From Terriglobus aquaticus (lineage in GTDB: Bacteria > Acidobacteriota > Terriglobia > Terriglobales > Acidobacteriaceae), in contig NZ_JAGSYB010000001.1 of the NCBI RefSeq assembly GCF_025685415.1, positions 1,860,001 to 1,924,000 on the forward strand: a DNA stretch of 64,000 nucleotides, read 5' to 3'. Below, in pieces: positions 1 to 64,000 of the stretch. Made by a program: the position numbers and the translations under genes. Position 1 is the stretch's first letter, and each line of letters starts with the position of its first letter. The notes under the pieces were generated by a model. It saw only the letters and a program-made list of their open reading frames with translations, ran no database searches and was not told where the DNA came from.

Positions 1-23
1 CGCTCTTGGCAAGCATCCACCAA

Positions 24-212
24 TTACGCGAAGCGGTCGAAGAGACCGTCTATCGTGCCGTCTTGTAGGCCGAGGAGTTCTAGAACAGTCCAGACGAGAT
101 TCGCAGATAAGTCGCGGAGGCGGTCTCGCCATGTATAGGGAGCGGCAAACGCGATGATGGCGCTCTGCTCTGCGGTTGATAGTGGCCGGTCAGTTGCAGG
201 GGTGATTGACAC
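24..212 (-). CDS. Small hypothetical protein (62 aa)
   Basis: This is a 62-residue frame starting with GTG, preceded at about five bases by AAAGGTG as a possible ribosome binding site. The protein has a polar N-terminus followed by a leucine-rich amphipathic stretch, and no family is recognised. It overlaps another possible frame (80-304) that has a better ribosome binding site. The two may be coupled small genes, or one gene broken by a frameshift near 212. Unlike the interval to its right, its composition looks reasonable for coding DNA. Confidence 0.35.
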   Translation of the reverse strand: MSITPATDRPLSTAEQSAIIAFAAPYTWRDRLRDLSANLVWTVLELLGLQDGTIDGLFDRFA

Positions 213-304
213 CTGAGCACCTTTACGCGTGAAGTGGCGATGACGCTACCGTTCTTCAGGGCCGAGAACGTTCCCGGCGCGGTTTCGCGCATGACGAGAA
301 GCAT
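80..304 (-). CDS. Possible small protein (74 aa) overlapping the previous frame
   Basis: The frame starts at an ATG with a strong upstream GGAAGGAGACTC. The first 30 residues look protein-like (start MLLVMRETAPGTFSAL), but after about residue 31 the translation becomes rich in S, R, P and Q and looks like a shadow of the 24-212 frame. A short peptide, or an N-terminus that should join the 24-212 frame, is as likely as a real 74-residue product. Confidence 0.25.
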   Translation of the reverse strand: MLLVMRETAPGTFSALKNGSVIATSRVKVLRCQSPLQLTGHYQPQSRAPSSRLPLPIHGETASATYLRISSGLF

Positions 305-621
305 GAGTCTCCTTCCAAGTTGGGAGGGTTTGCGCCAGCCCTATACACTCGAAGGGCCAAGCGACGTCTAGAGCGTTCGTTTGGTAAGCGGCTCCCGAAG
401 TCTCGAACACTTCGGGGCCGCACATGCAATAGCGACACAATGACACAGGCAGTCTACCGGCGTCAACGCCTTTGTTATGTACAACTTCTGAGTACAAATC
501 ATCCGTACAAATTGCGGTCTGAGTCTATGACGTTGCCGAGGCTCAAGTCTCTTCCTGGTAGAGAAACTGGCGGTTCCGAGAAGATATAGATAACCTGCCC
601 TGAATGAGAGACTTGATTGCC

Positions 622-648
622 TTTGTCCCATAAGTGAGGGAGCAAATA
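622..648 (+). repeat. Diverged direct repeat, copy 1
   Basis: The 27-bp core starts TTTGTCCCATAAGTGAGGG and ends AAATA. It differs from copy 2 at one position. A GGCGC block follows at 678, about 30 bases after the core. Similarity to copy 2 also continues weakly beyond the core. Confidence 0.7.
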
Positions 649-831
649 GGGCTTAATGCTTTGGTATTAGACAAACAGGCGCTAGCGAGGGGTTCACCTT
701 CGGAACTTCGCGCGGGTTTCTTAGCCCAAGAATCGGCTTCGGACGAACCTCCGGGCCGCGAGGCGGCAGCAGAGACTCGGCGCGCTCCGAGAGTTCATAG
801 GTAAGCCCGTAGGCTCAAAGAGTTAACCTTA

Positions 832-858
832 TTTGTCACATAAGTGAGGGAGCAAATA
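832..858 (+). repeat. Diverged direct repeat, copy 2
   Basis: The core is the same as copy 1 except for an A in place of a C (TTTGTCACATAAG). A GGCGC block begins at 890. The start-to-start distance from copy 1 is 210 bp. Confidence 0.7.
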
Positions 859-965
859 ACACTTTTCTTGCTCTGGCATTCAACAGACGGGCGCATCAGG
901 CCGTCCTTGCGGGGTATCTGACATGAACCAGAGATAAACCTTGCAACGACAGCAGCTTAGGTGCC

Positions 966-992
966 TTTGTCCCATAAGTGAGGGGGTAAATA
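966..992 (+). repeat. Diverged direct repeat, copy 3
   Basis: The core matches copy 1 except near its end (GGGGGTAAATA). A GGCGC block begins at 1022, 30 bases on. The start-to-start distance from copy 2 is 134 bp. Confidence 0.7.
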
Positions 993-1401
993 GCGATTTC
1001 ACGACGATCTTCAAACGAAGAGGCGCTCTCTCGCTAGGGTCGTTCACTGCGGCATTCACCTGGACGTGGGATCACCTCCTCACCTCAGAGATGCATTGCA
1101 GTTCTCAAGTCTGCTTGTAGCCTAAGAACAGGTCGACACAGCGGCCACACAACCTGCCACAAGCGGAGACGCCAAACGACCAACCGGGTCGTGCGCTCGG
1201 ATTCCGCAGAACCTAAGCACCGCAGCACCATACAGACCGCGCCACTAGGAACCCGAGCCGATCTTCGGCCGCGACGGACATTCGCCGTTCCAGCAAAACA
1301 AAGCGCGACTCGAACCCACCAAACAACCGAATAGCAAACTTCCCATTCGTGCGCGCAAAGATGGCCGTTTTCGTCCGTTCGCGTCTGCACTCAGGAGACC
1401 T

Positions 1402-1602
1402 ATGCCCGATGTCTTTGTCGACGTCAGAGACGCGGCGCACCTTGCAGGTGTGTCCGCTCGGACTGTGACCCGTTGGCTTACGGAGAACAGGCTGCAACGG
1501 TACCGTTCCGGCTCGCTGACTCGCATCAACCGCTCCGAACTTCTCAGCTTCATCGAACCCCGGCTCGCACCCGCAAGACGCAGGAAGGATCGCCATGCCT
1601 AA
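1402..1602 (+). CDS. Small helix-turn-helix DNA-binding protein (HTH_17/excisionase type)
   Basis: The 66-residue protein has the winged-helix pattern of MerR-like and excisionase-like proteins. A domain-entry helix contains DAAHLAGVSARTVTRWL (about residues 9-26), followed by a basic wing and a C-terminal helix ELLSFIEPRL. CAGGAG sits just before the ATG. It overlaps the next gene by eight bases, suggesting coupled translation. It follows the repeat-bearing interval, so it may bind there or regulate the element. A role in excision or in controlling the tail genes is inference. Confidence 0.75.
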   Translation: MPDVFVDVRDAAHLAGVSARTVTRWLTENRLQRYRSGSLTRINRSELLSFIEPRLAPARRRKDRHA

Positions 1603-1954
1603 CCTCTCCCACGAGCAACGACTCGCAGAGATTGACCGCTTCGCTGAGGGTGCGCCGTTCGTGCTGTGCATCTCTCGCACCGAGGACTCAACCGGGTACG
1701 ACATCCGGGACGTCTCAGATGGGCCGTCGCTGCCCGAAGCACGCGCGGAGCTTGAGGGCCGCGGGCGCGTGTTCCTCGGCGCTGTTGCGATCCGCGACGG
1801 CCAAGCCTTGAGCCGGCTCGCCGAACCCGTGCCCGAGCCGGTCGTGCGGATGCTGGCATCGTCCTGCTTGGCGCACTTGGCTGGGCGCCTCGACGCGGCT
1901 TTCCAGCGACTCGGCCTTGCCGTATCTCAGAGCAGCGCAGAAAGGGTGCAATAG
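1595..1954 (+). CDS. Hypothetical protein (119 aa) in the tail-gene run
   Basis: The 119-residue, mostly soluble protein has an acidic N-terminal half and an alanine/leucine-rich C-terminal helix. I recognise no family. It overlaps the upstream helix-turn-helix gene by eight bases, and its stop is directly followed by the ATG of the tape-measure-like gene, so the three are almost certainly co-transcribed. In phages the position before the tape measure is often taken by a tail assembly chaperone or tail tube partner, but nothing in this sequence shows that. Confidence 0.6.
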   Translation: MPNLSHEQRLAEIDRFAEGAPFVLCISRTEDSTGYDIRDVSDGPSLPEARAELEGRGRVFLGAVAIRDGQALSRLAEPVPEPVVRMLASSCLAHLAGRLDAAFQRLGLAVSQSSAERVQ

Positions 1955-4396
1955 ATGGCGGCTCCAGTATGGGTCTTGTCTGTAGACCTTCAGACGAAAA
2001 CGGCCGCGTTTACAACCGGCCTCAACGACGCCGCACAGAAAGCACGCGGCAGCTTCAAGGACATCGCGGGCGGCGCCAAGGACATGGGCGACGGCGTAGC
2101 GCAAAGCTCCGTCAATGTCCGTGCCGCTCTCGGGCTGTTCGACAACAGCATCCGCGGCAATCACGCCGCGGCGATGGCTGACATGATCCGCGAGTTTCAG
2201 AACACCAAACTCGTCATGATGGCGTTGCCGTTTGCCGCAACAGCCGGCGCGTTCATCGCCCTCGGCGGCGTCGCCGTCGAGCTGGTCGAGCACTTCAAGA
2301 AAGTGCGGGAAGAGCACGAAAAGCTCACCAGCGTGCAAACGGAGTTCGGAACAGCGGCTAACAACGCATACCGTTCGCTTGACGACAAGATGCTCCAGGC
2401 CGAGAAACGGGCCGACGAACTGAAGAACGACCATCTCGGCGCGCTCCGGGCGGAACTAAAGCTCATCGACTCGCAGAGCATGGCCGAGCTGATGCATCAA
2501 TTCGAGGGCGTCGAGAAAATCGCCGACGAGGTGTTCTCGCACCTGCAAGGACATTGGTACACCATCGGCAAAGGCCCGGAAGGGGCCAAGCACGCGCTCG
2601 ACGACTTCAGCGTCCACTACCGCAATCTGTTGTCGCAGGGCAAAAGCGAAGAAGCCTCGGGGTTGCTCTCGGGCACGTTGCAGCAAGCGCGTTCTGTGCT
2701 TGCACTTCAGCAGCAAGCCGCGAGTACCAGCAGCGGTTGGGGCAAGCAGACCGACGACTCGAAGTTCATGGAGCACCAAGCGGCGCTCAATAAGCTCAAG
2801 CAGTACGGCATCGGGTTCGACAAAGAAGACCTCGAAGCGCAGCAACAGCTCATCGACACTCTGCAAACGCAAACGACAATCCAGCAGAAGATATCGGCAC
2901 TCAAGGGCCAGGAAGGATCGAACGCAACCCGCGAAACAGGCAACGAAGCGTCGGCCCGTGCGTCCGAGGCGGCCAAACAAGCCGCGGCGACTCGTCAAGC
3001 CATCGCGGAACAGCAGCTCGCGGGCGACCGTGCCCTCGCAAACGCGCAACTCGACCTCAGCAACGCGACCGTGCAACAGCGGCTCGCGTCCGACCTCGGG
3101 TTCGCACAGCGGGAACTCGACATCAAGCTCAAGGCGAACGCGGAGCAAGCCGCGGCGCTGGACAAGTCGGGCAAGGACTACACCAACCAACTCGCACACG
3201 TCCACGAGGAAGCCGAAGTCCTCGTCGCACAGCACACCGCGCAAGTCGCGGAGCTGACGAGCCGGGCCAGCGTCGAACAGAACCGCAAGGACATAGCCGA
3301 CCTGGAGGCTGCCGAGCGTGCCAAGATTGCGGCTACGAGCCAAGGCTCTACGGCCCGACTCGCAGCCATCGATCAAGCGATGCAGACGGCCCGGCAACAC
3401 GCCCTGCAAGAAACGGACTTCTATCGGTCGCTCGGTTCGGAGCGGGTCGAGGTCGGGCGGCAGATTGCCGAGCAGACGGCCAAGGTGCAAGCGGAACTCG
3501 GCAAGGAAGCCGCCGAGAACCAACAGAAGATGTCGGAACTCGCCCTCGACGCGGAGCTGGAGCGGCAAGCGGTCCTCAACAGCTCGCGCCGGCAGACTGA
3601 GGCTCAACAGATAAACCAACAGCTTCAGACGGCAAACGAGATGTACGCGCTGAAGCAGACGGCGCTCTCGCAGGAACTCTCGGCACTGGACAAGTCAGGC
3701 AAGGACTACGAGGTCAAGCTAAAGCAGATCCTCGACCGGCAAAAGCAGCTCCAGCAACAGCACGAGAACGAAGTCGACCAAGTCAGGAACCAAGCGGAGA
3801 TACAGCGGAACCAAAGGATCATCGCGGCCGAGCAGTCAGCGGCGAACACCATCGCCAACACACTCACTGGTCTCGCAACCAAACATCTCACGTTCGCGCA
3901 AATTCTGGAATCAACAACGCAGCAAGCCGCAAGCTCTCTAATCCACTTGGCCATAGCGTCGCTAGATGCAAACGGAAGGACGAAGATTTCGGAGTCGGCC
4001 GCTGCTGCCCGAAGCGCGTTTCTCTCGACAATGAAGGCGTTCCCGGCACCTGTAAACCTCATTGCGGCACCGCTTGCGGGTGCGGCTGCATTCAGCAGCA
4101 TGATGGCGTTCGCCTCCGGTACGGACTCAGTGCCGGGCCAAGGCAACGGCGACACCGTGCCGGCCATGCTGACGCCCGGAGAAGGCGTCGTCCCCAAAGG
4201 CGTGATGGAAGGCTTGCGGAACGTCGCCCGCAACGGCGGTTTCGACCAAGGCGGCGGGCACACGTACCACGTCCATGTGCGGCCGACTTACCACCTGCAA
4301 GCGTTGGACGGCGACGGCATCGAGACCACGCTCAACAAGCACACAGACGTCTTGCAGAAGCACTTCGAGACCGCGGTGCGGAGAATGAACCGCTAA
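1955..4396 (+). CDS. Phage tail tape-measure-like protein
   Basis: The 813-residue protein has a hydrophobic segment (about residues 88-112) followed by a very long glutamine/alanine-rich coiled coil (about 115-640). The C-terminal region has a second alanine-rich hydrophobic segment and ends with the motif DTVPAMLTPGEGVV, which is typical of tape-measure C-termini. Two internal copies of ALDKSGKDY (coded near 3157 and 3682) mark an internal duplication in the coiled coil. Tape-measure proteins set tail length and help DNA pass the membrane. At 813 residues a short to medium tail would be expected if it is functional. It starts immediately after the upstream stop. Phage assignment is from architecture and the C-terminal motif, without an alignment. 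Confidence 0.8.
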   Translation: MAAPVWVLSVDLQTKTAAFTTGLNDAAQKARGSFKDIAGGAKDMGDGVAQSSVNVRAALGLFDNSIRGNHAAAMADMIREFQNTKLVMMALPFAATAGAFIALGGVAVELVEHFKKVREEHEKLTSVQTEFGTAANNAYRSLDDKMLQAEKRADELKNDHLGALRAELKLIDSQSMAELMHQFEGVEKIADEVFSHLQGHWYTIGKGPEGAKHALDDFSVHYRNLLSQGKSEEASGLLSGTLQQARSVLALQQQAASTSSGWGKQTDDSKFMEHQAALNKLKQYGIGFDKEDLEAQQQLIDTLQTQTTIQQKISALKGQEGSNATRETGNEASARASEAAKQAAATRQAIAEQQLAGDRALANAQLDLSNATVQQRLASDLGFAQRELDIKLKANAEQAAALDKSGKDYTNQLAHVHEEAEVLVAQHTAQVAELTSRASVEQNRKDIADLEAAERAKIAATSQGSTARLAAIDQAMQTARQHALQETDFYRSLGSERVEVGRQIAEQTAKVQAELGKEAAENQQKMSELALDAELERQAVLNSSRRQTEAQQINQQLQTANEMYALKQTALSQELSALDKSGKDYEVKLKQILDRQKQLQQQHENEVDQVRNQAEIQRNQRIIAAEQSAANTIANTLTGLATKHLTFAQILESTTQQAASSLIHLAIASLDANGRTKISESAAAARSAFLSTMKAFPAPVNLIAAPLAGAAAFSSMMAFASGTDSVPGQGNGDTVPAMLTPGEGVVPKGVMEGLRNVARNGGFDQGGGHTYHVHVRPTYHLQALDGDGIETTLNKHTDVLQKHFETAVRRMNR

Positions 4397-4506
4397 ACCC
4401 GCGACCGCCCACCATCCACCGTCCACGGCCACACTCACCAAACAACGCATGACGCGACCGCGGCTGTACGCCTCGAAACGTCACGCAAATCAACCACGAG
4501 GAAAAC

Positions 4507-6492
4507 ATGCAACGCATTTCACACGCACTCGGCGTGCTTGCGGCTCTATGCTTCGGAGTCGGCGCCTTCGCCCAATCCACAACGGTTACGGCGAGCAACC
4601 TCAAGATAGGCGGCTCGCCGATCACGGCCGGAACCGTCACCATCGTTCCGCAGGATGCCTACGGGCACGCAATCGCGTTCACGGGCGGCGACGGTTCGTT
4701 CAATGGCCCTCAGCCGTTCTCGGCGGCCATCACGAACGGCGCCATCGCTCCGGGGTTCACCGTGCCCGATCAATCGCTCTCGACGGCGACGACCCCGAAC
4801 ACGCCGTTGTGGTACGCCGTCACCATCACCAACACACTGACGCGGGCGTCGTTCTCGTACACGCTGCCGCCGAGCACCGTTGTGGGGTCGACGTTCGCGC
4901 TCGACACGTACAAGGCGACACAGTTCGCCGGGGCGCTCACGGGCACCACGAACGCGACGTCGCTCCCGTCGAGCCTTTGGTGCTCCACTGGAAGCCGCAT
5001 CGTCCTCGGCAACGGCTCGACCATCACGGGTCTTTATGAGTGCTACTTCGGGCAGATGCGACAGGTTCCGATGGGCAGCGGCTCTGGTGTCACGCCGACG
5101 TTTCAGATTGGAACGGTGTCGACGGGCGCCGCGGCCGTCCAGGTGGTCGCCGGGGCAAACAACGTATACACGTTGAACTTCACTCTGCCGCAGGGTCTCC
5201 AGGGCGTCCAGGGCAATCCCGGTTCGACACCGAGCTTCAGCATCGGGACAGTCACGACCGGAGCGGCCGGTTCGCAGGCGTCCGTCACTGTCGACCCGTC
5301 GAGCACCCCGACGAACATCAAACTCGACTTCACCATCCCGCAGGGCGCGGCCGGCACGGGCGGCTCGGGCACGTCGATTGCTCTCAAGGTGAACGGGACC
5401 GCAAACATTTCGCAGTCGGTGTTGAACCTTATCCCCGGTACGAACGTCTCGCTGTCCGACAACGGCTCCGGCGGGATCACCGTATCGGTGCCGGCCGGTT
5501 CCTTCGACGCTGCCGGTGCTGCCGCAGCAGCTCTGGCAAACGCCGGGGTGAGCACCGACTCGACGAAGAACGGTGCTGTCAATCTGACATATACCGGAAC
5601 CGCGCCTTTGACGCCCGGAGCGAACACGGTGCAGCAGCAACAGGCCGTCGCGGTAACCACTCCCTATACGTGGTCGATGCCCGGCACGCCGCCGCCCGAC
5701 TCGACGCACAATGTTCTCGCGTTCACCTTGGCGAATGGTGTTTATGTCGGTTCGTGGGTTGCGGCTTCGGGCGGCTCGGGTGCCGTCGCAGGAACCATCC
5801 CTGGAGAGTGGTTCTTCAACGAGGGCACGGGAACCAGCTCGACGAATCAGGGAACCGGCCCGGTCATGTCCATCGCAAACGGTTCGTGGGTGTCTCAGGC
5901 CGGCTTGAGCGGGGGCGCTCTGGCATTCAACGGCTCGACCAACACTTCAACGCAGACCGTAGCGACGGCCGCGGGCAGTTCCTTCAGTCTTGCGCCTGGA
6001 CAGGCGATGGGCGTTTGCGGGTTCTTCTCGGCCGCGTCGACGGGGCTGTACTCGCGCGTTATCGGGACCGAGTCGAGCACCGGCAGCAGCAGCGGTGTCT
6101 CGGGCTGGGAGTTCGGTCTCCAGAACGGCGCGTTCTTCTACGAGGTCGCCGGAACGGGCGGCTACAACGGCAACGACTCGGTCTCGACCACGGGCGGTTC
6201 CTACTCAGCGAACACGCTTGTCTTCGCTTGCGCGAACTACAACGGCTCGGGCACGGTCACGTTCTACGTCAACGGGACAGCGCAGACGACCTCGGTTGCG
6301 AAGAACAACTTGACCACTTCGCCGGCAAGCACCGGCGCTCTCACGGTCGGCAAGCTCCGCGGCGACACCACAACGGCCGCAGGCAACTCGGTTTTCAGCG
6401 GCAATATCGGGCCGCTGTTCATCGTCATCGGTCGCCAGTTCACAACCTCCGAAATCAGCACCATGAACGGGAACCCGTATGCCAAGATTTAG
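4507..6492 (+). CDS. Secreted fibre-like protein with collagen-like linkers and LamG-like C-terminus
   Basis: The 661-residue protein begins with a clear Sec signal peptide (LGVLAALCFGVGAFAQ, cleavage about residue 23). The middle holds two copies of a phage tail-fibre type unit, each a GTV-TG strand pair ending in a short collagen-like piece (PQGLQGVQGNPG and PQGAAGTGG). The C-terminal 230 residues, starting near PGEWFFNEGTG, look like a LamG/concanavalin-type jelly roll (GGALAFNGS, FYVNGT). The gene overlaps the GH27 start by 14 bases. A signal peptide is unusual for a phage fibre, which is normally assembled in the cytoplasm. A host-surface adhesin or a cargo protein is the alternative. 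The ATG at 4507 follows CACGAGGAAAAC. Confidence 0.7.
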   Translation: MQRISHALGVLAALCFGVGAFAQSTTVTASNLKIGGSPITAGTVTIVPQDAYGHAIAFTGGDGSFNGPQPFSAAITNGAIAPGFTVPDQSLSTATTPNTPLWYAVTITNTLTRASFSYTLPPSTVVGSTFALDTYKATQFAGALTGTTNATSLPSSLWCSTGSRIVLGNGSTITGLYECYFGQMRQVPMGSGSGVTPTFQIGTVSTGAAAVQVVAGANNVYTLNFTLPQGLQGVQGNPGSTPSFSIGTVTTGAAGSQASVTVDPSSTPTNIKLDFTIPQGAAGTGGSGTSIALKVNGTANISQSVLNLIPGTNVSLSDNGSGGITVSVPAGSFDAAGAAAAALANAGVSTDSTKNGAVNLTYTGTAPLTPGANTVQQQQAVAVTTPYTWSMPGTPPPDSTHNVLAFTLANGVYVGSWVAASGGSGAVAGTIPGEWFFNEGTGTSSTNQGTGPVMSIANGSWVSQAGLSGGALAFNGSTNTSTQTVATAAGSSFSLAPGQAMGVCGFFSAASTGLYSRVIGTESSTGSSSGVSGWEFGLQNGAFFYEVAGTGGYNGNDSVSTTGGSYSANTLVFACANYNGSGTVTFYVNGTAQTTSVAKNNLTTSPASTGALTVGKLRGDTTTAAGNSVFSGNIGPLFIVIGRQFTTSEISTMNGNPYAKI

Positions 6493-7782
6493 CGCGCTTC
6501 TTCTCTTAGCGTTCTGGTGCGTCGGCTGCGATGCACAGTCAACGGTGAGCGGTTCATCTTCGATCAGCGGGGCGGCGAAGATAGCCGCCTCGCCCTCGGC
6601 TGAGACCGCGCCCAGTATGGGTTGGAACTCATGGCTTGCGAAGGCCGAAGCCTACTACCCGAACGGGCCTTGGCAGGCGACGGAAACCTACATAAAGCAG
6701 CAGTCCGACGCGATGAAGGCGTTGCAGCCATACGGGTACAACCTCATGAGCGTGGATGGTGGATGGGCCAACCGCGACAGCAGCGGCAATATCCAAGGCA
6801 TCCCGTCACAGTTCCCGAGCGGCATGTCTTCGCTTGGAAGCTATGTCCACGCCAACGGCCAGCGTTTCGGTTTGTACATCACGCCTCGACCGGATGCATC
6901 GGAGGCTACGCCGAGTCGAACGGCCATGAACTCGCTGATGCAGCGGCCCTCGCGGGTTGGGGCGTCGATTACATGAAGTTCGACCAATGCGACACCCGGA
7001 GCGCGTTCCCAACCGACGCTTCGTTGCACGCCGAGACGAATCTGTTCGTATCGTCGTTGCAGAAGCTCAAGCCCTCGGTCGCCGTGCTGGCGAACGACTA
7101 CTACCCGGAAGACCCGTACAACGGCGGCATCAAGTCGATGCTTTGGTTTGCTCAGACGGGCGCCAGCGAACTCCGCATCGGCTACGACAATAACGGGACC
7201 GGCAATCAAAACGGATGGTGGTACTGGAAGGCGTTTGCCTACGATTGGACGCAGTTCTCGCCGTACCTTGGCCGTGGGCGCTATCCCGATCCCGACAACC
7301 TCATGTGTCAGCTTTACGAAGGTGGGCCGGGCCTGAATAGCCCAACCGCTCTCGTCGGCGACAACGAATGTCGAGCGCAGTTCAACTTTTACGCGATGGT
7401 GGCAGCGCCGCTCGTCATCGGGGCAGACTTGACCACGCTCACCCCGGCGACGGTGGCGACCCTCACGAACTCTGAAGTCATCGCCATAGACCAGGACGCG
7501 CTCGGTCTTACGGGCCGGCGCATCACCGCTGCGGACGTTCCTTGCGGCTCGACGACTTGCTCGGTGTGGCTTCGCAAGACCACGACCGGGTACGCAGTCG
7601 CGTTGTTCAACCCCGACCCCAACGCCGGGCACGCGGTTTCGGTGACGTGGACGCAGGCTGGACTATCCGGGACGTGGAACATGCGCGACGTTTGGGCACA
7701 CGCCAACGTCGGCAGTTCCTCAACCGGCTACACGGTGAGTCTGCCCGCATGGGGTTCGGCCGTGCTCACCCTTACGCAGTAG
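6479..7782 (+). pseudogene. GH27-family alpha-galactosidase, broken by a frameshift
   Basis: Frame one (from 6479) gives a signal peptide and the start of a GH27 barrel (PSMGWNSWL, NLMSVDGGWANRD, RFGLYITP). The rest of the enzyme continues in the -1 frame from about 6890 (GCIGGYAESNGHEL, WGVDYMKFDQCD, RYPDPDNL). The nucleophile Asp is coded at 6982-6984 and the acid/base region DPDN is kept. The C-terminal beta domain runs to 7782. A single missing base between about 6879 and 6910 explains the break, and no slippery heptamer is evident there. All catalytic parts survive, so it may be a recent mutation, a sequencing error or unusual recoding. The gene starts inside the end of the fibre gene, so the two were translated together; a polysaccharide-degrading partner for the fibre is inferred. 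Confidence 0.75.
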
Positions 7783-7852
7783 CAATCGCCCGGTGTCTGC
7801 TTATGCGGCGCCGGGCTACGCTCCACGGCTACAACCTTCCGGGTAGACAAAT

Positions 7853-7872
7853 TAGCACAGAACTAGCACAGA
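7853..7872 (+). repeat. Tandem 9-bp direct repeat (TAGCACAGA)
   Basis: TAGCACAGA occurs at 7853-7861 and again at 7864-7872, a period of 11 bases or about one helical turn. It lies about 50 bases before the tRNA-like sequence at 7921. Spaced short direct repeats like this are common as arm-type binding sites near phage attachment sites, which is the inferred meaning here. Confidence 0.5.
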
Positions 7873-7920
7873 GATTTTGCCCGGCGCTCGCACTCGCGCG
7901 TTGCTGCTGATTCCTTTTCA

Positions 7921-7984
7921 TGGAGTCGGTGGGAACGGAACCCACGCCCACCTTGCCTGCAACTTCAGTGGCGTTCGTTACTCC
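7921..7984 (-). other. tRNA/tmRNA-like 3'-end sequence
   Basis: Read on the minus strand, 64 bases begin GGAGT and end ACTCCA, so a 5-bp acceptor-like helix can form. The 3' part holds GTGGG-TTCCGTT-CCCAC, a 5-bp stem with a 7-base loop like a T-arm. The stretch GGGCGTGGGTTC plus CCCACCGACTCCA closely resembles the 3' end of many tmRNA genes. The canonical T-loop TTCRANT is altered, no normal D-arm or anticodon arm can be drawn, and no CCA follows. It is best read as a degenerate tRNA/tmRNA 3' end, perhaps an old attachment site, rather than a working RNA gene. Confidence 0.4.
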
Positions 7985-8050
7985 CTGCTATCTCTCTAGC
8001 TTCTGTTGCAAAGGCCGCCCACCTTCTAACCGGGGCAGAAAGGAACAACT

Positions 8051-8404
8051 ATGTGGCTCAAATTGCAATGGGCACGCTTCTTCACACTCGCAGGATGGGA
8101 CTGGAGGCTTTCCAGTCGTCGCGGCTTCGACTTCGCCGTGACGTTTCCGTGCGGACACAGCGAGTGCAGCGGCTCCCACATGATTCTCGTGCGTGTTGTC
8201 GACAAGACGGCCGAGGCACTCGCTAGAAAACACCGAGAAACGTTCGGCGAGACGGCTTATGACAGTCCCAATCCAGCGCTCTTCGGAGACGGGCCAGCTA
8301 ACACCTTCTGGGTCATGATCCACGGCGCAGGCGGGGGAGATGAGTCCGTGCTCGCGTGGATCGATGGTGCTCAACGTATGTGGGAGCGTGCAGCGCATGA
8401 ATAA
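8051..8404 (+). CDS. Conserved-looking element protein of unknown function (117 aa)
   Basis: The 117-residue protein has tryptophans near the start (AGWDWRLS), a core FAVTFPCGHSECSGSHMILV with cysteines and histidines, and an ending with AWIDGAQRMWERA. The pattern recalls small proteins found beside primase genes in actinobacterial and proteobacterial elements, and a nuclease-like or metal-binding core is possible. This is recollection, not a search. The stop overlaps the ATG of the primase-polymerase gene, so the two are probably co-translated, which suggests a role in replication or its control. Confidence 0.65.
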   Translation: MWLKLQWARFFTLAGWDWRLSSRRGFDFAVTFPCGHSECSGSHMILVRVVDKTAEALARKHRETFGETAYDSPNPALFGDGPANTFWVMIHGAGGGDESVLAWIDGAQRMWERAAHE

Positions 8405-10178
8405 CCTGGAGCAACAAGCGCATTCCCATATCAAGCGTGGATGGTTCGTCCATCCGCTTCGGCCGGCCAGCAAGATCCCGGCGACCAATCACGGCAAAGA
8501 CGACGCCACACTCGACCCTGAAAAGGTGAGCGAGTGGTGGCGCCGGAACCCGAACTTCAACGTCGGAGTCTCAACCGGCCCGAGCGGTCTTTGCGTCCTT
8601 GACGCTGACCACGGCCTCGCCAGCATGGAAGAGTTTGAGGCGTGGCGGGTTCGCAATCGCATCCCGGAGACTTACGCTGTGCGCTCTGGACGTCGGCCCG
8701 ATTTCGGCGTGCAGATGTACTTCCGCGGCAGCGTCAAGGACGGCAAGTTCGAGCTTGACGGCGTCTCGGGTGACATCAAGAGCGCAGGCGGCTTGGTTCT
8801 CGCTGCCGGGAGTGTTCACCCGGACACCAGAGAGGTTTATCAGGCCATCTACGGCGATGTGCCGGTCGCGCCCATGCCCGAAGCCGTGCTGGAGCTTGCC
8901 CGTAAAAGCCGGGCGGCGGCGAGCGTTCAGGACGACGGGGAACCGATCACGCACGACCGCAACTCCAGGCTGACGAGCATTGCCGGCCGGCTTCGGAACG
9001 CGGGATTGACCGCGGCAGCATTGGAAGCGGCGCTATTGCAGACCAACCTAGACCGCTGCCCGGACCCGCTCGATGAGGAGGAAGTGAAGCGGATTGCGGC
9101 GAACGTCGCGCGTTATAAGCCCGCAGACGAACCCGTCGCGGTCACGATAGGCGGCAAGTCGTCAGACGCGCACGGACCGCAGGACGAGCCGTTTACGGGC
9201 GATTGGAGTGTGTTATTCCATACGCGCGAAGACACCGAGAACACGCCCGACCCGGTGTTCCTGATACGTGACTTTTTGCAAGACGAATCGGTCACGGGCA
9301 TCATCGGGCCGGCACGTGCGCGCAAGTCGATTGTGACCCTCAACATCATTCACGCGCTGCTGACGGGCGAGCGATTGTTCGGCAAGTTCGAGGTCAAGAA
9401 CAAGCCCGAGCGCGTCGTCTACCTCTGCCCTGAATCGGGGAAGAAGTCGCTCGGTCGACGCATCCGCAACATGGGGCTGCTGCCGTATGTGGGCGAGTCG
9501 TTGTTCTTCACATCCATGAACAGCGATCCGGTGGCGCTCAACGACCCTCGGCTGCTCGCGGCGATGAAAGGCGCCGTTGTATTCATCGACACTGCAATCC
9601 GGTTCTTCAAGGGAGACGAGAACAGCAGCGAGTACATGAAGGCGTTCGGCGAACAGTGCCACGGGTTGGTTCGACACGGCGTCAAGGCGGTTGTTCTGCT
9701 GCACCATACAGCCAAGGGAGCGGAGAACGTCACCTTGGAGAGCGGCCGCGGCTCGGGCGACTTCGGCGGATTCCTCACGTGCTGTTGGGGCACGACCCTC
9801 TCGGACTATGAGGATGCTTACAACGCTCAGTCGCTTATGTCTTGCGTGAAGCAGCGCGACTTCCAGGCGGACAGCTTCAAGCTGGCGCCCTCTGGTAATC
9901 AGGACGACTTCTTCCTCCAGTACGTCGAGGGCAGCGCCAACGCTCGTGTGCAGGTTGGCGCCAAAGAGAAGGCAGGTAAAGCGAAGGCGCTGGCGTTTGC
10001 CCGAGCCAACCCGGACGTGACGGCACAGGCAATGCAACGAGCGTTGGCAGAACAGGGAGTGGCTTACTCCGAGTCGGCTTGCAGAGGGATGCTTCGAGGT
10101 GTTCGCGCCCTGAAGATCACGGAGAGCAGCAGCAATGTGCTGCACCAGCAAATCCCGACCACTACACACGTGACCTAG
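8397..10178 (+). CDS. Bifunctional primase-polymerase / RepA-like ATPase
   Basis: The ATG at 8397 overlaps the upstream stop by eight bases and gives 593 residues. The N-terminal half is an archaeo-eukaryotic primase-like (prim-pol) domain: LCVLDADHG carries the DxD metal motif (Asp69, Asp71), followed by GRRPDFGVQMYF and GGLVLAAGSVHP. The C-terminal half (about 270-480) is a RecA/AAA_25 type ATPase with a Walker A-like GPARARKS near residues 304-311, a Walker B-like VVFIDT and VVLLHHTAKG. The P-loop glycine before lysine is arginine, and the histidine usual after the second primase motif is Gln in VQMYF. Such fusions replicate plasmids, satellites and phages, and it is the only replication gene seen in the element. 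Confidence 0.85.
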   Translation: MNNLEQQAHSHIKRGWFVHPLRPASKIPATNHGKDDATLDPEKVSEWWRRNPNFNVGVSTGPSGLCVLDADHGLASMEEFEAWRVRNRIPETYAVRSGRRPDFGVQMYFRGSVKDGKFELDGVSGDIKSAGGLVLAAGSVHPDTREVYQAIYGDVPVAPMPEAVLELARKSRAAASVQDDGEPITHDRNSRLTSIAGRLRNAGLTAAALEAALLQTNLDRCPDPLDEEEVKRIAANVARYKPADEPVAVTIGGKSSDAHGPQDEPFTGDWSVLFHTREDTENTPDPVFLIRDFLQDESVTGIIGPARARKSIVTLNIIHALLTGERLFGKFEVKNKPERVVYLCPESGKKSLGRRIRNMGLLPYVGESLFFTSMNSDPVALNDPRLLAAMKGAVVFIDTAIRFFKGDENSSEYMKAFGEQCHGLVRHGVKAVVLLHHTAKGAENVTLESGRGSGDFGGFLTCCWGTTLSDYEDAYNAQSLMSCVKQRDFQADSFKLAPSGNQDDFFLQYVEGSANARVQVGAKEKAGKAKALAFARANPDVTAQAMQRALAEQGVAYSESACRGMLRGVRALKITESSSNVLHQQIPTTTHVT

Positions 10179-10199
10179 GAGAGCTTCGCTCCTAGTCAC
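10170..10199 (+). terminator. Hairpin after the primase gene
   Basis: CTAGGAG (10175-10181) pairs with CTCCTAG (10189-10195) around a 7-base loop. The stem extends with GTGA/TCAC across one bulged base, and the stop codon lies inside it. No T-run follows, so it may be a weak terminator or an RNA-stabilising hairpin. Confidence 0.45.
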
Positions 10200-10512
10200 T
10201 GTGGGTTCATTACAGCAGCAACATTCTCTCTCTATAGAGAGCTGCTGCTAAATTGCTGCTCGGTGTACCACCTTTGGGGTACGCCGGGCGGCAAAAACAT
10301 CCACACCGACCTGCTTTGCGCGGTTCGGCTGGTCGAGGCCGGCCGCCTTACCGTAAGCGGTCAGGTTGGCCGCATACGACCGGGGGCGGTCAGAAAGTCG
10401 ACGGGCGACCATGAAAAGCCCTCCGCCGCAGCCCCTCGTACATACTTAAAAATACTTCCCATCTTCGGTATTTCTTCGCCTTAACTTTTCTGTTTTCCAT
10501 AGGAGAACTGCA
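10179..10512. other. 334-bp intergenic region with palindromes and an A/T-rich leader
   Basis: It holds the hairpin above, a perfect 14-base palindrome CTCTCTATAGAGAG at 10228-10241 flanked by AGCAGC/GCTGCT repeats (10214-10249), and a low-G+C stretch at about 10440-10500 before the excisionase-like gene. That A/T-rich stretch is the likely promoter or leader for the xis-int pair. No gene is seen. Confidence 0.5.
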
Positions 10513-10770
10513 ATGAGTTCGCTTACCGCAATCACCGCGCCCAGCTTCCTCGACGCGCAACACGCCGCAGCCTTCCTCGGCGGCGTAAACGCCCGCACAC
10601 TCACCCGTTGGGCGCGCGAAGGGTATGTCCCCGCCTACCCGCTCGGCGAAGGCAAGCGCCGCCTCTGGCGCTTTCTGCGGGCCGACCTAGAGCAATGGAT
10701 GCTGTCTCGGCGTACACTGCCGCAAGCCATCGGTGCTCCGGTCAGAGAGGAATATGACCAGCAGCACTAA
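10513..10770 (+). CDS. Excisionase-like helix-turn-helix protein
   Basis: The 85-residue protein has a HTH_17 layout: a helix with DAQHAAAFLGGVNARTLTRW (about 13-32), a turn with YPLGEGKRRLWRF, and a C-terminal helix DLEQWMLSRR. CATAGGAG precedes the ATG. The next gene, the recombinase, overlaps its end, a normal xis-int order. Recombination directionality factors of this type bend DNA at the attachment site and steer the recombinase to excision. That function is inferred from family and position. Confidence 0.8.
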   Translation: MSSLTAITAPSFLDAQHAAAFLGGVNARTLTRWAREGYVPAYPLGEGKRRLWRFLRADLEQWMLSRRTLPQAIGAPVREEYDQQH

Positions 10771-11917
10771 ATACCAGCAAGGAAGCCTTGTGCGGGTGAA
10801 GAACAAAACAGCGCCGGATACGTGGTTCTTCCGCTATCGAGAAGACAGCGAAGGCCGGCGCTCATACCGCAATCTCAAAATAGGCACGGTGCGGGATCTG
10901 CCGCATCGCCGCGACGCCGAGAAAGCCGTTCTCACCCTGCGAGTCAACATCAACTCAGGCGTTCGCACACCGGAAACGGTGAACGACGCCATAGCCCACT
11001 ACTCGAAGATCGAACTCGTACCAGAACGGAAGTCGCACGCAACGCTCGAGAATGTTCGGGGCATCCTTCGCCTGCACATCGCTCCGAAGTGGGGCGGCAA
11101 GCGGCTAACGGAGGTGCGAACTGTGTTGGTCGAGGAGTGGCTTCACTCCATGCCCTTGGCGCCGGGAACCCGGTCCAAGATCCGCAACGTCTTCTCTGCC
11201 CTGTTCAGCCATGCCATCCGGTATGAATGGACTGACAAGAACCCTATCCAGAAAGTCCGTGCTTCATCGGCCCGACTCGCCGACCCCGACGTGCTTTCAC
11301 CTGATGAGTTCCGGGCCCTCTTGCCGCTCCTGGAAGCAAGGGAACGGGCTATGGTGATGCTCGCTGGCTCGACAGGACTCCGTCGGTCGGAGATGTTCGC
11401 GCTTCGCTGGTCCGACGTGTGCTTCGTCACAATGCAGGTACACGTGACCAAGGGCGTCGTTCGCAACCACTTCGGCGCGACCAAGACACCGGCAAGCCGT
11501 AAGCCTGTCCCGCTGCACGATTCCGTCGCTACTGCTCTTCTGGAGTGGAGGCGTGGGTCGATGTACCGGGATCAAGGTGACTTCCTGTTCCCTTCCGTTC
11601 GCTTGAACGGCACTCAGCCCTTGTTCCCGGATATGGTGCTGAAGAAGTTCATCCGTCCCGCTGCGAAGGCGGCGGGGCTGACGAAGCGCATCGGTTGGCA
11701 CACGTTCCGGCACTCGCTGGCGACGAACCTACGGTCGCTCGGCGTGGATGTGAAGGTCGCACAGGAGCTACTTCGTCACGCGAACAGCCGGACGACCCTC
11801 GATCTATACACGCGGGCAGTGTCGGCCGACAAGCGAGAGGCGAACGCAAGAACGATGCATCTGCTAATGGGCGAAACGGGATTGCACCGTCGTGCACCGT
11901 CGGCCGTTGCAGCATAA
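10754..11917 (+). CDS. Tyrosine recombinase / integrase
   Basis: Starting at the ATG at 10754 (AGAGAGGAAT before it), the protein has 387 residues; a GTG at 10733 would add seven. It has an N-terminal arm-binding part, a core-binding helical domain (about 75-165) and a catalytic domain. The expected residues are seen: Arg210 (GLRRSE), His316 and Arg319 (HTFRH), His342 (LLRHAN) and the nucleophile Tyr352 (LYTRA). It overlaps the excisionase-like gene by 17 bases and stops 20 bases before the tRNA-Val 3' end, which it most likely uses as attachment site. Confidence 0.93.
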   Translation: MTSSTKYQQGSLVRVKNKTAPDTWFFRYREDSEGRRSYRNLKIGTVRDLPHRRDAEKAVLTLRVNINSGVRTPETVNDAIAHYSKIELVPERKSHATLENVRGILRLHIAPKWGGKRLTEVRTVLVEEWLHSMPLAPGTRSKIRNVFSALFSHAIRYEWTDKNPIQKVRASSARLADPDVLSPDEFRALLPLLEARERAMVMLAGSTGLRRSEMFALRWSDVCFVTMQVHVTKGVVRNHFGATKTPASRKPVPLHDSVATALLEWRRGSMYRDQGDFLFPSVRLNGTQPLFPDMVLKKFIRPAAKAAGLTKRIGWHTFRHSLATNLRSLGVDVKVAQELLRHANSRTTLDLYTRAVSADKREANARTMHLLMGETGLHRRAPSAVAA

Positions 11918-11937
11918 CTGCTAAGTTGTTGATTTGA

Positions 11938-12012
11938 TGGTGGGCACAGCAGGATTCGAACCTACGACTTCCACCGTGTGAAGGTGGCACTCTACCGCTG
12001 AGTTATGCGCCC
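11938..12012 (-). tRNA. tRNA-Val (anticodon CAC)
   Basis: The minus strand reads as a 72-base cloverleaf plus encoded CCA. The acceptor GGGCGCA pairs with TGTGCCC, the D-stem is ACTC/GAGT, the anticodon stem is CCACC/GGTGG with loop TTCACAC (anticodon CAC, codon GUG), and the T-arm is GTAGG-TTCGAAT-CCTGC. TATACT at 12074-12069 is a possible -10 element, and a near-palindrome GGGAGCAG/CTGCTCCC (12039-12056) lies in the leader. The 3' end faces the recombinase gene, so the element probably inserted into this tRNA's 3' end without destroying it. Confidence 0.95.
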
Positions 12013-12212
12013 TTCTGCGCTCAGGAAAGAGCCAGATCGGGAGCAGACCTGCTCCCTCGACATCTCGAAGTATAGCATTCACCGGACTGACCGGCCAGCC
12101 ATCTGCCCGCGTTCCGCCTCACCGTCCGGCGCCATTGCTGCTCCGGGTACCTGTCCACCGGACTCGCCCAGTGCACCTTTTCTGCGCGTTACCATCCAAC
12201 GGCAGAGCAGCT

Positions 12213-12989
12213 ATGGCGGAACCGACTCCACATCGTGCGGCAGAACCGTCCCCTGCACCGCCCGGGGTGCAGCCAGGCCCATCCTCATCGCAACCTTTGG
12301 GCGAAAACGGTGTCCACACCCAAGAGGCTGAGAACGACGTGGCGACGCTGGCAATCAATCCGGAACTGATGATGCACGCAGCCCCCTCCACACCCGCGGT
12401 TCAATCGGACCGCGTGTCTGACGGTGGCGATGCCGAACTGATGCTTCGACTCAAAGCAGGCGACCTGGACTGCTTCGAAATCCTGATGAACAAGTACCGG
12501 CGCGCCATGGTGCACTTCATGTTCCGCATGGTGCGCAACCAGGCCGTGGCGGAGGAGATGGCCCAGGAAGTTTTTCTGCGGGTCTATCGTGCGCGGGAAA
12601 GCTACCGCGCTGAAGCCAAGTTCTCCACATGGCTGTATCGCATCGCCACCAATCTGGCGGTGAACTATGCCCGCGACACCAAGAACGAGCGTCTGGCCGC
12701 TAAGCTGCAACTGGACGCGCCCGACGAAGAGACCGGCAGCACGCCGGACGTGGCGGATTCGACTCCCACAGTTGAGGCGGACCTGCTTCGCGCCGAGCGG
12801 ATGCGGGCCATTAAGCAGCACGTGATGAACCTGCCAGAGCGCCAGCGCATGGCGGTACTCATGCACAAGTACCAGGAAATGGACTACAAGCAGATCGGCG
12901 CCGTGCTGAAGCTGAGTGAGTCCGCGACAAAGTCTCTGCTGTTTCGCGCATACCAAACTCTGCGCGAAAAGCTGAAAGAGTTCGTCTAG
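12213..12989 (+). CDS. ECF-type RNA polymerase sigma factor
   Basis: The protein has sigma-70 region 2 (ELMLRLKAGDLDCFE, VAEEMAQEVFLRVYRAR, KFSTWLYRIATNLAVNY) and region 4 (LPERQRMAVLMHKYQEMDYK, LKLSESATKSLLFRAY), about 90-255 in a 258-residue protein. The first 80 residues are low-complexity, rich in P, A and S, and probably disordered. An upstream in-frame start at 12135 would lengthen that tail and is less likely. A membrane protein that could act as anti-sigma follows after 64 bases, then a DUF3106-type protein. The set suggests envelope-stress control, by context only. Confidence 0.9.
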   Translation: MAEPTPHRAAEPSPAPPGVQPGPSSSQPLGENGVHTQEAENDVATLAINPELMMHAAPSTPAVQSDRVSDGGDAELMLRLKAGDLDCFEILMNKYRRAMVHFMFRMVRNQAVAEEMAQEVFLRVYRARESYRAEAKFSTWLYRIATNLAVNYARDTKNERLAAKLQLDAPDEETGSTPDVADSTPTVEADLLRAERMRAIKQHVMNLPERQRMAVLMHKYQEMDYKQIGAVLKLSESATKSLLFRAYQTLREKLKEFV

Positions 12990-13053
12990 ACAAACAGAGG
13001 ATCAGCACCTGGGATCCTGACATGTTTCGATACATTGAGAGAAGGACACAACA

Positions 13054-13488
13054 ATGGCGACCATACTGAGCTCGAACGAAAGGAATAAGCCCGTCTCTGA
13101 CGAGCAGGCCATGCACGACGTAATGGCTCTGCTGGACGAGTGGCAGGCGCCCGAACCCTCCCCGTGGTTCGACGGCCGCATGATGGCTCGATTCCGCGAA
13201 GAGCAGCAGCGCGCTCCCGAGGGCTGGTTTGCCCGGCTGCGGTACCGCATGCAGTTCGGCAATCCAATCGGCTATCGGCCCGTGCTCGCCGGTGCCACAG
13301 CGCTGCTTCTGCTGGCGGGCGGCGGGAGTTATCTGGAGTTGTCGCACATGCACCAGGCGCCAGCCACCAGCACCAGCCGAACCCTGCAGGACCTGCAGGT
13401 GTTGGATAACAACGACCAGGCGATTCAGCAGATGGATCAGTTGCTGGACAGCGACGACAACAACTCAAACAGTGGCAGTGCGCTGTAG
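13054..13488 (+). CDS. Single-pass membrane protein, possible anti-sigma partner
   Basis: The 144-residue protein has a cytoplasmic N-terminal helical part (DEQAMHDVMALLDEW), one transmembrane segment (about 77-96, LAGATALLLLAGG) and a periplasmic tail ending in a D/N/S-rich stretch. The start is preceded by GAGAGAAGGAC. It lies between the ECF sigma gene and the DUF3106-type gene, which is the position and topology of an anti-sigma factor. No classical zinc-binding anti-sigma motif (HxxxCxxC) is present, so the role is inferred from context only. Confidence 0.7.
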   Translation: MATILSSNERNKPVSDEQAMHDVMALLDEWQAPEPSPWFDGRMMARFREEQQRAPEGWFARLRYRMQFGNPIGYRPVLAGATALLLLAGGGSYLELSHMHQAPATSTSRTLQDLQVLDNNDQAIQQMDQLLDSDDNNSNSGSAL

Positions 13489-13554
13489 CGCGCGGCCGCA
13501 TCAACCCGTAATACTGCAAGCTCCCGGCGTTCGCCGGTTTCTCAAACTGCCGTC

Positions 13555-14649
13555 ATGAAGTGGACTTTGCCAACGCGCCCTGTTCGCCCCTGGCCTTCGG
13601 TGTTGCTCGCCGTCGCTGCGGCAGTATGCGTTTCCGGCATCCAGGGTCAGGGCAACCGCCCACCGGCGTACCAGCCTGCCCCTCCTCTCGGTGCAGTTAG
13701 TGCCCCACGGCCGCAGTACCCGGCACCACAGGCCTATAACGGGGGAAGACAGCAGCCCGGCGGCTACCCGCAGACACGCAACTATGCCGGCCCGCAGGGC
13801 TACTCGCAGCAACCCCGCAACTACGCCGGACCGCAGTATGCGGCGCCGCAGGGCTATGGCGCGCCCGGTAACCGTTATGGGCAGTACGGAGGCTCGCAGC
13901 AGCAGCCAAACCGCTATCAACAGCCTCCTGCGAGCTACGGGCAGCCAAACCGGTACCAACAAGCCTCCCCGAGCTACGGTCAGCCGAACCGGTATGCTCA
14001 GCCGTCTGGGGCGTATGGTCAGCCAAACGGGTATGCCCCGGGAGCGGGCAGAGGGTACACCTACGCCCAGGACGGCAGGTCCGCGAATCCCAATTCGCCA
14101 GCGCAGACCGTGCCCAACCGGAACGCCAACTACGGCGGCACGCAGCAGGACCCTGCTCGCGTCAACGCACAGCAGCGGTTCTGGCAGCAGAATGGCTCCA
14201 CCCAGCCCGGAGCTCGAGGCGAGCACCTGCAGCAATGGATGGAGCACCACAACACACTGAATACGCAGGATCAGCAGCGTGCATTACAGCGTGAGCCGGG
14301 GTTCAATCAGCTTCCCCAGCAGACACAACAGCGCATGCTGGATCGTCTGCAGCGCCTGAACAGCCTCCCACCGCAGCAACGCGAACGCATTCTGCAGCGC
14401 AGCGAACAGATGGAGCAACTCTCGCCTGCCCAGCGCGGCCAGGTGCGTGGTGCCATGGGCCAGCTTGGTGCGCTTCCACAGGATCGGCGGCGCGCCGTGG
14501 CACGCTCCTTCCGCGAACTGCGGTCACTGCCGCCGGAGCAGCGCAGCCAGATCCTGAACTCGCCGGAGTACCGCCAGCAGTTCAACGAACAGGAGCGCAA
14601 CACGCTCAATAACCTGCTGACCGTCAGTCCCATGCTGCCCCAACAGTAG
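13555..14649 (+). CDS. Secreted Q/P/Y-rich protein with DUF3106-like C-terminus
   Basis: The 364-residue protein has a signal peptide (VLLAVAAAVCVSGIQGQ). Residues about 40-190 are low-complexity and rich in Q, P, Y, G and N, with 13-residue repeats QPNRYQQ...SYG. The C-terminal half (about 215-345) is made of helices of the form LPPQQRERILQ and LPPEQRSQILN, the DUF3106 pattern. The family is common in Acidobacteriota and Proteobacteria beside ECF sigma genes, and its function is unknown. The helical repeats resemble CpxP/Spy-like periplasmic sensors in spirit, but that is speculation. Confidence 0.8.
   Translation: MKWTLPTRPVRPWPSVLLAVAAAVCVSGIQGQGNRPPAYQPAPPLGAVSAPRPQYPAPQAYNGGRQQPGGYPQTRNYAGPQGYSQQPRNYAGPQYAAPQGYGAPGNRYGQYGGSQQQPNRYQQPPASYGQPNRYQQASPSYGQPNRYAQPSGAYGQPNGYAPGAGRGYTYAQDGRSANPNSPAQTVPNRNANYGGTQQDPARVNAQQRFWQQNGSTQPGARGEHLQQWMEHHNTLNTQDQQRALQREPGFNQLPQQTQQRMLDRLQRLNSLPPQQRERILQRSEQMEQLSPAQRGQVRGAMGQLGALPQDRRRAVARSFRELRSLPPEQRSQILNSPEYRQQFNEQERNTLNNLLTVSPMLPQQ
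13904..14020 (+). repeat. Three 39-bp in-frame tandem repeats
   Basis: Units at 13904-13942, 13943-13981 and 13982-14020, plus a partial fourth, encode QPNRYQQPPASYG, QPNRYQQASPSYG and QPNRYAQPSGAYG. The 39-bp period keeps frame, so copy number can vary without breaking the protein. Confidence 0.8.
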
Positions 14650-14907
14650 TAAGGGCGAATTAGCATTCGCGGCCGGTTGCGCTGTTCAGCAGTGTCATGT
14701 TGCCAGCCCTCCACTTTGCGAACGCCAGTTTGACCTGCCATCCGGTTCGGGGTACCGTACCTGTGTGCCCCGCGCCCTCCAGCAAGCAATGAAGCCGGCT
14801 CCCCGCCGCCATTGTTGTTGTCGCTGATCTCTCTGCGCCCTCTGCGCTCGTTTGCGCCTGCACATACCCACTGACATCGCCGCGTCCGCTCCTCTGAAAG
14901 GATCGCC

Positions 14908-16182
14908 ATGCCTTCTTCACTCGTTCGCCTCGGCAGCGCTCTCTTGCTCTTGCCTGCCCTGCTGTATGCTGCTCCGCAGCCCAAGACCGCTCGCCACTGG
15001 ACCGGAACGGCGACGTACCGCGGCCAGTCCATCCCCGTCCAACTCAACCTGGCAGAGCCAGGCCCTGGCGGAAGCATCTCCGGGTCGTTGCAGAACGGCA
15101 ACGAACAATCGCCTTCCAGCAACGGTCTGCTGCAGGACGGTCACCTGACCCTGCAGTTCGACTACTTCGCACGCAAGCTGCAAGGCACACTGACTCCCAC
15201 CGGTTTCGAGGGGCAATACACCGGCGCACGCATGAAGGCGCCAATCCCCGTCGTTCTGCACCCAGACCAGGACGGCAAGCCTGCCACGCGCTTCGTTGCC
15301 GCCACGGCACCTGTCACCATCAACGGTGATTGGGAGATCGCCGTTCACTCCTCCAAGGGCGAATCCGCATGGACCTTGCACGTTCAACCGTTCGGCGGCA
15401 ACGGGGAGGTTCAGGCGACAATCCAGCGCATCGACGGCGACACCGGCGGCCTCTACGGCGGGCTTGACCTTGGGAGCGGCGACTACCGCGTTTCGCGTTT
15501 CGCCGCGAATGGGCCGACGCTATACGCCTTGCATCCCGCAGCAGACGGCACACTTCAAGTGAAGAACCTGCTCAGCGAAGACGCACCCTGGACCGCTCGC
15601 CGGGTGGCAGACGCTCGCCGCGAGAATCTCGCCCCACCCACCCGCTCCACCGAGCAAACGTCCGTCGTGGACCCGAACGAGCCTCTGCACTTCTCCGGCG
15701 TGGATCTTTCCGGGCAGCCGGTCAGCAGCAACGACCCGCTATTCCGCGGCAAGGTCGTCATCGCCGCCGTCGGCGGCAGTTGGTGCCCGAACTGCCACGA
15801 TGAGGCACCGTTGCTGGTCGACCTCTACAACCGCTTCCACAGCCGCGGTCTGGAGGTCGTGGACCTGTCGTTTGAAGAGGAAGACCAGTTGCACAATCCG
15901 GAGCGGCTGCGTGCGTTCGTCGCCCGCTACCGTGTCCCTTACACGGTTCTGCTGGTGGGCACACCAGACCAGTTGAACCAGAAGCTGCCGCAGGGCAAGA
16001 ACCTGAACAGCTGGCCGACCAGCTTCTTCATCGGCCGCGACGGCTTGGTCAAGCAGGTGCATGCTGGCTTCAGCGGCCCCGCAACCGGAGCTGCGTATAC
16101 CGAGCTTCGCGAGGAAACTATCGCGCTGATCGAACGTCTGCTGGCTCAGAGCGGGCCTCCGCAAGCTACTGGAACGGAGTAG
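14908..16182 (+). CDS. Secreted thioredoxin-fold (TlpA/AhpC-TSA-like) protein
   Basis: The 424-residue protein has a signal peptide (ALLLLPALLYAAPQ), a long beta-rich N-terminal region (about 25-240) and a C-terminal thioredoxin-like domain. That domain contains WCPNCHDEAPLLVDLY, with the CxxC active site at about residues 292-295, and a cis-proline region near NSWPTSFFIGRDG. Such proteins act in the periplasm on disulfides or in redox delivery. The N-terminal region is not recognised. The 258 bases before it hold no gene. A strong hairpin follows the stop. Confidence 0.85.
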   Translation: MPSSLVRLGSALLLLPALLYAAPQPKTARHWTGTATYRGQSIPVQLNLAEPGPGGSISGSLQNGNEQSPSSNGLLQDGHLTLQFDYFARKLQGTLTPTGFEGQYTGARMKAPIPVVLHPDQDGKPATRFVAATAPVTINGDWEIAVHSSKGESAWTLHVQPFGGNGEVQATIQRIDGDTGGLYGGLDLGSGDYRVSRFAANGPTLYALHPAADGTLQVKNLLSEDAPWTARRVADARRENLAPPTRSTEQTSVVDPNEPLHFSGVDLSGQPVSSNDPLFRGKVVIAAVGGSWCPNCHDEAPLLVDLYNRFHSRGLEVVDLSFEEEDQLHNPERLRAFVARYRVPYTVLLVGTPDQLNQKLPQGKNLNSWPTSFFIGRDGLVKQVHAGFSGPATGAAYTELREETIALIERLLAQSGPPQATGTE

Positions 16183-16205
16183 CCCATACTCCATGGATGA
16201 GAACA

Positions 16206-16236
16206 GCACAGGGCCAGTCATCGACTGGCCCTGTGC
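16206..16236. terminator. Bidirectional terminator hairpin
   Basis: A perfect 14-bp stem (GCACAGGGCCAGTC with its complement) closes a 3-base loop. It lies between the convergent thioredoxin-fold and proline dehydrogenase genes, so it can serve both. Confidence 0.8.
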
Positions 16237-16264
16237 GTTGTTGCTATCTACTCGGAGCCTGCGA

Positions 16265-17179
16265 TCAGCTCTTGAAGAGGTTCTTCAGGATAAAGATCAC
16301 GTTGGCAGGGCGTTCCGCCAGCCGCCGCATGAAGTACGGGTACCAGTCCGTCCCAAACGGCAGGTAGACCCGCACCCGATACCCGCGTTTCAGCAGACTT
16401 CGTTGCAGATCGCGGCGCACGCCGAACAGCATCTGGAACTCAAAGCGGTCGTGCGCGATGCCGTGCTGTGTCACAAACTGCTCCACGGCCGAGATCATCT
16501 TCTCGTCGTGCGTGGCCATGCCGCAGTACACGTCGGAACTCACCATGCGCTCAGCCAGCTTCACATAGTTCCGGTCCACATCCGCCTTCTCCGGAAATGC
16601 ATGCTCTGGTCCTTCCTTGTAAGCGCCTTTGCACAGCCGGATCCGAATCCCCTGCCGCAGCAGACGCTCGGTGTCGTCGTTCGTCCGGTACAGGTACGCC
16701 TGCAACACCGTTCCGACAGCGCCAGGAAAGCGTCCGTGCAGGTGCTCGGTCAGCTTCAGCGTCACTTCGGTATAGGGTGTGCCCTCCATGTCGATGCGCA
16801 CAAAGTTGTTCAGGCGGGCCGCATGTTCCACGATTTCGGCCGTCACTTGTTCCCCAAGTGCAGAGGAGACGTCGAGGCCGATTCCGGTCAGCTTCACAGA
16901 AACGTTGGCATTCAGCGACTTCGCCGCGATGCGATCCAGCAGCAGGTGGTAAATCTCCGCGGCAGCCCGCGCACCTGCCTCCGTCGCTACGCTCTCTCCC
17001 AGCGAGTCCAGCGAGACGCTGAACCCCTCCGCATTCAGCTCCTCGGTCACGCGAATCGCGTCATCGAGAGTGGTTCCGGCGACAAAACGCCCAGACACTT
17101 TACGGCCAGGTCCGGTCTGTTCGAGGAGCTTCCGAAGGGTGCGGTTGTGGGAAAGGGTGATCAGGAAGGAACGCATCAT
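16265..17179 (-). CDS. putA: Proline dehydrogenase
   Basis: The roughly 304-residue monofunctional enzyme oxidises L-proline to pyrroline-5-carboxylate using FAD and passes electrons to the respiratory chain. The TIM-barrel motifs are present: SVSLDSLGE, NVSVKLTGIGLD, RIDMEGTPY, RIRLCKGAYKE, MATHDE, FEFQMLFGVRRD and the C-terminal RVYLPFGTDWYPYFMRRLAE substrate-binding segment. A GTG two codons upstream (17185) is an alternative start. No P5C dehydrogenase gene is adjacent, so that step must be coded elsewhere. Confidence 0.92.
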   Translation of the reverse strand: MMRSFLITLSHNRTLRKLLEQTGPGRKVSGRFVAGTTLDDAIRVTEELNAEGFSVSLDSLGESVATEAGARAAAEIYHLLLDRIAAKSLNANVSVKLTGIGLDVSSALGEQVTAEIVEHAARLNNFVRIDMEGTPYTEVTLKLTEHLHGRFPGAVGTVLQAYLYRTNDDTERLLRQGIRIRLCKGAYKEGPEHAFPEKADVDRNYVKLAERMVSSDVYCGMATHDEKMISAVEQFVTQHGIAHDRFEFQMLFGVRRDLQRSLLKRGYRVRVYLPFGTDWYPYFMRRLAERPANVIFILKNLFKS

Positions 17180-17266
17180 GCTCACAGCAGTGTAAGCGGG
17201 CCACCGCCGCTTTGCGGAAGCGTCAACCGCTTACCGGAATCCGTTCACCTGGATCACCGTGCGCGG

Positions 17267-18115
17267 CTAACTCGCCGTGGTCAGTTCGCCGTTGTCCCGC
17301 AGCGGAACGCCCGGCTTGACGGGCGCAGAAACACCCGAGGTCACCGGCGTTGTCATGCGGCTGGTATCCGCCAGCTCCGCAATCGCAGCGTCGTACCGGC
17401 CCATCAGGCTGTTGGACCGAATCGTGGCCATATCCTGCAGCATGCGGGAGCCGTCCTTCAGATAGCTGATCTTGGACCGCTCGTCGTGGCCCCAGGAAAC
17501 CGGCACTTCCGCGATCTTGAAGCCGAGCTTGCGCGCGATGAACAGGATCTCCGGATCAAATCCCCAGCGCTCAACCCGCTGCAGGCGAAAGATCACCTGC
17601 GCTGCCGCCCGCCGGAATGCCTTAAACCCGCACTGCGTATCCGCATAGGGCAGACCCATGACCGCACGCGTCAGGCGATTGAAACATCGGCCGAAGAAGC
17701 GGCGGTACAGCGGCTGGTGCAGTGTCTGTCGGCTACGATCCAGCCAGCGGGATCCAATGGCAACGTCCGCTCCGGCCTCGATCGCCGCGAACAGCCGCTC
17801 TGCCTCTTCCATGGGCGCCGACAGATCCGCATCGGTGAACATGACGATCTCGCCCGTGGCCTGCAGCAGGCCGTTGCGTACGGAGTAACCCTTGCCGCGA
17901 TTGCCCGGGTTCTGCACCAGGTGCAGCTCGGGCGAGGCCTGCATGTACCGGCGAACAATGGTGGCCGTCTCGTCGACGGAGCCGTCATCCACCACCAGGA
18001 CTTCCGCGTCCCACCCGTGGTCCCGCACGCACTCGAGCACGCGTTCCAGCGTTCGCTCGATGCGTGTCGCCTCGTTATAGGCGGGAATCACGATACTCAG
18101 GTGTGGTGACGCCAT
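17267..18115 (-). CDS. Family 2 glycosyltransferase (dolichyl-phosphate glucosyltransferase-like)
   Basis: The 282-residue protein begins ASPHLSIVIPAYNEATRIE and carries the GT-A motifs VDDGSVDET and FTDADLSAP (the DxD) and QCGFKAFRR. This arrangement is typical of enzymes that move glucose or a similar sugar from a nucleotide to a polyprenyl phosphate at the inner face of the membrane (Alg5/DPM1-like). No transmembrane segment is obvious. The start at 18115 puts the beta-strand right at the N-terminus, whereas a start at 18172 would add a non-conserved tail. The C-terminal 35 residues are low-complexity. The acceptor is unknown. Confidence 0.85.
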   Translation of the reverse strand: MASPHLSIVIPAYNEATRIERTLERVLECVRDHGWDAEVLVVDDGSVDETATIVRRYMQASPELHLVQNPGNRGKGYSVRNGLLQATGEIVMFTDADLSAPMEEAERLFAAIEAGADVAIGSRWLDRSRQTLHQPLYRRFFGRCFNRLTRAVMGLPYADTQCGFKAFRRAAAQVIFRLQRVERWGFDPEILFIARKLGFKIAEVPVSWGHDERSKISYLKDGSRMLQDMATIRSNSLMGRYDAAIAELADTSRMTTPVTSGVSAPVKPGVPLRDNGELTTAS

Positions 18116-18332
18116 CGTCGGCCCCGGTTGAATTGCGCTGGTGTCGCGCACTAATCCGCGATAATACCCCAATCATAAGACGACGGTAAACGTCGTTCCG
18201 ACTCGCTCCGCACCGCGCTGAATTCTGCGCCGTTCCTGCAAAGCCCGTGGCGTTTCGCGCCAGCTTGCTCCCGCATCCATCGGGCGAAAGCTGTGCCGTT
18301 TCAGGCTTCTATCCGGTGCTACACTCAGGCCG

Positions 18333-19397
18333 ATGCAGGACCCCGTGTACCCTAACCAGCCGCCCGTTACGCCGCCGCCACCGCTGTATGCGTACCCGCC
18401 GCCACCGCCAGAGCCTCGGCGCCGGCGCTCCGGCGCGTTCTGGGCCATGGTCATCGGCGGCTCCCTGCTCGCGGCGATCACAGTTCTGGGCCTGCTTACC
18501 TGGATCGCGGTCAAGGCAGTGGATAGCGATTCCTCCACCACCACCGCACTTACTTCCGGCAAACAGATCGGCGTCATCGAAGTGAGCGGCGTCCTGCTGA
18601 ATGCCGAGCAGCTCGAGACGCAACTGCGCAAGTTCGGCGACGATGACGACGTCAAGGCCATCATCCTGCACATCAACTCGCCCGGCGGCGGCGCCGCCGT
18701 CTCGCAGGAGCTCTATAACGAAGTGCTCCGCGTGCGCAGCGAAAAGCACAAGAAGATTGTCGCCTCCATTGAGACGGTGGGCGCCAGCGGGGCGTACTAC
18801 ATCGCGTCCGCCTGCGACAAAATTTACGCCAACGACGCCTCGGTCGTGGGCTCCATCGGCGTGATCATGGAGTGGACGAACTATGGAGACCTCCTGCGCT
18901 GGGCCAAGCTGAAGCCCGTCGTGCTTCATGCCGGCGACCTGAAGGACGCGGGCGACCCCACCCGTGATCTGACCCCGCGCGAGCAGGAGTATTTCCAAGG
19001 CCTGATCAACAACATGTACGGCCAGTTCATCCATGACGTGGCACATGGCCGGAACGTTCCGGATGACCGCATCAAGCCGCTGGCTACCGGCCAGGTCTGG
19101 ACCGGACAGCAGGCCAAAGGTCTTGGTCTGATCGATCAGGAAGGTGGCTTTCGCGTCGCCCTGGTCGACACGGCCCGCTCAGTCGGCATCACGGGCGAGC
19201 CCAGCATCAAGCGTCCGCCAAAGAAGAAGGTTGGGCTGCTTACAGCCCTGAACGGCACCGACACCGACGACCTGAGCCGGACGCCCGATGCCAGCCTGCT
19301 GCGCATCCTCTCTGCCGTGAGCGCGTCCGCGGCAGGAGCCCCGCTCAATGCGGACACGCTCAACCAGTCGCCCGGCTTTTACTTTCTGTGGAAGTAG
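18333..19397 (+). CDS. sppA: Signal peptide peptidase SppA (short, 36K type)
   Basis: The 354-residue membrane-anchored serine protease degrades signal peptides left in the inner membrane. The N-terminus is a proline/tyrosine-rich cytoplasmic segment followed by one transmembrane helix (about 36-60). The catalytic domain has NSPGGGAAVSQ, the nucleophile Ser in ETVGASGAYYIA, and the general-base Lys in GDLKDAGDP. The proline-rich start (PPVTPPPPLYAYPPPPP) is common in acidobacterial membrane proteins. A hairpin directly after the stop probably ends the transcript. Confidence 0.9.
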   Translation: MQDPVYPNQPPVTPPPPLYAYPPPPPEPRRRRSGAFWAMVIGGSLLAAITVLGLLTWIAVKAVDSDSSTTTALTSGKQIGVIEVSGVLLNAEQLETQLRKFGDDDDVKAIILHINSPGGGAAVSQELYNEVLRVRSEKHKKIVASIETVGASGAYYIASACDKIYANDASVVGSIGVIMEWTNYGDLLRWAKLKPVVLHAGDLKDAGDPTRDLTPREQEYFQGLINNMYGQFIHDVAHGRNVPDDRIKPLATGQVWTGQQAKGLGLIDQEGGFRVALVDTARSVGITGEPSIKRPPKKKVGLLTALNGTDTDDLSRTPDASLLRILSAVSASAAGAPLNADTLNQSPGFYFLWK

Positions 19398-19419
19398 GCG
19401 GCCAGCACAGCTGGCCGCC
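19397..19419 (+). terminator. Hairpin after sppA
   Basis: GGCGGCCAGC (19397-19406) pairs with GCTGGCCGCC (19410-19419) around ACA. The stem begins at the last base of the stop codon. A T-run is lacking, so strength is uncertain. Confidence 0.55.
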
Positions 19420-19530
19420 TGATCCGGCGTACCTCGTTCCCGATCAGGCTCGACCACGCCGTCTCACATCCATGGACTACAAGTTCGATACACTCACAGA
19501 CACATTCCCCTGACCGACGGAGATGCTGCG

Positions 19531-19842
19531 GTGACCAAAGCGGACCTGGTAGACGAAGTAGCAGCGTTGGGCGATCTGACCCGCCGCGATGCGGACGTGA
19601 TCGTGGAGACCATCTTCAGCGGCATGATCGAAGCCCTGCGCGCAGACGACAAGATTGAGATCCGCGGCTTCGGATCCTTCCGCTCGCGCCAGCGCAAACC
19701 GCGCACAGGGCGCAACCCGAAGACAGGCCAGCGGGTGGACGTGCCCGCTAAGCGCGTTCCGTACTTCAAGCCGTCCAAAGAACTGCGCGACCAGGTGAAT
19801 GCCGCTGCAGCCCGGACCGCCGCGCCGCCTGCTGAAGGCTAA
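19531..19842 (+). CDS. HU/IHF family DNA-binding protein
   Basis: The 103-residue nucleoid protein shows N-terminal helices TKADLVDEVA and RDADVIVETIFSGMIEAL, then the DNA-bending arm signature GFGSFRSRQRKPRTGRNPKTG and the C-terminal VPYFKPSKELRD. The GTG start follows CGGAGATGCTGC. The C-terminal tail is alanine-rich. HU versus IHF cannot be decided from the sequence alone; the arm proline is in the expected place for both. Confidence 0.9.
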   Translation: MTKADLVDEVAALGDLTRRDADVIVETIFSGMIEALRADDKIEIRGFGSFRSRQRKPRTGRNPKTGQRVDVPAKRVPYFKPSKELRDQVNAAAARTAAPPAEG

Positions 19843-19858
19843 GCCTCACTCCCACCGG

Positions 19859-20290
19859 CTACGCCGCCGGTTTGGCTGGTTCCAGCACATCACGAAACGC
19901 GCGCTCATAGGGCTCTGGTAAGGACCGCCGCTTCATGTCTCGCCCAACGACCATATGCGTCGTCTCCCCCGTGGCCAGCAGCACGCCGTCCCCTACGCGC
20001 ACCACTTCGTATCGCATCCGCAGGATCGAACCTCGAACCGCCTGGATGCCCGTACGGATTGTCAGCTCGTCATCGTAGCGGGCGGGCAGCTTGTAGCGGA
20101 CCTGTGCCTCCACCACGCTGATCAGGCAGCCGAAGTCTTCCTCCAGCCGCCGGTATTCCAACCCAAGCGAGCGCATGAACTCCACGCGGCCCACCTCAAA
20201 CCAAACTAGATAGTTCGCGTGATACACCACTCCCATCTGGTCCGTCTCCGCGTAACGCACCCGTACTGTGGTTTCCATCATGTGCGTCAC
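19859..20290 (-). CDS. Acyl-CoA thioesterase, YbgC/4-hydroxybenzoyl-CoA type hot-dog fold
   Basis: The 143-residue protein carries the family signature RYAETDQMGVVYHANYLVWFE with the catalytic Asp in ETDQMG, followed by RVEFMRSLGLEYRRLE. Enzymes of this type hydrolyse short or medium acyl-CoA thioesters and in many bacteria associate with the Tol-Pal region, although no Tol gene is near here. It lies 18 bases after a small membrane protein gene on the same strand, so the two are probably co-transcribed. An internal ATG three codons on is an alternative start. Confidence 0.88.
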   Translation of the reverse strand: MTHMMETTVRVRYAETDQMGVVYHANYLVWFEVGRVEFMRSLGLEYRRLEEDFGCLISVVEAQVRYKLPARYDDELTIRTGIQAVRGSILRMRYEVVRVGDGVLLATGETTHMVVGRDMKRRSLPEPYERAFRDVLEPAKPAA

Positions 20291-20308
20291 CCGCGTCCCG
20301 AAAGCCAG

Positions 20309-20599
20309 CTACTCCTCCAGCGGCAGATCCTCTTCTTTCACGTGGACGCCCACCGCGTCCAGCATGTCTTTTTCCTTCCGCCGCTCCGACCAGTCCGCGG
20401 CCAGCACATAGGCGGCGTAGCCCAGCACCAGTAACGACAGCACGCCCAACGGCACCATCCACCATGGGTCCGGGTTCGTCATGGCACACGTTCCTGCATC
20501 CAGGTTCGCGCACGCGGCGATCCGTTGCGAGCGGTGCAACAGCACCGGCGTTCCCAGCAGGCTCGCAAACAACAAGAGCAGCAGAATGCGATTGCGCAT
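20309..20599 (-). CDS. Small two-helix membrane protein (96 aa)
   Basis: It has a hydrophobic N-terminus (ILLLLLFASLLGTPVLL), a short loop with two cysteines (ACANLDAGTC), a second membrane segment (about 48-68, VPLGVLSLLVLGYAAYVLA) and a charged C-terminal tail. The cysteine-bearing loop would face the periplasm. It is followed closely by the thioesterase gene. No family is recognised, and a role in the envelope is only suggested by topology. Confidence 0.65.
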   Translation of the reverse strand: MRNRILLLLLFASLLGTPVLLHRSQRIAACANLDAGTCAMTNPDPWWMVPLGVLSLLVLGYAAYVLAADWSERRKEKDMLDAVGVHVKEEDLPLEE

Positions 20600-20676
20600 A
20601 CCTCACACAGATGCTGAAATGCGCCGGCCGCGTCGCATGGAAGCGCGGTGCATCTGAAACACACGGGAGAAGATGC

Positions 20677-21303
20677 TTGAAACCTGAACCGACAGACGTT
20701 CTTCTGGTCATCGATATGCAGCCCGACTTCCTGCCAGGTGGTCCGCTCGCCGTTGCGGAAGGCGACGAGATCGTTCCGCTGATCAACCGGTTGGGAGAGC
20801 GCTTTCCCGAGGTCGTTCTGACGCAGGATTGGCACCCGCCCATGCACATCTCCTTTGCCAGCACGCACGGCAAGCAGCCCTTCTCGGATACCGTGGAGGC
20901 TCCCTACGGCACGCAGTCACTATGGCCCGACCACACTCTGCAGGACACTCCCGGAGCCGCGGTCGCTCCGTCGCTGCGCCTGCCTCATGCCGGACTCATC
21001 GTTCGCAAGGGCTTTCGCCGGGACATCGACTCCTATTCAGCCTTCCTCGAAAACGATCACCAGACGCCCACCGGCCTCGGTGGGTACCTGCGCGAGCGCA
21101 ACCTTTCGCGGCTGTTCCTGTGCGGCCTGGCTTGGGACTACTGCGTCGGATTTTCGGCCCTCGATGCCCGCTCGCTCGGATTTGAGGTCTTCGTCATCGA
21201 AGACGCCGTGCGCGGCATCGACCCCGAAAGCATGCGCATCATGACCGCTCGCTGGGACGAAGCTGGTGTCCAGCGCATCCACAGCGCAAGCATCCTCGGC
21301 TAG
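20677..21303 (+). CDS. pncA: Nicotinamidase / isochorismatase-family hydrolase
   Basis: The TTG at 20677 follows GGGAGAAG and places LLVIDMQPDFLPGG at residues 8-21. The nicotinamidase features are present: Asp in VIDMQ, the metal-site segment QDWHPPMHISFASTHG, the catalytic Lys in VRKGF and the nucleophile Cys in WDYCVGFSALDA. It would convert nicotinamide to nicotinate in NAD salvage. The protein is 208 residues, normal for bacterial PncA. The D/K/C triad supports a nicotinamidase over a plain isochorismatase, and the metal ligands add to this. Confidence 0.85.
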   Translation: MKPEPTDVLLVIDMQPDFLPGGPLAVAEGDEIVPLINRLGERFPEVVLTQDWHPPMHISFASTHGKQPFSDTVEAPYGTQSLWPDHTLQDTPGAAVAPSLRLPHAGLIVRKGFRRDIDSYSAFLENDHQTPTGLGGYLRERNLSRLFLCGLAWDYCVGFSALDARSLGFEVFVIEDAVRGIDPESMRIMTARWDEAGVQRIHSASILG

Positions 21304-21493
21304 CGAAATCGAACGGCAGGCCGTTACTACTTTGGTTCTCTTCCCCGTTCTTTCTGGAAATCTAGGCTGTTGGCCGGCTTTGCCCCTTGACGAACCAGTT
21401 ACCGGTTGCCATTCTAGGCACATCGCGGTCGTTCGTTATCGGACGTGCGCGATATGGGGCCCCGCTCTGGCACCCATCCGCTACACACAACCA

Positions 21494-22033
21494 ATGGCAA
21501 CCATGATGGCACCCGTAGAACAGCGTGAGGTCCTGCGCTGTGATCACTGCCAGCTCGTGCAGTTCCGCACCGCTTCCAACTCTTGCCGCAAATGCAAGAA
21601 GCCCTTGGACGTGGTGGACGTGAAGCCGGCCGCACCCGCGCTGACCCTGGTTCCCCCACCCGCTGCCGCCGCCGAGAGCGAAGGCCTGCAGGTTTCCAAG
21701 GCAGTTCGCGATCTGCGCCGCGTGCGCAACCTGAGCCAGCGCCAGCTTGCCACTCGCATGAACGTGCCCCGCACCTACATCAGCAAGATTGAGAACGGCA
21801 AGGCCACGCCGACCCTGGGCAGTCTTGAGCGCCTGGCCCGTGCCCTGCAGGTCGACATCAGCGCCCTGCTGCGCGATGCAAAGTCACGCCACTCCAATGA
21901 AGCTTCGCTTCTGATGAACGATCCTTTTTTGGCAGAGATTGCCGGTTTCTGCGCCAAGCTGGATCCCGTTCAGAAGTCCATCTTCCTCAACCACGTCCGC
22001 GAGCTCGCCTCGGGCCGCCGCCGCATCGCCTAG
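21494..22033 (+). CDS. XRE-family regulator with N-terminal zinc ribbon
   Basis: The 179-residue protein has an N-terminal CDHCQ...CRKCKK zinc ribbon (about 16-37), a linker rich in A and P, a helix-turn-helix of the lambda-repressor type (LSQRQLATRMNVPRTYISK, then GKATPTLGSLERLARAL; about 66-125) and a C-terminal helical tail. A possible promoter lies upstream, TTGACG-17-CATTCT. A zinc ribbon joined to an XRE domain is typical of acidobacterial regulators whose targets are not known. The closing part SIFLNHVRELASGRR may help dimerise. Confidence 0.85.
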   Translation: MATMMAPVEQREVLRCDHCQLVQFRTASNSCRKCKKPLDVVDVKPAAPALTLVPPPAAAAESEGLQVSKAVRDLRRVRNLSQRQLATRMNVPRTYISKIENGKATPTLGSLERLARALQVDISALLRDAKSRHSNEASLLMNDPFLAEIAGFCAKLDPVQKSIFLNHVRELASGRRRIA

Positions 22034-22089
22034 CACAAGCGCCCCTGTACGCAGGGCGCGGCACGCGATCACGGCTACACGATCGTTGG

Positions 22090-22137
22090 ACCCGCAACCA
22101 CGCCCCCTACCTCTCCCGGGGATCTGTGGTTGCGGGT
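22090..22137 (+). terminator. Long hairpin after the XRE gene
   Basis: ACCCGCAACCAC (22090-22101) pairs perfectly with GTGGTTGCGGGT (22126-22137). The enclosed 24 bases contain a smaller pairing (CCCC/GGGG). TCGTCTGTTTGCT follows. It is a probable terminator, and the only clear structure in the 282 bases between the XRE gene and the small membrane peptide. Confidence 0.55.
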
Positions 22138-22315
22138 TCGTCTGTTTGCTGGTAGAACCGATCCAACATGCGCCGCCATCGCCAGATCGGTTCCCCAGCG
22201 CGTCTCTGTTGTTGTCGCTCGCTCTGAGCGCCCCGCCCGCTCGCCGGGCAGCCTGACCTACCGTTTCGATTGGGTCAGTCGATTGCAATCTCCCTAACAT
22301 CCTCAAAGGATTCGC

Positions 22316-22423
22316 ATGCCGGTCGACGCTCGCCGTCTCTCCCCAGACACCTGGGCCGTTCTTATCGCCCTCGTGCTCGCCGCCCTCATCCATTTCCACG
22401 TCTTGAAGACGATCACCTGGTAG
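22316..22423 (+). CDS. 35-residue membrane peptide preceding the YeiH-type exporter
   Basis: ATG at 22316 follows AAAGGA at six bases and the frame closes at TAG 22421-22423. The peptide starts PVDARRLSPDTW and continues as one hydrophobic helix (VLIALVLAALIHFHVL), then ends KTITW. The next gene starts 12 bases on, so the pair is an operon. Size and topology resemble small partner subunits of transporters. It is easily missed because of its length. A role in the transporter is inference from spacing only. Confidence 0.7.
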   Translation: MPVDARRLSPDTWAVLIALVLAALIHFHVLKTITW

Positions 22424-22435
22424 CGGAAGAAATCT

Positions 22436-23548
22436 ATGTCTCAGGTCAACTCCATCGCTCTGGCAGAAGACGCGGTTCGCCTGCCCGAACTTTCGTCCCG
22501 CTTCAGTTTTCAAGGTCTGCTCGGCCTGTTGCCCGGCATCGGTCTGCTCGCCGTCATCGGCTACGCGGGCAAGTGGATTGAGCAATCGATCGCCCGCTAC
22601 GGCAAGGCTCACCACTTGGTGCTGCCCAACATCGAATACGTGCTGTGGGCCATTCTGATCGGCTTCATCATCGGGAACACCGTCGGCCTGCCCTCCATCT
22701 TTCGGCGCGGCGTAGCTACCTACGAGTTCTGGTTGAAGATCGGCATCGTCCTTCTGGGTGCGCGCTTCATTCTAGGCGACATCGGCCGCCTCGGAGGCAT
22801 TTCGCTCGCGCTGGTCTTCGTGGAGCTCATCCTCGCGCTCAGCTTCATGACGGCGCTGGGCCGAGGCTTCAAGCTTTCGCCCAAGCTCGTTACCCTGCTT
22901 GCGGTCGGCTCTTCCGTCTGCGGCGTCTCGGCCATCATCGCCACTCAGGGTGCGATCGACGCCGACGAGCAGGACACCTCCTTCGCCATCGCCGCGATCC
23001 TTGCGCTGGGCGCGCTGTCGCTCATCCTCTTCCCCATCGTGGGCCATGCGCTGCACATGAGCGATCATGCCTACGGTGTATGGACCGGGTTGGCCGTCGA
23101 CAACACGGCCGAAGCCACCGCTGCCGGTGCGCTCTATTCCGACGCCGCCGGCAAGTTCGCCGTCCTGGCGAAGACCTGCCGCAACGCCATGATCGGCTTC
23201 GTCGTTCTGGGCTATGCGCTGTACTGGGCGTCGCAAGGCCAGACCGTTCGCGTGGGCAACAAGGCGGCTTTTCTCTGGCAGAAGTTCCCGAAGTTCGTCC
23301 TGGGCTTCCTGCTCATTTCGCTGCTGGCCACCGTCGGAGTCTTCAGCAAGCCCGAGCTCGCTTCCCTCGGCAACCTGTCACGCTGGGCTTTTCTGTTGAC
23401 CTTTGCCGGGGTGGGACTCCGCACCAATCTGCGCGACCTGCTGCGGCAGGGCATCCGGCCATTTCTGGTCGGCGCTATCGGCGAGGTGGTGATCGCAACA
23501 CTCACGCTCGGCCTGGTCTACGGCGCCGATCGGCTGTATCACCTCTAG
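22436..23548 (+). CDS. YeiH/UPF0324 family putative sulfate exporter
   Basis: The 370-residue polytopic membrane protein shows about 9-10 predicted membrane helices. Family patterns include GLLPGIGLLAVIGYAGKW near the start, VGSSVCGVSAIIAT in the middle and FAGVGLRTNLRDLLRQG late. Members are called sulfate exporters mainly by naming; experimental support is thin. A 35-residue membrane peptide precedes it. Nearby 22253-22278 there is an inverted repeat CTGACC/GGTCAG that could be an operator. Confidence 0.85.
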   Translation: MSQVNSIALAEDAVRLPELSSRFSFQGLLGLLPGIGLLAVIGYAGKWIEQSIARYGKAHHLVLPNIEYVLWAILIGFIIGNTVGLPSIFRRGVATYEFWLKIGIVLLGARFILGDIGRLGGISLALVFVELILALSFMTALGRGFKLSPKLVTLLAVGSSVCGVSAIIATQGAIDADEQDTSFAIAAILALGALSLILFPIVGHALHMSDHAYGVWTGLAVDNTAEATAAGALYSDAAGKFAVLAKTCRNAMIGFVVLGYALYWASQGQTVRVGNKAAFLWQKFPKFVLGFLLISLLATVGVFSKPELASLGNLSRWAFLLTFAGVGLRTNLRDLLRQGIRPFLVGAIGEVVIATLTLGLVYGADRLYHL

Positions 23549-23701
23549 GCAAACTGCGCGGTGCGTCATGCGATCCTCTGCATCCTGCTTACTTCCAACC
23601 ACTTGCGAAATCCATACGGATAGCCGCGGCACGCACGGAAAGCCGCGGCTCCACTCGCCCCGGCACGCGGGAATCGCCGGTTTTGCTTCCCTTCCACTGA
23701 C

Positions 23702-24607
23702 GTGCTACGGTCAATCGCGGAGACATCTGCTTTGCCGCTGACGCAACCGTTGCGCATTCACGAGCTTTCCCCCGCGGAGCTTGCGATGTACCGCACGCTG
23801 GATGTGGAGCGGATGCCCGAGCACGTCGCCATCATCATGGACGGCAACGGTCGCTGGGCAGGCAATCGCACCCTGAAGCGCTTCGTCGGCCACCAGCAGG
23901 GCGCGGAAAGCGTTCACTTTGTTGTGGAAGCAGCCAGTCGCATCAATCTCCCGTTTCTTACGCTGTACGCCTTTTCCATCGAAAACAACCTGCGACGCCC
24001 GCGAAGCGAAGTCGGCTTTCTGATGAAGCTGCTGCGCAACTACCTGGTTGGCAACGTGCGCCGCATGAACGACAACAATGTGCGCATGCGCTACATCGGC
24101 CGCATCCAGGATCTGCCGCCCGACGTGGTGGAAACCATGCGCTGGGCTGAGGCAGAGACGGCGCGGAACACCGGCACCACGCTCACGCTGGCGCTCAATT
24201 ACGGTTCGCGCGCAGAGATGGTCGACGCCACTCGCGGCGTTCTGCAGGACCTGCTGGACGAGGCGCACCGCCGCAGATGTTCGGTGGACGACCTGCTCAG
24301 CGTCAGCGGTCTGGATAGCGTCGACGAAAGCACACTCGCGCGTCACCTGTACACGCACGATATGCCCGACCCGGACCTGCTCATCCGCACCTCCGGCGAG
24401 ATGCGTATATCCAACTTCCTTCTCTGGCAGATCGCCTACTCTGAGATCTTCGTGACGGATCGGCTATGGCCCGATTTCCGCGGCGAGCATCTGCTGGAAG
24501 GCATCGCTGCGTTTCAGCAGCGGAACCGCCGGTTTGGTGGCCTGGACACCGAGTCCAGCGATGAAGACCTGCCCGATCCACTGATGCCGGAACTTGTTCG
24601 GAGCTAA
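23702..24607 (+). CDS. uppS: Undecaprenyl diphosphate synthase
   Basis: It is a cis-prenyltransferase that extends farnesyl diphosphate with isopentenyl diphosphate to the lipid carrier for peptidoglycan. Visible motifs are HVAIIMDGNGRWAGNR with the catalytic Asp, GHQQGAESVH, LTLYAFSIENNLRRP, and DLLIRTSGEMRISNFLLWQ with the C-terminal Arg/Ser pair. The 301-residue length includes a non-conserved leader; a TTG at 23732 is an alternative start, and the true start is unclear. It is the first gene of a run with cdsA, dxr and rseP, a conserved envelope-lipid set. Confidence 0.93.
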   Translation: MLRSIAETSALPLTQPLRIHELSPAELAMYRTLDVERMPEHVAIIMDGNGRWAGNRTLKRFVGHQQGAESVHFVVEAASRINLPFLTLYAFSIENNLRRPRSEVGFLMKLLRNYLVGNVRRMNDNNVRMRYIGRIQDLPPDVVETMRWAEAETARNTGTTLTLALNYGSRAEMVDATRGVLQDLLDEAHRRRCSVDDLLSVSGLDSVDESTLARHLYTHDMPDPDLLIRTSGEMRISNFLLWQIAYSEIFVTDRLWPDFRGEHLLEGIAAFQQRNRRFGGLDTESSDEDLPDPLMPELVRS

Positions 24608-24643
24608 GCAGACGGCAACATATCGCGTATCCTCACCCTTGGC

Positions 24644-25498
24644 ATGAAGCGCATTCTTACCGCGACGGTTCTCATCGCGATCGTCCTGGGCGTGATCTTT
24701 TTCGGCAACGGCATCGCCATGTCGGTTCTGGCGTGCGTCATCGCGCTGCTAGCCGCCTACGAGTACGCCGAGTTGACCCGCAGCGGCGGGGCGGGCGTAC
24801 CCGTGTGGTGGCTGCTGCCCGCCATCGTTCTGCTCTTCGCGCAAAGCCAGTTCCTCCCGCTGGAAGGCCCGCTGCCGCTGCTCAGCTTTCTTGGCCTCAG
24901 CCTGTTTACCTTCGCGGCTTTTCTCTACGCACGCTCGAATCAGTTGGATCGCGTGCTGCCGACCGCCGCGGAAGGCTTCTTCGGCCTCATCTACGTGGGC
25001 TACCCGCTCATGCTGCTGCCCATGTTTGCGGCAAAGGAGAACGGCAAGACCCTGCTGGTCTTCCTGATGCTCGTCGTCTGGACAGGCGACATCGCCGCGC
25101 TCTACATCGGCAAGGCCTTTGGCAAGCGCAAGCTGGCACCTGCGCTCAGCCCAAATAAGACCTGGGAAGGTGCGATCGCCTCAGCCCTCGGCAGCATGAT
25201 TATCGCCGGCGTCCTCGCTGCCGTCTGCCAGGCGGTCGGCCAGCACGGCACAACGATCCTGCACATCAGCGAACCGCTGTGGCAGACGCTCTTGCTCGCT
25301 CTGCTGGTGAATATCGCAGCCCAGGTCGGCGACCTGGTCGAGTCTGCCGTGAAGCGCGGCGTCGGCGTCAAGGACTCCGGAACGCTGCTGCCCGGGCACG
25401 GCGGCGTGCTCGATCGCATCGACGCCCTGCTGGTCGCGGCACCCGTTCTCTGGTACCTGCTGCTGCTCAAGGACTCGGCCGGCCTCGGCGGCTTCTAG
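24644..25498 (+). CDS. cdsA: Phosphatidate cytidylyltransferase (CDP-diacylglycerol synthase)
   Basis: The 284-residue membrane enzyme makes CDP-diacylglycerol from phosphatidate and CTP. About eight hydrophobic segments are visible. The family signature LSPNKTWEGAIAS and the C-terminal GDLVESAVKRGVGVKDSGTL with GHGGVLDRID are present. It starts 36 bases after uppS, and its stop is one base before dxr. Confidence 0.93.
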   Translation: MKRILTATVLIAIVLGVIFFGNGIAMSVLACVIALLAAYEYAELTRSGGAGVPVWWLLPAIVLLFAQSQFLPLEGPLPLLSFLGLSLFTFAAFLYARSNQLDRVLPTAAEGFFGLIYVGYPLMLLPMFAAKENGKTLLVFLMLVVWTGDIAALYIGKAFGKRKLAPALSPNKTWEGAIASALGSMIIAGVLAAVCQAVGQHGTTILHISEPLWQTLLLALLVNIAAQVGDLVESAVKRGVGVKDSGTLLPGHGGVLDRIDALLVAAPVLWYLLLLKDSAGLGGF

Positions 25499-25499
25499 A

Positions 25500-26681
25500 A
25501 TGTTCGTTGTGAAGAACATCGCAATCCTTGGATCGACCGGCTCCATTGGCACCTCGACCCTCGACATCTGCCAGCGTTACCCGGACCGCTACCACGTCAT
25601 CGCCCTCGCGGCGGGCAAGAACGTCGCCACTGCGCTGGAACAGTGCCGCCAGTGGCGTCCCGCCGTTATCAGCATGGCGGACGAGCCGTCCGCCGATGCA
25701 CTGACGCAGCAGCTCAAGTCTGAGGGCATCACCGGCATCGAAGTAGTTCATGGCACGGCCGGCACCGTCCGGGTCGCCACGCATCCGGATGTCACCTTCG
25801 TCGTCAGCGCGATCGTCGGAGTTGCCGGGCTCGAGGCCACGTATGCCGCCGTCGCCCTTGGCCGCGAGATCGGTCTGGCCAACAAGGAAGCCATGGTCGC
25901 TGCAGGCGAGCTCATCATCGCGAAAGCACGCGAGACCGGCGCAACGATCCTTCCCATCGACTCCGAACACAACGCCATCCATCAATGCATGCGCGGCGGC
26001 ACACCGGCCGAAGTCAAGCAGATCTGGCTCACCGCCTCGGGCGGTCCATTCCGCAACACGCCTCTCGCCGACTTCGCCGGCATCACGCCGCAACAGGCGC
26101 TCAAGCACCCCACCTGGGTCATGGGCCAGCGCATCACCATTGATTCGGCCACCATGCTCAACAAGGGCCTCGAGATCATCGAGGCCTGCCGCCTCTTCAA
26201 CCTGCCTGCCGACCGCGTCCGCGTCACCATTCATCCGCAGTCGACGATCCACTCACTGGTGGAGTACGTAGACGGCTCCATACTTGCCCAGCTTTCCGTC
26301 ACAGATATGCGCCTGCCCATTCTCTACGCCATGGCATACCCGGAACGCGTGGCGTCTGATCTCACCTTCGACCTTGCTACGCTGTCTCACCTCGACTTCC
26401 AGCAGCCCGACCTTGCCCGCTTTCCCTGCCTGCGCCTGGCGTATGAGGCGGCGCGCGCCGGCGGCACGCATTGCATCGCGCTCAACGCCGCGGACGAAGT
26501 TGCGGTGGACGCCTTTCTGCGCGGGGAGCTGCCGTTCCTCGGCATCCCGGAAACCATCGAGCGCGTGCTTGCGGCCACACCCGTCCGCACGCCTGCCTCT
26601 ATCGCCGAGGTACTCGCTGCCGATGAAGCAGCCAGGCACCTGGCGCGCGAGTTCCTGCCACAACCGGCGCACGCCGCCTGA
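25500..26681 (+). CDS. dxr: 1-deoxy-D-xylulose 5-phosphate reductoisomerase
   Basis: It is the second enzyme of the methylerythritol phosphate isoprenoid pathway, converting DXP to MEP with NADPH. The N-terminal Rossmann motif ILGSTGSIGTSTLDIC and the core segments LANKEAMVAAG, IDSEHNAIHQC and TASGGPFR are present. The metal-binding region around ATMLNKGLE and the C-terminal domain are complete, giving 393 residues, the usual length. It follows cdsA with one base between, and rseP comes after. The isoprenoid is consumed by uppS upstream and by the prenyl synthase at 40.8 kb. Confidence 0.95.
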   Translation: MFVVKNIAILGSTGSIGTSTLDICQRYPDRYHVIALAAGKNVATALEQCRQWRPAVISMADEPSADALTQQLKSEGITGIEVVHGTAGTVRVATHPDVTFVVSAIVGVAGLEATYAAVALGREIGLANKEAMVAAGELIIAKARETGATILPIDSEHNAIHQCMRGGTPAEVKQIWLTASGGPFRNTPLADFAGITPQQALKHPTWVMGQRITIDSATMLNKGLEIIEACRLFNLPADRVRVTIHPQSTIHSLVEYVDGSILAQLSVTDMRLPILYAMAYPERVASDLTFDLATLSHLDFQQPDLARFPCLRLAYEAARAGGTHCIALNAADEVAVDAFLRGELPFLGIPETIERVLAATPVRTPASIAEVLAADEAARHLAREFLPQPAHAA

Positions 26682-26788
26682 CCCGGTCCGGTCAGAGCAA
26701 AAACGGATCAAAAAGCGTCTAATATGTGGAGCACCTCTGCGGCCCCGCGCCGCTCACCACCACGGCGCACCCGCGCCCTGAGGCAAAT

Positions 26789-28237
26789 TTGACCGGCTTT
26801 CTCGTCTTCCTGATCGTTCTCGGCTTCATGGTCCTCATTCACGAGGCCGGCCATTTCTTCGCCGCCAAATGGTGCGGTGTGCGTGTTGAGGCGTTCGCCA
26901 TCGGCTTCGGCAAGCGCCTGTTCGGCATCGTTCACAAAGGCACCGACTACCGCGTGAACCTTCTCCCGCTGGGCGGCTATGTCAAAATGGCCGGCCAGGA
27001 CGAAATGGCCACCATTGAGAAGACCTCCGTGCCCGCCATGGAGCCCTACGGTGCCGGCACCGAGCAGATCCTGGGTGGCGAGCACGAGCGCGAGATCGAA
27101 GCACGGACCGCAGCCGTCGCCGCGCACGAGGGCTCCGGCGTGGAGTTCACCGCAGTGCCCCGCTGGCGCCGCATGATCATCGCCCTTGCCGGGCCAGTCG
27201 CCAACTTTATCCTTGCCTTCGTCGTCCTGTTCGCTGTGAACGCCCTGCACCACGAAGACGCCGAATATCTGAACGGGCCGGCCGTGCTCGACTACGTTCC
27301 GGTCAACTCTGCCGCAGCGAAAGCGGGCCTGCAGACGGGCGACACGATCACAGCCATCGGCAACCACAGCACGCCGACCTGGCAGAACCTGATGGAGCAG
27401 ACGGGTGCCGCGCTCCGCACCACCGTTCCGATCGCCTTCCTGCACAACGGTCAGCCCCGCACCGGGCAGATGTACCTGGAACCGGTCGAGGACGAGCACG
27501 GCCTAACCGACAAAATCGGCATCATCCCGCAGCAGCAGACTGGTCCCATCGTGGTACACCGCGTGCAGCCCGGCACGCCAGCCGAACAGGCGGGCCTGAA
27601 GGCCGGCGATCGGATGAACTCCGTGGACGGGCACGCCTTCCACTCGGTCGCTTCCCTGCTCAACTATCTGACCGATGGCAACGGAAAGCCGGTCACGCTG
27701 CAGGTGACGCGCGCCGGTCAGCCGCTTCAGCTTCAGGCCAAGCCAGAGATCGGTGCGGTCGCGGAAAATCGCAAGCAGTTCCGCCTCGGCTTTGAGCCCG
27801 AACCGCCTCCCTTCACCGTCACCCGCATGCCCCTGGGCGCCGCTGCCGCCGAGTCCTGGAAGGACAACGTCCACTTCTCGCTTCTGATCGGCCAGATCCT
27901 GCACGGGCTGTTCACCCGGCAGGTCTCGGTCAAGAACATGAGCGGCCCGGTCGGTATCGAGCAGCAGGTCGCCGAAGCTTCCAAGAACGGCATCTGGGAG
28001 CTTGCGTCCCTGACCGCCGCGATCAGCCTGAATCTCGGCATCTTCAACCTGCTTCCCATCCCCATCCTGGATGGCGGCCTCCTGCTGTTCCTGATCGTCG
28101 AAAGCATCGCCCGCCGCGACGTGAAGCCCGTGATCAAGGAACGCGTGTACCAGGCGGCGTTTGTCTGCATCATCGCGTTCTTTTGCTTCGTCATGTGGAA
28201 CGACATCAGCCGCATCATCACGGCGCACCACAGCTAA
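26789..28237 (+). CDS. rseP: Site-2 protease RseP (intramembrane zinc metalloprotease)
   Basis: A TTG at 26789, with TGAGG upstream, places the zinc motif HEAGH at residues 18-22 of the first membrane helix. The protein (482 residues) has two PDZ domains (about 165-245 and 260-340; VNSAAAKAGLQTGDTI and PGTPAEQAGLKAGDR), MSGPVGIEQQ and the second active-site motif NLLPIPILDGG. RseP cleaves anti-sigma factors within the membrane after a first cut, or clears signal-peptide remnants. An earlier GTG at 26726 would add a non-conserved leader. A 40-50-residue insert lies before the first PDZ. Confidence 0.93.
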   Translation: MTGFLVFLIVLGFMVLIHEAGHFFAAKWCGVRVEAFAIGFGKRLFGIVHKGTDYRVNLLPLGGYVKMAGQDEMATIEKTSVPAMEPYGAGTEQILGGEHEREIEARTAAVAAHEGSGVEFTAVPRWRRMIIALAGPVANFILAFVVLFAVNALHHEDAEYLNGPAVLDYVPVNSAAAKAGLQTGDTITAIGNHSTPTWQNLMEQTGAALRTTVPIAFLHNGQPRTGQMYLEPVEDEHGLTDKIGIIPQQQTGPIVVHRVQPGTPAEQAGLKAGDRMNSVDGHAFHSVASLLNYLTDGNGKPVTLQVTRAGQPLQLQAKPEIGAVAENRKQFRLGFEPEPPPFTVTRMPLGAAAAESWKDNVHFSLLIGQILHGLFTRQVSVKNMSGPVGIEQQVAEASKNGIWELASLTAAISLNLGIFNLLPIPILDGGLLLFLIVESIARRDVKPVIKERVYQAAFVCIIAFFCFVMWNDISRIITAHHS

Positions 28238-28272
28238 TCAACGCTGCTTCCTCGCCAAGGTCGAAACGCAAG

Positions 28273-28304
28273 TCAGGGGCCACATGGCCCCTGATTTCCT
28301 TTCA
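28273..28304. terminator. Terminator after rseP
   Basis: TCAGGGGCCA pairs with TGGCCCCTGA (28273-28294) and is followed by TTTCCTTTC. It lies between rseP and the convergent VWA gene. Confidence 0.75.
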
Positions 28305-28331
28305 ACTTCGATCGGCATGGCCGCTCGATCG

Positions 28332-29411
28332 CTACCGTGAGTTCTCTTCCGCAACCGCCTGTCGCGTGTAGTACTCATCCGGCATGCGCACCGTAACTCC
28401 CGGCCGGTTCACCTGTGCCTTCAGGCTATGGAAGCCGTTAGGTGCCTCTGCCGGAGCCGGCGTAAAGCTGACCGTGTACCGGCTATCCATCTCAGACAGC
28501 GCGTGATCCACCATGCGGTCGATGTCGTTCGAACCCTGCTGCACCTCGCCACCGTTGTGCGTGGCCAGCACCTGCAGGCTCAGATCGGCAATGTCCACAT
28601 CGCCCGGCTTCTTCGCACTCTTCAGGAACGCCTGGTAGTAGTCGGAGCGGCCCACACTTTCGTTGGGTCCGAAGGGGTTCAGCATGTCCAAGGTGATGTC
28701 GGCCTGCAGCATGGAATCCTGCAGTTCGGCCACGCTCTGGTAAATGCCCCTCTGCTCTTTCGCGGTGAGTTGGATGCGCGGCCCAGAGAGTAGCGGCCAG
28801 CCCGGCGAGAGGAACAGAATCAGCTTATGTCCGGGAATCGTAGAGGCGTACTGCACTAACTGCCGCAGCGATCCGAGACAGATGTTCGTCCGGTCCTGGC
28901 CGCCGTACTGTGAGTCACGCCGAATCTCATGCAGGCCAATCGGGTACTTCTGCAGGGCCTGGTTGATGGCGTTGCCATCCTGCGAAAACCCGGGCTGAAT
29001 GTCCATCTTGGTGTCCGTCATCACGGCGATGGTCAACGGCACCCTCAACTGCCCGTCGTTTCGGGTCAAGAACTTCTTCAATTCGCTCCGCTCGTAGGCC
29101 ACCGTCGTCGCGCGGGCATTCACGTCATCAATCACCAGGATCACGTGCGTGGGAACATTGCCCGCGTGGGGCGGCAACAAGGACTGGACCGGCACCGGGG
29201 TGCCGTTGTCCAGCAGCGTCAGATCACCCTGTCGCAGAGCGTCAGCGCCGCTCCCGTTCACAAAGAGGTTGAGCCGCATTCCGCTGGCCGCCGTTCCTGA
29301 CGTCGCCGTTCCTGGCGCCGCAGCCGGCCCTGCCTGCGACTGCGCCGGGACGCTCCCGCACCCAAGGGCGGCGATCGCCACTGCTGCTAGTAACTGTTTC
29401 CCGACACACAT
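28332..29411 (-). CDS. Secreted VWFA-domain protein (acidobacterial VWFA-related type)
   Basis: The 359-residue protein has an N-terminal signal peptide (LLAAVAIAALGCG) and a von Willebrand factor A-like fold: HVILVIDDVNARATT carries a degenerate DxSxS metal site, then PGHKLILFLSPG. The C-terminal DSRYTVSFTPAPAEAPNGFHSLKAQVN part fits the acidobacterial VWFA-related family. The start at 29411 has GGAG six bases ahead; an ATG at 29417 and one at 29435 are alternatives. Two cysteines in the signal region could make it a lipoprotein, but the lipobox is weak. Function is unknown, probably extracellular binding. Confidence 0.85.
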   Translation of the reverse strand: MCVGKQLLAAVAIAALGCGSVPAQSQAGPAAAPGTATSGTAASGMRLNLFVNGSGADALRQGDLTLLDNGTPVPVQSLLPPHAGNVPTHVILVIDDVNARATTVAYERSELKKFLTRNDGQLRVPLTIAVMTDTKMDIQPGFSQDGNAINQALQKYPIGLHEIRRDSQYGGQDRTNICLGSLRQLVQYASTIPGHKLILFLSPGWPLLSGPRIQLTAKEQRGIYQSVAELQDSMLQADITLDMLNPFGPNESVGRSDYYQAFLKSAKKPGDVDIADLSLQVLATHNGGEVQQGSNDIDRMVDHALSEMDSRYTVSFTPAPAEAPNGFHSLKAQVNRPGVTVRMPDEYYTRQAVAEENSR

Positions 29412-29554
29412 CTTCATCTCCGTTCTTATCCGCATGGATTAGATGAGGAGACCACCCGCGAGGGGGTATGTCGCTTTGCGTCGCACCGGCAAATCCGGTT
29501 CGTGCGGATGCGAAAACTCCAGAGAACAACCGTTTGCCGAAGTACAATATCCGT

Positions 29555-30484
29555 ATGTCCTCGACGCCTTGCAGCCGTCCCGCCGCCATCAATCGCCGCT
29601 CCCTTCTGAAGTCTGGCACGGCGGCCGCAGCCGCCCTCGCTTTCGGCCGGCTGGGCCGCGCGGTCGCGACAGCCGCAGCCATTCCGCAGGTTCGCCTGAA
29701 CAATGGCGTAAGCATGCCCATGCTGGGATTCGGCACGTACAGCCTGCGCGGCGACCTGTGTACCGAAAGCGTCGCCGACGCGATTGCCGCCGGCTACCGC
29801 CTGATCGACACGGCGAAGGTGTACCAGAACGAAGAAGCCGTTGGCGCTGCGATCAAGAAGAGCGGCATCGACCGCAAACTGTTGTTCGTCACCTCAAAAA
29901 TCTGGGTCGACGACTCCGGATATGACAAGGCCAAGCTGGCCTTCCAGGAGACGCTGGACAAACTCCAGCTCGAATACCTGGACCTCTACCTCATCCACCG
30001 CCCGCGCGGTGATGTAAACGGCTCCTGGCGCGCCATGGAAGAACTGAACGCAGCGGGCAAGATCCGCGCGATCGGCCTCAGCAATTTCGACCCTGCCCAA
30101 TACGCCAGCCTGATGGCTGCGGCCAAAACCAAGCCGGCCGTCAACCAGGTGGAAACGCACCCCATTTTGCAGGAAAAGGTCGAGCTGGCCACGCTTGAGC
30201 CCGCAACCGTCCGCATGGAAGCGTGGGCGCCGTTTGGCGAAGGTCGCGACGGCCTGTTCACCAACCCGACCCTGCAAACGATCGCCGGCAAGCACGGCAA
30301 GACCGTGGCCCAGACGATGCTGCGGTGGCACTACCAGCGCGGCGTGGTCGCCATCCCGCGCTCGTCCAACCCCGCTCACCGCCGGGAAAACCTCGCCATT
30401 TGGGACTTCCAACTCACCCCCGAAGACATGCGCACCATTGCCGCGCTCGACCAGAATCGCTCGCTCTTCCCGGAGTGGACCTAA
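29555..30484 (+). CDS. Tat-exported aldo/keto reductase
   Basis: The 309-residue protein starts with a twin-arginine signal (NRRSLLKSGTAAAAALA) and then the AKR barrel. The tetrad is present: Asp in YRLIDTAKVYQNE, Tyr in KVYQN, Lys in FVTSKIW and His in YLIHRPRG. The NADPH-binding end shows IPRSSNPAHRREN. AKRs reduce aldehydes and ketones. A Tat signal means the folded, cofactor-loaded enzyme would be exported to the periplasm, which is unusual for a soluble NADPH enzyme. Substrate is unknown. Confidence 0.88.
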   Translation: MSSTPCSRPAAINRRSLLKSGTAAAAALAFGRLGRAVATAAAIPQVRLNNGVSMPMLGFGTYSLRGDLCTESVADAIAAGYRLIDTAKVYQNEEAVGAAIKKSGIDRKLLFVTSKIWVDDSGYDKAKLAFQETLDKLQLEYLDLYLIHRPRGDVNGSWRAMEELNAAGKIRAIGLSNFDPAQYASLMAAAKTKPAVNQVETHPILQEKVELATLEPATVRMEAWAPFGEGRDGLFTNPTLQTIAGKHGKTVAQTMLRWHYQRGVVAIPRSSNPAHRRENLAIWDFQLTPEDMRTIAALDQNRSLFPEWT

Positions 30485-30515
30485 ACCGCGTCCCGCAAGG
30501 ACCGCAGACTCCCGC

Positions 30516-30555
30516 AAAGCAGAGGAGCCCGGCCTAAGCCGGGCTCCTCTGCTTT
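30516..30555. terminator. Strong bidirectional terminator
   Basis: A perfect 18-bp stem (AAAGCAGAGGAGCCCGGC with its complement) encloses CTAA and lies between the convergent AKR and pseudokinase genes. The arms end in AAA and TTT, so both directions have a short U-run. Confidence 0.85.
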
Positions 30556-30562
30556 ACGCGGT

Positions 30563-32191
30563 TTAGAAGTTCCGCGCGTAGGTGTCGCGCGGCAGCCCTG
30601 CGCGTCGCGCCCGGTCCCGCAGCGCGAAGGCTTGTACCGAGTCGGACGGTCCGCCCAGCGCCACGAAATACGGAGCATGTCCAGTGGGCGAATACACCTG
30701 CGGCTGCATGCCCGTATAGCGGTCCTTCAACTGCATTGCCTTCGCCTCGGCCTGCTTCTCGTAGCGGTAGGTGTACGCGATCACGTACCACCCGGCACGC
30801 TCGCCGGAAGTAAACAGCGACGTTTGGACGGGCGCCGCATGCTGCCCTGCAGGCGCGTGCGCTGCCGGTCCAGCCGGCAAAGACGGCGCGCTCTGCGCTC
30901 CGGCAGGAGCCGCCGCCACAACAGGCTGTGTGGGCGACGCCGGCACCGGTGATGCATGATGCGAGCCGCCCACCGTGCTCCACAGCACGAAGCCCACTAC
31001 GGCAACGATGGCACCCGAGGCCACCCAAACCTTGCGGCCGGCGACTTTTTTCTGAAGGCTTCCCAGTCCTTGCAGCAACCCACCGCGTTCTGCCATGCCC
31101 ACGTTCTGCCTCGACCGATCCCGAACGCCGTTCAGCGGCAGGTTCAGCGAGGCCAAGCGCGAGGTGTCACCCGCTGCGGGGCGCGTGTCGGAGCCCCGGC
31201 TTCCACCGCCTCCATGATCCTGGCCCTCCATCGCTCTAACGGACCTGCCCCCAACCAGCGGCTCTCGACCCGCAAGCATGGCAGACACCGCAGCCGGCGA
31301 GTTTGCGCCGGACACGGTGACGCGCGGTGGGGCCGATGCGATTCGCCTGCCACTCGTGGCAGCAGCAGCGGGAGCCGCAGGCGCCGGCTCGCTCGTTCGT
31401 ACTGCCGTGCCGCGGACGGGGGTCGCAGCAGTTGCAGCCACAACGGGTGTCGTTGCCGGGGCGGTCGGAACGGGCGGACGCGTCACCGTCTCGGCCGGCT
31501 TTACCGGTTTCAGCAACTCCATTTCTTCGACGATGCCGGCTGCGTCCACAGTGCCGTTCAGAGCGCGGCGCACAATGCGGTCGAACGGACTGGGCAACTG
31601 CATTGCCGCGCTTTCTTCCCATTGCGGCGTCAGACAGCGCCGCAGCAACAGTCCCAGGTCGTGTACGTCGCGCTGCCGCAAGGCTTCACGCGCTTCTTCG
31701 GTATCCGCTTCGAAGTCTCCGGTACATTCGCGCACACAGTCGCTGCGCAGCTTTACCGCCTCGCCGACGGCAAACACGTTGATGGCGTCCACGTGACCAT
31801 GAATCAGGCTGGCGCGATGCAATGCGGCCAGCGCTCCCGCAACCGCCTCCGCGACCTCGCCTGCTTCTTCGGAGGTCAACACGCGCTCGCGCAGAACATC
31901 CGACAGGCTCGCGTCATTTGGCTCGAGAACGCAAAACGCCAGTGGAACTCCGTCGAACGTGGTCTGGCCCCACTTGCGGACCGCCTGCAGACCGGGATGC
32001 GAGACTGCCGCCGCCTTTTCCCATCGGCCGATCAGCTCGCCTTCGTCAAAGTGTGATTCCGTAAGCCGGAGCAGCGCCGGCTGCCCTTCCGCCACGGTCA
32101 GAAAAAAAGCACTCCGGCCCTCTGATCGGCTGAGCCGCCCAACCGGGTAACCCGCCAGTGTGTTGCCTTCGTATTCGGTCCAAAGATGCAT
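30563..32191 (-). CDS. Pseudokinase-like protein with transmembrane helix and SPOR domain
   Basis: The 542-residue protein has an N-terminal kinase-like fold (about 1-215), but the catalytic loop HRDxxxxN reads HGHVDAINV and no DFG is seen, so catalysis is unlikely. A proline/alanine/threonine-rich linker follows, then a transmembrane helix (about 388-408, KVWVASGAIVAVVGFVLW) and a C-terminal SPOR-like domain (about 465-540, WYVIAYTYRYEKQAEA). SPOR domains bind denuded peptidoglycan at division sites, so the protein may link cytoplasmic sensing to the cell wall. The start at 32191 (MHLWTEYEG) begins the folded part; an upstream start would add a non-conserved leader. Confidence 0.8.
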   Translation of the reverse strand: MHLWTEYEGNTLAGYPVGRLSRSEGRSAFFLTVAEGQPALLRLTESHFDEGELIGRWEKAAAVSHPGLQAVRKWGQTTFDGVPLAFCVLEPNDASLSDVLRERVLTSEEAGEVAEAVAGALAALHRASLIHGHVDAINVFAVGEAVKLRSDCVRECTGDFEADTEEAREALRQRDVHDLGLLLRRCLTPQWEESAAMQLPSPFDRIVRRALNGTVDAAGIVEEMELLKPVKPAETVTRPPVPTAPATTPVVAATAATPVRGTAVRTSEPAPAAPAAAATSGRRIASAPPRVTVSGANSPAAVSAMLAGREPLVGGRSVRAMEGQDHGGGGSRGSDTRPAAGDTSRLASLNLPLNGVRDRSRQNVGMAERGGLLQGLGSLQKKVAGRKVWVASGAIVAVVGFVLWSTVGGSHHASPVPASPTQPVVAAAPAGAQSAPSLPAGPAAHAPAGQHAAPVQTSLFTSGERAGWYVIAYTYRYEKQAEAKAMQLKDRYTGMQPQVYSPTGHAPYFVALGGPSDSVQAFALRDRARRAGLPRDTYARNF

Positions 32192-32424
32192 GCGTGTCGA
32201 TCCTGGGTGAAGTAAGTAGTGTCCACTGCACGCCAGAGACCAAAGGCAGGAGGCGAAATCCGCGCTGATCGCTTGTGTTCTCCGCATCCTGTTTCAGAGA
32301 CCCGCAAGGCCTACCCGGCGAGTGCACCTGGAGTGCGAAGATATTCGGCATCCGCGGAGTAAACAGGTGAGGCCCGGAGGCGATTGCTTCCAGGCGGACC
32401 TCGTGCTGCGAGCCACGGGCAGGA

Positions 32425-33441
32425 CTACCTCGCCAGCGTTCGCTCCGGTGTCTCGTTCCATTGCCCGAGCGCCTTCAGCTCGTCCGTCACCACGGCCGCG
32501 ATCCGACGCGCTTCGGCCAGGTCGCCAGCAGGCAGGCTGATCGCCCCCACTCGCGGGTGCCCACCACCGCCGAACCGCTCGCAGATTTTGGAGATGTCCG
32601 CGAGTCGTTCCTTCGGCACGGTCGTCCATGGGCTGGTTCCGACCGAAATCTTCACGCGAAAGCTCGACTGCGAGATGCCGACGGCGTACACCGCTTCGGG
32701 CAGAAGGTAGTACGGGATGAACTTGGAGTACCCCTCGGTCGGCTGATCGGAGATGTCAAAAGTGATGACGCCCTGGTCTGCGTTCACCCGCGATCGCAGC
32801 AGCGTGATGTCGGCCTGCTGCTTTGCCAGGCGCGGCTGCAGAGCTTCCTGCACAAACACCTCTTGCAGTGTCGCGACCAGCGGTTGCGAGGTCAGCAAAG
32901 GGATCAGCCGTGGAATAAACGTCGGGTCGTTCGTCGACTCGATCACGGTCGCCAACCGCATTGCCGGTGCCGCCAGGCTCACCGCCGCCTCCGCAGACTC
33001 GAATCGCGCGCCGTCGATCACATCCGCCCAGTGCAGCAGATCTTCGAGCCCGCCGGTCGAGAAGCCGTACTTCTCGCGCGCCACATCCGCGATCAGGCCA
33101 GTGCAGGACACATACGCGGGATCGAAAAACTTCTGCGTGGATGCACCGGCGACTTTCTGCTCGTGCTCGAAGCTGCGGCGCAGTTCCTCTGTCATGAACG
33201 CGCTGACGTGATGATCGAACCACCACGTCAGCTTTGGCGAAGCCGAGTACTTGAAATCCACAATCGCGTTCTCATCGCCGGTGAAATCTGCATCGTTCAG
33301 CCCACCCCCGGCCTGGTGCTGCAGACCCTGATAGTCGTACTCGCTCGCGGTCCCGATGCACTCACGATGAAACCGCGTAAACAGCGACGCCGAACACGCC
33401 CCGTCGAAACAGTTGTTGTGAAACAACACTCGCAGCTTCAT
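32425..33441 (-). CDS. DHH-family phosphoesterase
   Basis: The 338-residue protein has the DHH motif (LTWWFDHHVSAF, about 73-85) with earlier metal-site residues in FHNNCFDGAC, and a C-terminal DHHA1 motif FGGGGHPRVGA. Family members cleave phosphodiesters in short RNAs, cyclic dinucleotides or pAp. The start overlaps the antiporter stop by four bases (ATGA type). No GGDEF or transmembrane part is present, so it is not a GdpP-type enzyme. Substrate cannot be read from the sequence. Confidence 0.85.
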   Translation of the reverse strand: MKLRVLFHNNCFDGACSASLFTRFHRECIGTASEYDYQGLQHQAGGGLNDADFTGDENAIVDFKYSASPKLTWWFDHHVSAFMTEELRRSFEHEQKVAGASTQKFFDPAYVSCTGLIADVAREKYGFSTGGLEDLLHWADVIDGARFESAEAAVSLAAPAMRLATVIESTNDPTFIPRLIPLLTSQPLVATLQEVFVQEALQPRLAKQQADITLLRSRVNADQGVITFDISDQPTEGYSKFIPYYLLPEAVYAVGISQSSFRVKISVGTSPWTTVPKERLADISKICERFGGGGHPRVGAISLPAGDLAEARRIAAVVTDELKALGQWNETPERTLAR

Positions 33442-35060
33442 ACCGCCTCCGTCTGGCCGCTCAACGACATGAGCCGCGACTGGTTCAGGTCCAGTTCCCG
33501 CTCCAACGTTCGATGCAACGGATCGCTGATGCGACCCTGGTCCCGCAGCTCCAGCAACGCCTTGCGTTCCACCGCGGTCGTCTCCTGCAGGATCTTCAGC
33601 AGTGGGCTCAAGTGGACGCCCTGCGTCACTTCCGGACCGCAGTCGCTAATCAAATCGAGCCGGTGCGAATACTGGTGCAACAGGTCTTCGTAGGTGTGAT
33701 CGTTTTCGTGATCCTGCGCCCGCTCCTGTTTCAGGTGCTCGACCGCTGCGCGCATGATGATGCGCCGCGCCTCGCCCTCTTCGCAGTAGGCGGACATATC
33801 TTCGCGCAGGCGCAGCGCGCGCACCAGCCACGGCAGCGATATGCCTTGCAGCACGAGTGTCACCAGGATCACGGCAAAGGTGAGAAAGATGATCAGGTTG
33901 CGCTGCGGAAAGGGCTGCCCGTACTCGCGTGTGTAGGGCAGGCTATACGCCGCGGCCAGCGCGACCACGCCACGCATCCCGGTCCAGCCAATCACGAAGA
34001 CCCCACGTGGGCTCGTGATGGTCGTCTCATGGTGCAGCACGCGGCGCATCCGGTTCGCAAACGCCGCCCCGGGATACACATAGATCAGGCGCAGCGCGAT
34101 CAGCACCACGCTGAACACCGCACCATACAAGAACAACTTGCCGCGACCGTACCCGCCCAGGCCTTCCAGCACTGCCGGCAGTTGCAGACCCAGCAGAATG
34201 AACACCAGACCGTTCAGCAGGAACTCCAGAGCTTCCCACACGGAATACGCCTGCAGTCTCGTATTCGCGGAAAAGAATCGTGCCGACTGCCGGCTCAGCA
34301 GCAGCCCGCAGGTGACCACCGCAATCACGCCCGAAGCGTGGATCGCCTCGCCCGCCAGGTAGCACGTGTACGGGGTGATGATGGTGATGGCAATTTCAAC
34401 AGGTCCGTCATCGATCCAGCGCTCCATCCAGGCCACGCCCATGCCCACAGCGGCGCCCACTCCCAGGCCGCCCGCCAACAGCCACAGCAGCCGCAGGACT
34501 CCGTCGTGCACGGTAGGCGTCGAGCCTTCCGTCAGCATCGCTACGCCGAACTCCAGCGCAAGCAGGCCCGTTGCGTCGTTCAACAGGCTTTCGCCTTCCA
34601 GGATGTCCACGATGCGCTGCGGCATGCCGACCTTCTTCGCAACAGAGCTAGCCGCCACCGCGTCGGTTGTGCTGACCACCGCACCCAGCAGAAAGCCCAT
34701 GCGCCAGTCGAACTCGGGCAGGAAGTGGTGAGCCGTATATGCGACACCGATGGCGGTGAAAAATACCAGGCCAAAGGCGAGCGACACAATCGATGGCAGA
34801 TTGAACTTGAACTCACGCCATGATGTGGACCACGCCGCGCTGAACAGCAACGGCGGCAGGAAGACAAGAAACACCACATCCGGCGGCAGAGGGATGCGCG
34901 GCAGGTGAGGCAGCAGTGACGCACCGAGCCCGACCAGCACCAGCACGATCGGGTACGACAGCGATAGCCGGCGCGCCACGCCACTGATCACCGCCACCGC
35001 AATCATGAGTCCCAACAACAGCAGCTCCAGCGTGTGAATCGGGGTCATGCTGCCAAACAT
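33438..35060 (-). CDS. CPA1-family Na+/H+ antiporter
   Basis: The 540-residue protein has about 12 membrane helices over the first 400 residues. Motifs include FLVFLPPLLFSAAW, VSTTDAVAASSVAKK, GESLLNDATGLLALE (the ND ion-binding pair) and GWTGMRGVVALAAA. The C-terminal 130 residues are cytoplasmic and helical (ERAQDHENDHTYEDLLHQYS). It exports Na+ for H+ and controls internal pH. The overlap of its stop with the DHH phosphoesterase start suggests shared transcription. Confidence 0.92.
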   Translation of the reverse strand: MFGSMTPIHTLELLLLGLMIAVAVISGVARRLSLSYPIVLVLVGLGASLLPHLPRIPLPPDVVFLVFLPPLLFSAAWSTSWREFKFNLPSIVSLAFGLVFFTAIGVAYTAHHFLPEFDWRMGFLLGAVVSTTDAVAASSVAKKVGMPQRIVDILEGESLLNDATGLLALEFGVAMLTEGSTPTVHDGVLRLLWLLAGGLGVGAAVGMGVAWMERWIDDGPVEIAITIITPYTCYLAGEAIHASGVIAVVTCGLLLSRQSARFFSANTRLQAYSVWEALEFLLNGLVFILLGLQLPAVLEGLGGYGRGKLFLYGAVFSVVLIALRLIYVYPGAAFANRMRRVLHHETTITSPRGVFVIGWTGMRGVVALAAAYSLPYTREYGQPFPQRNLIIFLTFAVILVTLVLQGISLPWLVRALRLREDMSAYCEEGEARRIIMRAAVEHLKQERAQDHENDHTYEDLLHQYSHRLDLISDCGPEVTQGVHLSPLLKILQETTAVERKALLELRDQGRISDPLHRTLERELDLNQSRLMSLSGQTEAV

Positions 35061-35170
35061 AGCTTCAGGTTAGCCCACCCGGCCCGCCTTCCCGGTGCAA
35101 GGTGCAGGCGAAGACTCCGGCGGACGAGGGCTCCTCGACCGCAGCACCGCTCGCGTATCGTTAGGACGGG

Positions 35171-36202
35171 ATGGCCCCCGACCAGCAAACAATCAGCGAC
35201 GCGGGCCAGGACTCGCGTGACGACGCGCTTATCCCAAGCGCCAAGGGCAATGCGGGACCAAACCGCAGGCCGTTGCAGCCCATGCTAGGTGTGCTGCTGT
35301 TTATGTCGATGGTGGCGGGCGTCGCGGCAATACTGAACACCATCCTCAAGCACTACATCCCATCGCAACCCGCCTTCCGCGTCGTTCCTCTCGCGAACAG
35401 CTTTCTGCAGAGTGCCGCGCTCGGGATCGCCGTGGCCGCTGCAACTTCAACGCTCGCCTGGGCAGAGCGGCGCACCCTTGCCAGTTACGGCTTGATTTCC
35501 AAGCACCCTGTGCGCAATCTGCTGGGCGGCGCGCTGGCAGGCGTTGCCCTGCTTTCAGCGGTCGTGCTGTTACTGCACCAATTGGACCTGCTCGTCTTCC
35601 GCGGGCAGGTGCTCTTTGGGGCCGCGGCGGAATGGAAGCTGGCCGTGCGCTCCGCTGTCTTCTTCGGTGTAGCAGCCTTCGCAGAAGAGGGCCTGGTCCG
35701 CGGCTACCTGCAATACGCGCTCACGCGTGCATTCTCGAGGTTCTTCCGCCGCATCCTGAGCCCCGAAGGCAGTGCCCGTGCGCGTGTCGCGCCCGCGTTC
35801 TGGACGTCCACACTCCTGCTGTCCAGCCTCTTCGCCATCCTGCAGCAGGTCTACACGGCCCGCAGCCACCTGGTCCTCCTGAACTCGTTCCTCTTCGGCC
35901 TGCTGATGGCATTCAGCCTGTGGCGCACCGGTTCGCTCTGGTGGGCCCTGGGCTTCCACACGGCCTGGGACTGGGCGCAGAGCTTCCTGTGGGGTGTGCC
36001 CAACAGCGGCGTTCGCATGCCCGACCACCTGTTCCTGACCGAGGCCACCGGCTCTGCCCTGCGCAGCGGCGGATCCATCGGTCCGGAAGGCAGCGCCTAT
36101 ACGGCAGGCGCGCTCGCCGCCGGTGTAGCGATCCTGATGCTCTTGCACCGCAACCGCGTCTACCCTGACCTGTGGAACGGGCACGAGAGCGGCGACGCAT
36201 AG
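35171..36202 (+). CDS. CPBP-type intramembrane metalloprotease homologue
   Basis: The 343-residue polytopic membrane protein carries the first active-site motif AEEGLVRGYLQ and the third motif LGFHTAWDWAQSF. The middle motif, normally Phe-x-x-x-His, reads FAILQQ here, so one expected histidine is missing or shifted. Members (CAAX prenyl endopeptidase Rce1-like or bacteriocin-processing) cut within membranes; substrates in bacteria are mostly unknown. The altered motif makes protease activity doubtful. It is divergent from the antiporter, with 110 bases between them. Confidence 0.78.
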   Translation: MAPDQQTISDAGQDSRDDALIPSAKGNAGPNRRPLQPMLGVLLFMSMVAGVAAILNTILKHYIPSQPAFRVVPLANSFLQSAALGIAVAAATSTLAWAERRTLASYGLISKHPVRNLLGGALAGVALLSAVVLLLHQLDLLVFRGQVLFGAAAEWKLAVRSAVFFGVAAFAEEGLVRGYLQYALTRAFSRFFRRILSPEGSARARVAPAFWTSTLLLSSLFAILQQVYTARSHLVLLNSFLFGLLMAFSLWRTGSLWWALGFHTAWDWAQSFLWGVPNSGVRMPDHLFLTEATGSALRSGGSIGPEGSAYTAGALAAGVAILMLLHRNRVYPDLWNGHESGDA

Positions 36203-36304
36203 CCACTTCCAACAAGAACTGTTCCTGACCGCCTTGACTCGCGTCGGAGCATCTCCGCAGCGTCTTTCCGGCGCCCGGATCCCGCCTCTATCCTCTAAAC
36301 AGCA

Positions 36305-39016
36305 ATGCCGACCGCAACAACCGCCCCCAAGCGCCTGACTCCCACGGCCTATCGACGCAACCGGCGTATGCGTCGCGGTATCGCCGTTGTCGTGACGCTG
36401 CTGGTCCTGGCGGCCGTTGCCACGATCGCCGCCCGACTGTGGCTGCGCCATGCCATCGCCGCAGGCGCACCGACACTGGACGGCACACTGCACGTCTCCG
36501 GTCTTTCAGCGCCGGTCCGTGTTCGACGCGACGCCTACGGCATTCCGCACATCCAGGCTGCCAACGAAGATGACCTTCTGGTGGCGCAAGGGTATGTGAC
36601 CGCGCAGGATCGCCTGTGGCAGATGGATATGCTGCGGCGCCATGCCGCCGGTGAACTCGCGGAGATTCTTGGCTCCGACATGCTCGAGCACGACCGCACC
36701 CAGCGCTACCTGCAACTGCGCGCCGTCGCGGACCGCAGCGTCGACGAGCTCGATCCTGCCGAGCGTCACGCCCTCGAGCAGTACAGCCGCGGCGTCAACG
36801 CCGCCATCGCCGCCGCGGAGAACGGTTCAGGCGCGCTTCCCGCCGAGTTCCGCCTGCTGGGGTACACACCGCGCCCGTGGACGCCGCGCGATTCGCTGCT
36901 GGTCGGCTTCGCCATGGCACAGGACCTGAGCACCGGCTACCCCAACAAGCTGAACCGCGAAGCCGTGACGGCCGACCTGTCGCCGGAGATGGCGGCAGAC
37001 CTCTACCCCACGACCACCTTCCGCGACCACCCGCCGGCGGAGGGTCACAAGGACTTATCCGCACCGCGCGAAATGATCGAAATCCCGCTGGACGATTCGC
37101 AGGTGAAACTCGAAGCACCGCAACAGTTCGAGGACCATCTTCGCGACCTGCAACATGCAAACGCGATCCTGGCGGCCAGCGTCTCCGGCCTGCGCTGCGA
37201 TGGCTGCACCGCCGGCTCCAACAACTGGGTGGTCAGCGGTGCCCGCTCCGCCAGCGGCAAGCCCATGCTGGCCAACGACATGCACCTGAGCATCACGGTG
37301 CCCGGCATCTGGTACACGGCAACCCTGGACGCCCCAAACCTGAGCGTTGCCGGCGTGACCCTGCCCGGCGTCCCGTACGTGATCGTGGGTCACAATAGCC
37401 ACGTCGCCTGGGGCTTTACCAACTCTTCTGCCGACGCGCAGGACTTGTACGTCGAGCAGCGTCACGGCGACACCTACACCGCCAGCGATGGCTCCTCACA
37501 GCCAATTGAGCACCGCACGGAGACCATCCTCGTCAAGCACGGCCTGAACACCACGCTGGACATTGCCTTCACCCGCCACGGTGGCGTCGCCACTCCCATC
37601 CTCACCCCGCTCTTCCCGCACGAGAAGCGCACGCTCGCCCTGCGATGGACGCTGTACGACCCCGGCTTTGCCAGCATGCCGTTCGACCGCGCCAACCGCG
37701 CCGGCACCGGCGCGGAGCTCGAAGAGGCCTTCCGCAACTTCGGCGGACCGTCGCAGAACCTGGTCTGGGGGGACGACAGCGGCCACATCGGCTACCACCT
37801 CATCGGCTTTGTTCCCCTGCGCAACGCACCAGCCGTCGGCAGCACGGTCACATTTGCGCAGTCTGGCGAACAGAGTCCCACGGTTCCGCCCTCCCTCGCG
37901 GACGACTCCACTCCCATCGGTGTGGACGGCAATCCCATCCTCCCCTCCGCCAGTGCTCCAGGCTCGCCCTCGCCCCAGGCGTCTACGGCTCCGCAGAGTC
38001 CCTCGTCGGCACAGACGGGCTCGACCGCATTTGTGCCCATCTCCGGGCATCACGCACTGGCTCCGGTGCCTGTTCCGGCCGGCCAGTACGAGTGGGCGCA
38101 GCGCATCCCCTACGATCAGCTTCCGCGGGTCACCGATCCCGCCTCCGGCATTCTGGCCACGGCGAACGCGCGGATCACCTCCGATTCTTACCCGTACCCC
38201 ATCTCGCTCGACTGGGAAGCCCCATACCGCAATGAGCGCATCTGGCGCGCCCTGGGCGACCGCACCGGACTCACCCCAGCGGACATGACCGCCTTGCAGG
38301 ACGACGTGTTCTCCGCATTCGACCGCACGCTAGCCGAGCGCGTCGCCTATGCCGTCGACCACGTCAAGTCGCCCTCCAAGCGGGCACGCGAGGCCGCCAA
38401 CCTGCTTCGCTCGTGGGATGGCCGGGTGACGCTCGAGGCCGCGCAGCCCAACATCACGCAGGCGGTGCGGTCGGCACTCCTGACCATCCTGCTGGAGCCT
38501 CGCCTCGGCCGCGACGGCCTTCTGCTGTACACACCGCACGCACGCGCCTATGCCCTGGAAATGCTGATCGAGCATGCTCAGCCTCGCTGGCTGCCGGCCG
38601 GCTATGCGGATTGGAACGCGCTTCTAGCTGCTGCCCTGGAACGCGGCCTGAAGGACGCGCACGCTCCCGGGAAGCTCAGCACCTGGCGATGGTCGGGCAT
38701 GAACCGCATTGCTCTTGGCCACCCCGTCTTCGCAAAGACTTGGTACCTGCGCTGGCTCTCGGGTGCCGGCAGCGTGGAAGCGCCGCTGCCCGGCAACGCG
38801 TACACCGTCCACGTCGCGTCCGGCATCCACGGTGCAAGCGAGCGATTCGTCGTCGATCTGGCCCAACCGGAGCAGGGCACCATGACATTGCCTCTGGGCG
38901 AGAGCGGCAACTTCCGCTCGCCGTACTTCGCCAATCAGTTCCCGGCCTGGTCCACCGGCAAACCCCTGCCCATGACCGGCGCCGCCGCAACGCACCAGCT
39001 CACCTTGGCACCCTAG
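36305..39016 (+). CDS. Penicillin-acylase-family Ntn-hydrolase
   Basis: The 903-residue precursor has an N-terminal membrane anchor or signal (about 24-46). An alpha-chain region (VRRDAYGIPHIQAANEDDLLVAQGYV) is followed by the autoproteolysis site TAGSNNWVVSG; the nucleophile Ser is residue 305, coded at 37217-37219, and would become the beta-chain N-terminus. MLANDMHLS and GHNSHVAWGFTNS follow as expected. Family members hydrolyse amide bonds in penicillins, acyl-homoserine lactones or other N-acyl compounds in the periplasm. A low-complexity P/S/A insert (about 535-575) is coded near 37920-38020. The native substrate is unknown. Confidence 0.9.
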   Translation: MPTATTAPKRLTPTAYRRNRRMRRGIAVVVTLLVLAAVATIAARLWLRHAIAAGAPTLDGTLHVSGLSAPVRVRRDAYGIPHIQAANEDDLLVAQGYVTAQDRLWQMDMLRRHAAGELAEILGSDMLEHDRTQRYLQLRAVADRSVDELDPAERHALEQYSRGVNAAIAAAENGSGALPAEFRLLGYTPRPWTPRDSLLVGFAMAQDLSTGYPNKLNREAVTADLSPEMAADLYPTTTFRDHPPAEGHKDLSAPREMIEIPLDDSQVKLEAPQQFEDHLRDLQHANAILAASVSGLRCDGCTAGSNNWVVSGARSASGKPMLANDMHLSITVPGIWYTATLDAPNLSVAGVTLPGVPYVIVGHNSHVAWGFTNSSADAQDLYVEQRHGDTYTASDGSSQPIEHRTETILVKHGLNTTLDIAFTRHGGVATPILTPLFPHEKRTLALRWTLYDPGFASMPFDRANRAGTGAELEEAFRNFGGPSQNLVWGDDSGHIGYHLIGFVPLRNAPAVGSTVTFAQSGEQSPTVPPSLADDSTPIGVDGNPILPSASAPGSPSPQASTAPQSPSSAQTGSTAFVPISGHHALAPVPVPAGQYEWAQRIPYDQLPRVTDPASGILATANARITSDSYPYPISLDWEAPYRNERIWRALGDRTGLTPADMTALQDDVFSAFDRTLAERVAYAVDHVKSPSKRAREAANLLRSWDGRVTLEAAQPNITQAVRSALLTILLEPRLGRDGLLLYTPHARAYALEMLIEHAQPRWLPAGYADWNALLAAALERGLKDAHAPGKLSTWRWSGMNRIALGHPVFAKTWYLRWLSGAGSVEAPLPGNAYTVHVASGIHGASERFVVDLAQPEQGTMTLPLGESGNFRSPYFANQFPAWSTGKPLPMTGAAATHQLTLAP

Positions 39017-39028
39017 CTCGCCGCGTCC

Positions 39029-40780
39029 ATGTCCTCCGTCTCCCAGCCGACGTTGACCAGCCCGAACGCAAGACGCATCTTGCCGTACGCCGCGATTCTC
39101 GCGGCAGCCCTGCTTGCCATTCTGCCGCTTCTGCTCCATGGCCCGAGCTGTGGTCACGACCTCCCCTTCCACCTGCTCAACTGGATGGACGCGGCGCACC
39201 AATGGCGCGCTGGCGTTCTGCGACCGTGGTGGTGCGCCGCCGCCGCGTGGAACGCCGGCGAGGCTCGCTTCCTCTTCTACCCGCCGCTGTCATGGACGCT
39301 GGGCGGTCTGCTTACTGCAGCCTTCGGCGCCGCTCGCGCCCCGCTGGCGTACACCTTCGTCGCCCTGGCCCTCTGCGGCGTCACCATGCGGCGCTTCCTG
39401 TCCGAGTTCGTCAGCGCCCCGCTCGCCCTGGTGGGTGGATGCCTGTACCTTGCTCACCCGTATCTGCTCTTCACCGCGACCGAGCGCACCGCCTACGCAG
39501 AACTGCTCGCGTCCGCCTGGCTGCCGTGGATGCTGCGCGAGCTGTTCCGGGAACGCATCTCCGCCGCAAGGCTCGCTTTGCCGGTGGCGTTGCTGTGGCT
39601 GACCAACACGCCGTCTTCCGTTCTGGCCACCTACACGCTCGCGGTAGTCCTCGGGGTCCGCGCCGCGGTTGCACTCCGCCGTGGGCAGCCCCTGCTCAGA
39701 CCTCTGCTACTACCTGCCGTAGCCGGCTACCTGTGGGGCGTCGCGCTTTCCGCGATCTTTCTCTTGCCTGCGCTGGTGCAGCACAGTGCCGTCGAGGTGG
39801 GACAGGCCTTCAGCAGCGGCATGCGCCCGGAGGACGGCACCCTATTCACACACACGGGCGAGCCGCTCCACGACCAGGTAGTTCACCAGGCCTCGATTCT
39901 TGCCGTGCTTCTGGTGGGCGCCGCTGCCTTGGCGGGGCTGCTCTGGCTCGCCCAGCGTGGCCGGACGGAGCGCCTTCACGGCATGCGCGACCTGACGCTG
40001 CAGCGATCCGCTGGCAAGGGAATCGTGCAGCCTGCATTTCTGCTGCTCACGGTCCTCGTCACCTTCCTGCTCACGCCGGCAAGCCTCCTGCTGTGGCACC
40101 ACCTGCCGGAATTGCACTTCCTCCAGTTCCCGTGGCGCATTCTCATGCTGCAGGGCGTCCTGACTGTCGCCTCAATCGTCTCCGCGATCCGAGTCCGGCT
40201 ACGCTACCGCGTCGCGATCCCGGTCGCGCTGCTGGCCGTCTTCGCGCTGAGCTTCGCCGCGCACCACAGCTATGCCCAGGCGTGCGACGACGAAGATCTG
40301 CCCACCAGCCTGCAGGCGCAATACACCAGCGGCTCCGGCTTTGAACCGTACGACGAATACACGCCCAGGGACGCCGACAACGACCTGCTCCACCCCGGCG
40401 AGCCAGCCGCATGGACAGCGGAGGAGTCATCCGCGCCTCCGCCACCCGTTGCGCAGGCCCACGCTCACGCTGTCGGAACGGGATCGCCCGGAATCCTGAC
40501 CATCCAGGCGGAACCACGCCCCGGCGACCACTTCCTCATCGTTCGCCAGCGCGCCTTTCGCAATTGGCACGTGATCCTCGACGGCGTGCCTGTTCCCCAG
40601 ACCGTCGACCGCGACGACGACCTGCTCGCCGTTCCGATCACAGGCGGCGTGCCACACACCCTGACTCTGCGTTACGAGTGGAGCCCCGACCAGGTCGCCG
40701 GAGTCGTCATCTCGCTCTTGGCCACCGGCGGTTTCGTCGTGATTCGACGTCCCGCACGGCGACAGCTCGAAGCACCCTGA
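39029..40780 (+). CDS. Large polytopic membrane protein (GT-C-like)
   Basis: The 583-residue protein has about 11 hydrophobic segments between residues 17 and 430, then a soluble beta-rich C-terminal region and a last membrane helix (about 553-575). The N-terminal GPSCGHDLPFHLLNW has the HD-type loop of GT-C glycosyltransferase-like proteins sometimes annotated as 6-pyruvoyl-tetrahydropterin synthase-related. It starts 13 bases after the acylase gene. Polysaccharide or glycolipid assembly is the likely area, but no substrate can be assigned. Confidence 0.7.
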   Translation: MSSVSQPTLTSPNARRILPYAAILAAALLAILPLLLHGPSCGHDLPFHLLNWMDAAHQWRAGVLRPWWCAAAAWNAGEARFLFYPPLSWTLGGLLTAAFGAARAPLAYTFVALALCGVTMRRFLSEFVSAPLALVGGCLYLAHPYLLFTATERTAYAELLASAWLPWMLRELFRERISAARLALPVALLWLTNTPSSVLATYTLAVVLGVRAAVALRRGQPLLRPLLLPAVAGYLWGVALSAIFLLPALVQHSAVEVGQAFSSGMRPEDGTLFTHTGEPLHDQVVHQASILAVLLVGAAALAGLLWLAQRGRTERLHGMRDLTLQRSAGKGIVQPAFLLLTVLVTFLLTPASLLLWHHLPELHFLQFPWRILMLQGVLTVASIVSAIRVRLRYRVAIPVALLAVFALSFAAHHSYAQACDDEDLPTSLQAQYTSGSGFEPYDEYTPRDADNDLLHPGEPAAWTAEESSAPPPPVAQAHAHAVGTGSPGILTIQAEPRPGDHFLIVRQRAFRNWHVILDGVPVPQTVDRDDDLLAVPITGGVPHTLTLRYEWSPDQVAGVVISLLATGGFVVIRRPARRQLEAP

Positions 40781-40830
40781 CACCAAAGGACGCCCTCGTT
40801 CGTCCAGCTTTCGTACACTGGACCCATCCC

Positions 40831-41739
40831 ATGCCGCACTCTGTTCAAGACCTGCTCGCCGAAGGCGTTCGTCGGACCGACGAAGCGCTGGAGCGCCTTC
40901 TGCCCGGCCCCGACGTTCTGCCCCATTCCATCCATCGCGCCATGCGTCACAGCGTGTTCGCCGGCGGCAAGCGCCTGCGCCCGCTGCTGGCCATGGAGAC
41001 GGCTCGCGCCGTTGCCGGCAGCCTGCCCGCCGCTGCTGCCGACCTGGGTGCTGCGATTGAGATGATCCACACCTACTCGCTCATCCACGACGATCTGCCC
41101 GCGCTGGACAACGACGACTTGCGCCGCGGGAAACCGACCTGCCACGTCGCGTTCGGCGAAGCTACGGCCATCCTCGCCGGCGACGCCCTGCAAACCCTCG
41201 CCTACCAGACTCTCTCGCAACTGGACTGCCCTGCCGACGCCGCGGTGCAGATTGTCCGCGAGGTGGCGATCGCCACTGGCACCGGCGTCGGCGGCTCGCT
41301 CGCGCCCGGCATGATTGGCGGCCAGGTGATGGACATCGAAGGCGAAGGCCAGAAGCCAACAGCGGAACTGGTCGAAGCGATTCACCGCGCCAAGACCGGA
41401 GCGCTCATCACCGTCTCAATCGTCAGCGGCGGCCTGCTTGCCGGCGCAACCGCGAAACAGGTCGCGCACCTCCGCGCGTTCGGCGAGCGTGCGGGCCTGG
41501 CGTTCCAGATCGTCGACGACATCCTGGACGTGACTCAGACCTCAGAGGAACTCGGCAAGACCGCCGGCAAAGACACCGCAACGGAAAAGGCCACCTGGCC
41601 CGCCGTCTTCGGCCTGGAAGCCAGCCGCGAGCAGGCAGCCTCGCTCATCCGCGACGCTTTCACCGAGTTGGACGAGTTCGGCCCCGCCGCCGACAACCTG
41701 AAAGCGATCGCAAACTACCTGACCGAGCGCACCTACTAG
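40831..41739 (+). CDS. ispA: Polyprenyl (farnesyl/geranylgeranyl) diphosphate synthase
   Basis: The 302-residue trans-prenyltransferase has the first aspartate-rich motif IHDDLPALDNDDLRRGK and the second motif FQIVDDILDVT, with KRLRPLLAMETA near residue 50. It condenses isopentenyl diphosphate with an allylic diphosphate. The DDxxxxD form of the first motif and the small residues before it are typical of bacterial farnesyl/geranylgeranyl synthases. The start ATG at 40831 is supported by family alignment in memory. It supplies uppS and other prenyl pathways. The next gene follows after three bases. Confidence 0.92.
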   Translation: MPHSVQDLLAEGVRRTDEALERLLPGPDVLPHSIHRAMRHSVFAGGKRLRPLLAMETARAVAGSLPAAAADLGAAIEMIHTYSLIHDDLPALDNDDLRRGKPTCHVAFGEATAILAGDALQTLAYQTLSQLDCPADAAVQIVREVAIATGTGVGGSLAPGMIGGQVMDIEGEGQKPTAELVEAIHRAKTGALITVSIVSGGLLAGATAKQVAHLRAFGERAGLAFQIVDDILDVTQTSEELGKTAGKDTATEKATWPAVFGLEASREQAASLIRDAFTELDEFGPAADNLKAIANYLTERTY

Positions 41740-41742
41740 CGC

Positions 41743-42090
41743 ATGCTCAGCGAAGCCGAGGTCCTAGAAGCTCTCCGGGTCTGCTATGACCCGGAGCTTC
41801 GCGTCAACATCGTCGACATGGGGCGCGTGCAATCTGTCCACGTCGCTGTGGATACCGAGGCGCCCGGCAATGACCGACGTGTGAAGGTGACCGTCGACCT
41901 GTTGCCACGCGAGGAGCAGCAGGATGCGATGTTGTCTGCCCTCATCACCAATCGTCTGCTGGGCATCTACCAAATCTCTCGCACAACGGTGAACCTGCTC
42001 GAAGAACCGGCATGGTCGCCAGAGCGCATGTCCGACGCCGCTCGGCGCGAACTCAGCAAGCAGCGCGGCTTGATCCAGCTTGGGAACTGA
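41743..42090 (+). CDS. DUF59/MIP18-like metal-sulfur cluster protein
   Basis: The 115-residue protein begins LSEAEVLEALRVCYDPELRVNIVDMG, the family pattern of MIP18/SufT/PaaD-like proteins that help assemble iron-sulfur or other metal sites. The cysteine in RVCYDPE is not the usual conserved one, so the exact subgroup is unclear. It follows the prenyl synthase after three bases and is probably co-transcribed. The stop nearly touches the convergent membrane protein gene. Confidence 0.75.
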   Translation: MLSEAEVLEALRVCYDPELRVNIVDMGRVQSVHVAVDTEAPGNDRRVKVTVDLLPREEQQDAMLSALITNRLLGIYQISRTTVNLLEEPAWSPERMSDAARRELSKQRGLIQLGN

Positions 42091-42092
42091 AC

Positions 42093-42566
42093 TTAGCTGC
42101 GTACCAGCCCAACACTGCGCAGAATCACAGGGGAGAACGTAGCGAGCAGAGCGACGCACTCCAGCAGGACGAGCGTCGACGTGTCACGGTGTAACGCACT
42201 CAGCGTCCACGCCAGCAGGATCCAGAACGCCATGTCCGCACTGGCGGCCACGTAAACCCAGTCTGAAAACTTGTGCTGGTCGGTGAAGAAGTTCATCTCT
42301 CGCAGCATGGGATAGAGAGTCTCGGGCCGCAGCGTCAGGCGCAGCAGGAAGACCGGCGTCAGATTCACCAACAGAACAAGCGCAACCCACACGCCCCCGA
42401 GCGATGGGTACCGTGGCTCCACATACCAGGTGGCCGCCACCGTCAGCAGCACATTCAGCGTCGCCCCAGCGTTGACCGCCGCGGGAAAGTGCAGCATGTC
42501 GCCGAGGCGGTTCATCTCATTCAGCCGCTTGTCGCCACTGGTGGTCAGCGCGTACGCCATTTCCAC
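42093..42566 (-). CDS. Hypothetical four-helix membrane protein
   Basis: The 157-residue protein has four hydrophobic segments (about 32-48, 58-78, 105-122, 130-150) with short loops. No family is recognised. Its stop lies two bases from the stop of the DUF59-like gene on the other strand. A second ATG two codons in (MAYALTT) is an alternative start. Confidence 0.6.
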   Translation of the reverse strand: MEMAYALTTSGDKRLNEMNRLGDMLHFPAAVNAGATLNVLLTVAATWYVEPRYPSLGGVWVALVLLVNLTPVFLLRLTLRPETLYPMLREMNFFTDQHKFSDWVYVAASADMAFWILLAWTLSALHRDTSTLVLLECVALLATFSPVILRSVGLVRS

Positions 42567-42691
42567 GCCCTACTTTCTGCTGCAGAGTGGGAAGCGCCCT
42601 CGGAGCGAAGAGGCTGCCCGAAGTTCGCGAGGACTTTGGCTGAATTCCCCTCACCTTGACCAGGCGGCGCGATCGGCCCTCAGGTTGTGAC

Positions 42692-43015
42692 CTAATCGAG
42701 ATCGAACTCGCGCAGAGGTCGTCCGGTGTCTGGCGACTCCTTCGCCTTTCGGAATGCCTCTTCGAACTTCTTGCTCAGGATGTCGTCGCGGTTCTTCTGC
42801 GCTTCGACCGATTGCGCGAAGAGCGAGTCGCGCCTGGCGTTCTGCTCGCGCAAGCCCTGCGCGGCCGCGGACAGGTCTTCAAAGGTCTTCTTGCGCGGCG
42901 CCGAAGTATGGCTGATCACGCTCTGCGTCACCGGATCGATGCGCAACACCGCGCCGCAATCCGGACACAGCACCTCAAACCCGATTGCCTTCGCCGCTGC
43001 CTGCTTCTTCGCCAT
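42692..43015 (-). CDS. Small zinc-ribbon-like protein
   Basis: The 107-residue protein has an N-terminal EVLCPDCGAVLRIDPVT, half of a zinc ribbon with one CxxC, then a basic/acidic helical region rich in Q, E and K. The second zinc pair is missing, so the metal site would need a partner chain or dimer. It starts 36 bases before the end of the BshC gene, on the same strand and downstream of it. Function is unknown. Confidence 0.7.
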   Translation of the reverse strand: MAKKQAAAKAIGFEVLCPDCGAVLRIDPVTQSVISHTSAPRKKTFEDLSAAAQGLREQNARRDSLFAQSVEAQKNRDDILSKKFEEAFRKAKESPDTGRPLREFDLD

Positions 43016-43051
43016 GCACGCGATTCTACTGTGACTCGAATTCGGCTGCGA

Positions 43052-44692
43052 TCAGATTGCGAAGACCCGGTGACCGGGGCAATCCTGCTCGGCGTTCTCC
43101 ACCAGCAACCTGGGAACGTCGACATCCGTCCGTGCCAACAAGGCCGCGCCGCTCAGGAAACGCTCCTGCGGATGACCGTCCGGGAACAGCAGGTGCGACA
43201 CTGCCGCCGCGTGCTTTGCCAGATGGCCTTCCTTCTGCACTTGCCAATTGGCGGCCATGCGGCGCAAGCGGTTCATCTGGTAGCGCATCTTGTTCGCGGC
43301 AATGCCCGCGGACCGGCCCAGGCTCTCGTCCATGGCGCTCATCCATTGCGTGACGGCAGTCAGCTCCGCATCCAAGGCGTTGCCGGCCGCCGCAATCTTG
43401 CGCTTGCCCTCAATCGGGATCGCACGCGCAGCTAGCTTCTGCAACAGATCGCCCTCTGGCTGTAGAGCGTCACGCAAGGAGAGTTCGTGCTGCTCCATGA
43501 CCGCCTGCACCGGAGCGTCCACAAGGGTAGCGGAGAGGCGCGGAAGCACTGGCGTGACCACGCCCAGAATGCGCTCGTAGAGAACGCGGCATTGCGCGAA
43601 GTACGCGATCTCTGCCGGACCGCCCACATAGGCAGAGGTAGGTAGTAAGGCGTCCTGAAACACCGGGCGCAGCAGTGCATTCGGGCTCAGTCGTTCGGGC
43701 TCGCTGTCCAGCAGCGCCAGCAGATCGTCCTGCGAGTAAACCCGTGCGCCAGCCTTCCACTCGCGGCCTTCGGCGCCGGCGCGCGGCACGCGGCGCAGTG
43801 ACAGCCGGTTGCCCTGTTCGTCCACTACAAACAGCAGAGAGCTGTTCTCCGCGATCAGCACCTGCGCGTGAAATCCCGCGGCCACCAACTGTTCAGTGTT
43901 GTGCAGCAGCGCATCGTGCAACTCGTCCGCGTGCTCGATCGCGTAACGCAACACCGGCGCGCCCATGGCGTGAAACTCCCGCCGACTTGCGTCAATGACG
44001 ATCAAGCCGTAGTCGCGGAATAGCGCCGTAATCAGCTTTGCGAAGGCGGACGCCAGCGTCTCGCCCGGCGTGTAGTACTCGCGCAAGAGATCGGCAATAG
44101 GAGCAAAGCCGAGCAGTTCCTCGGCGCGCTCAACTACCGGCGCGATGGCCTCGCCCAACGGCAAGGACCCCACCTCTCGGGTGCCATGGTGAGGAAACTT
44201 CGACCGCAACACCTCTACCCCGCCGCTGTTACGGCCGGGCTGCAGGAACGCCGCCTGGTTCACCTCGTCCAGGTCGTGGTCTTCCGTCGCCATCCAGAAG
44301 ACAGGAACGTGCGGCATACCGGCTTCGCTCGCTACCTGCGCTTTACGAATCGCGGTTGCCGCCTTCATCAGCGTCAGCAGCGGACCGCCAAACAGACCGA
44401 CCTGCTGCCCTGTAACCACCGCCCGCGCACCCGCCGCGAGCTTGTCCAGGTTGGCGCGCGTCGCGTCGCCACAGCCCCAGAACTCATTCTGCTCGCGCAA
44501 CACTCGCACCAACTCGGCCCGGTCCGGCTGCAGCCGCGGCGTTGTGCCCCGCTTCCAGCGGTCGTCCCATGGACTGGTCGGGTAGAACTGGCGCACAGGT
44601 GCATCTGCCGGCGCGGTCCGCAACTCCGTGAACTGTTCAAAGATCCGCGAAAGGTGCGGAAGCACGGAGATGGGGTAACACTCTGCGGTCAT
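43052..44692 (-). CDS. bshC: Putative cysteine ligase BshC (bacillithiol biosynthesis)
   Basis: The 547-residue protein is the proposed last enzyme of bacillithiol synthesis, adding cysteine to glucosaminyl malate. Seen motifs are AVVTGQQVGLFGGPLLTLMKA, VFWMATEDHDLDEVN and PTSAYVGGPAEIAYFAQC. Bacillithiol occurs in Bacillota and also in Acidobacteriota and Bacteroidota. A longer frame to 44800 exists, but the family pattern begins at MTAECYPISVLPH. The Nudix gene is divergent, 137 bases away. Confidence 0.88.
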   Translation of the reverse strand: MTAECYPISVLPHLSRIFEQFTELRTAPADAPVRQFYPTSPWDDRWKRGTTPRLQPDRAELVRVLREQNEFWGCGDATRANLDKLAAGARAVVTGQQVGLFGGPLLTLMKAATAIRKAQVASEAGMPHVPVFWMATEDHDLDEVNQAAFLQPGRNSGGVEVLRSKFPHHGTREVGSLPLGEAIAPVVERAEELLGFAPIADLLREYYTPGETLASAFAKLITALFRDYGLIVIDASRREFHAMGAPVLRYAIEHADELHDALLHNTEQLVAAGFHAQVLIAENSSLLFVVDEQGNRLSLRRVPRAGAEGREWKAGARVYSQDDLLALLDSEPERLSPNALLRPVFQDALLPTSAYVGGPAEIAYFAQCRVLYERILGVVTPVLPRLSATLVDAPVQAVMEQHELSLRDALQPEGDLLQKLAARAIPIEGKRKIAAAGNALDAELTAVTQWMSAMDESLGRSAGIAANKMRYQMNRLRRMAANWQVQKEGHLAKHAAAVSHLLFPDGHPQERFLSGAALLARTDVDVPRLLVENAEQDCPGHRVFAI

Positions 44693-44829
44693 TGCAATTT
44701 CTCTGGGCTGTTGAAGTAGCGCGAGCGTGCCGCCCCGTGTCAGATGGTACTCGAACCCTGTTGGATGCAGCCTGCGCCGCCGAACGCCCTCAGCTGGCAC
44801 TTCTGGTGGCGAATGGTAGTTTCAGACAC

Positions 44830-45492
44830 ATGAGCTCCAGCGAGACCCCGGCCGCCCACCCTACCCAAACCGCTCACGGCGCAGCCGCCTCGTCGCAGAT
44901 GCCCGACCTGCCCGTGGTCGCCCCGGAGCTGCGGGAGGGCAAAGCCGAAATCCTGAGCTCGCACGAGAGTTTCCACGGCAAAATCTTCTCCGTCTACACC
45001 GAGGAGGTCCTGGAGCCCAACGGTGTCCGGGCCACCCGTGACGTCGTTCGCCACAACGGCTCCGTAGTCGTGCTGGCCGTGGACGAGACGACCGACCCCA
45101 GCGATCCCCTGATCGTTCTGGAGCAGCAGTTCCGCCACGCCGCCAACCAGTACCTGTTTGAGCTGCCCGCCGGCCGCGTCGATCCGGGCGAAACGACTCG
45201 CCACGCCGCCGAGCGCGAACTGATCGAAGAGACCGGCTACCGCGCCACTCAATGGGAGACCCTGGTGAAGTACTACGCCAGCCCGGGGTTTGTCGCCGAG
45301 TGGATGGAGATCTACCTGGCTACCGGCATTACCACCGGTGAAGCGCAACCGGAAGAAGACGAGAAGATCGACACCTACCTGGTGCCGCTATCGCGGGTTC
45401 TCCGCATGATCGACGAGGGCAGGATCCACGACGGCAAGACCCTGATCGGCGTCATGCTGTACGCCCGTCGCCATGCCGCCCGGCAGGGCTGA
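44830..45492 (+). CDS. Nudix hydrolase, ADP-ribose pyrophosphatase type
   Basis: The 220-residue protein has the full Nudix box [20 protein letters not shown] plus TGY, after an upstream [19 protein letters not shown], the ADP-ribose pyrophosphatase pattern. It would split ADP-ribose or similar nucleoside diphosphates into AMP and sugar phosphate. The first 40 residues are variable, so the start at 44830 is provisional; an upstream frame extends to 44692. A small terminator follows. Confidence 0.88.
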
Positions 45493-45502
45493 CGCCCGGC
45501 AC

Positions 45503-45525
45503 GCCCCGAAGGGATGGGGCTTTTT
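45503..45525 (+). terminator. Rho-independent terminator after the Nudix gene
   Basis: GCCCC (45503-45507) pairs with GGGGC (45516-45520), directly followed by TTTTT. The loop is eight bases. Confidence 0.65.
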
Positions 45526-45686
45526 GCCGTCCAGCAAAACTTCTGGGCCCCCAAAATTTAGCGCCGCCAAATCCTGCGCCGTTGGGGTGCGTCACCTCGC
45601 GCAAAGAGGTACTCCACCGCCGTTTCTGTCGCGTCTACTCAGCACCATCCTCGCCACAGGCTTTCCCGGGCGAGAGCGAAAGACTG

Positions 45687-45920
45687 ATGGTGCAAGGGAC
45701 AAACACGGTGGCACAGTACAAGGGAACAGTGAAGTGGTTCAACAACGCGAAGGGCTATGGATTTCTGGGCCGCGATGATGGCGGCGCAGACGTCTTCGTC
45801 CATTACAGCTCCATCCAGACCGAGGGCTACAAGAGCCTGAAAGAAGGCGACCCGGTTGAATTCGATGTGATCCAGGGCGGCAAAGGCCCCCAGGCCGATC
45901 AGGTCGTGCTTACCAACTAA
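45687..45920 (+). CDS. Cold-shock domain protein
   Basis: A single cold-shock domain of 77 residues with the RNP1 motif KGYGFLG and RNP2 VFVHYSSI. The motif [15 protein letters not shown] is at about 13-27. A GTG at 45708 would remove the first seven residues and leave a more typical N-terminus (AQYKGTVKW). AAGGGA lies about nine bases before that GTG, while the ATG at 45687 has a weaker site. The approximately 160-base leader before it is typical of temperature-regulated csp genes. The hairpin at 45969 ends the transcript. Confidence 0.9.
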
Positions 45921-45968
45921 TTCGGCCAGCAACCGAGCCGCAGGGCGGCCGTCGCAAAACCGTGTGGC

Positions 45969-46003
45969 CCCATGTCCCTAACCGGGACATGGGCTTTGTT
46001 TTG
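45969..46003 (+). terminator. Terminator after the cold-shock gene
   Basis: CCCATGTCCC pairs with GGGACATGGG (45969-45993) around TAACC, followed by CTTTGTTTT. It lies between the cold-shock gene and polX. Confidence 0.75.
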
Positions 46004-46021
46004 GCATCTGACACCACAGCC

Positions 46022-47776
46022 ATGGATAACGCCACGCTTGCGCGCCTGTTGGACGAAACCGCCGCGCTGCTTGAAATCGACTCCGCCGACCCGTTCCGCA
46101 TCCGCAGCTACCGTCGCGCCGCCGAAGCGGTGGAGCAGCAAACCCAGCCGCTGGCCGGCATGATCGACGATCCCAAGCAGCTCCAGACCATTGGCGGCAT
46201 CGGCAAGGGCATGGCCGCGAACATCGTCGACCTTGTTCGCACCGGATCCATGCCGTTGCGCGACGAACTGCTGACGAAGTACCGCCCCAGCATGCTGGAA
46301 CTGCTGCGCCTGCCCAGCATGGGACCCAAGACGGTCGCGCTGCTGTGGAGCGCTCTGCAGGTGTCGAACATCGACGAGCTCGAGGCTGCCGCAAAGGCCG
46401 GCCACCTGAACACCCTTCCCCGCTTCGGACAAAAGCAGGTCGACAAAATCCTGAAAGGTATCGAAGACCACCGCAAGAACACCGGCCGGTTCCGCATTGA
46501 TGTGGCCGAGGACTGGGCCGACCGAATCGCCGCCCTCATCCGCGAGTTCCCGGGCGTCGAGACGATTACCTACGCCGGATCGCTGCGCCGCGGCCGCGAG
46601 TCGGTCGGCGACCTGGACCTGCTGGTCACCGGTCCTGCCTGCGAACCCGCCGTTGTCAGCGCGGCAGTGGAGCACGTCGCCGCCCTGCCCATCATCAGCC
46701 AGCTCCTGGCAAAGGGCCAGAACAAGGTCAGCTTCACCTTGCGCAACAACCTGCAGGTGGACGTGCGCCTGCTGCCACGCGCCTCTTACGGCGCAGCCCT
46801 GCAATACTTCACCGGCTCCAAGATGCACAACGTGACGCTGCGCCAGCGCGCTATCCGCATGGGCTACACGCTGTCGGAGTACGCCCTGGCGCGCATCGAG
46901 CCCGAGGAGGGTCAGAACCCGATCGTCGCTGGCGCCACCGAGGACGAGATCTACGGCGCGCTCGGCATGCAGTGCATCCCGCCCGAACTGCGCGAAAACT
47001 GCGGCGAGATCGAGGCCGCCATCAAGCACGAGCTGCCAAGCCTGATCACGCTGGCCGACATTCGCGGCGACGTTCACATGCACACGGTCGCAACAGACGG
47101 CACCTGCACCATCCGCGAGATGGCGGAAGCCGCACTTGCCCGCGGCCGCGGCTACATCGCCATCACCGACCACAGCAAAAACCTCGCGATGACCAACGGC
47201 CTGGACGATGCACGCGCGCAGGAACACATCCGCGCCATCCGGCAGGTCGACGCCGAAATGGAGGGTCGCATCCGCGTCTTTGCCGGCATCGAGGTCGACA
47301 TCCTGCAGGCCGGCGACCTGGACCTGTCCGACGAAACCTTTGCTCAGATGGACGTAGTGGTTGCGAGCGTTCACTCCCATTTCCAGCTCCCCGTGGAGGA
47401 GCAGACCGAGCGCATTCTTCGCGCACTCGAGAACCCGTACTTACAGATCCTCGGGCATCCCACCGGCCGCAAGGTCCTGAAGCGCGACGCCCACCATTAC
47501 GATCTGCACACTGTCCTGAAACGCTGCGTCGAACTCGGCATCGCCGTGGAGCACAACGCCGCGCCAGCACGCGCCGATCTGTCCGACTCCAACCTGCGTC
47601 TTGCCAAGGAACTCGGTTGCAAGATCAGCGTCAACACCGATGCGCACGCGGTGGCAGACATGGATCGCCTCCGCTTCGGCATCACCCAGCTACGCCGCGC
47701 GTGGCTCACCAAAGCCGATGTTTTGAACACCTTGGAAGCCGACGCGTTCCTCGCATCGCTGCGGCCGCGACCATAG
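46022..47776 (+). CDS. polX: DNA polymerase X family with PHP domain (PolX)
   Basis: The 584-residue enzyme has N-terminal helix-hairpin-helix parts (IGGIGKGMAANIV, LPSMGPKTVALLW), the polymerase X palm with GSLRRGRESVGDLDLLVTG (the DLD metal motif) and a C-terminal PHP domain (DVHMHTVATDGTC, ITDHSKNLAMTNG, HNAAPARADLSD). It fills short gaps in DNA repair, and the PHP domain can give 3'-5' exonuclease activity. The start at 46022 matches the family N-terminus; an upstream frame to 45962 runs into the terminator. Confidence 0.93.
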   Translation: MDNATLARLLDETAALLEIDSADPFRIRSYRRAAEAVEQQTQPLAGMIDDPKQLQTIGGIGKGMAANIVDLVRTGSMPLRDELLTKYRPSMLELLRLPSMGPKTVALLWSALQVSNIDELEAAAKAGHLNTLPRFGQKQVDKILKGIEDHRKNTGRFRIDVAEDWADRIAALIREFPGVETITYAGSLRRGRESVGDLDLLVTGPACEPAVVSAAVEHVAALPIISQLLAKGQNKVSFTLRNNLQVDVRLLPRASYGAALQYFTGSKMHNVTLRQRAIRMGYTLSEYALARIEPEEGQNPIVAGATEDEIYGALGMQCIPPELRENCGEIEAAIKHELPSLITLADIRGDVHMHTVATDGTCTIREMAEAALARGRGYIAITDHSKNLAMTNGLDDARAQEHIRAIRQVDAEMEGRIRVFAGIEVDILQAGDLDLSDETFAQMDVVVASVHSHFQLPVEEQTERILRALENPYLQILGHPTGRKVLKRDAHHYDLHTVLKRCVELGIAVEHNAAPARADLSDSNLRLAKELGCKISVNTDAHAVADMDRLRFGITQLRRAWLTKADVLNTLEADAFLASLRPRP

Positions 47777-47808
47777 GGGCCGGGTGTTGCATCGAGTGAA
47801 GAACCGAC

Positions 47809-49341
47809 CTACAAGCTCGCGATTGCAGGCCGCCGGGAGCCCCAGCCCGCCGCTCGCTCATACGCGGCTGCCAGCGCCAGCACTCGGCCTTCGCTGAACC
47901 GCGGACCGGCGATCATCAGCCCGACCGGCAGGCCGCCCGGCGTAAAGCCGCACGGAATGCTGATCGCCGGGATTCCGTAGAGGTTGAACGCCAGCGAGTT
48001 GAAGTCGTTCGTCGGCTCCTCTGGCTGCGGCTTCTCTTCGCGGCCAAGTTCTTCCTGGATGGTGCGCGGCCCCACACGGTTCGTAGGCAGCACCACCAGG
48101 TCGAAGCCGTCGAAGGCGTCATCGATCGTCTTGCGCAACCCGGCCAGGTGCCACTGTGCCCGAATCAGGTCTACCGCTTTGCCGGCGGCGGTCTCGCCCG
48201 GATCGTTCAGTTCCTTAAACGTTCCATCGACCACACCGCGGGTCTGCAACTGGTAGTTGCCCGCGTGCCGGCGAAACAAATCCTGGTGTACCGCAGCCAC
48301 TTCGGCGGCGCGAACGGCCGTCCAGTCCAGCGCATCGACCGCAGGCAACTGCACGTCGCGCACGGACTGTACCAGTCCTTTGATCACGCCGATCGCAGTC
48401 TCGACCGCCGCCGCAGTCGCGGCATCCAGCTTGTCAAAAAAAGGCGCGCGCGGTACGCCTACCCGCAAGCCGCTGACCGGCTGCCGCATGGCCTGCACGT
48501 AGTCCTCGGGTGCATGCTCCACGCTGGCCACATCGTGCTTGTCATAGCCGGCCATCACGTTCAGCATCAGCGCGGCATCTTCGACGGTGCGCGCCATCGG
48601 TCCGCAATGATCCAGCGAGTAGATCAGCGGGAAGATGCCGCCCAGCGACACCAAACCATACGTCGGCTTCAAACCGACCACGCCGCACCACGCAGCAGGG
48701 ATGCGGATGGATCCGCCGGTGTCGGTTCCCAGGGCCGCCGGCACCAGGCCCGCTGCGACTGCCGCCGCAGAGCCGCCTGAGGATCCGCCCGCCACGCGCT
48801 CCAGCGCCCACGGATTGTGCACCGGCCCGAAATAACTGGTGGCCGAGGTTCCACCCATGGCGAACTCATGCAGGTTGCTCTTGCCCAGCACCAGGGCACC
48901 GGCGGCGCGCAACCGGCTCACGACGAAGGCGTCGGCGGTCGGCACGCGATCGTCAAACACCATGCTGCCCACGGTGGTGCGCGTTCCCGCCGTGTCGATG
49001 TTGTCCTTGATCGCGACGGGCACACCATGCAGCGGGCCCCGAAAGCGCCCCTGCCTGGCCTCAGCATCCAGCGCTGCTGCCTCCTGCAGGGCCTGCTCAC
49101 GCCGCACTGTGATGAACGCGTCGAGCTTCGGATTCAGGGCGTCGACCCGCGTCAGCAGCGCCTGCACCAGCGCCTCGGAACGGAGCGTGCCCTGGCGGAT
49201 CCGGCCCGCAACCTCCGCTACGGTCAGCCAGGCGACCGCATCGGCCCGGGCTTCTCCTCGCAGCGGAAGCACCGGTGCCAGGGTGCAGGCCGCGCCGGCA
49301 GCCGATTGAAGAAGAAACTTGCGTCGAGTGGACTGCGGCAT
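47809..49341 (-). CDS. Tat-exported amidase (amidase-signature family)
   Basis: The 510-residue protein begins STRRKFLLQSAAGAACTLA, a Tat-like signal, then the amidase-signature enzyme: catalytic Lys in PVAIKDNIDTAG, the cis-Ser in VAGGSSGGSAAAVAA and the nucleophile Ser in GTDTGGSIRIPA. Family members hydrolyse amides, for example in GatA-like, fatty-acid amide or indole-acetamide reactions. Export suggests an extracellular amide substrate. It is convergent with polX. Confidence 0.9.
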   Translation of the reverse strand: MPQSTRRKFLLQSAAGAACTLAPVLPLRGEARADAVAWLTVAEVAGRIRQGTLRSEALVQALLTRVDALNPKLDAFITVRREQALQEAAALDAEARQGRFRGPLHGVPVAIKDNIDTAGTRTTVGSMVFDDRVPTADAFVVSRLRAAGALVLGKSNLHEFAMGGTSATSYFGPVHNPWALERVAGGSSGGSAAAVAAGLVPAALGTDTGGSIRIPAAWCGVVGLKPTYGLVSLGGIFPLIYSLDHCGPMARTVEDAALMLNVMAGYDKHDVASVEHAPEDYVQAMRQPVSGLRVGVPRAPFFDKLDAATAAAVETAIGVIKGLVQSVRDVQLPAVDALDWTAVRAAEVAAVHQDLFRRHAGNYQLQTRGVVDGTFKELNDPGETAAGKAVDLIRAQWHLAGLRKTIDDAFDGFDLVVLPTNRVGPRTIQEELGREEKPQPEEPTNDFNSLAFNLYGIPAISIPCGFTPGGLPVGLMIAGPRFSEGRVLALAAAYERAAGWGSRRPAIASL

Positions 49342-49511
49342 CTTTACCGAACTCTATACCGTCCCTTCGCGAGGACCGCCGAGAAACAAAACTGCCTGCT
49401 CACCCTCTCGCGCTACGCGATTTCGCGCCAAATTAGAACAGCTTGTCACCGGAGTACCACAAAAGTTGTAGTAGGCTGCTGCTCGTACCTATCCCCAAAG
49501 GAGCTTCACCC

Positions 49512-50153
49512 ATGCGTTTTGCTGTCCCCCACAGCTTGACGGCGGTCCTCGTTGCGCTCTGTTTCATGCTCACGCCATCCGCCAAGGCAGATACGTTCTC
49601 CTTCACCACCATAGGTCCCACGGACCTGGGCTACTTCGTCGCCGTGGACGACTTCGGCGATTACACGGTCCGGCGGTACGATGCTTCTGGTAACTCCCCG
49701 TGTGGCGCGAACGCGCAGAGCTGTTACCAGACCTACAGCGCCTACACCGGACAGACCAGCTACACCACCTATCAGCCCGTACTTGCGAGCGATCCATCTC
49801 CGGCGGCTGGCCCCGGTTGCACGGTGAGTGCTTCCACCGTTCCCGGCGCCACGTCCTTTTGCAACAACGGGCACGAGGCTCTCGGCAACATCGACGGGGT
49901 CTGGTCCGTGTACAACGGCGCAGCCGCGCTCATCTTCGGTGGGGCGCCGGCGAACTCCATCGGCATCACACCGTCCGGCAATCTGTTCTGGGCAGACGGC
50001 TACCACGAGAACCTCGTCCTCGCTCTTGATCTGACGACGCTCGCCGCACCGGTGCCGATCCAGGTCAGCACGCCAGAGCCAGGCAGCCTTCTGCTGCTGG
50101 CAACGGGCGCGCTGGGCGTCCTGGGCGCGGCGCGGCGCAGATTCGTCAGCTAA
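49512..50153 (+). CDS. PEP-CTERM sorted secreted protein
   Basis: The 213-residue protein has a Sec signal peptide (LTAVLVALCFMLTPSAKA), a beta-rich body and a C-terminal TPEPGSLLLLATGALGVLGA followed by ARRR: the PEP-CTERM motif, one hydrophobic helix and basic end that exosortase recognises. AAAGGAG precedes the ATG. No exosortase (epsH/xrt) gene is in the window. The body shows repeated Y and S and two cysteine pairs. It is probably surface-attached or released into exopolysaccharide. Confidence 0.88.
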   Translation: MRFAVPHSLTAVLVALCFMLTPSAKADTFSFTTIGPTDLGYFVAVDDFGDYTVRRYDASGNSPCGANAQSCYQTYSAYTGQTSYTTYQPVLASDPSPAAGPGCTVSASTVPGATSFCNNGHEALGNIDGVWSVYNGAAALIFGGAPANSIGITPSGNLFWADGYHENLVLALDLTTLAAPVPIQVSTPEPGSLLLLATGALGVLGAARRRFVS

Positions 50154-50257
50154 CCTTCCACTTTCCAACCCGATCGGCCCGGTGCGGCCACCCCGCAAAA
50201 CACCGCGGGAGAGCCGCCCGGGCCGTCTCTGCGTTGAAACGCGAGATACTAACGGGC

Positions 50258-50848
50258 ATGGCCGAATTCCTCAGTTCCGCGCCGCAAACCGGCAACACCC
50301 GCAAACTTCTTCTGATCGGGCTCGTCGTCGCGCTGGCGCTGGCGACCGGTTTCGCCCTCTTCTACCACCACGAGAACCACGCTCCGTTGCAGGCCACGGC
50401 CACGCGCGTTCTCACGCTTCCGCTGCACACGGTGTACGGCAGCAACGCCAAAGGCGGGGCCGCGGCCATGGAGGCTCCGGAAACTGAGGACTCCATCTAT
50501 GTGATTCCGCTGCTGCGGGTGGAGAACACCAGTGACGTGCCGCTCTTCATCAAGGACGTGACCAGCTCAGTCACCCTGCAAGACGGTCGCGACAATCCGG
50601 GACGGCGCATCGGAGCGCGCGATCGCGAGCGCCTGCAGGCCATGGTTCCGGGCATCACTCCCCTGGTGAAACAGACCAACCTGCCGCCACTCGATCCAGA
50701 GGGGCAGGTTGCCCCGCATAGCACCGCCGAGGGCTACGCCATCTTCCTGTACACCATGCCGTCCACCGAGTGGGACAAGCGCAAGGCCGCCGACGTGCGC
50801 CTCGACTTCTACCATCAGGACGCGGCGACCATTCCGCTACCGAAGTAG
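50258..50848 (+). CDS. Single-pass membrane hypothetical protein (196 aa)
   Basis: It has an N-terminal anchor (KLLLIGLVVALALATGFALFY) and a periplasmic beta-rich domain. The central VIPLLRVENTSDVPLFIKDV resembles small uncharacterised acidobacterial proteins that bind or measure something in the periplasm. No family assignment can be given. The convergent coiled-coil gene ends 21 bases away. Confidence 0.65.
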   Translation: MAEFLSSAPQTGNTRKLLLIGLVVALALATGFALFYHHENHAPLQATATRVLTLPLHTVYGSNAKGGAAAMEAPETEDSIYVIPLLRVENTSDVPLFIKDVTSSVTLQDGRDNPGRRIGARDRERLQAMVPGITPLVKQTNLPPLDPEGQVAPHSTAEGYAIFLYTMPSTEWDKRKAADVRLDFYHQDAATIPLPK

Positions 50849-50869
50849 CGCGGAGCCCGCCAGACCGGT

Positions 50870-51715
50870 TCACTCCCCTTTTGGCACCGAGAGATACCCG
50901 CCTACCACGTCCTTGCTGATGCTGTTGACCATTACCTCAAAGAGCTGCGGATTCTTGCCGCTGTAGAACTGCACCGGCTCCAGCACGGTCTTGTCCTTCT
51001 TCTCGATGTTGCGATCGTCGCTGCTGACCATCAGCGTGTAGCGGCCCTTCTTTTCATTGGTCTTCTTCAACTGCAGCTTGACGGTGGACAGTAGAGTCGG
51101 CGGCGCGTTCTTATGCAGCGTGAATTCGTAGTAGCTGCGATCTCCGCGATGCTTCAGCACCTCGAGTTCGTCGTGGTTCTTGGCGATCAGGCCGCTCATC
51201 ACGCCGGCATCGCCAATCGTCCTCTGCAGGATCTGCTTGGTATCCGCCAGGTCCGTGCGGGTTGCGGCAACGTCGGTCTTGGTGGTGGCGACCTCCGTTT
51301 TCACCGACGAAACCTCTCCCTTCACCGCGCCCAGTTGCTTGGACGTGTCCGCCTGCGAGGCTTCGAGGCGGGTGGCGTCACTCTTCTGCTGCGCGGCAAG
51401 TGCAGCGGCGCGCTGCGCCAGTTCCTGCTGCCGCTGCTGGGCTGCGGTCATCTGCTGGTCGACCATGGCGCTGTTCGCCCGGAGGCGTGCGTCCGCCTCC
51501 TCCAGCCGGCGGTTGATGGCCGTGCTTCCCTGCTCCGCAACCATCAGCTTCTCTTCGGTATCCGTCAGCCGCTGCTGCAGCAGAAAGGCCCACAGCAGCG
51601 CCCCGATGGCCAGCACCAGCGCCGTCGCGGTGGCAATGGGCAGCCACGCTCCGTGTCGCTCGGCGTTGCCCCGCGAAGGATCGACATACTCCCGGTTCGG
51701 ATCCGGCTCCAGCAT
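50870..51715 (-). CDS. Membrane-anchored coiled-coil protein
   Basis: The 281-residue protein has a transmembrane segment (about 25-45, TATALVLAIGALLWAFLLQ), then a long heptad region (about 48-165, including KTEVATTKTDVAATRTDLA), and a C-terminal globular part. It is an inner-membrane protein with a rod-like periplasmic section. It is convergent with the 50258 gene and divergent from the ThiO-like gene. I recognise no family. Confidence 0.65.
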   Translation of the reverse strand: MLEPDPNREYVDPSRGNAERHGAWLPIATATALVLAIGALLWAFLLQQRLTDTEEKLMVAEQGSTAINRRLEEADARLRANSAMVDQQMTAAQQRQQELAQRAAALAAQQKSDATRLEASQADTSKQLGAVKGEVSSVKTEVATTKTDVAATRTDLADTKQILQRTIGDAGVMSGLIAKNHDELEVLKHRGDRSYYEFTLHKNAPPTLLSTVKLQLKKTNEKKGRYTLMVSSDDRNIEKKDKTVLEPVQFYSGKNPQLFEVMVNSISKDVVGGYLSVPKGE

Positions 51716-51810
51716 TCTGCGAACTCCTGTGGCGGCAGCGGCCGCTCATCCTGCCAGTCTCGCGCGTTCGCTGGCGGTCGGCAACGGCCATCGCCAGCAC
51801 TGCTCGTACC

Positions 51811-52797
51811 ATGAACACAATGCAGCACCCCGACGTCGTCATCGCCGGAGCCGGCGTGATCGGCCTTTCTCTTGCCCTGGAACTGCGCCTGCGCGGCTGC
51901 ACCGTGCTTGTCCTGCAACGCGAACAGCCGGGCCTGGCGAGCCGCGCCGCCGCCGGCATGCTCGCTGCGCACGATCCGCACCATCCAGCCCCGCTGCAGC
52001 CCCTTGCTGACCTGGCGCTCGAGCTCTACCCCGCGTATCTCGACAGGGTTCGCGCCGGCAGCGGGCACGCCGTCCCGATACAGACGGAGCAGGTCGTTGA
52101 GGCCGACCCTACCGGCGAACCTGGCCGAAACCTGCTGCCTACCTTGTCGGCCGACGCCGGGACGTTCGTGCTCCGACCGGAGCAGAGCCTGGACCCACGC
52201 GATCTGCACGCCGCGCTTCGGGCCGCCGCGACCCAGGCGGGTGTACTAATTCGAGACGTCTCCGCAGGCACGCTCCTCGCCGCACCGGACGTACCGTTGA
52301 CGGTCGACTGCACCGGCGCGTGGTCACCCGGCCCGGTCCGCCCGGCGAAAGGCCAGATGTTGCGCGTGCAACTGCCGCCTGCCGCGCTTCGATTGCGGAG
52401 CGGAAATGCGGTGGTGCGGACCGACGACATCTACATCGTTCCCCGGCTGGACGGCTCTGCGCTGATCGGCGCGACCGTGGAAGACGCCGGCTTCGACCTG
52501 GCCATTCACGACGCAGATCTGACTGCGCTGCGAGCACGCGCAGCCGCCGTACTACCCCTTGCGGCCGATGCGCCGGAACTGGAGCGATGGTCCGGGCTGC
52601 GTCCGCGAACGGCAGACGATCTGCCGATTCTGGGCGAACTTGCGCCCGGTCGCGTGGTCGCCAACGGCCTGTTTCGAAACGGCATTCTGCTCGCTCCCGC
52701 TGTGGCTCGGGTTATGGCGCAACTCCTGACCGGCAAACCTCCAACGATCCCGCTGGACGCCTTTGCACCCGAACGGCTGGCGCTCCAGGATCGGTGA
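51811..52797 (+). CDS. FAD-dependent amine/amino-acid oxidoreductase (ThiO/DAAO-like)
   Basis: The 328-residue protein has the Rossmann start VVIAGAGVIGLSLALELRLRG, an SRAAAGMLA substrate-site segment typical of glycine oxidase, and the closing LSGLRP/GRTADDLPILG-type region (WSGLRPRTADDLPILGE). Glycine oxidase (ThiO) makes glyoxylate imine for thiamine thiazole synthesis; D-amino-acid oxidases are the close alternative. No thiamine genes lie next to it. It starts 95 bases from a divergent coiled-coil gene. Confidence 0.8.
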   Translation: MNTMQHPDVVIAGAGVIGLSLALELRLRGCTVLVLQREQPGLASRAAAGMLAAHDPHHPAPLQPLADLALELYPAYLDRVRAGSGHAVPIQTEQVVEADPTGEPGRNLLPTLSADAGTFVLRPEQSLDPRDLHAALRAAATQAGVLIRDVSAGTLLAAPDVPLTVDCTGAWSPGPVRPAKGQMLRVQLPPAALRLRSGNAVVRTDDIYIVPRLDGSALIGATVEDAGFDLAIHDADLTALRARAAAVLPLAADAPELERWSGLRPRTADDLPILGELAPGRVVANGLFRNGILLAPAVARVMAQLLTGKPPTIPLDAFAPERLALQDR

Positions 52798-52977
52798 GGC
52801 AAGCGAACGCCGCACGCCGTAATGGTGCCCGGCGTTTAACAGCCCTCCTCCGAATACGATTGCGAGCCAGAACTTCAGACCACGAGCCACGGCACACGCG
52901 GTAATCGCGCGGCTGTGATGACAACCGCACAACCCACCAGCTATAACTCGCTCCAACACGCGCGCGCAGGAGCCCAG

Positions 52978-54147
52978 ATGCCGACCGAACCTACCGACAC
53001 CAAGGCCGAGACCAAAACCGAGAAATCCGCACCACGCGGCCTGGAAGGCATTGTCGCCACCACCAGCTCGATCTGCTGGATCGACGGCGACGCCGGCGTC
53101 CTCTCCTATCGCGGCATCGACATCCACGAGCTCGCCGCGCATTCCACCTTCGAAGAGACCACGTTCCTGCTCTGGTTCGGACATCTGCCCACCGAAGTAG
53201 AGCTGAAGGACTTTCGCCAGAAGCTCGCCGATGCACGCGCCCTGGACTGGCGCGTCGTTGAGTTCCTGAAGCAGATTCCGCCGCGCTCCAACCCGATGGA
53301 GGTGCTGCGCACGGCCGTCTCGCTCATGGGCATCTCCGACCCGGACGATAGCGACAGCTCGCACGCTGCAAACATCCGCAAGAGCTTTCGCCTGACTTCA
53401 CAGATCGCGATGGTCGTGGCCACCTTTGATCGCCTGCGCCGCAAGCTGCCCATCGTGGAACCCGACCGCAGCCTCTCGCACGCAGGCAATTTCCTGTGGA
53501 TGCTTACAGGTGAGAAGCCCATCCACGAAGCCGAGCGCGCCTTTGACGTTGCGCTGATCCTGCACGCGGACCACGAACTGAACGCCAGCACCTTTGCCGC
53601 GCGCGTGATCGCGGCCACGCTTTCCGACGTTCACTCCGCCATCACCGGAGCCATCGGCGCTCTAAAAGGCCCGCTGCACGGCGGCGCCAACGAAGCTGTG
53701 GCCAAGCTCCTGACTGAGATCGAAGCAGGGCACGCCGACCCCGTCGAGCATGTGCGCGGCATGCTGGCGCGCAAGGAGAAAGTCTCCGGCTTCGGTCACC
53801 GCGTGTACAAGACAGAAGATCCGCGTGCCACCCACCTGCGCCGCATGTCCAAGGACCTGTCGACCGCCGCGGGCAACACCAAGTGGTACGACATGTCGGA
53901 GGCGATCGAACAGTTCGTGCGCGGCGAAAAGAAGCTGAACGCGAATGTGGACTTCTACTCCGCCAGCACCTACACCACGCTCGGCATCCCGACAGACCTC
54001 TTTACGCCGATCTTCGCGGTCAGCCGCATCTCCGGCTGGGCGGCGCACGTGATGGAGCAGCACGAGAACAATCGCCTTATCCGCCCACGCGCGGACTACA
54101 CTGGCCCGGCTTACCCTGCGCCCTACATCCCCGTCCAGGACCGGTAG
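52978..54147 (+). CDS. gltA: Citrate synthase
   Basis: The 389-residue enzyme condenses acetyl-CoA and oxaloacetate in the citric acid cycle. The three catalytic residues are in ILHADHELNASTFAAR, PLHGGANEAV and NVDFYSAST, and GFGHRVYK is present. The first 30 residues (rich in T, E and K) are variable. The ATG at 52978 has GCAGGAG at the right distance; an upstream ATG at 52915 would add 21 residues. The protein is close in length to the hexameric and Gram-positive dimeric types, and lacks the long N-terminal extension of the E. coli enzyme. Confidence 0.94.
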   Translation: MPTEPTDTKAETKTEKSAPRGLEGIVATTSSICWIDGDAGVLSYRGIDIHELAAHSTFEETTFLLWFGHLPTEVELKDFRQKLADARALDWRVVEFLKQIPPRSNPMEVLRTAVSLMGISDPDDSDSSHAANIRKSFRLTSQIAMVVATFDRLRRKLPIVEPDRSLSHAGNFLWMLTGEKPIHEAERAFDVALILHADHELNASTFAARVIAATLSDVHSAITGAIGALKGPLHGGANEAVAKLLTEIEAGHADPVEHVRGMLARKEKVSGFGHRVYKTEDPRATHLRRMSKDLSTAAGNTKWYDMSEAIEQFVRGEKKLNANVDFYSASTYTTLGIPTDLFTPIFAVSRISGWAAHVMEQHENNRLIRPRADYTGPAYPAPYIPVQDR

Positions 54148-54192
54148 CTATCACCGCACTGGGCTTCCGATCCGCTGTTTGGGAACGGAAGC

Positions 54193-54591
54193 TCAGTGCT
54201 GACGCGCGAAGGCCGCGGACGCTTTGCCATCAGCGTCCGCCTCCCCGAGCGTCATCGCGGAGATGCATCCCTCCCGCATGGCGTATACGTGCAGCACCTC
54301 GCCATCGAACAGCAGATCACCCGAAAGACTCCGCACGACCTGGTGCACTCGCACTCGAACCTTGCCATCCGCTGCCATCAGGATTTCGATCGGCTCGACG
54401 TAGGGGTCGAACTCACTCCACTGGCGAGTCCAGTAGGCGCGGATCTCCTCTTTTCCGACTACAGTTCCGCCCTCTGACGCTTTGGGCCAATGCACGTCGC
54501 CTGTCATGTACTGCAGGCAGCCGTCGATGTCTCGTTGATTGAACGCGGCATAGACAGCTCGCATGGTGCGCTCGATCTCTTGCTCTTGCAT
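54193..54591 (-). CDS. NTF2/SnoaL-like small protein
   Basis: The 132-residue protein has the cone-shaped fold pattern of NTF2-like proteins: AVYAAFNQRDIDGCLQYM, VHWPKASEGGTVVGKEEIR, FDPYVEPIEILMAADGKVRV and HVYAMREG. The fold is used for many lyases, isomerases and binding proteins; a catalytic residue cannot be named. A larger open frame covers the region up to 55500, but only this C-terminal part is protein-like. It sits opposite the promoter of the catabolic locus, divergent from hisD-like 1. Confidence 0.8.
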   Translation of the reverse strand: MQEQEIERTMRAVYAAFNQRDIDGCLQYMTGDVHWPKASEGGTVVGKEEIRAYWTRQWSEFDPYVEPIEILMAADGKVRVRVHQVVRSLSGDLLFDGEVLHVYAMREGCISAMTLGEADADGKASAAFARQH

Positions 54592-54645
54592 TGCAGGTAC
54601 GCCTCCTTCCCACCCTAAAGCTTTTCTGGCGGCGAGCGGGGCTGT

Positions 54646-54675
54646 TTGGCAAGCCGGCCGTCTTGGATGTATACC
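54646..54675 (+). promoter_or_regulatory. Predicted promoter of the HisD-like locus
   Basis: TTGGCA (54646-54651) and TATACC (54670-54675) are separated by 18 bases; the ATG of hisD-like 1 is at 54742, giving a leader of about 60 bases. Within the spacer, CAAG-8-CTTG forms an inverted repeat that a repressor could use. Confidence 0.4.
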
Positions 54676-54741
54676 GGGGTTCGGCGGACTTCTGTCGCCG
54701 CACTGCCCGCGAACGAGACACCCGGAGTACACGGCTACATC

Positions 54742-56097
54742 ATGGCTACATATCTGAAACAGGGCGCCACTGCAGTCGCCCGGCAGGAACGCGACCTCCA
54801 GGTGCGCGAAACCGTCGAGCGCATCCTGGCCGATGTGCAAGCGCGTGGAGATGCGGCCGTCCGCGAGTTGAGCGTTCGCTTCGACGGCTGGGATCGCGAC
54901 AGCTATCGCCTGAGCTCCGCCGAGATCGACGCCTGCATGGCCGCGCTTAGCCGCCAGGACATCGCAGACATCGAGTTTGCTCAGACGCAGGTGCGCAACT
55001 TCGCTCGCATCCAGCGCGACAGCATGCGCGACGTCGAGGTGGAGACGCTGCCCGGCGTGGTGCTGGGCCACCGCAACATTCCGGTGAACGCCGCGGGCTG
55101 CTACGTTCCCGGCGGCAAGTATCCGCTGCTCGCCTCGGCGCACATGTCGGTGATCACTGCCAAGGTTGCGGGTGTGAAGCGTGTGGCCACGTGCGCTCCG
55201 CCATTTCAGGGCAAGCCCGCTGCCGCAATCGTCGCCGCGCAGGCCATGGCGGGTGCGGACGAGATCTACTGCCTCGGCGGCGTGCAGGCCATTGCAGCGA
55301 TGGCGCTCGGCACAGAAAGCATCGCCCCGGTGGACATGCTGGTCGGCCCCGGCAACGCGTTCGTTGCGGAAGCCAAGCGCCAGCTCTTCGGCCGCGTCGG
55401 CATCGACCTGTTCGCCGGCCCGACAGAGACCCTGGTCATTGCGGATGACAGCGTGGACGGCGAGATGTGCGCCACCGATTTGCTGGGCCAGGCGGAACAC
55501 GGTCCCGACAGCCCCGCGATCCTGCTGACCACCTCACGTTCGCTCGCCGAAGATACCCTGCGTGAAGTCGAACGCCTGCTCGGCATTCTGCCTACCGCCG
55601 CGATCGCGCGCGCCGCGTGGGAGACGCACGGCGAGGTCATTGTGGCCGTGAGCGACGAAGAGATGGTGCGCATTGCCGACGGCATCGCCTCGGAACACGT
55701 GCAGGTCATGACGCGCGATCCCGAGTACTTCCTAACAAACATGACCAACTACGGCGCGCTCTTCCTGGGACCACGCACGAACGTGGCGTACGGCGACAAG
55801 GTCATCGGCACCAACCACACCCTGCCCACGCGCAAGGCCGCGCGCTACACGGGCGGCCTGTGGGTCGGCAAGTTCCTGAAGACCTGCACCTACCAGCGCG
55901 TGCTGACCGACGAAGCCTCTGCCGAGATCGGCGAAATTTGCTCGCGCCTCTGCGCCCTGGAAGGTTTCATCGGCCACGGCGAACAAGCCAACGTGCGTGT
56001 GCGCCGCTACGGCCATCGCGACGTGCCGTACGCCACCGCAGCGCAACCGGTGAAGATTACGGAGCACGCCGAGGAACAGCAGCCCGTCACGGCATGA
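54742..56097 (+). CDS. HisD-like NAD-dependent alcohol dehydrogenase 1
   Basis: The 451-residue protein is a member of the histidinol dehydrogenase superfamily, zinc enzymes that oxidise a primary alcohol to a carboxylate in two steps with NAD+. Seen: [33 protein letters not shown], the zinc ligands Gln and His in LLGQAEHG, the base pair Glu-His in [28 protein letters not shown] and the last histidine in GFIGHG. The his biosynthesis neighbours are absent. HisD paralogues such as HpsN act on other diols, including dihydroxypropane sulfonate. The ATG at 54742 lacks a good ribosome binding site. SDR start overlaps its stop by four bases. Confidence 0.88.
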
Positions 56098-56891
56098 GCT
56101 CCTCGCCTGCATCTCCGGAGCCCTTGCCGAAACTTCCAGCTACGCCTTCCATGCGACTCGATGGAAAGCGCGCGCTGGTCACCGGTGCCGGCCGTGGCAT
56201 CGGCCTTGCCGCCGCGGCGGCGCTGGCGGAGGCGGGCGCGCACGTAGTTCTGCTTGCACGCTCTGCTGGAGAAATCGAAGCCGCGTCACAGGCCATTCGG
56301 CAAAACGGCGGCTCCGCGGAAGCCCTGGCCTGCGACGTGCTGGATCTCCCGGCCGTGCAGCAGGCTATTGCGGACCAGACCCCGTTCGACATCCTCGTGA
56401 ACAACGCCGGAACGAACCGGCCCGCGCCATTCTCCAGCGTCACGATCGAGGACTTCGACGCCGTTCTCAACCTCAATCTGCGCTCCGCCTTTTTCGTCGC
56501 ACAGGCAGTGGCGCAGCGCATGATCGCGTCACAGGTTCGCGGCTCCCTCATTCACATCACTTCGCAAATGGGTCACGTGGGCGGCCGCGAGCGCACCGTC
56601 TACTGCGCCTCGAAGTGGGCAATGGAGGGCATGAGCAAATCGATTGCGCTCGACCTTGCATCACACGGCATCCGCTCCAATACGATCGCTCCCACCTTCA
56701 TCGAAACCGAACTGACTCGGCCGTTCCTGCAGGCGAACGACTTCCAGAACTTCGCGCTTAGCAAGATCAAACTCGGCCGTCTCGGAACGGTTGAAGACCT
56801 GATGGGCGCCGTCGTCTTTCTCGCGTCATCAGCCTCTGCTCTCATCACCGGCACCAGCATCGTCGTCGATGGCGGTTGGACCGCCGACTAG
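56094..56891 (+). CDS. Short-chain dehydrogenase/reductase (SDR)
   Basis: The 265-residue classical SDR has the NAD(P)-binding [25 protein letters not shown], and the active site tetrad around HITSQMG and VYCASKWAM (Tyr and Lys in YCASK). The ending [14 protein letters not shown] is standard. Near the coenzyme the acidic or basic residue is not clear, so NAD versus NADP is open. The start ATG overlaps the previous stop (ATGA), so it is translationally coupled to hisD-like 1. It probably interconverts an alcohol and a ketone in the same pathway. Confidence 0.93.
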
Positions 56892-56915
56892 TTCATCAGC
56901 AACACTCAGGAGCCC

Positions 56916-58064
56916 ATGCCCGACCGTATTCTGACCACGCACGTAGGTTCGCTGCCGCGCAGCCGCGAAGTCACCGACCTGATCTTTGCGCAGGAGCGCG
57001 GCGAGTTCATCGAGCCCGCTGACTTCGACCGCGTAATCGGCGAGGCCGTGGACGCCTGTGTCGCGCGCCAGGTCGAGTCCGGCGTCGATCTCGTCTCCGA
57101 CGGGGAGATGTCGAAGATCTCGTACGCTACCTACATCAAGGACCGCATCACCGGGTTCGATGGCGACAGCCCGCGCACGCCGCCTGCTGACCTGGAAGCG
57201 TTTCCGAGCTTTCTGGAGCGGCAGGCACGCGGTGGTGGCACGCCTACCTATCGCCGTCCGCGCTGTGTTGGCGAGATCCATCCCAGGACGCTCGCTCCGC
57301 TGGACGAAGACGTCGCTCACCTGAAGCATGCCATCGCTGCTCACAAGCCGAACGGTGCCTTCATGAACGCGGCATCGCCCGGCGTGATCGCGCTGTTCCA
57401 GCCGAACGACTTCTATCCCACGCAGGACGCCTACCTGGAAGCTCTCGCGGAGGCGATGCGGCCCGAGTACGAGGCCATTGTCGCCGCGGGCTTCATTCTG
57501 CAGCTCGACAGTCCCGACTTAGGCCTGGGCCGCCACATGATGTACAAGGACCGCAGCGAGCCCGAGTACCTGCAACTGATCGAGCGGCATGTGGACGTGC
57601 TGAATCATGCCCTGCGCAACGTGCCCGGCGACCGTGTTCGCATGCACGTGTGCTGGGGTAACTACGAGGGCCCGCACCACTGCGACGTGGAGATGGGCAC
57701 CATCCTGCCGGTGCTGATGAAGGCCAAGCCGCAGGGCCTGCTGTTTGAAACGGCAAACCCGCGCCACCAGCATGACTGGACCTACTTCCGCGACATGCTC
57801 AGCGTCGTGCCGGAGGATCGCGTGCTGATCCCCGGCGTGATCGACTCGACCACCAACTTCATCGAGCACCCACAGGTTGTCGCGCTGCGCATCCAGCAGT
57901 TTGCGGACATCGTGGGCCGCGAGCGCGTGCAGGCCGGCACCGATTGCGGCTTCTCCACCTTTGCCGGGTATGGCGCTGTGGACCCGGAGATCGTCTACGC
58001 AAAGCTGGCGACGCTTGCGGAGGGCGCTGCGATCGCCAGCGAACGCATGTGGAAGGCCGCGTGA
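56916..58064 (+). CDS. MetE-II family (UROD/MetE-like) enzyme
   Basis: The 382-residue protein is related to the C-terminal half of cobalamin-independent methionine synthase. Motifs are LTTHVGSLPRSREV, FMNAASPGVIALFQ, MHVCWGNYEGPHHCDV (zinc His and Cys), ETANPRHQHDW and TDCGFSTFAGYG (zinc Cys). The protein has no N-terminal folate-type half, so standard methionine synthesis is unlikely. Related enzymes transfer methyl or thiol groups or split C-S or C-C bonds. It starts 24 bases after the SDR and its stop overlaps the aldolase GTG. Confidence 0.88.
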   Translation: MPDRILTTHVGSLPRSREVTDLIFAQERGEFIEPADFDRVIGEAVDACVARQVESGVDLVSDGEMSKISYATYIKDRITGFDGDSPRTPPADLEAFPSFLERQARGGGTPTYRRPRCVGEIHPRTLAPLDEDVAHLKHAIAAHKPNGAFMNAASPGVIALFQPNDFYPTQDAYLEALAEAMRPEYEAIVAAGFILQLDSPDLGLGRHMMYKDRSEPEYLQLIERHVDVLNHALRNVPGDRVRMHVCWGNYEGPHHCDVEMGTILPVLMKAKPQGLLFETANPRHQHDWTYFRDMLSVVPEDRVLIPGVIDSTTNFIEHPQVVALRIQQFADIVGRERVQAGTDCGFSTFAGYGAVDPEIVYAKLATLAEGAAIASERMWKAA

Positions 58065-58819
58065 TCCAGCAATCTCTCAAGGACAGGCTTGCCGCGCGCG
58101 AGGTCATCGTCGGCACCTTCGTCAAGACGCCCTCACCGATCGTTGCGGAAGTGCTGGCGCTTACGCCGTTGGACTGCATCTGCCTCGACGCGGAACATGC
58201 GCCGTTTGACCGCGGCACGCTCGACACCTGCATCCTCGCAGCGCGTGCGGGCGGTATGGATTCGCTTGTTCGCATCCCATCCGCCGCGCCGGAGCACATC
58301 CTGAACGCGCTGGACTGCGGCGCAACCGGCGTCGTCGTTCCGCATGTCCGCTCTGCCGAGCAGGCCGAAGCCATCGCCAAGGCCGCTCACTACGGCAACG
58401 GCGGTCGAGGCTATGCGGGATCGTCGCGAGCCGCTGGCTACAACACGGTCGCCATGGCGCAGCACCAGCAGAACAGCGCCGCCCGCACCGTGGTCATCGC
58501 GCAGATCGAAGATCCCGAAGCGGTGGACGACATCGAAGCCATCGCTCGCGTTTCGGGCGTCGATGCCCTCTTCATTGGCCGCGTCGATCTGACCGTCGCG
58601 TACGGTGCGGAAAGCCAGGACGACCCGCGCGTGGTCGCCGCGGTAGACCGCATCGTGACCGCCGCCGTTGCCGCGGACAAGCCGGTGGGCATGTTCCTCG
58701 CCCGCGTCGAAGACGTGCCGCACTGGCGGGAACGCGGAGCGACACTCTTCCTCCTCGGCTCCGATCACACCTTCCTGCTGGCGGGTGCTCGCGATCTCGC
58801 AGCGCGCGTGAAACACTAA
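58061..58819 (+). CDS. HpcH/HpaI aldolase-citrate lyase family
   Basis: The 252-residue protein starts with a GTG that overlaps the previous stop (GTGA). Family motifs are LDAEHAPFDR with the catalytic His, VIAQIEDPEAVDDIE with the metal Glu and FIGRVDLTVAYG with the metal Asp. These class II aldolases cleave 2-keto-3-deoxy or 4-hydroxy-2-oxo acids to pyruvate and an aldehyde with a divalent metal. In the locus it would be the carbon-splitting step. Confidence 0.9.
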   Translation: MIQQSLKDRLAAREVIVGTFVKTPSPIVAEVLALTPLDCICLDAEHAPFDRGTLDTCILAARAGGMDSLVRIPSAAPEHILNALDCGATGVVVPHVRSAEQAEAIAKAAHYGNGGRGYAGSSRAAGYNTVAMAQHQQNSAARTVVIAQIEDPEAVDDIEAIARVSGVDALFIGRVDLTVAYGAESQDDPRVVAAVDRIVTAAVAADKPVGMFLARVEDVPHWRERGATLFLLGSDHTFLLAGARDLAARVKH

Positions 58820-58849
58820 GCGAAACACCACCAGAGGACACACAGAATC

Positions 58850-60166
58850 ATGAGCACGGAGCAGTTTCCGGCAGGCTTTGAAGGACGGGTGCGCTATACC
58901 AAGGCACCGGGGCGCAGTTCCGTTGCAGACACAGCCGATGTCGTCGGCCTGGTGCAGGAGATCCTGCGTGAGGTGCAGAACCGCGGTGACGCCGCAATCC
59001 GCGAGTACTCGCAGCGCTTCGACAAAGCCGACCTTGATCAATTCGAGGTCAGTGCAGCCGACCGGCAGGCCGCCGTGGATGCACTCGAAAAGCAGACCCG
59101 TGAAGACACCGAGTTCGCCATCGAAAACGTGCGCCGCTTCGCGCAGGCGCAGCTCGGCACTATCCAGCCGCTCGAAATCGAAGCGCTGCCCGGCCTGCAC
59201 CTGGGCCATCGGGTCATCCCCATCGAGCGCGTGGGCGCCTACGTTCCCGGTGGCCGCTTCCCCCTGCTCTCCGCGCCCATCATGACAATCGTTCCGGGCA
59301 AGGTCGCGGGCTGCGATGAGGTCGTCGCCTGCCTGCCGCCGAATGCGCATCAGGCGATGATCGCGGGCTGCCATCTGTCCGGCGCAGACCGCATCTTCCG
59401 CATCGGCGGCGCACAGGCCATCGCGGCCATGGCGTTCGGCACGGAGTCGGTGCCGCAGGTGAACAAGATCGTCGGTCCCGGTAATGCGTTCGTGAACGAG
59501 GCCAAGCGCCAGGTGTTCGGACCGGTCGGCATCGACCAGCTCGCCGGACCGTCGGAGATCTTCGTGGTGGCCGACAGCACCGGCAAGCCCGACCTGATCG
59601 CCACCGATCTGCTGGCGCAGGCCGAGCACGACGTGCGCACCCGCGTGGGCCTGATCACCACGGACGAGAAGCTCGCTCTTGCCACCGCGGACGAGGTACA
59701 GAAGCAGCTCGAGACGCTCTCCACCGCGAAGATCGCCGCGGAAAGCTGGGCCAACTACGGCGAGATCACGCTCTGTGCCGATGAAGCCGCGATGATCGCC
59801 TACTCCGACTTCATCGCTGCCGAGCACCTGCAGGTGCACACCGCAGAGCCGCGCGAATTCGCGAAGAAGCTGCGCAACTACGGCTCACTGTTCATTGGCG
59901 AAAACGCCAGCGTGGTTTACAGCGACAAGTGCGTGGGCACGAATCACACGCTGCCCACCATGCACGCCGGCCGCTACACCGGCGGCCTGTGGGTCGGCTC
60001 GTATGTGAAGATCGCGACGCACCAGTGGCTCGACGACAGCGCCGTTGGCCTGGTCGCTGGGCCCGCAACGCGTCAGAGCGCCAGCGAGGGCCTGGAGGGC
60101 CATCGCCGCGCCGCCGCTGCCCGCGTGGATCGCAAGGCAGCCACCTTCGCCGCGCTCACGCGGTAG
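58850..60166 (+). CDS. HisD-like NAD-dependent alcohol dehydrogenase 2
   Basis: The 438-residue second HisD-family protein has the same essential parts as the first: [37 protein letters not shown] (zinc Gln/His), AAEHLQVH (Glu-His), [21 protein letters not shown] and GLEGH at the C-terminus. Two paralogues in one operon suggest two different alcohol substrates, two ends of one substrate, or a hetero-oligomer. Both keep catalytic residues. A terminator follows. Confidence 0.88.
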   Translation: MSTEQFPAGFEGRVRYTKAPGRSSVADTADVVGLVQEILREVQNRGDAAIREYSQRFDKADLDQFEVSAADRQAAVDALEKQTREDTEFAIENVRRFAQAQLGTIQPLEIEALPGLHLGHRVIPIERVGAYVPGGRFPLLSAPIMTIVPGKVAGCDEVVACLPPNAHQAMIAGCHLSGADRIFRIGGAQAIAAMAFGTESVPQVNKIVGPGNAFVNEAKRQVFGPVGIDQLAGPSEIFVVADSTGKPDLIATDLLAQAEHDVRTRVGLITTDEKLALATADEVQKQLETLSTAKIAAESWANYGEITLCADEAAMIAYSDFIAAEHLQVHTAEPREFAKKLRNYGSLFIGENASVVYSDKCVGTNHTLPTMHAGRYTGGLWVGSYVKIATHQWLDDSAVGLVAGPATRQSASEGLEGHRRAAAARVDRKAATFAALTR

Positions 60167-60186
60167 GCAAGCCGTACGCAAACAGA

Positions 60187-60220
60187 AAGGCCCGCGCATC
60201 TCGCGGGCCTTCTCTGTTTG
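60187..60220. terminator. Terminator between hisD-like 2 and the bicupin gene
   Basis: AAGGCCCGCG (60187-60196) pairs with CGCGGGCCTT (60202-60211) around CATCT, followed by CTCTGTTT. It can serve both convergent genes. Confidence 0.75.
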
Positions 60221-60248
60221 CACTGACTACAGCGCTCGTTGCACTGAA

Positions 60249-61331
60249 TTACGCGCTTGCGCCCGCCAGTTCCTCAATCGGTGCCGAAGCAAATACCGGC
60301 ATCTGTGGCTGCTCGGTGCCACGCACCACGAAGAGTACCGCCGGTGCCGACGAGGTGTTCCGGAAACTGTGCTGCACGCCCACGGGCATCGACAGCGTAT
60401 CGCCCGCACCCATCAGCAGGGACTCTTCCCCATCACCGTTCTTCCAGCCGACTTCCACCGTGCCGCTCTGGACGAACAACACCTCAACCTCCTTGCGCGC
60501 ATGCAGCGGCACATAGGCACCCGTCTGCAGCGTCAGCCGGCGCAGGTTAAAGTCATGCGGCCACCATCCCGCAATCGGCCCCGCCGGGAAGTGGTCCGGC
60601 GTCTCCTGCGGCACGATCACGCCAGCTTCTTCCACGCCCTCGCCGGCCAGCGGCGACTGGGGATTCGCCACCATCTGCTCGGCGCGGACAACGCAACGCT
60701 CAAGCTGCTCCAGCGACGGCGTCTTTAACTGCTCCAAAGCCGCTTCGCTCGGTGGCGTCTCCAACTCGACTTCCTTCAATTCGTAGTTGCCACTGGTCGT
60801 GTCAATCAGCTTGCCGCCCTTCGCGAGCTTCAGGCCGTGATCTTCCGCCGCCTTGAACACCGCGGGCGCCCACGTCACCTTGCCGGGATCGTCCTGCCCT
60901 AACGGCATCCACAGAAAGCCCTTGCCCTGGTCCAGCTTGCTGAAGCCGCGGAACATATGGATCGGCACGGAGGCGACATCGCCCGGACCAATGTCGAGCG
61001 ATCCATCTTCCTTATTGGGCCCAAAGTGCAGCCGCCAGTGGCCCGTGTGCACTACGAACACCTCGGCCGTGTCGTGGCTGTGTTGTGAGTTCACGCAGCC
61101 AAACGGCTGCCGCGCCCCACCGATGTTGAAGCCATGCTTCTCGCGGATGTGCACATGCTGGTCCGGGCTCTCCGACACTCCGGGCCCGATGATGGTGAAG
61201 TTCTCCTTCTCCGTGGATCCGGGCGTGCGCGTATCAATGAACGCCGTGCGGCAGGCCTGCAGGTCGGCATAGCGAACCAGGCGTTCGCGCATCGCCTCAA
61301 GCGTCCAGGCGGAAGGATTTATTGCTGACAT
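60249..61331 (-). CDS. Bicupin protein (gentisate-dioxygenase-like / isomerase-like)
   Basis: The 360-residue protein has two cupin barrels. The first (about 55-130) has the histidine cluster FGCVNSQHSHDTAEVFVVH; the second (about 265-335) has TGAYVPLHARKEVEVLFV and SMPVGVQHSF. The metal ligands look present in the second barrel. Bicupins include gentisate dioxygenase, oxalate decarboxylase and sugar isomerases. It stands on the opposite strand inside the locus and is divergent from the hydrolase. A longer frame to 61469 is not protein-like. The exact reaction cannot be told. Confidence 0.82.
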   Translation of the reverse strand: MSAINPSAWTLEAMRERLVRYADLQACRTAFIDTRTPGSTEKENFTIIGPGVSESPDQHVHIREKHGFNIGGARQPFGCVNSQHSHDTAEVFVVHTGHWRLHFGPNKEDGSLDIGPGDVASVPIHMFRGFSKLDQGKGFLWMPLGQDDPGKVTWAPAVFKAAEDHGLKLAKGGKLIDTTSGNYELKEVELETPPSEAALEQLKTPSLEQLERCVVRAEQMVANPQSPLAGEGVEEAGVIVPQETPDHFPAGPIAGWWPHDFNLRRLTLQTGAYVPLHARKEVEVLFVQSGTVEVGWKNGDGEESLLMGAGDTLSMPVGVQHSFRNTSSAPAVLFVVRGTEQPQMPVFASAPIEELAGASA

Positions 61332-61496
61332 GTCTGTGCTCCATGGCGCGGCAACAGGTCGCCTCCGCCGAACGAGTCGATTGTACCCACGCGCGAACCG
61401 CAGCGGCCGAAATCGGGCGGCTCGCGCCTTGCCTGTGCAGCGCTGGGCGTATAGCTTCATCCCGTGCACGCCGATCCTGATGCTGACGGAAACCTT

Positions 61497-62264
61497 ATGG
61501 ACCTACCGCTGGTATTGCTGCCCGGAACCCTGTGCGACGCCCGCATTTTTGAGCCCCTGCTGAAAAGGCTCGGCGCGCAGAACACGCACGTTTTTCTCAC
61601 AGCCGAAGCGCCGTCCCTTGAGCAGGCCGCAGAGGAGGTCCTCGCCACGGCGCCCGCGCGCTTTGCCCTTGTCGGCTTCTCGCTCGGCGGCATGGTGGCC
61701 ATGGAGGCGGTGCTGCGCGCACCCACCCGTGTCTGTGGCCTCGCTCTGCTCAGCACCACGCCGCTGGCGGTGCCGCCAGAACGCCTTGCCAGCCGCCGCG
61801 AGGCCGTAAGTCTGGCGGCCTCCATGCCCATGGCGCGATTCGTGCGCGAACATCTGTGGCCCGACTACGGCGGCCAGCCGAACGACACCCAACTGCTGCC
61901 GCTGCTGCAAGACATGGCAACAGCGCTCGGTCACACCGCCTTCGCTCGGCAGACGCAGCAGGCACTCGGGCGATCTGACTTCTGCAAGCGCCTCAGCGCT
62001 GTCAAATGCCCGGCCCTCATCGTCTCTGGCGAAGCGGATCCCTTGTGCCCGCCAGCCGCCCAGCAATATCTCGCCCGCGCACTTCCCCACAGCACGAGCG
62101 TGTTGCTTCCCGCAGCCGGACACTTCGCCGTGTACGAACAAGCGGACGAAATCGCCTCGGCTGTGGCAGCATGGTTCCAACCCATCTCCTCCGCACAGCA
62201 CAAGGCCTGGCTCGCATCCGGCATGCACCAGGGCGACGAACCGATGAAACGAGAGTCCGAGTGA
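61497..62264 (+). CDS. Alpha/beta hydrolase
   Basis: The 255-residue protein has the nucleophile elbow GFSLGG (Ser), the acid Asp in GEADPLCP and the base His in AAGHFAVYE. The family includes enol-lactonases, esterases and C-C hydrolases. The ATG at 61497 has ACGGAA ahead and begins the family pattern (DLPLVLLPGTLCD); a GTG at 61464 would add 11 residues. The stop overlaps the GTG of the next gene, so translation is coupled. Inferred: hydrolysis of a lactone or ester in the locus pathway. Confidence 0.88.
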   Translation: MDLPLVLLPGTLCDARIFEPLLKRLGAQNTHVFLTAEAPSLEQAAEEVLATAPARFALVGFSLGGMVAMEAVLRAPTRVCGLALLSTTPLAVPPERLASRREAVSLAASMPMARFVREHLWPDYGGQPNDTQLLPLLQDMATALGHTAFARQTQQALGRSDFCKRLSAVKCPALIVSGEADPLCPPAAQQYLARALPHSTSVLLPAAGHFAVYEQADEIASAVAAWFQPISSAQHKAWLASGMHQGDEPMKRESE

Positions 62265-63400
62265 GCCAGCAGCAAACCGCCGCAAACACAAACGCGTCGC
62301 AGGCAGACGAGGCGCAGCAGGACGGCAAAGTTCTACAGGTCGAGCGCCGCGACTTCACCGAGCTCGTCCCCAACGACCGTCCCCGTGTGCAGAGCATGCG
62401 CGGCTTCGATCCGGTCTACACCGACATCGTCGACTACATCGTTCGTTGCACGCACCGCATTTGGGACGAGCGCGATGTGGGCCTCATCTACACGCACTAC
62501 ACGCACAACTGCGTCCTCTACGGAGTGCTCGGCACCATGTACGACCGCGAAAGCATCGTCCGCGAAACGATCCAGCGCATCGTCGAGTTGCCCGATCGCC
62601 GTGGCATGGCAACGTCCATCGTGTGGCGCGGCGACGATGTGAACGGCTTCTACACCTCGCACATGACGCACGGCACCGGACGCCATACCGAGTACGGCAT
62701 CTTCGGCAAGCCGACGGGCCGCACGTTTGTCACACGCACCATCGTCGATTGCATGATCGTGGAGAACAAGATCTACCGCGAGTGGGTCGCCCGCGACAAC
62801 ATGGCGCAGTTGGTTCAACTCGGCATCGACCCGCACGAGTATGCCGCGACCATCGCGCAACGAAAGTTCGACGCCGGCGAAGCTGTTGTTGAGATCTCAG
62901 AAAATCGCCGTCTGCTGGGTCAGTACCCACCCGAAACCGAACCGGATCTTTCGCTCGCACACACCGAGCTGGAAGCGGAAGTCATGCGCTGGCTTCATCA
63001 CATCTTCAACAAGCGCATGTTCGGCAAGATCGGCGAGATCTACGCCTCGAACTGCCAGTGGCACGGACCGCTGATGCGTGAGCTCTATGGTCCCGCCGCG
63101 GTCATGCAGCAGACCATGCGCCTGGTCGCGATGATCCCTGACTGCGCTTACGTTCCGCAGCACATCTGCTCGGTCGAAAGCGAAGAGGGCGGCACCAAGG
63201 TCGCGATTCGCTGGGTGATGGACGGCCATCACCTTGGCTACGGTTCGCTGGGCGCGCCCACGGGTCACAAGCTGGTCGTGATGGGCTTTACGCATTTGCA
63301 CATTCGTGACGGCAAAATCGTCGACGAATGGACGCTCTACGACGAGCTCTCCATGCTCGTCCAACTGAAGCTCGGCGCTCTGCACCGCGCAGCCGCGTAG
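62261..63400 (+). CDS. Double NTF2/SnoaL-domain protein
   Basis: The GTG at 62261 overlaps the hydrolase stop. The 379-residue protein has an N-terminal disordered stretch (rich in Q and A), then two similar NTF2-like domains: the first about residues 45-190 (VDYIVRCTHRIWDERDVGLI, GTMYDRESIVRETIQRI), the second about 230-365 (WLHHIFNKRMFGKIGEIY, VMQQTMRLVAMIPDCAY, HLHIRDGKIVDEWTLYDE). Such domains serve as dehydratases, isomerases or cyclases. Two fused copies could form a pseudo-dimer. No catalytic residues can be named with confidence. It is coupled to the hydrolase and followed by the transporter. Confidence 0.82.
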   Translation: MSQQQTAANTNASQADEAQQDGKVLQVERRDFTELVPNDRPRVQSMRGFDPVYTDIVDYIVRCTHRIWDERDVGLIYTHYTHNCVLYGVLGTMYDRESIVRETIQRIVELPDRRGMATSIVWRGDDVNGFYTSHMTHGTGRHTEYGIFGKPTGRTFVTRTIVDCMIVENKIYREWVARDNMAQLVQLGIDPHEYAATIAQRKFDAGEAVVEISENRRLLGQYPPETEPDLSLAHTELEAEVMRWLHHIFNKRMFGKIGEIYASNCQWHGPLMRELYGPAAVMQQTMRLVAMIPDCAYVPQHICSVESEEGGTKVAIRWVMDGHHLGYGSLGAPTGHKLVVMGFTHLHIRDGKIVDEWTLYDELSMLVQLKLGALHRAAA

Positions 63401-63481
63401 CTGCATCCGGGCAGTCCGGCGTTCGGCAAGGCCGGGCTTCCCTGCCCAATCCTGTAGGCCAGATGCTCACTGGGGTGCCGT

Positions 63482-64000
63482 ATGCGCAGCAACCTCTTTC
63501 GCCGATCCCGTCCCTCCGCGGCGCTCGTCTCCGATCCCAACCTCGCCGTCCTGCAGACGGATGAGGGTTCCGTGGTCACGAGCTTGCCGCCGTCGGGTTC
63601 TGGCGCTCCAGGCGGCGGTCTTCTGCACCTGCCGCTTCGGCGAAGGCTAGTAGCATTCGGCTTCCTGCTGATCGCGGAGTTCTTCTACGGTTGGGCCTGG
63701 AACACCGTCGACGTCCTTCGCCCACTGTTCCGTGCCAGCCTCGGCCTCACGCTCACGCAGGCGGGCTCGGCCTATTCCGCGCAGGGCGCTGGCGCTCTCA
63801 TCGGCGCCATCTCCATCGGCCAACTTGCTGACAAGCTGGGCAAGCGCAACATGCTGGTCGTGGTCATGGCTGGCTATGGCGCGCTTCTGCTCGCGGGTAC
63901 GCTAGTCCACAGCTACGTCGGCCTGCTTCTGCAGCGGTTCGTGCTCGGCTTATTTCTTGGCGGCAGCTTCCCGGTTGTGGTTGGCATTTACGTGGAGCTG
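63482..64000 (+). CDS. Major facilitator superfamily transporter (partial, runs off the window)
   Basis: The ATG at 63482 opens a frame of 173 codons to the window edge. After a variable cytoplasmic N-terminus (about 50 residues), the protein has four membrane helices. FLLIAEFFYGWAWNTVDVLRP leads into the first helix pair, and the MFS signature GQLADKLGKRNML lies between helices 2 and 3. No stop is reached. The position after the hydrolase and double-NTF2 genes makes it the likely importer of the locus substrate or exporter of a product. Confidence 0.85.
   Translation, partial: MRSNLFRRSRPSAALVSDPNLAVLQTDEGSVVTSLPPSGSGAPGGGLLHLPLRRRLVAFGFLLIAEFFYGWAWNTVDVLRPLFRASLGLTLTQAGSAYSAQGAGALIGAISIGQLADKLGKRNMLVVVMAGYGALLLAGTLVHSYVGLLLQRFVLGLFLGGSFPVVVGIYVEL

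Follow-up and report, generated by a model that had tools for sequence, protein, structure and literature searches.

One of the described systems closest to the locus analysed here is hpsRNOUP-suyAB of Cupriavidus pinatubonensis, whose HpsN is the nearest solved protein to HisD1, the first HisD-family protein of the locus. According to the available text of PMC11382572, HpsN is likewise a zinc enzyme of the HisD family that converts CH2OH to COOH and is clustered with oxidoreductases and an MFS transporter. In contrast, the HisD-like proteins of our locus have no sulfonate-site His, the other companion genes differ and SuyAB is not among the annotated neighbours. The core-MetE of Dehalococcoides, a single-domain MetE, resembles the MetE-like protein of the locus in having one catalytic barrel, whose zinc site is of the His-Cys-acid-Cys type (available part of PMC7005905), but the latter is embedded in a catabolic cluster, which leads us to propose the substrate, rather than methylcobalamin, as its methyl donor. 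A single-domain MetE-like gene has also been knocked out in Phaeobacter, but from the available part of that report it could not be linked to the MetE family of the locus (PMC12366255). The lower pathway of protocatechuate 4,5-cleavage and gallate degradation (LigJ, LigK) would have the proposed product, 4-carboxy-4-hydroxy-2-oxoadipate (CHA), in common with the locus, and the related cluster of Parasphingorhabdus marina has LigJ and a LigK-type aldolase next to it. However, ring opening would here fall to a bicupin, as no LigB-type dioxygenase was found in the genome of P. marina (completeness not given) or in that of the window. The non-phosphorylative L-fucose and L-rhamnose pathways share an SDR, a lactonase-like amidohydrolase, an HpcH/HpaI aldolase, LacI and a sugar-type transporter with the locus and its relatives, but are not known to contain HisD-like, MetE-like, bicupin or double-NTF2 proteins.

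A major group of natural UV filters, the mycosporines occur in algae, cyanobacteria, fungi, lichens and corals. Each is a methoxylated cyclohexenone whose ring contains a C(OH)(CH2OH) carbon, and they bear amino acids or amino alcohols; shinorine and porphyra-334, for example, carry Ser and Thr. To our knowledge, no bacterial genes for mycosporine breakdown have been described and no family has been published, and no mycosporine catabolic gene cluster appears in the titles or abstract openings among the matches listed for the mycosporine-breakdown literature. According to the available part of a review (PMC3083659), bacterial conversion of shinorine and porphyra-334 yields mycosporine-glycine and 4-deoxygadusol, and the available text of another source gives porphyra-334 as Gly:Thr (PMC4665425). 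Based on gene content, conservation, active-site residues and neighbouring genes, we propose, with about an even chance of being right, that a locus of Terriglobus aquaticus encodes a catabolic pathway for mycosporines.

Gene content of the locus

The window, meaning the whole 64,000-nucleotide stretch of the T. aquaticus genome that was analysed, contains all the genes named in its preliminary description: the series HisD1-SDR-MetE-HpcH-HisD2, a convergent bicupin, a coupled hydrolase and double-NTF2 pair and an MFS transporter (Table 1). The span given there (54193-64000) holds from HisD1 at 54742 onwards. Its first ORF (54193-54612, minus strand), a lone SnoaL_2 protein, was rejected as a cluster member because no counterpart was reported in any related locus. 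Start and stop codons overlap as ATGA between HisD1 and SDR, and as GTGA between the MetE-like and HpcH genes and between the hydrolase and double-NTF2 genes. Pfam placed eight genes in families (PF00815 twice, adh_short_C2, Meth_synt_2, HpcH_HpaI, Cupin_2, Abhydrolase and SnoaL), and all matches of the MFS protein to MFS models were below cut-off, the best being to the aromatic acid/H+ symport family.

Table 1 Features of the locus, with positions numbered from the first base of the window
Feature	Position	Strand	Family evidence
HisD1, HpsN/HisD-family NAD dehydrogenase	54742..56097	+	PF00815; nearest solved structures are DHPS dehydrogenases (8v35/8wwe)
SDR dehydrogenase/reductase	56094..56891	+	adh_short_C2; TGxxxGxG and YxxSK present
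MetE-like zinc protein, catalytic half only	56916..58064	+	Meth_synt_2
HpcH/HpaI class II pyruvate aldolase	58061..58819	+	PF03328 above cut-off
HisD2, second HisD-family dehydrogenase	58850..60166	+	PF00815
Bicupin	60249..61331	- (convergent)	Cupin_2
Alpha/beta hydrolase	61497..62264	+	GxSxG; PcaD/BioH-like, below cut-off
Double-NTF2 (SnoaL-type) protein	62261..63400	+	PF07366/PF12680
MFS transporter	63482..64000, on to window position 64798	+	full frame read from L004

Two genes further upstream were also rejected as members: a citrate synthase (52915-54147), whose only match among the related loci is in L101 (28%), and an amidase (47809-49341), which lies 5 kb off on the opposite strand. 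Relatives of this amidase adjoin HisD1 in L046 and L071, with only ~40% identity over part of the length. Base composition gave no sign of transfer (64.8% GC in the locus versus 63.5% in the first 54 kb of the window).

HisD-family dehydrogenases

A profile search of the genome identified three PF00815 proteins, the third of which (C1:70478) adjoins frames resembling hisI, hisG, hisC and hisB (names given by eye, without family search). HisD1 and HisD2 are thus not the sole HisD proteins of the genome, and no his genes were recognised within the locus span examined. A role for either in histidine biosynthesis was rejected, as the his-like genes lie elsewhere with the third HisD. The earlier view that the locus is catabolic and that its two HisD-like dehydrogenases work outside that pathway is supported. 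At ≥60% identity, HisD2 was found only in L041, L046 and L071 among the 80 related loci.

HisD1 scored far better against HpsN/(R)-DHPS dehydrogenase (396 bits) than against HisD (253 bits), as would be expected if DHPS or another sulfonate were the substrate and HisD1 were HpsN, while HisD2 was nearly equally close to DHPS dehydrogenase and true HisD. The Glu318-His319 and Asp352-Lys353 pairs of HpsN align with EH and DK in both proteins. In CpHpsN, the sulfonate is bound by His126, the last residue of motif 122-126 and a mark of sulfonate-specific HpsN (available text of PMC11382572). A Leu is aligned with this residue in both HisD1 (GKYPL) and HisD2 (GRFPL). Of 64 HisD-cluster proteins scanned, 62 showed the motif, and none of these had His at its last position. 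No sulfite-releasing gene was seen among the annotated conserved neighbours, judged by annotation only. Because both proteins lack the sulfonate-binding His of HpsN, the earlier suggestion of a sulfonated diol is not supported, and a sulfonate substrate appears very improbable.

Other proteins of the cluster

The MetE-like protein (382 aa) aligns with the C-terminal half of MetE, without the N-terminal folate-binding barrel, and MetE was the nearest match to its structure model (TM 0.75; 15% identity over the best match). The zinc ligands H244, C246, E278 and C344 were invariant in 29 aligned proteins and line up with plant MetE. Equally invariant were S12, E64 and D198, which line up with plant and Thermotoga MetE and which we take to be the homocysteine-site Ser, Glu and Asp positions. 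Several observations on this protein bear on mycosporine catabolism. Retention of the zinc ligands and homocysteine-site positions speaks for it, as does a methionine gamma-lyase ~2 kb beyond the cluster in L092, a single case. Against it, MetE relatives not belonging to the cluster conserve these residues too, and we know of no precedent for zinc-thiol demethylation of an enol ether. As six loci (L045, L067, L074, L078, L089 and L101) encode relatives with 61-76% identity and no HisD1, SDR or bicupin nearby, the MetE-like protein may have a wider use than the cluster.

In the bicupin, H86, H88 and E92 were invariant in 33 sequences, which share no third invariant His such as cupin motif 2 supplies in three-His cupin dioxygenases. 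Profile searches gave a remote match to quercetin dioxygenase and a weak one to gentisate dioxygenase, and Foldseek placed the structure model nearest to oxalate decarboxylase (TM 0.55), with otherwise general cupin matches. The missing His and the oxalate decarboxylase fold argue against the ring-opening dioxygenase role that mycosporine breakdown would assign to this protein. No NCBIfam family exceeded its cut-off for the bicupins, double-NTF2 proteins or GST-looking proteins tested. The HpcH/HpaI protein contains AEHAP, RIPS, QIED and FIGRVDL, presumably the HpaI active-site motifs, and did not reach the specific HpaI and GarL cut-offs. The RraA-type aldolase of related loci has an invariant E111-x20-R132-D133 (12 proteins), which we take to be the acid-x20-Arg-Asp signature of RraA-type CHA/HMG aldolases. 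These two aldolase types mostly substitute for each other between loci, in keeping with the mycosporine pathway set out below.

Distribution of the cluster

The cluster is common to many soil and ocean bacteria. Among 80 related loci, counts were made on the 59 of at least 15 kb, leaving out 21 shorter ones. HisD1, SDR, bicupin and MetE occurred together within 10-kb flanks in 45/59, comprising alpha- and gammaproteobacterial records, one from the Chloroflexi (L073) and one from SAR324 (L120). Individually, HisD1 was present in 53 (≥60% identity), SDR in 48 (≥40%), HpcH in 17 (≥45%), the hydrolase in 42 and the double-NTF2 gene in 54, while at these thresholds 14 of the 59 had no HisD1, no SDR or no bicupin, which weighs against mycosporine catabolism. 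A matching arrangement was found in a Sphingomonas MAG (L046), where HisD1-SDR-MetE-HpcH-HisD2-bicupin-hydrolase-double-NTF2 have identical order and orientation at 40-80% protein identity; it differs in an inserted LacI gene and in an MFS gene placed upstream rather than downstream. As this MAG keeps order and orientation, the gene order in the window is not due to chance. MFS homologues also adjoin the cluster in L041, L043, L046, L047, L050 and L051. The variable gene order elsewhere, and several MetE-like loci without the remaining genes, would suit genes that are loosely gathered and serve no single pathway. However, retention of the four genes across proteobacterial classes, Chloroflexi and SAR324, and the start/stop overlaps in the window, make this hardly credible, and a conserved pathway behind the gene set is near certain.

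Conservation of the gene set extends far beyond this genome but was not found in class-mates of T. aquaticus: the next-best MetE match among 200 sampled genomes of the class had 57% identity, and none of 15 loci of more distant MetE relatives had the four-gene set. In the MetE tree, the window copy is nested among Sphingomonadales, and the host probably acquired the cluster from Sphingomonas relatives. From the preliminary description, the catabolic locus is retained and the sulfonated diol is not.

Neighbouring genes and the substrate

The substrate is suggested by genes neighbouring the cluster, namely serine and threonine dehydratases and LigJ/LigK. A serine dehydratase was present in or beside the cluster in 4/80 loci (L043, L053, L062 and L065) and was the only copy found in the genome in three of these four. 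In a sample of 50 genomes, picked with the four positives known and leaving out 30 of the 80 loci, four in-locus copies were observed versus 0.24 expected (P 1.2e-4); scaled to all 80 loci, the expectation is 0.39 (P 7e-4). In Devosia (L139), a fifth copy comes after an additional cluster that is partial. Threonine ammonia-lyase (dehydratase) follows SDR in L047 and L051, a raw count without chance control that does not include two threonine dehydratase relatives (38% identity), which L103 and L114 encode ~8 kb away from the cluster. In addition, tdh-kbl adjoins L068. At the P. marina locus (L049), LigJ (4-oxalomesaconate hydratase; 6dwv, E 1e-192) stops 4 bases short of the hydrolase, which is separated from MetE by 14 bases if MetE starts at GTG; HpcH is next, and the LigK-type CHA aldolase (3noj, E 2.6e-87) adjoins LigJ. 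In other LigJ genomes, also drawn from the sample of 50, LigB was located within ~6 kb of LigJ in 5/6, and the LigJ genome without LigB besides P. marina was a Yoonia MAG, whose LigJ and LigK belong to an unrelated cluster.

Some features of these neighbourhoods argue against mycosporines: LigJ/LigK adjoin the cluster in one genome only, the annotated conserved neighbours include no recognisable C1-transfer gene and no enzyme cutting a C-N bond was identified in the locus set. The window locus has no Ser/Thr gene and no LacI alongside, the best match in its genome to the LacI of L046 being 30% identical.

Proposed pathway and alternative substrates

Among the readings considered, mycosporines fit best as the substrate. 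They could be taken up by the MFS transporter in the window, and by TonB/SSS or sugar-type ABC transporters elsewhere. Amino substituents would be released, with the double-NTF2 protein, which may instead carry out a dehydration, and the hydrolase as candidates. Where a serine or threonine dehydratase is encoded, it may burn the freed amino acids. In two NAD-dependent steps, HisD1 is predicted to turn the ring CH2OH into COOH, its substrate being held by zinc and the adjacent tertiary OH, as DHPS is in HpsN, and the MetE-like zinc protein would act as an O-demethylase passing the methyl group to homocysteine. The bicupin may then open the enediol or ring with O2, yielding CHA either directly or by way of a gallate-like dehydrated stage and oxalomesaconate. 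Cleavage of CHA to pyruvate and oxaloacetate would fall to HpcH/HpaI (the RraA-type aldolase in relatives). HisD2 is a putative variant marker that may oxidise the amino-alcohol side chain of fungal mycosporines. The earlier guesses of methyl chemistry and of an aromatic-ring product pointed in the right direction.

A sugar acid that is O-methylated, deoxy or branched is an unlikely substrate but would account for several neighbours. Its breakdown would proceed by SDR oxidation, lactone opening by a fuconolactonase-like amidohydrolase, oxidation to the acid by HisD, methyl removal by the MetE-like protein and release of pyruvate by HpcH/HpaI or RraA. This route is suited by an amidohydrolase with a weak L-fuconolactonase match and, in relatives, by a sugar-type ABC transporter and a LacI that comes nearest to RbsR/PurR without reaching the cut-off. 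The HpcH/HpaI aldolase fits as well, and so does a sugar kinase of the PfkB type (specific cut-offs not reached) that follows MetE by 25 bases in L111. However, that kinase is a single case, neither a sugar-acid dehydratase nor a kinase is among the annotated conserved neighbours, and the IlvD near L118, also a single case, matches the branched-chain amino acid enzyme. Serine/threonine dehydratases and LigJ/LigK without LigB would moreover be left unexplained. The true LigJ and CHA aldolase of P. marina, the bicupin's remote likeness to quercetin dioxygenase and weak likeness to gentisate dioxygenase and the sub-threshold matches of the hydrolase to PcaD and of the MFS protein to aromatic-acid symporters could instead indicate a gallate-type O-methylated aromatic, with the bicupin as ring dioxygenase followed by LigJ or aldolase steps. 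This is rather improbable, as the HisD family, judging from the available text of PMC11382572, appears to hold its substrate on zinc via a group beside the CH2OH, which suits a vicinal diol better than a benzyl alcohol, and the Ser/Thr genes, LacI and sugar-type transporters would again be unaccounted for.

Returning to mycosporines, we tentatively suggest, at rather less than an even chance for the whole, that the locus represents the first mycosporine catabolic pathway, widespread in ocean and soil bacteria. Here a B12-free zinc methyltransferase would turn the sunscreen methoxy group into methionine, a HisD homologue would form a quinate-like acid and bicupin ring opening would feed a CHA route without LigB, and the HisD2 form, with an amidase beside HisD1 in two of its loci, would consume fungal mycosporine-glutaminol.

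HpsN-like proteins without His126 could be miscounted as DHPS degraders. If the proposed pathway is correct, its genes would serve as markers for mycosporine turnover in oceans and soils, and would add a new entry into central metabolism and previously unseen functions of relatives of HisD, MetE and cupins.

Gene content and conservation of the cluster

All nine genes that the preliminary description assigned to one catabolic locus are present in clean frames, and Pfam named the families of the eight tested: HisD1, SDR, MetE-like, HpcH/HpaI, HisD2, bicupin, alpha/beta hydrolase, double-NTF2 and MFS make up the cluster, while the small first ORF once counted with them drops out, as it was seen in no related locus. 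The MFS gene, read to its full frame, extends past the window end; its protein matched MFS models below cut-off, the best being the aromatic acid/H+ symport family, and frames further downstream resemble unrelated genes by eye. Relatives of a GatA-like amidase elsewhere in the window stand directly before HisD1 in two related loci (L046 and L071).

Coordinates of the features discussed, in the window or in loci from other genomes (L-numbers)
Feature	Source	Coordinates	Strand	Remark
Nine-gene cluster	window	54742-64798		MFS gene extends to 64798
SnoaL_2 gene, small	window	54193-54612	-	reported in no related locus
GatA-like amidase	window	47809-49341	-	Tat-like N-terminus (by eye)
Third PF00815 protein	same genome	C1:70478		
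LigJ-LigK pair	L138 (Yoonia)	7496-9207	-	clustered with two small cupin-like proteins (by eye)
Inserted 210-aa protein	L099	4508-5137		
Inserted 210-aa protein	L114	3582-4208		
Second partial cluster	L139 (Devosia aurantiaca)	1834-7688		
Methionine gamma-lyase and AceE-like E1 gene	L092	14436-18056		about 2 kb past the cluster
PfkB-type sugar kinase	L111	4607-5539		25 bases beyond MetE

A MetE alignment run against genome contigs from 84,980 species yielded at least 593 stretches (592 confirmed). The best 80 loci were retained, and the 59 among them of at least 15 kb were used for counting. At identity thresholds of at least 60% for HisD1, 40% for SDR, 30% for bicupin, 45% for HpcH and 60% for HisD2, these 59 loci encoded HisD1 (53), SDR (48), bicupin (52) and HpcH (17), together with double-NTF2 (54) and the hydrolase (42), while HisD2 was found in 2 (3 of all 80: L041, L046 and L071). 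A core of HisD1, SDR, bicupin and MetE is present jointly in 45 of the 59 loci, all alpha- and gammaproteobacterial records except for one Chloroflexi (L073) and one SAR324 (L120). Acidimicrobiia and betaproteobacterial loci fall below a threshold, mostly that for SDR, and the MetE-like gene lacks nearby HisD1, SDR and bicupin in L045, L067, L074, L078, L089 and L101. The relatives in L101, L067 and L078, where TonB-looking proteins lie nearby and HisD, SDR and bicupin went unmatched, form one tree clade.

By the same thresholds, none of HisD1, SDR and bicupin turned up in 15 loci of the window's class that hold more remote MetE relatives (51-57% identity). In a sample of 200 genomes of that class, 24 had a MetE match at 1e-30, the window's own being the sole representative of its family among them. 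In the MetE tree, the window copy adjoins Sphingomonas yunnanensis (support 95/91) inside a 10-row, mostly Sphingomonadales clade (support 100/99). The simplest reading is that the locus was transferred into Terriglobus aquaticus; GC content speaks neither for nor against this.

The Roseobacter-type run (e.g. L102) comprises a sugar-type ABC transporter, SnoaL, HisD1, double-NTF2, SDR and LacI, followed by a further double-NTF2, bicupin, MetE, hydrolase and an RraA-type aldolase with E-x20-RD kept. Many sphingomonad and gammaproteobacterial loci instead carry TonB receptors and SSS or MFS transporters in place of the ABC transporter, and HpcH/HpaI, often with an amidohydrolase, in place of RraA. 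Two unrelated pyruvate aldolases thus replace each other in most aldolase-bearing loci, although both occur in L066 and L073. Similar proteins that look by eye like glutathione transferases, with no NCBIfam match, are inserted in the operons of L099 and L114.

Predicted enzymes

The MetE-like protein is a single barrel (model pLDDT 91.8; nearest MetE, TM 0.75). Its zinc ligands H244, C246, E278 and C344, together with S12, E64 and D198, are invariant in 29 proteins, eight of them relatives from outside the cluster; all seven residues align with plant MetE, and the Thermotoga alignment covers five (not E278 and C344). The natural reading is a homocysteine methyltransferase taking a methyl group from the substrate, and a single-barrel MetE with a different methyl donor is already described in PMC7005905. 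The bicupin (pLDDT 91.1) keeps H86, H88 and E92 in 33 sequences, with no third invariant His among them; its top profile match was quercetin dioxygenase (E 6.7e-8), while a fold search led to oxalate decarboxylase. Its role as ring-opening enzyme is the weakest of the enzyme calls.

The genome encodes three PF00815 proteins, the third among frames read by eye as hisI, hisG, hisC and hisB, so HisD1 and HisD2 are not its sole HisD proteins, and a histidine-gene role for them was rejected. The closest solved structures to HisD1 are DHPS dehydrogenases (8v35, E 2.5e-117, versus E 3.9e-74 for HisD 4g07), and HisD2 matched (R)-DHPS dehydrogenase (E 6.6e-92) and HisD (E 6.9e-86) almost equally. However, His126 of CpHpsN, the mark of DHPS enzymes according to PMC11382572, aligns with Leu in both proteins, and His was found at this position in none of the 62 HisD-cluster proteins showing the motif (64 scanned, two without a motif match).

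A proposed link to mycosporine breakdown

In Parasphingorhabdus marina (L049), LigJ (4-oxalomesaconate hydratase match, 1e-192) stops 4 bases before the hydrolase, which stops 14 bases before the probable GTG start of MetE, with HpcH next; a match to the aldolase of 4-carboxy-4-hydroxy-2-oxoadipate (CHA; 2.6e-87) lies just upstream and divergent. LigB, the ring dioxygenase of the classical pathway, was not found in this genome (of unstated completeness) up to E 10, nor was it matched in the window's genome. Among 50 genomes taken as a control, 7 had LigJ, and in 5 of the 6 other than P. marina LigB lay within about 6 kb of it, the arrangement expected of the classical pathway. The sixth, a Yoonia MAG in which no LigB was found, carries a LigJ-LigK pair in an unrelated cluster, possibly another LigB-free route to CHA. 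The product of the pathway is likely to be CHA or oxalomesaconate.

4-Deoxygadusol carries C1=O, C2-OMe, C3-OH, C4H2, C5(OH)(CH2OH) and C6H2. On the basis of this structure, oxidation of CH2OH would give C5(OH)(COOH), methyl removal an enediol at C2-C3, and O2 cleavage of C2-C3 HOOC-CO-CH2-C(OH)(COOH)-CH2-COOH, which is CHA. Alternatively, were water lost first, the ring would become 4-O-methylgallate, and gallate cleavage would yield oxalomesaconate, on which LigJ would act. Both routes call for activities on offer in the cluster.

Ser and Thr occur as amino acid substituents in shinorine and porphyra-334, as PMC4665425 supports in part. That source also covers glutaminol-bearing mycosporines of fungi. 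Glutaminol, like histidinol, is an amino alcohol, which would suit HisD2 as well as the amidase seen in L046 and L071. PMC3083659 reports mycosporine-glutaminol in terrestrial cyanobacteria as well, oxo-mycosporines in lichens, and bacterial conversion of shinorine and porphyra-334 to 4-deoxygadusol.

Genes for hydroxy amino acid breakdown stand beside the cluster in several relatives; none was found in the window locus itself, which counts against the mycosporine reading. Serine dehydratase (above the TIGR00720 cut-off) is directly 3' of bicupin with an ATGA overlap in L062, 60 bases after SDR in L065, oriented divergently to the L053 hydrolase, and the close of an SDR-TonB run in L043, and is the only copy found in the genomes of L043, L062 and L065. 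With 46 copies in 50 genomes, picked with these four loci already known, 0.24 were expected in these loci by chance against the four observed (P 1.2e-4), or 0.39 when scaled to all 80 searched loci (P 7e-4), values that serve as a guide only because catabolic genes tend to cluster anyway. A fifth case, outside the 80-locus count, is the partial cluster of Devosia aurantiaca (double-NTF2, SBP, LacI, double-NTF2), followed about 50 bases on by a serine dehydratase match split in two pieces. This partial cluster is of Roseobacter type, and the genome also carries a HisD2-type cluster. Similarly, SDR, an AceE-like E1 gene and threonine ammonia-lyase follow one another with ATGA and GTGA overlaps in L047, and threonine ammonia-lyase, inside which the locus ends, lies 26 bases after SDR in L051; tdh and kbl alongside L068, on the opposite strand, are a weak case. 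In L092, the E1 gene is 53% identical to that beside threonine dehydratase in L047, and the accompanying methionine gamma-lyase (above the NCBIfam cut-off), a single case, is what a methionine-producing demethylase would feed.

A sugar would also suit as substrate, given the sugar-type transport and LacI, the fuconolactonase-like amidohydrolase and the PfkB-type kinase, although this kinase was seen in L111 alone. The IlvD of L118, which lies 229 bases beyond the aldolase, has the branched-chain amino acid enzyme as its match. No mycosporine catabolic gene cluster was among the matches listed in the mycosporine-breakdown literature, a search with subscription papers and preprints mostly outside its scope. 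Judged from gene content, it is close to certain that the cluster encodes a conserved, undescribed catabolic pathway. The odds that its substrate is a mycosporine are about even: the reactions are all predicted and no C-N cleaving enzyme was identified, but mycosporine breakdown would explain jointly the HisD and MetE proteins, the aldolase swap, LigJ/LigK and the Ser/Thr genes, which no rival does.
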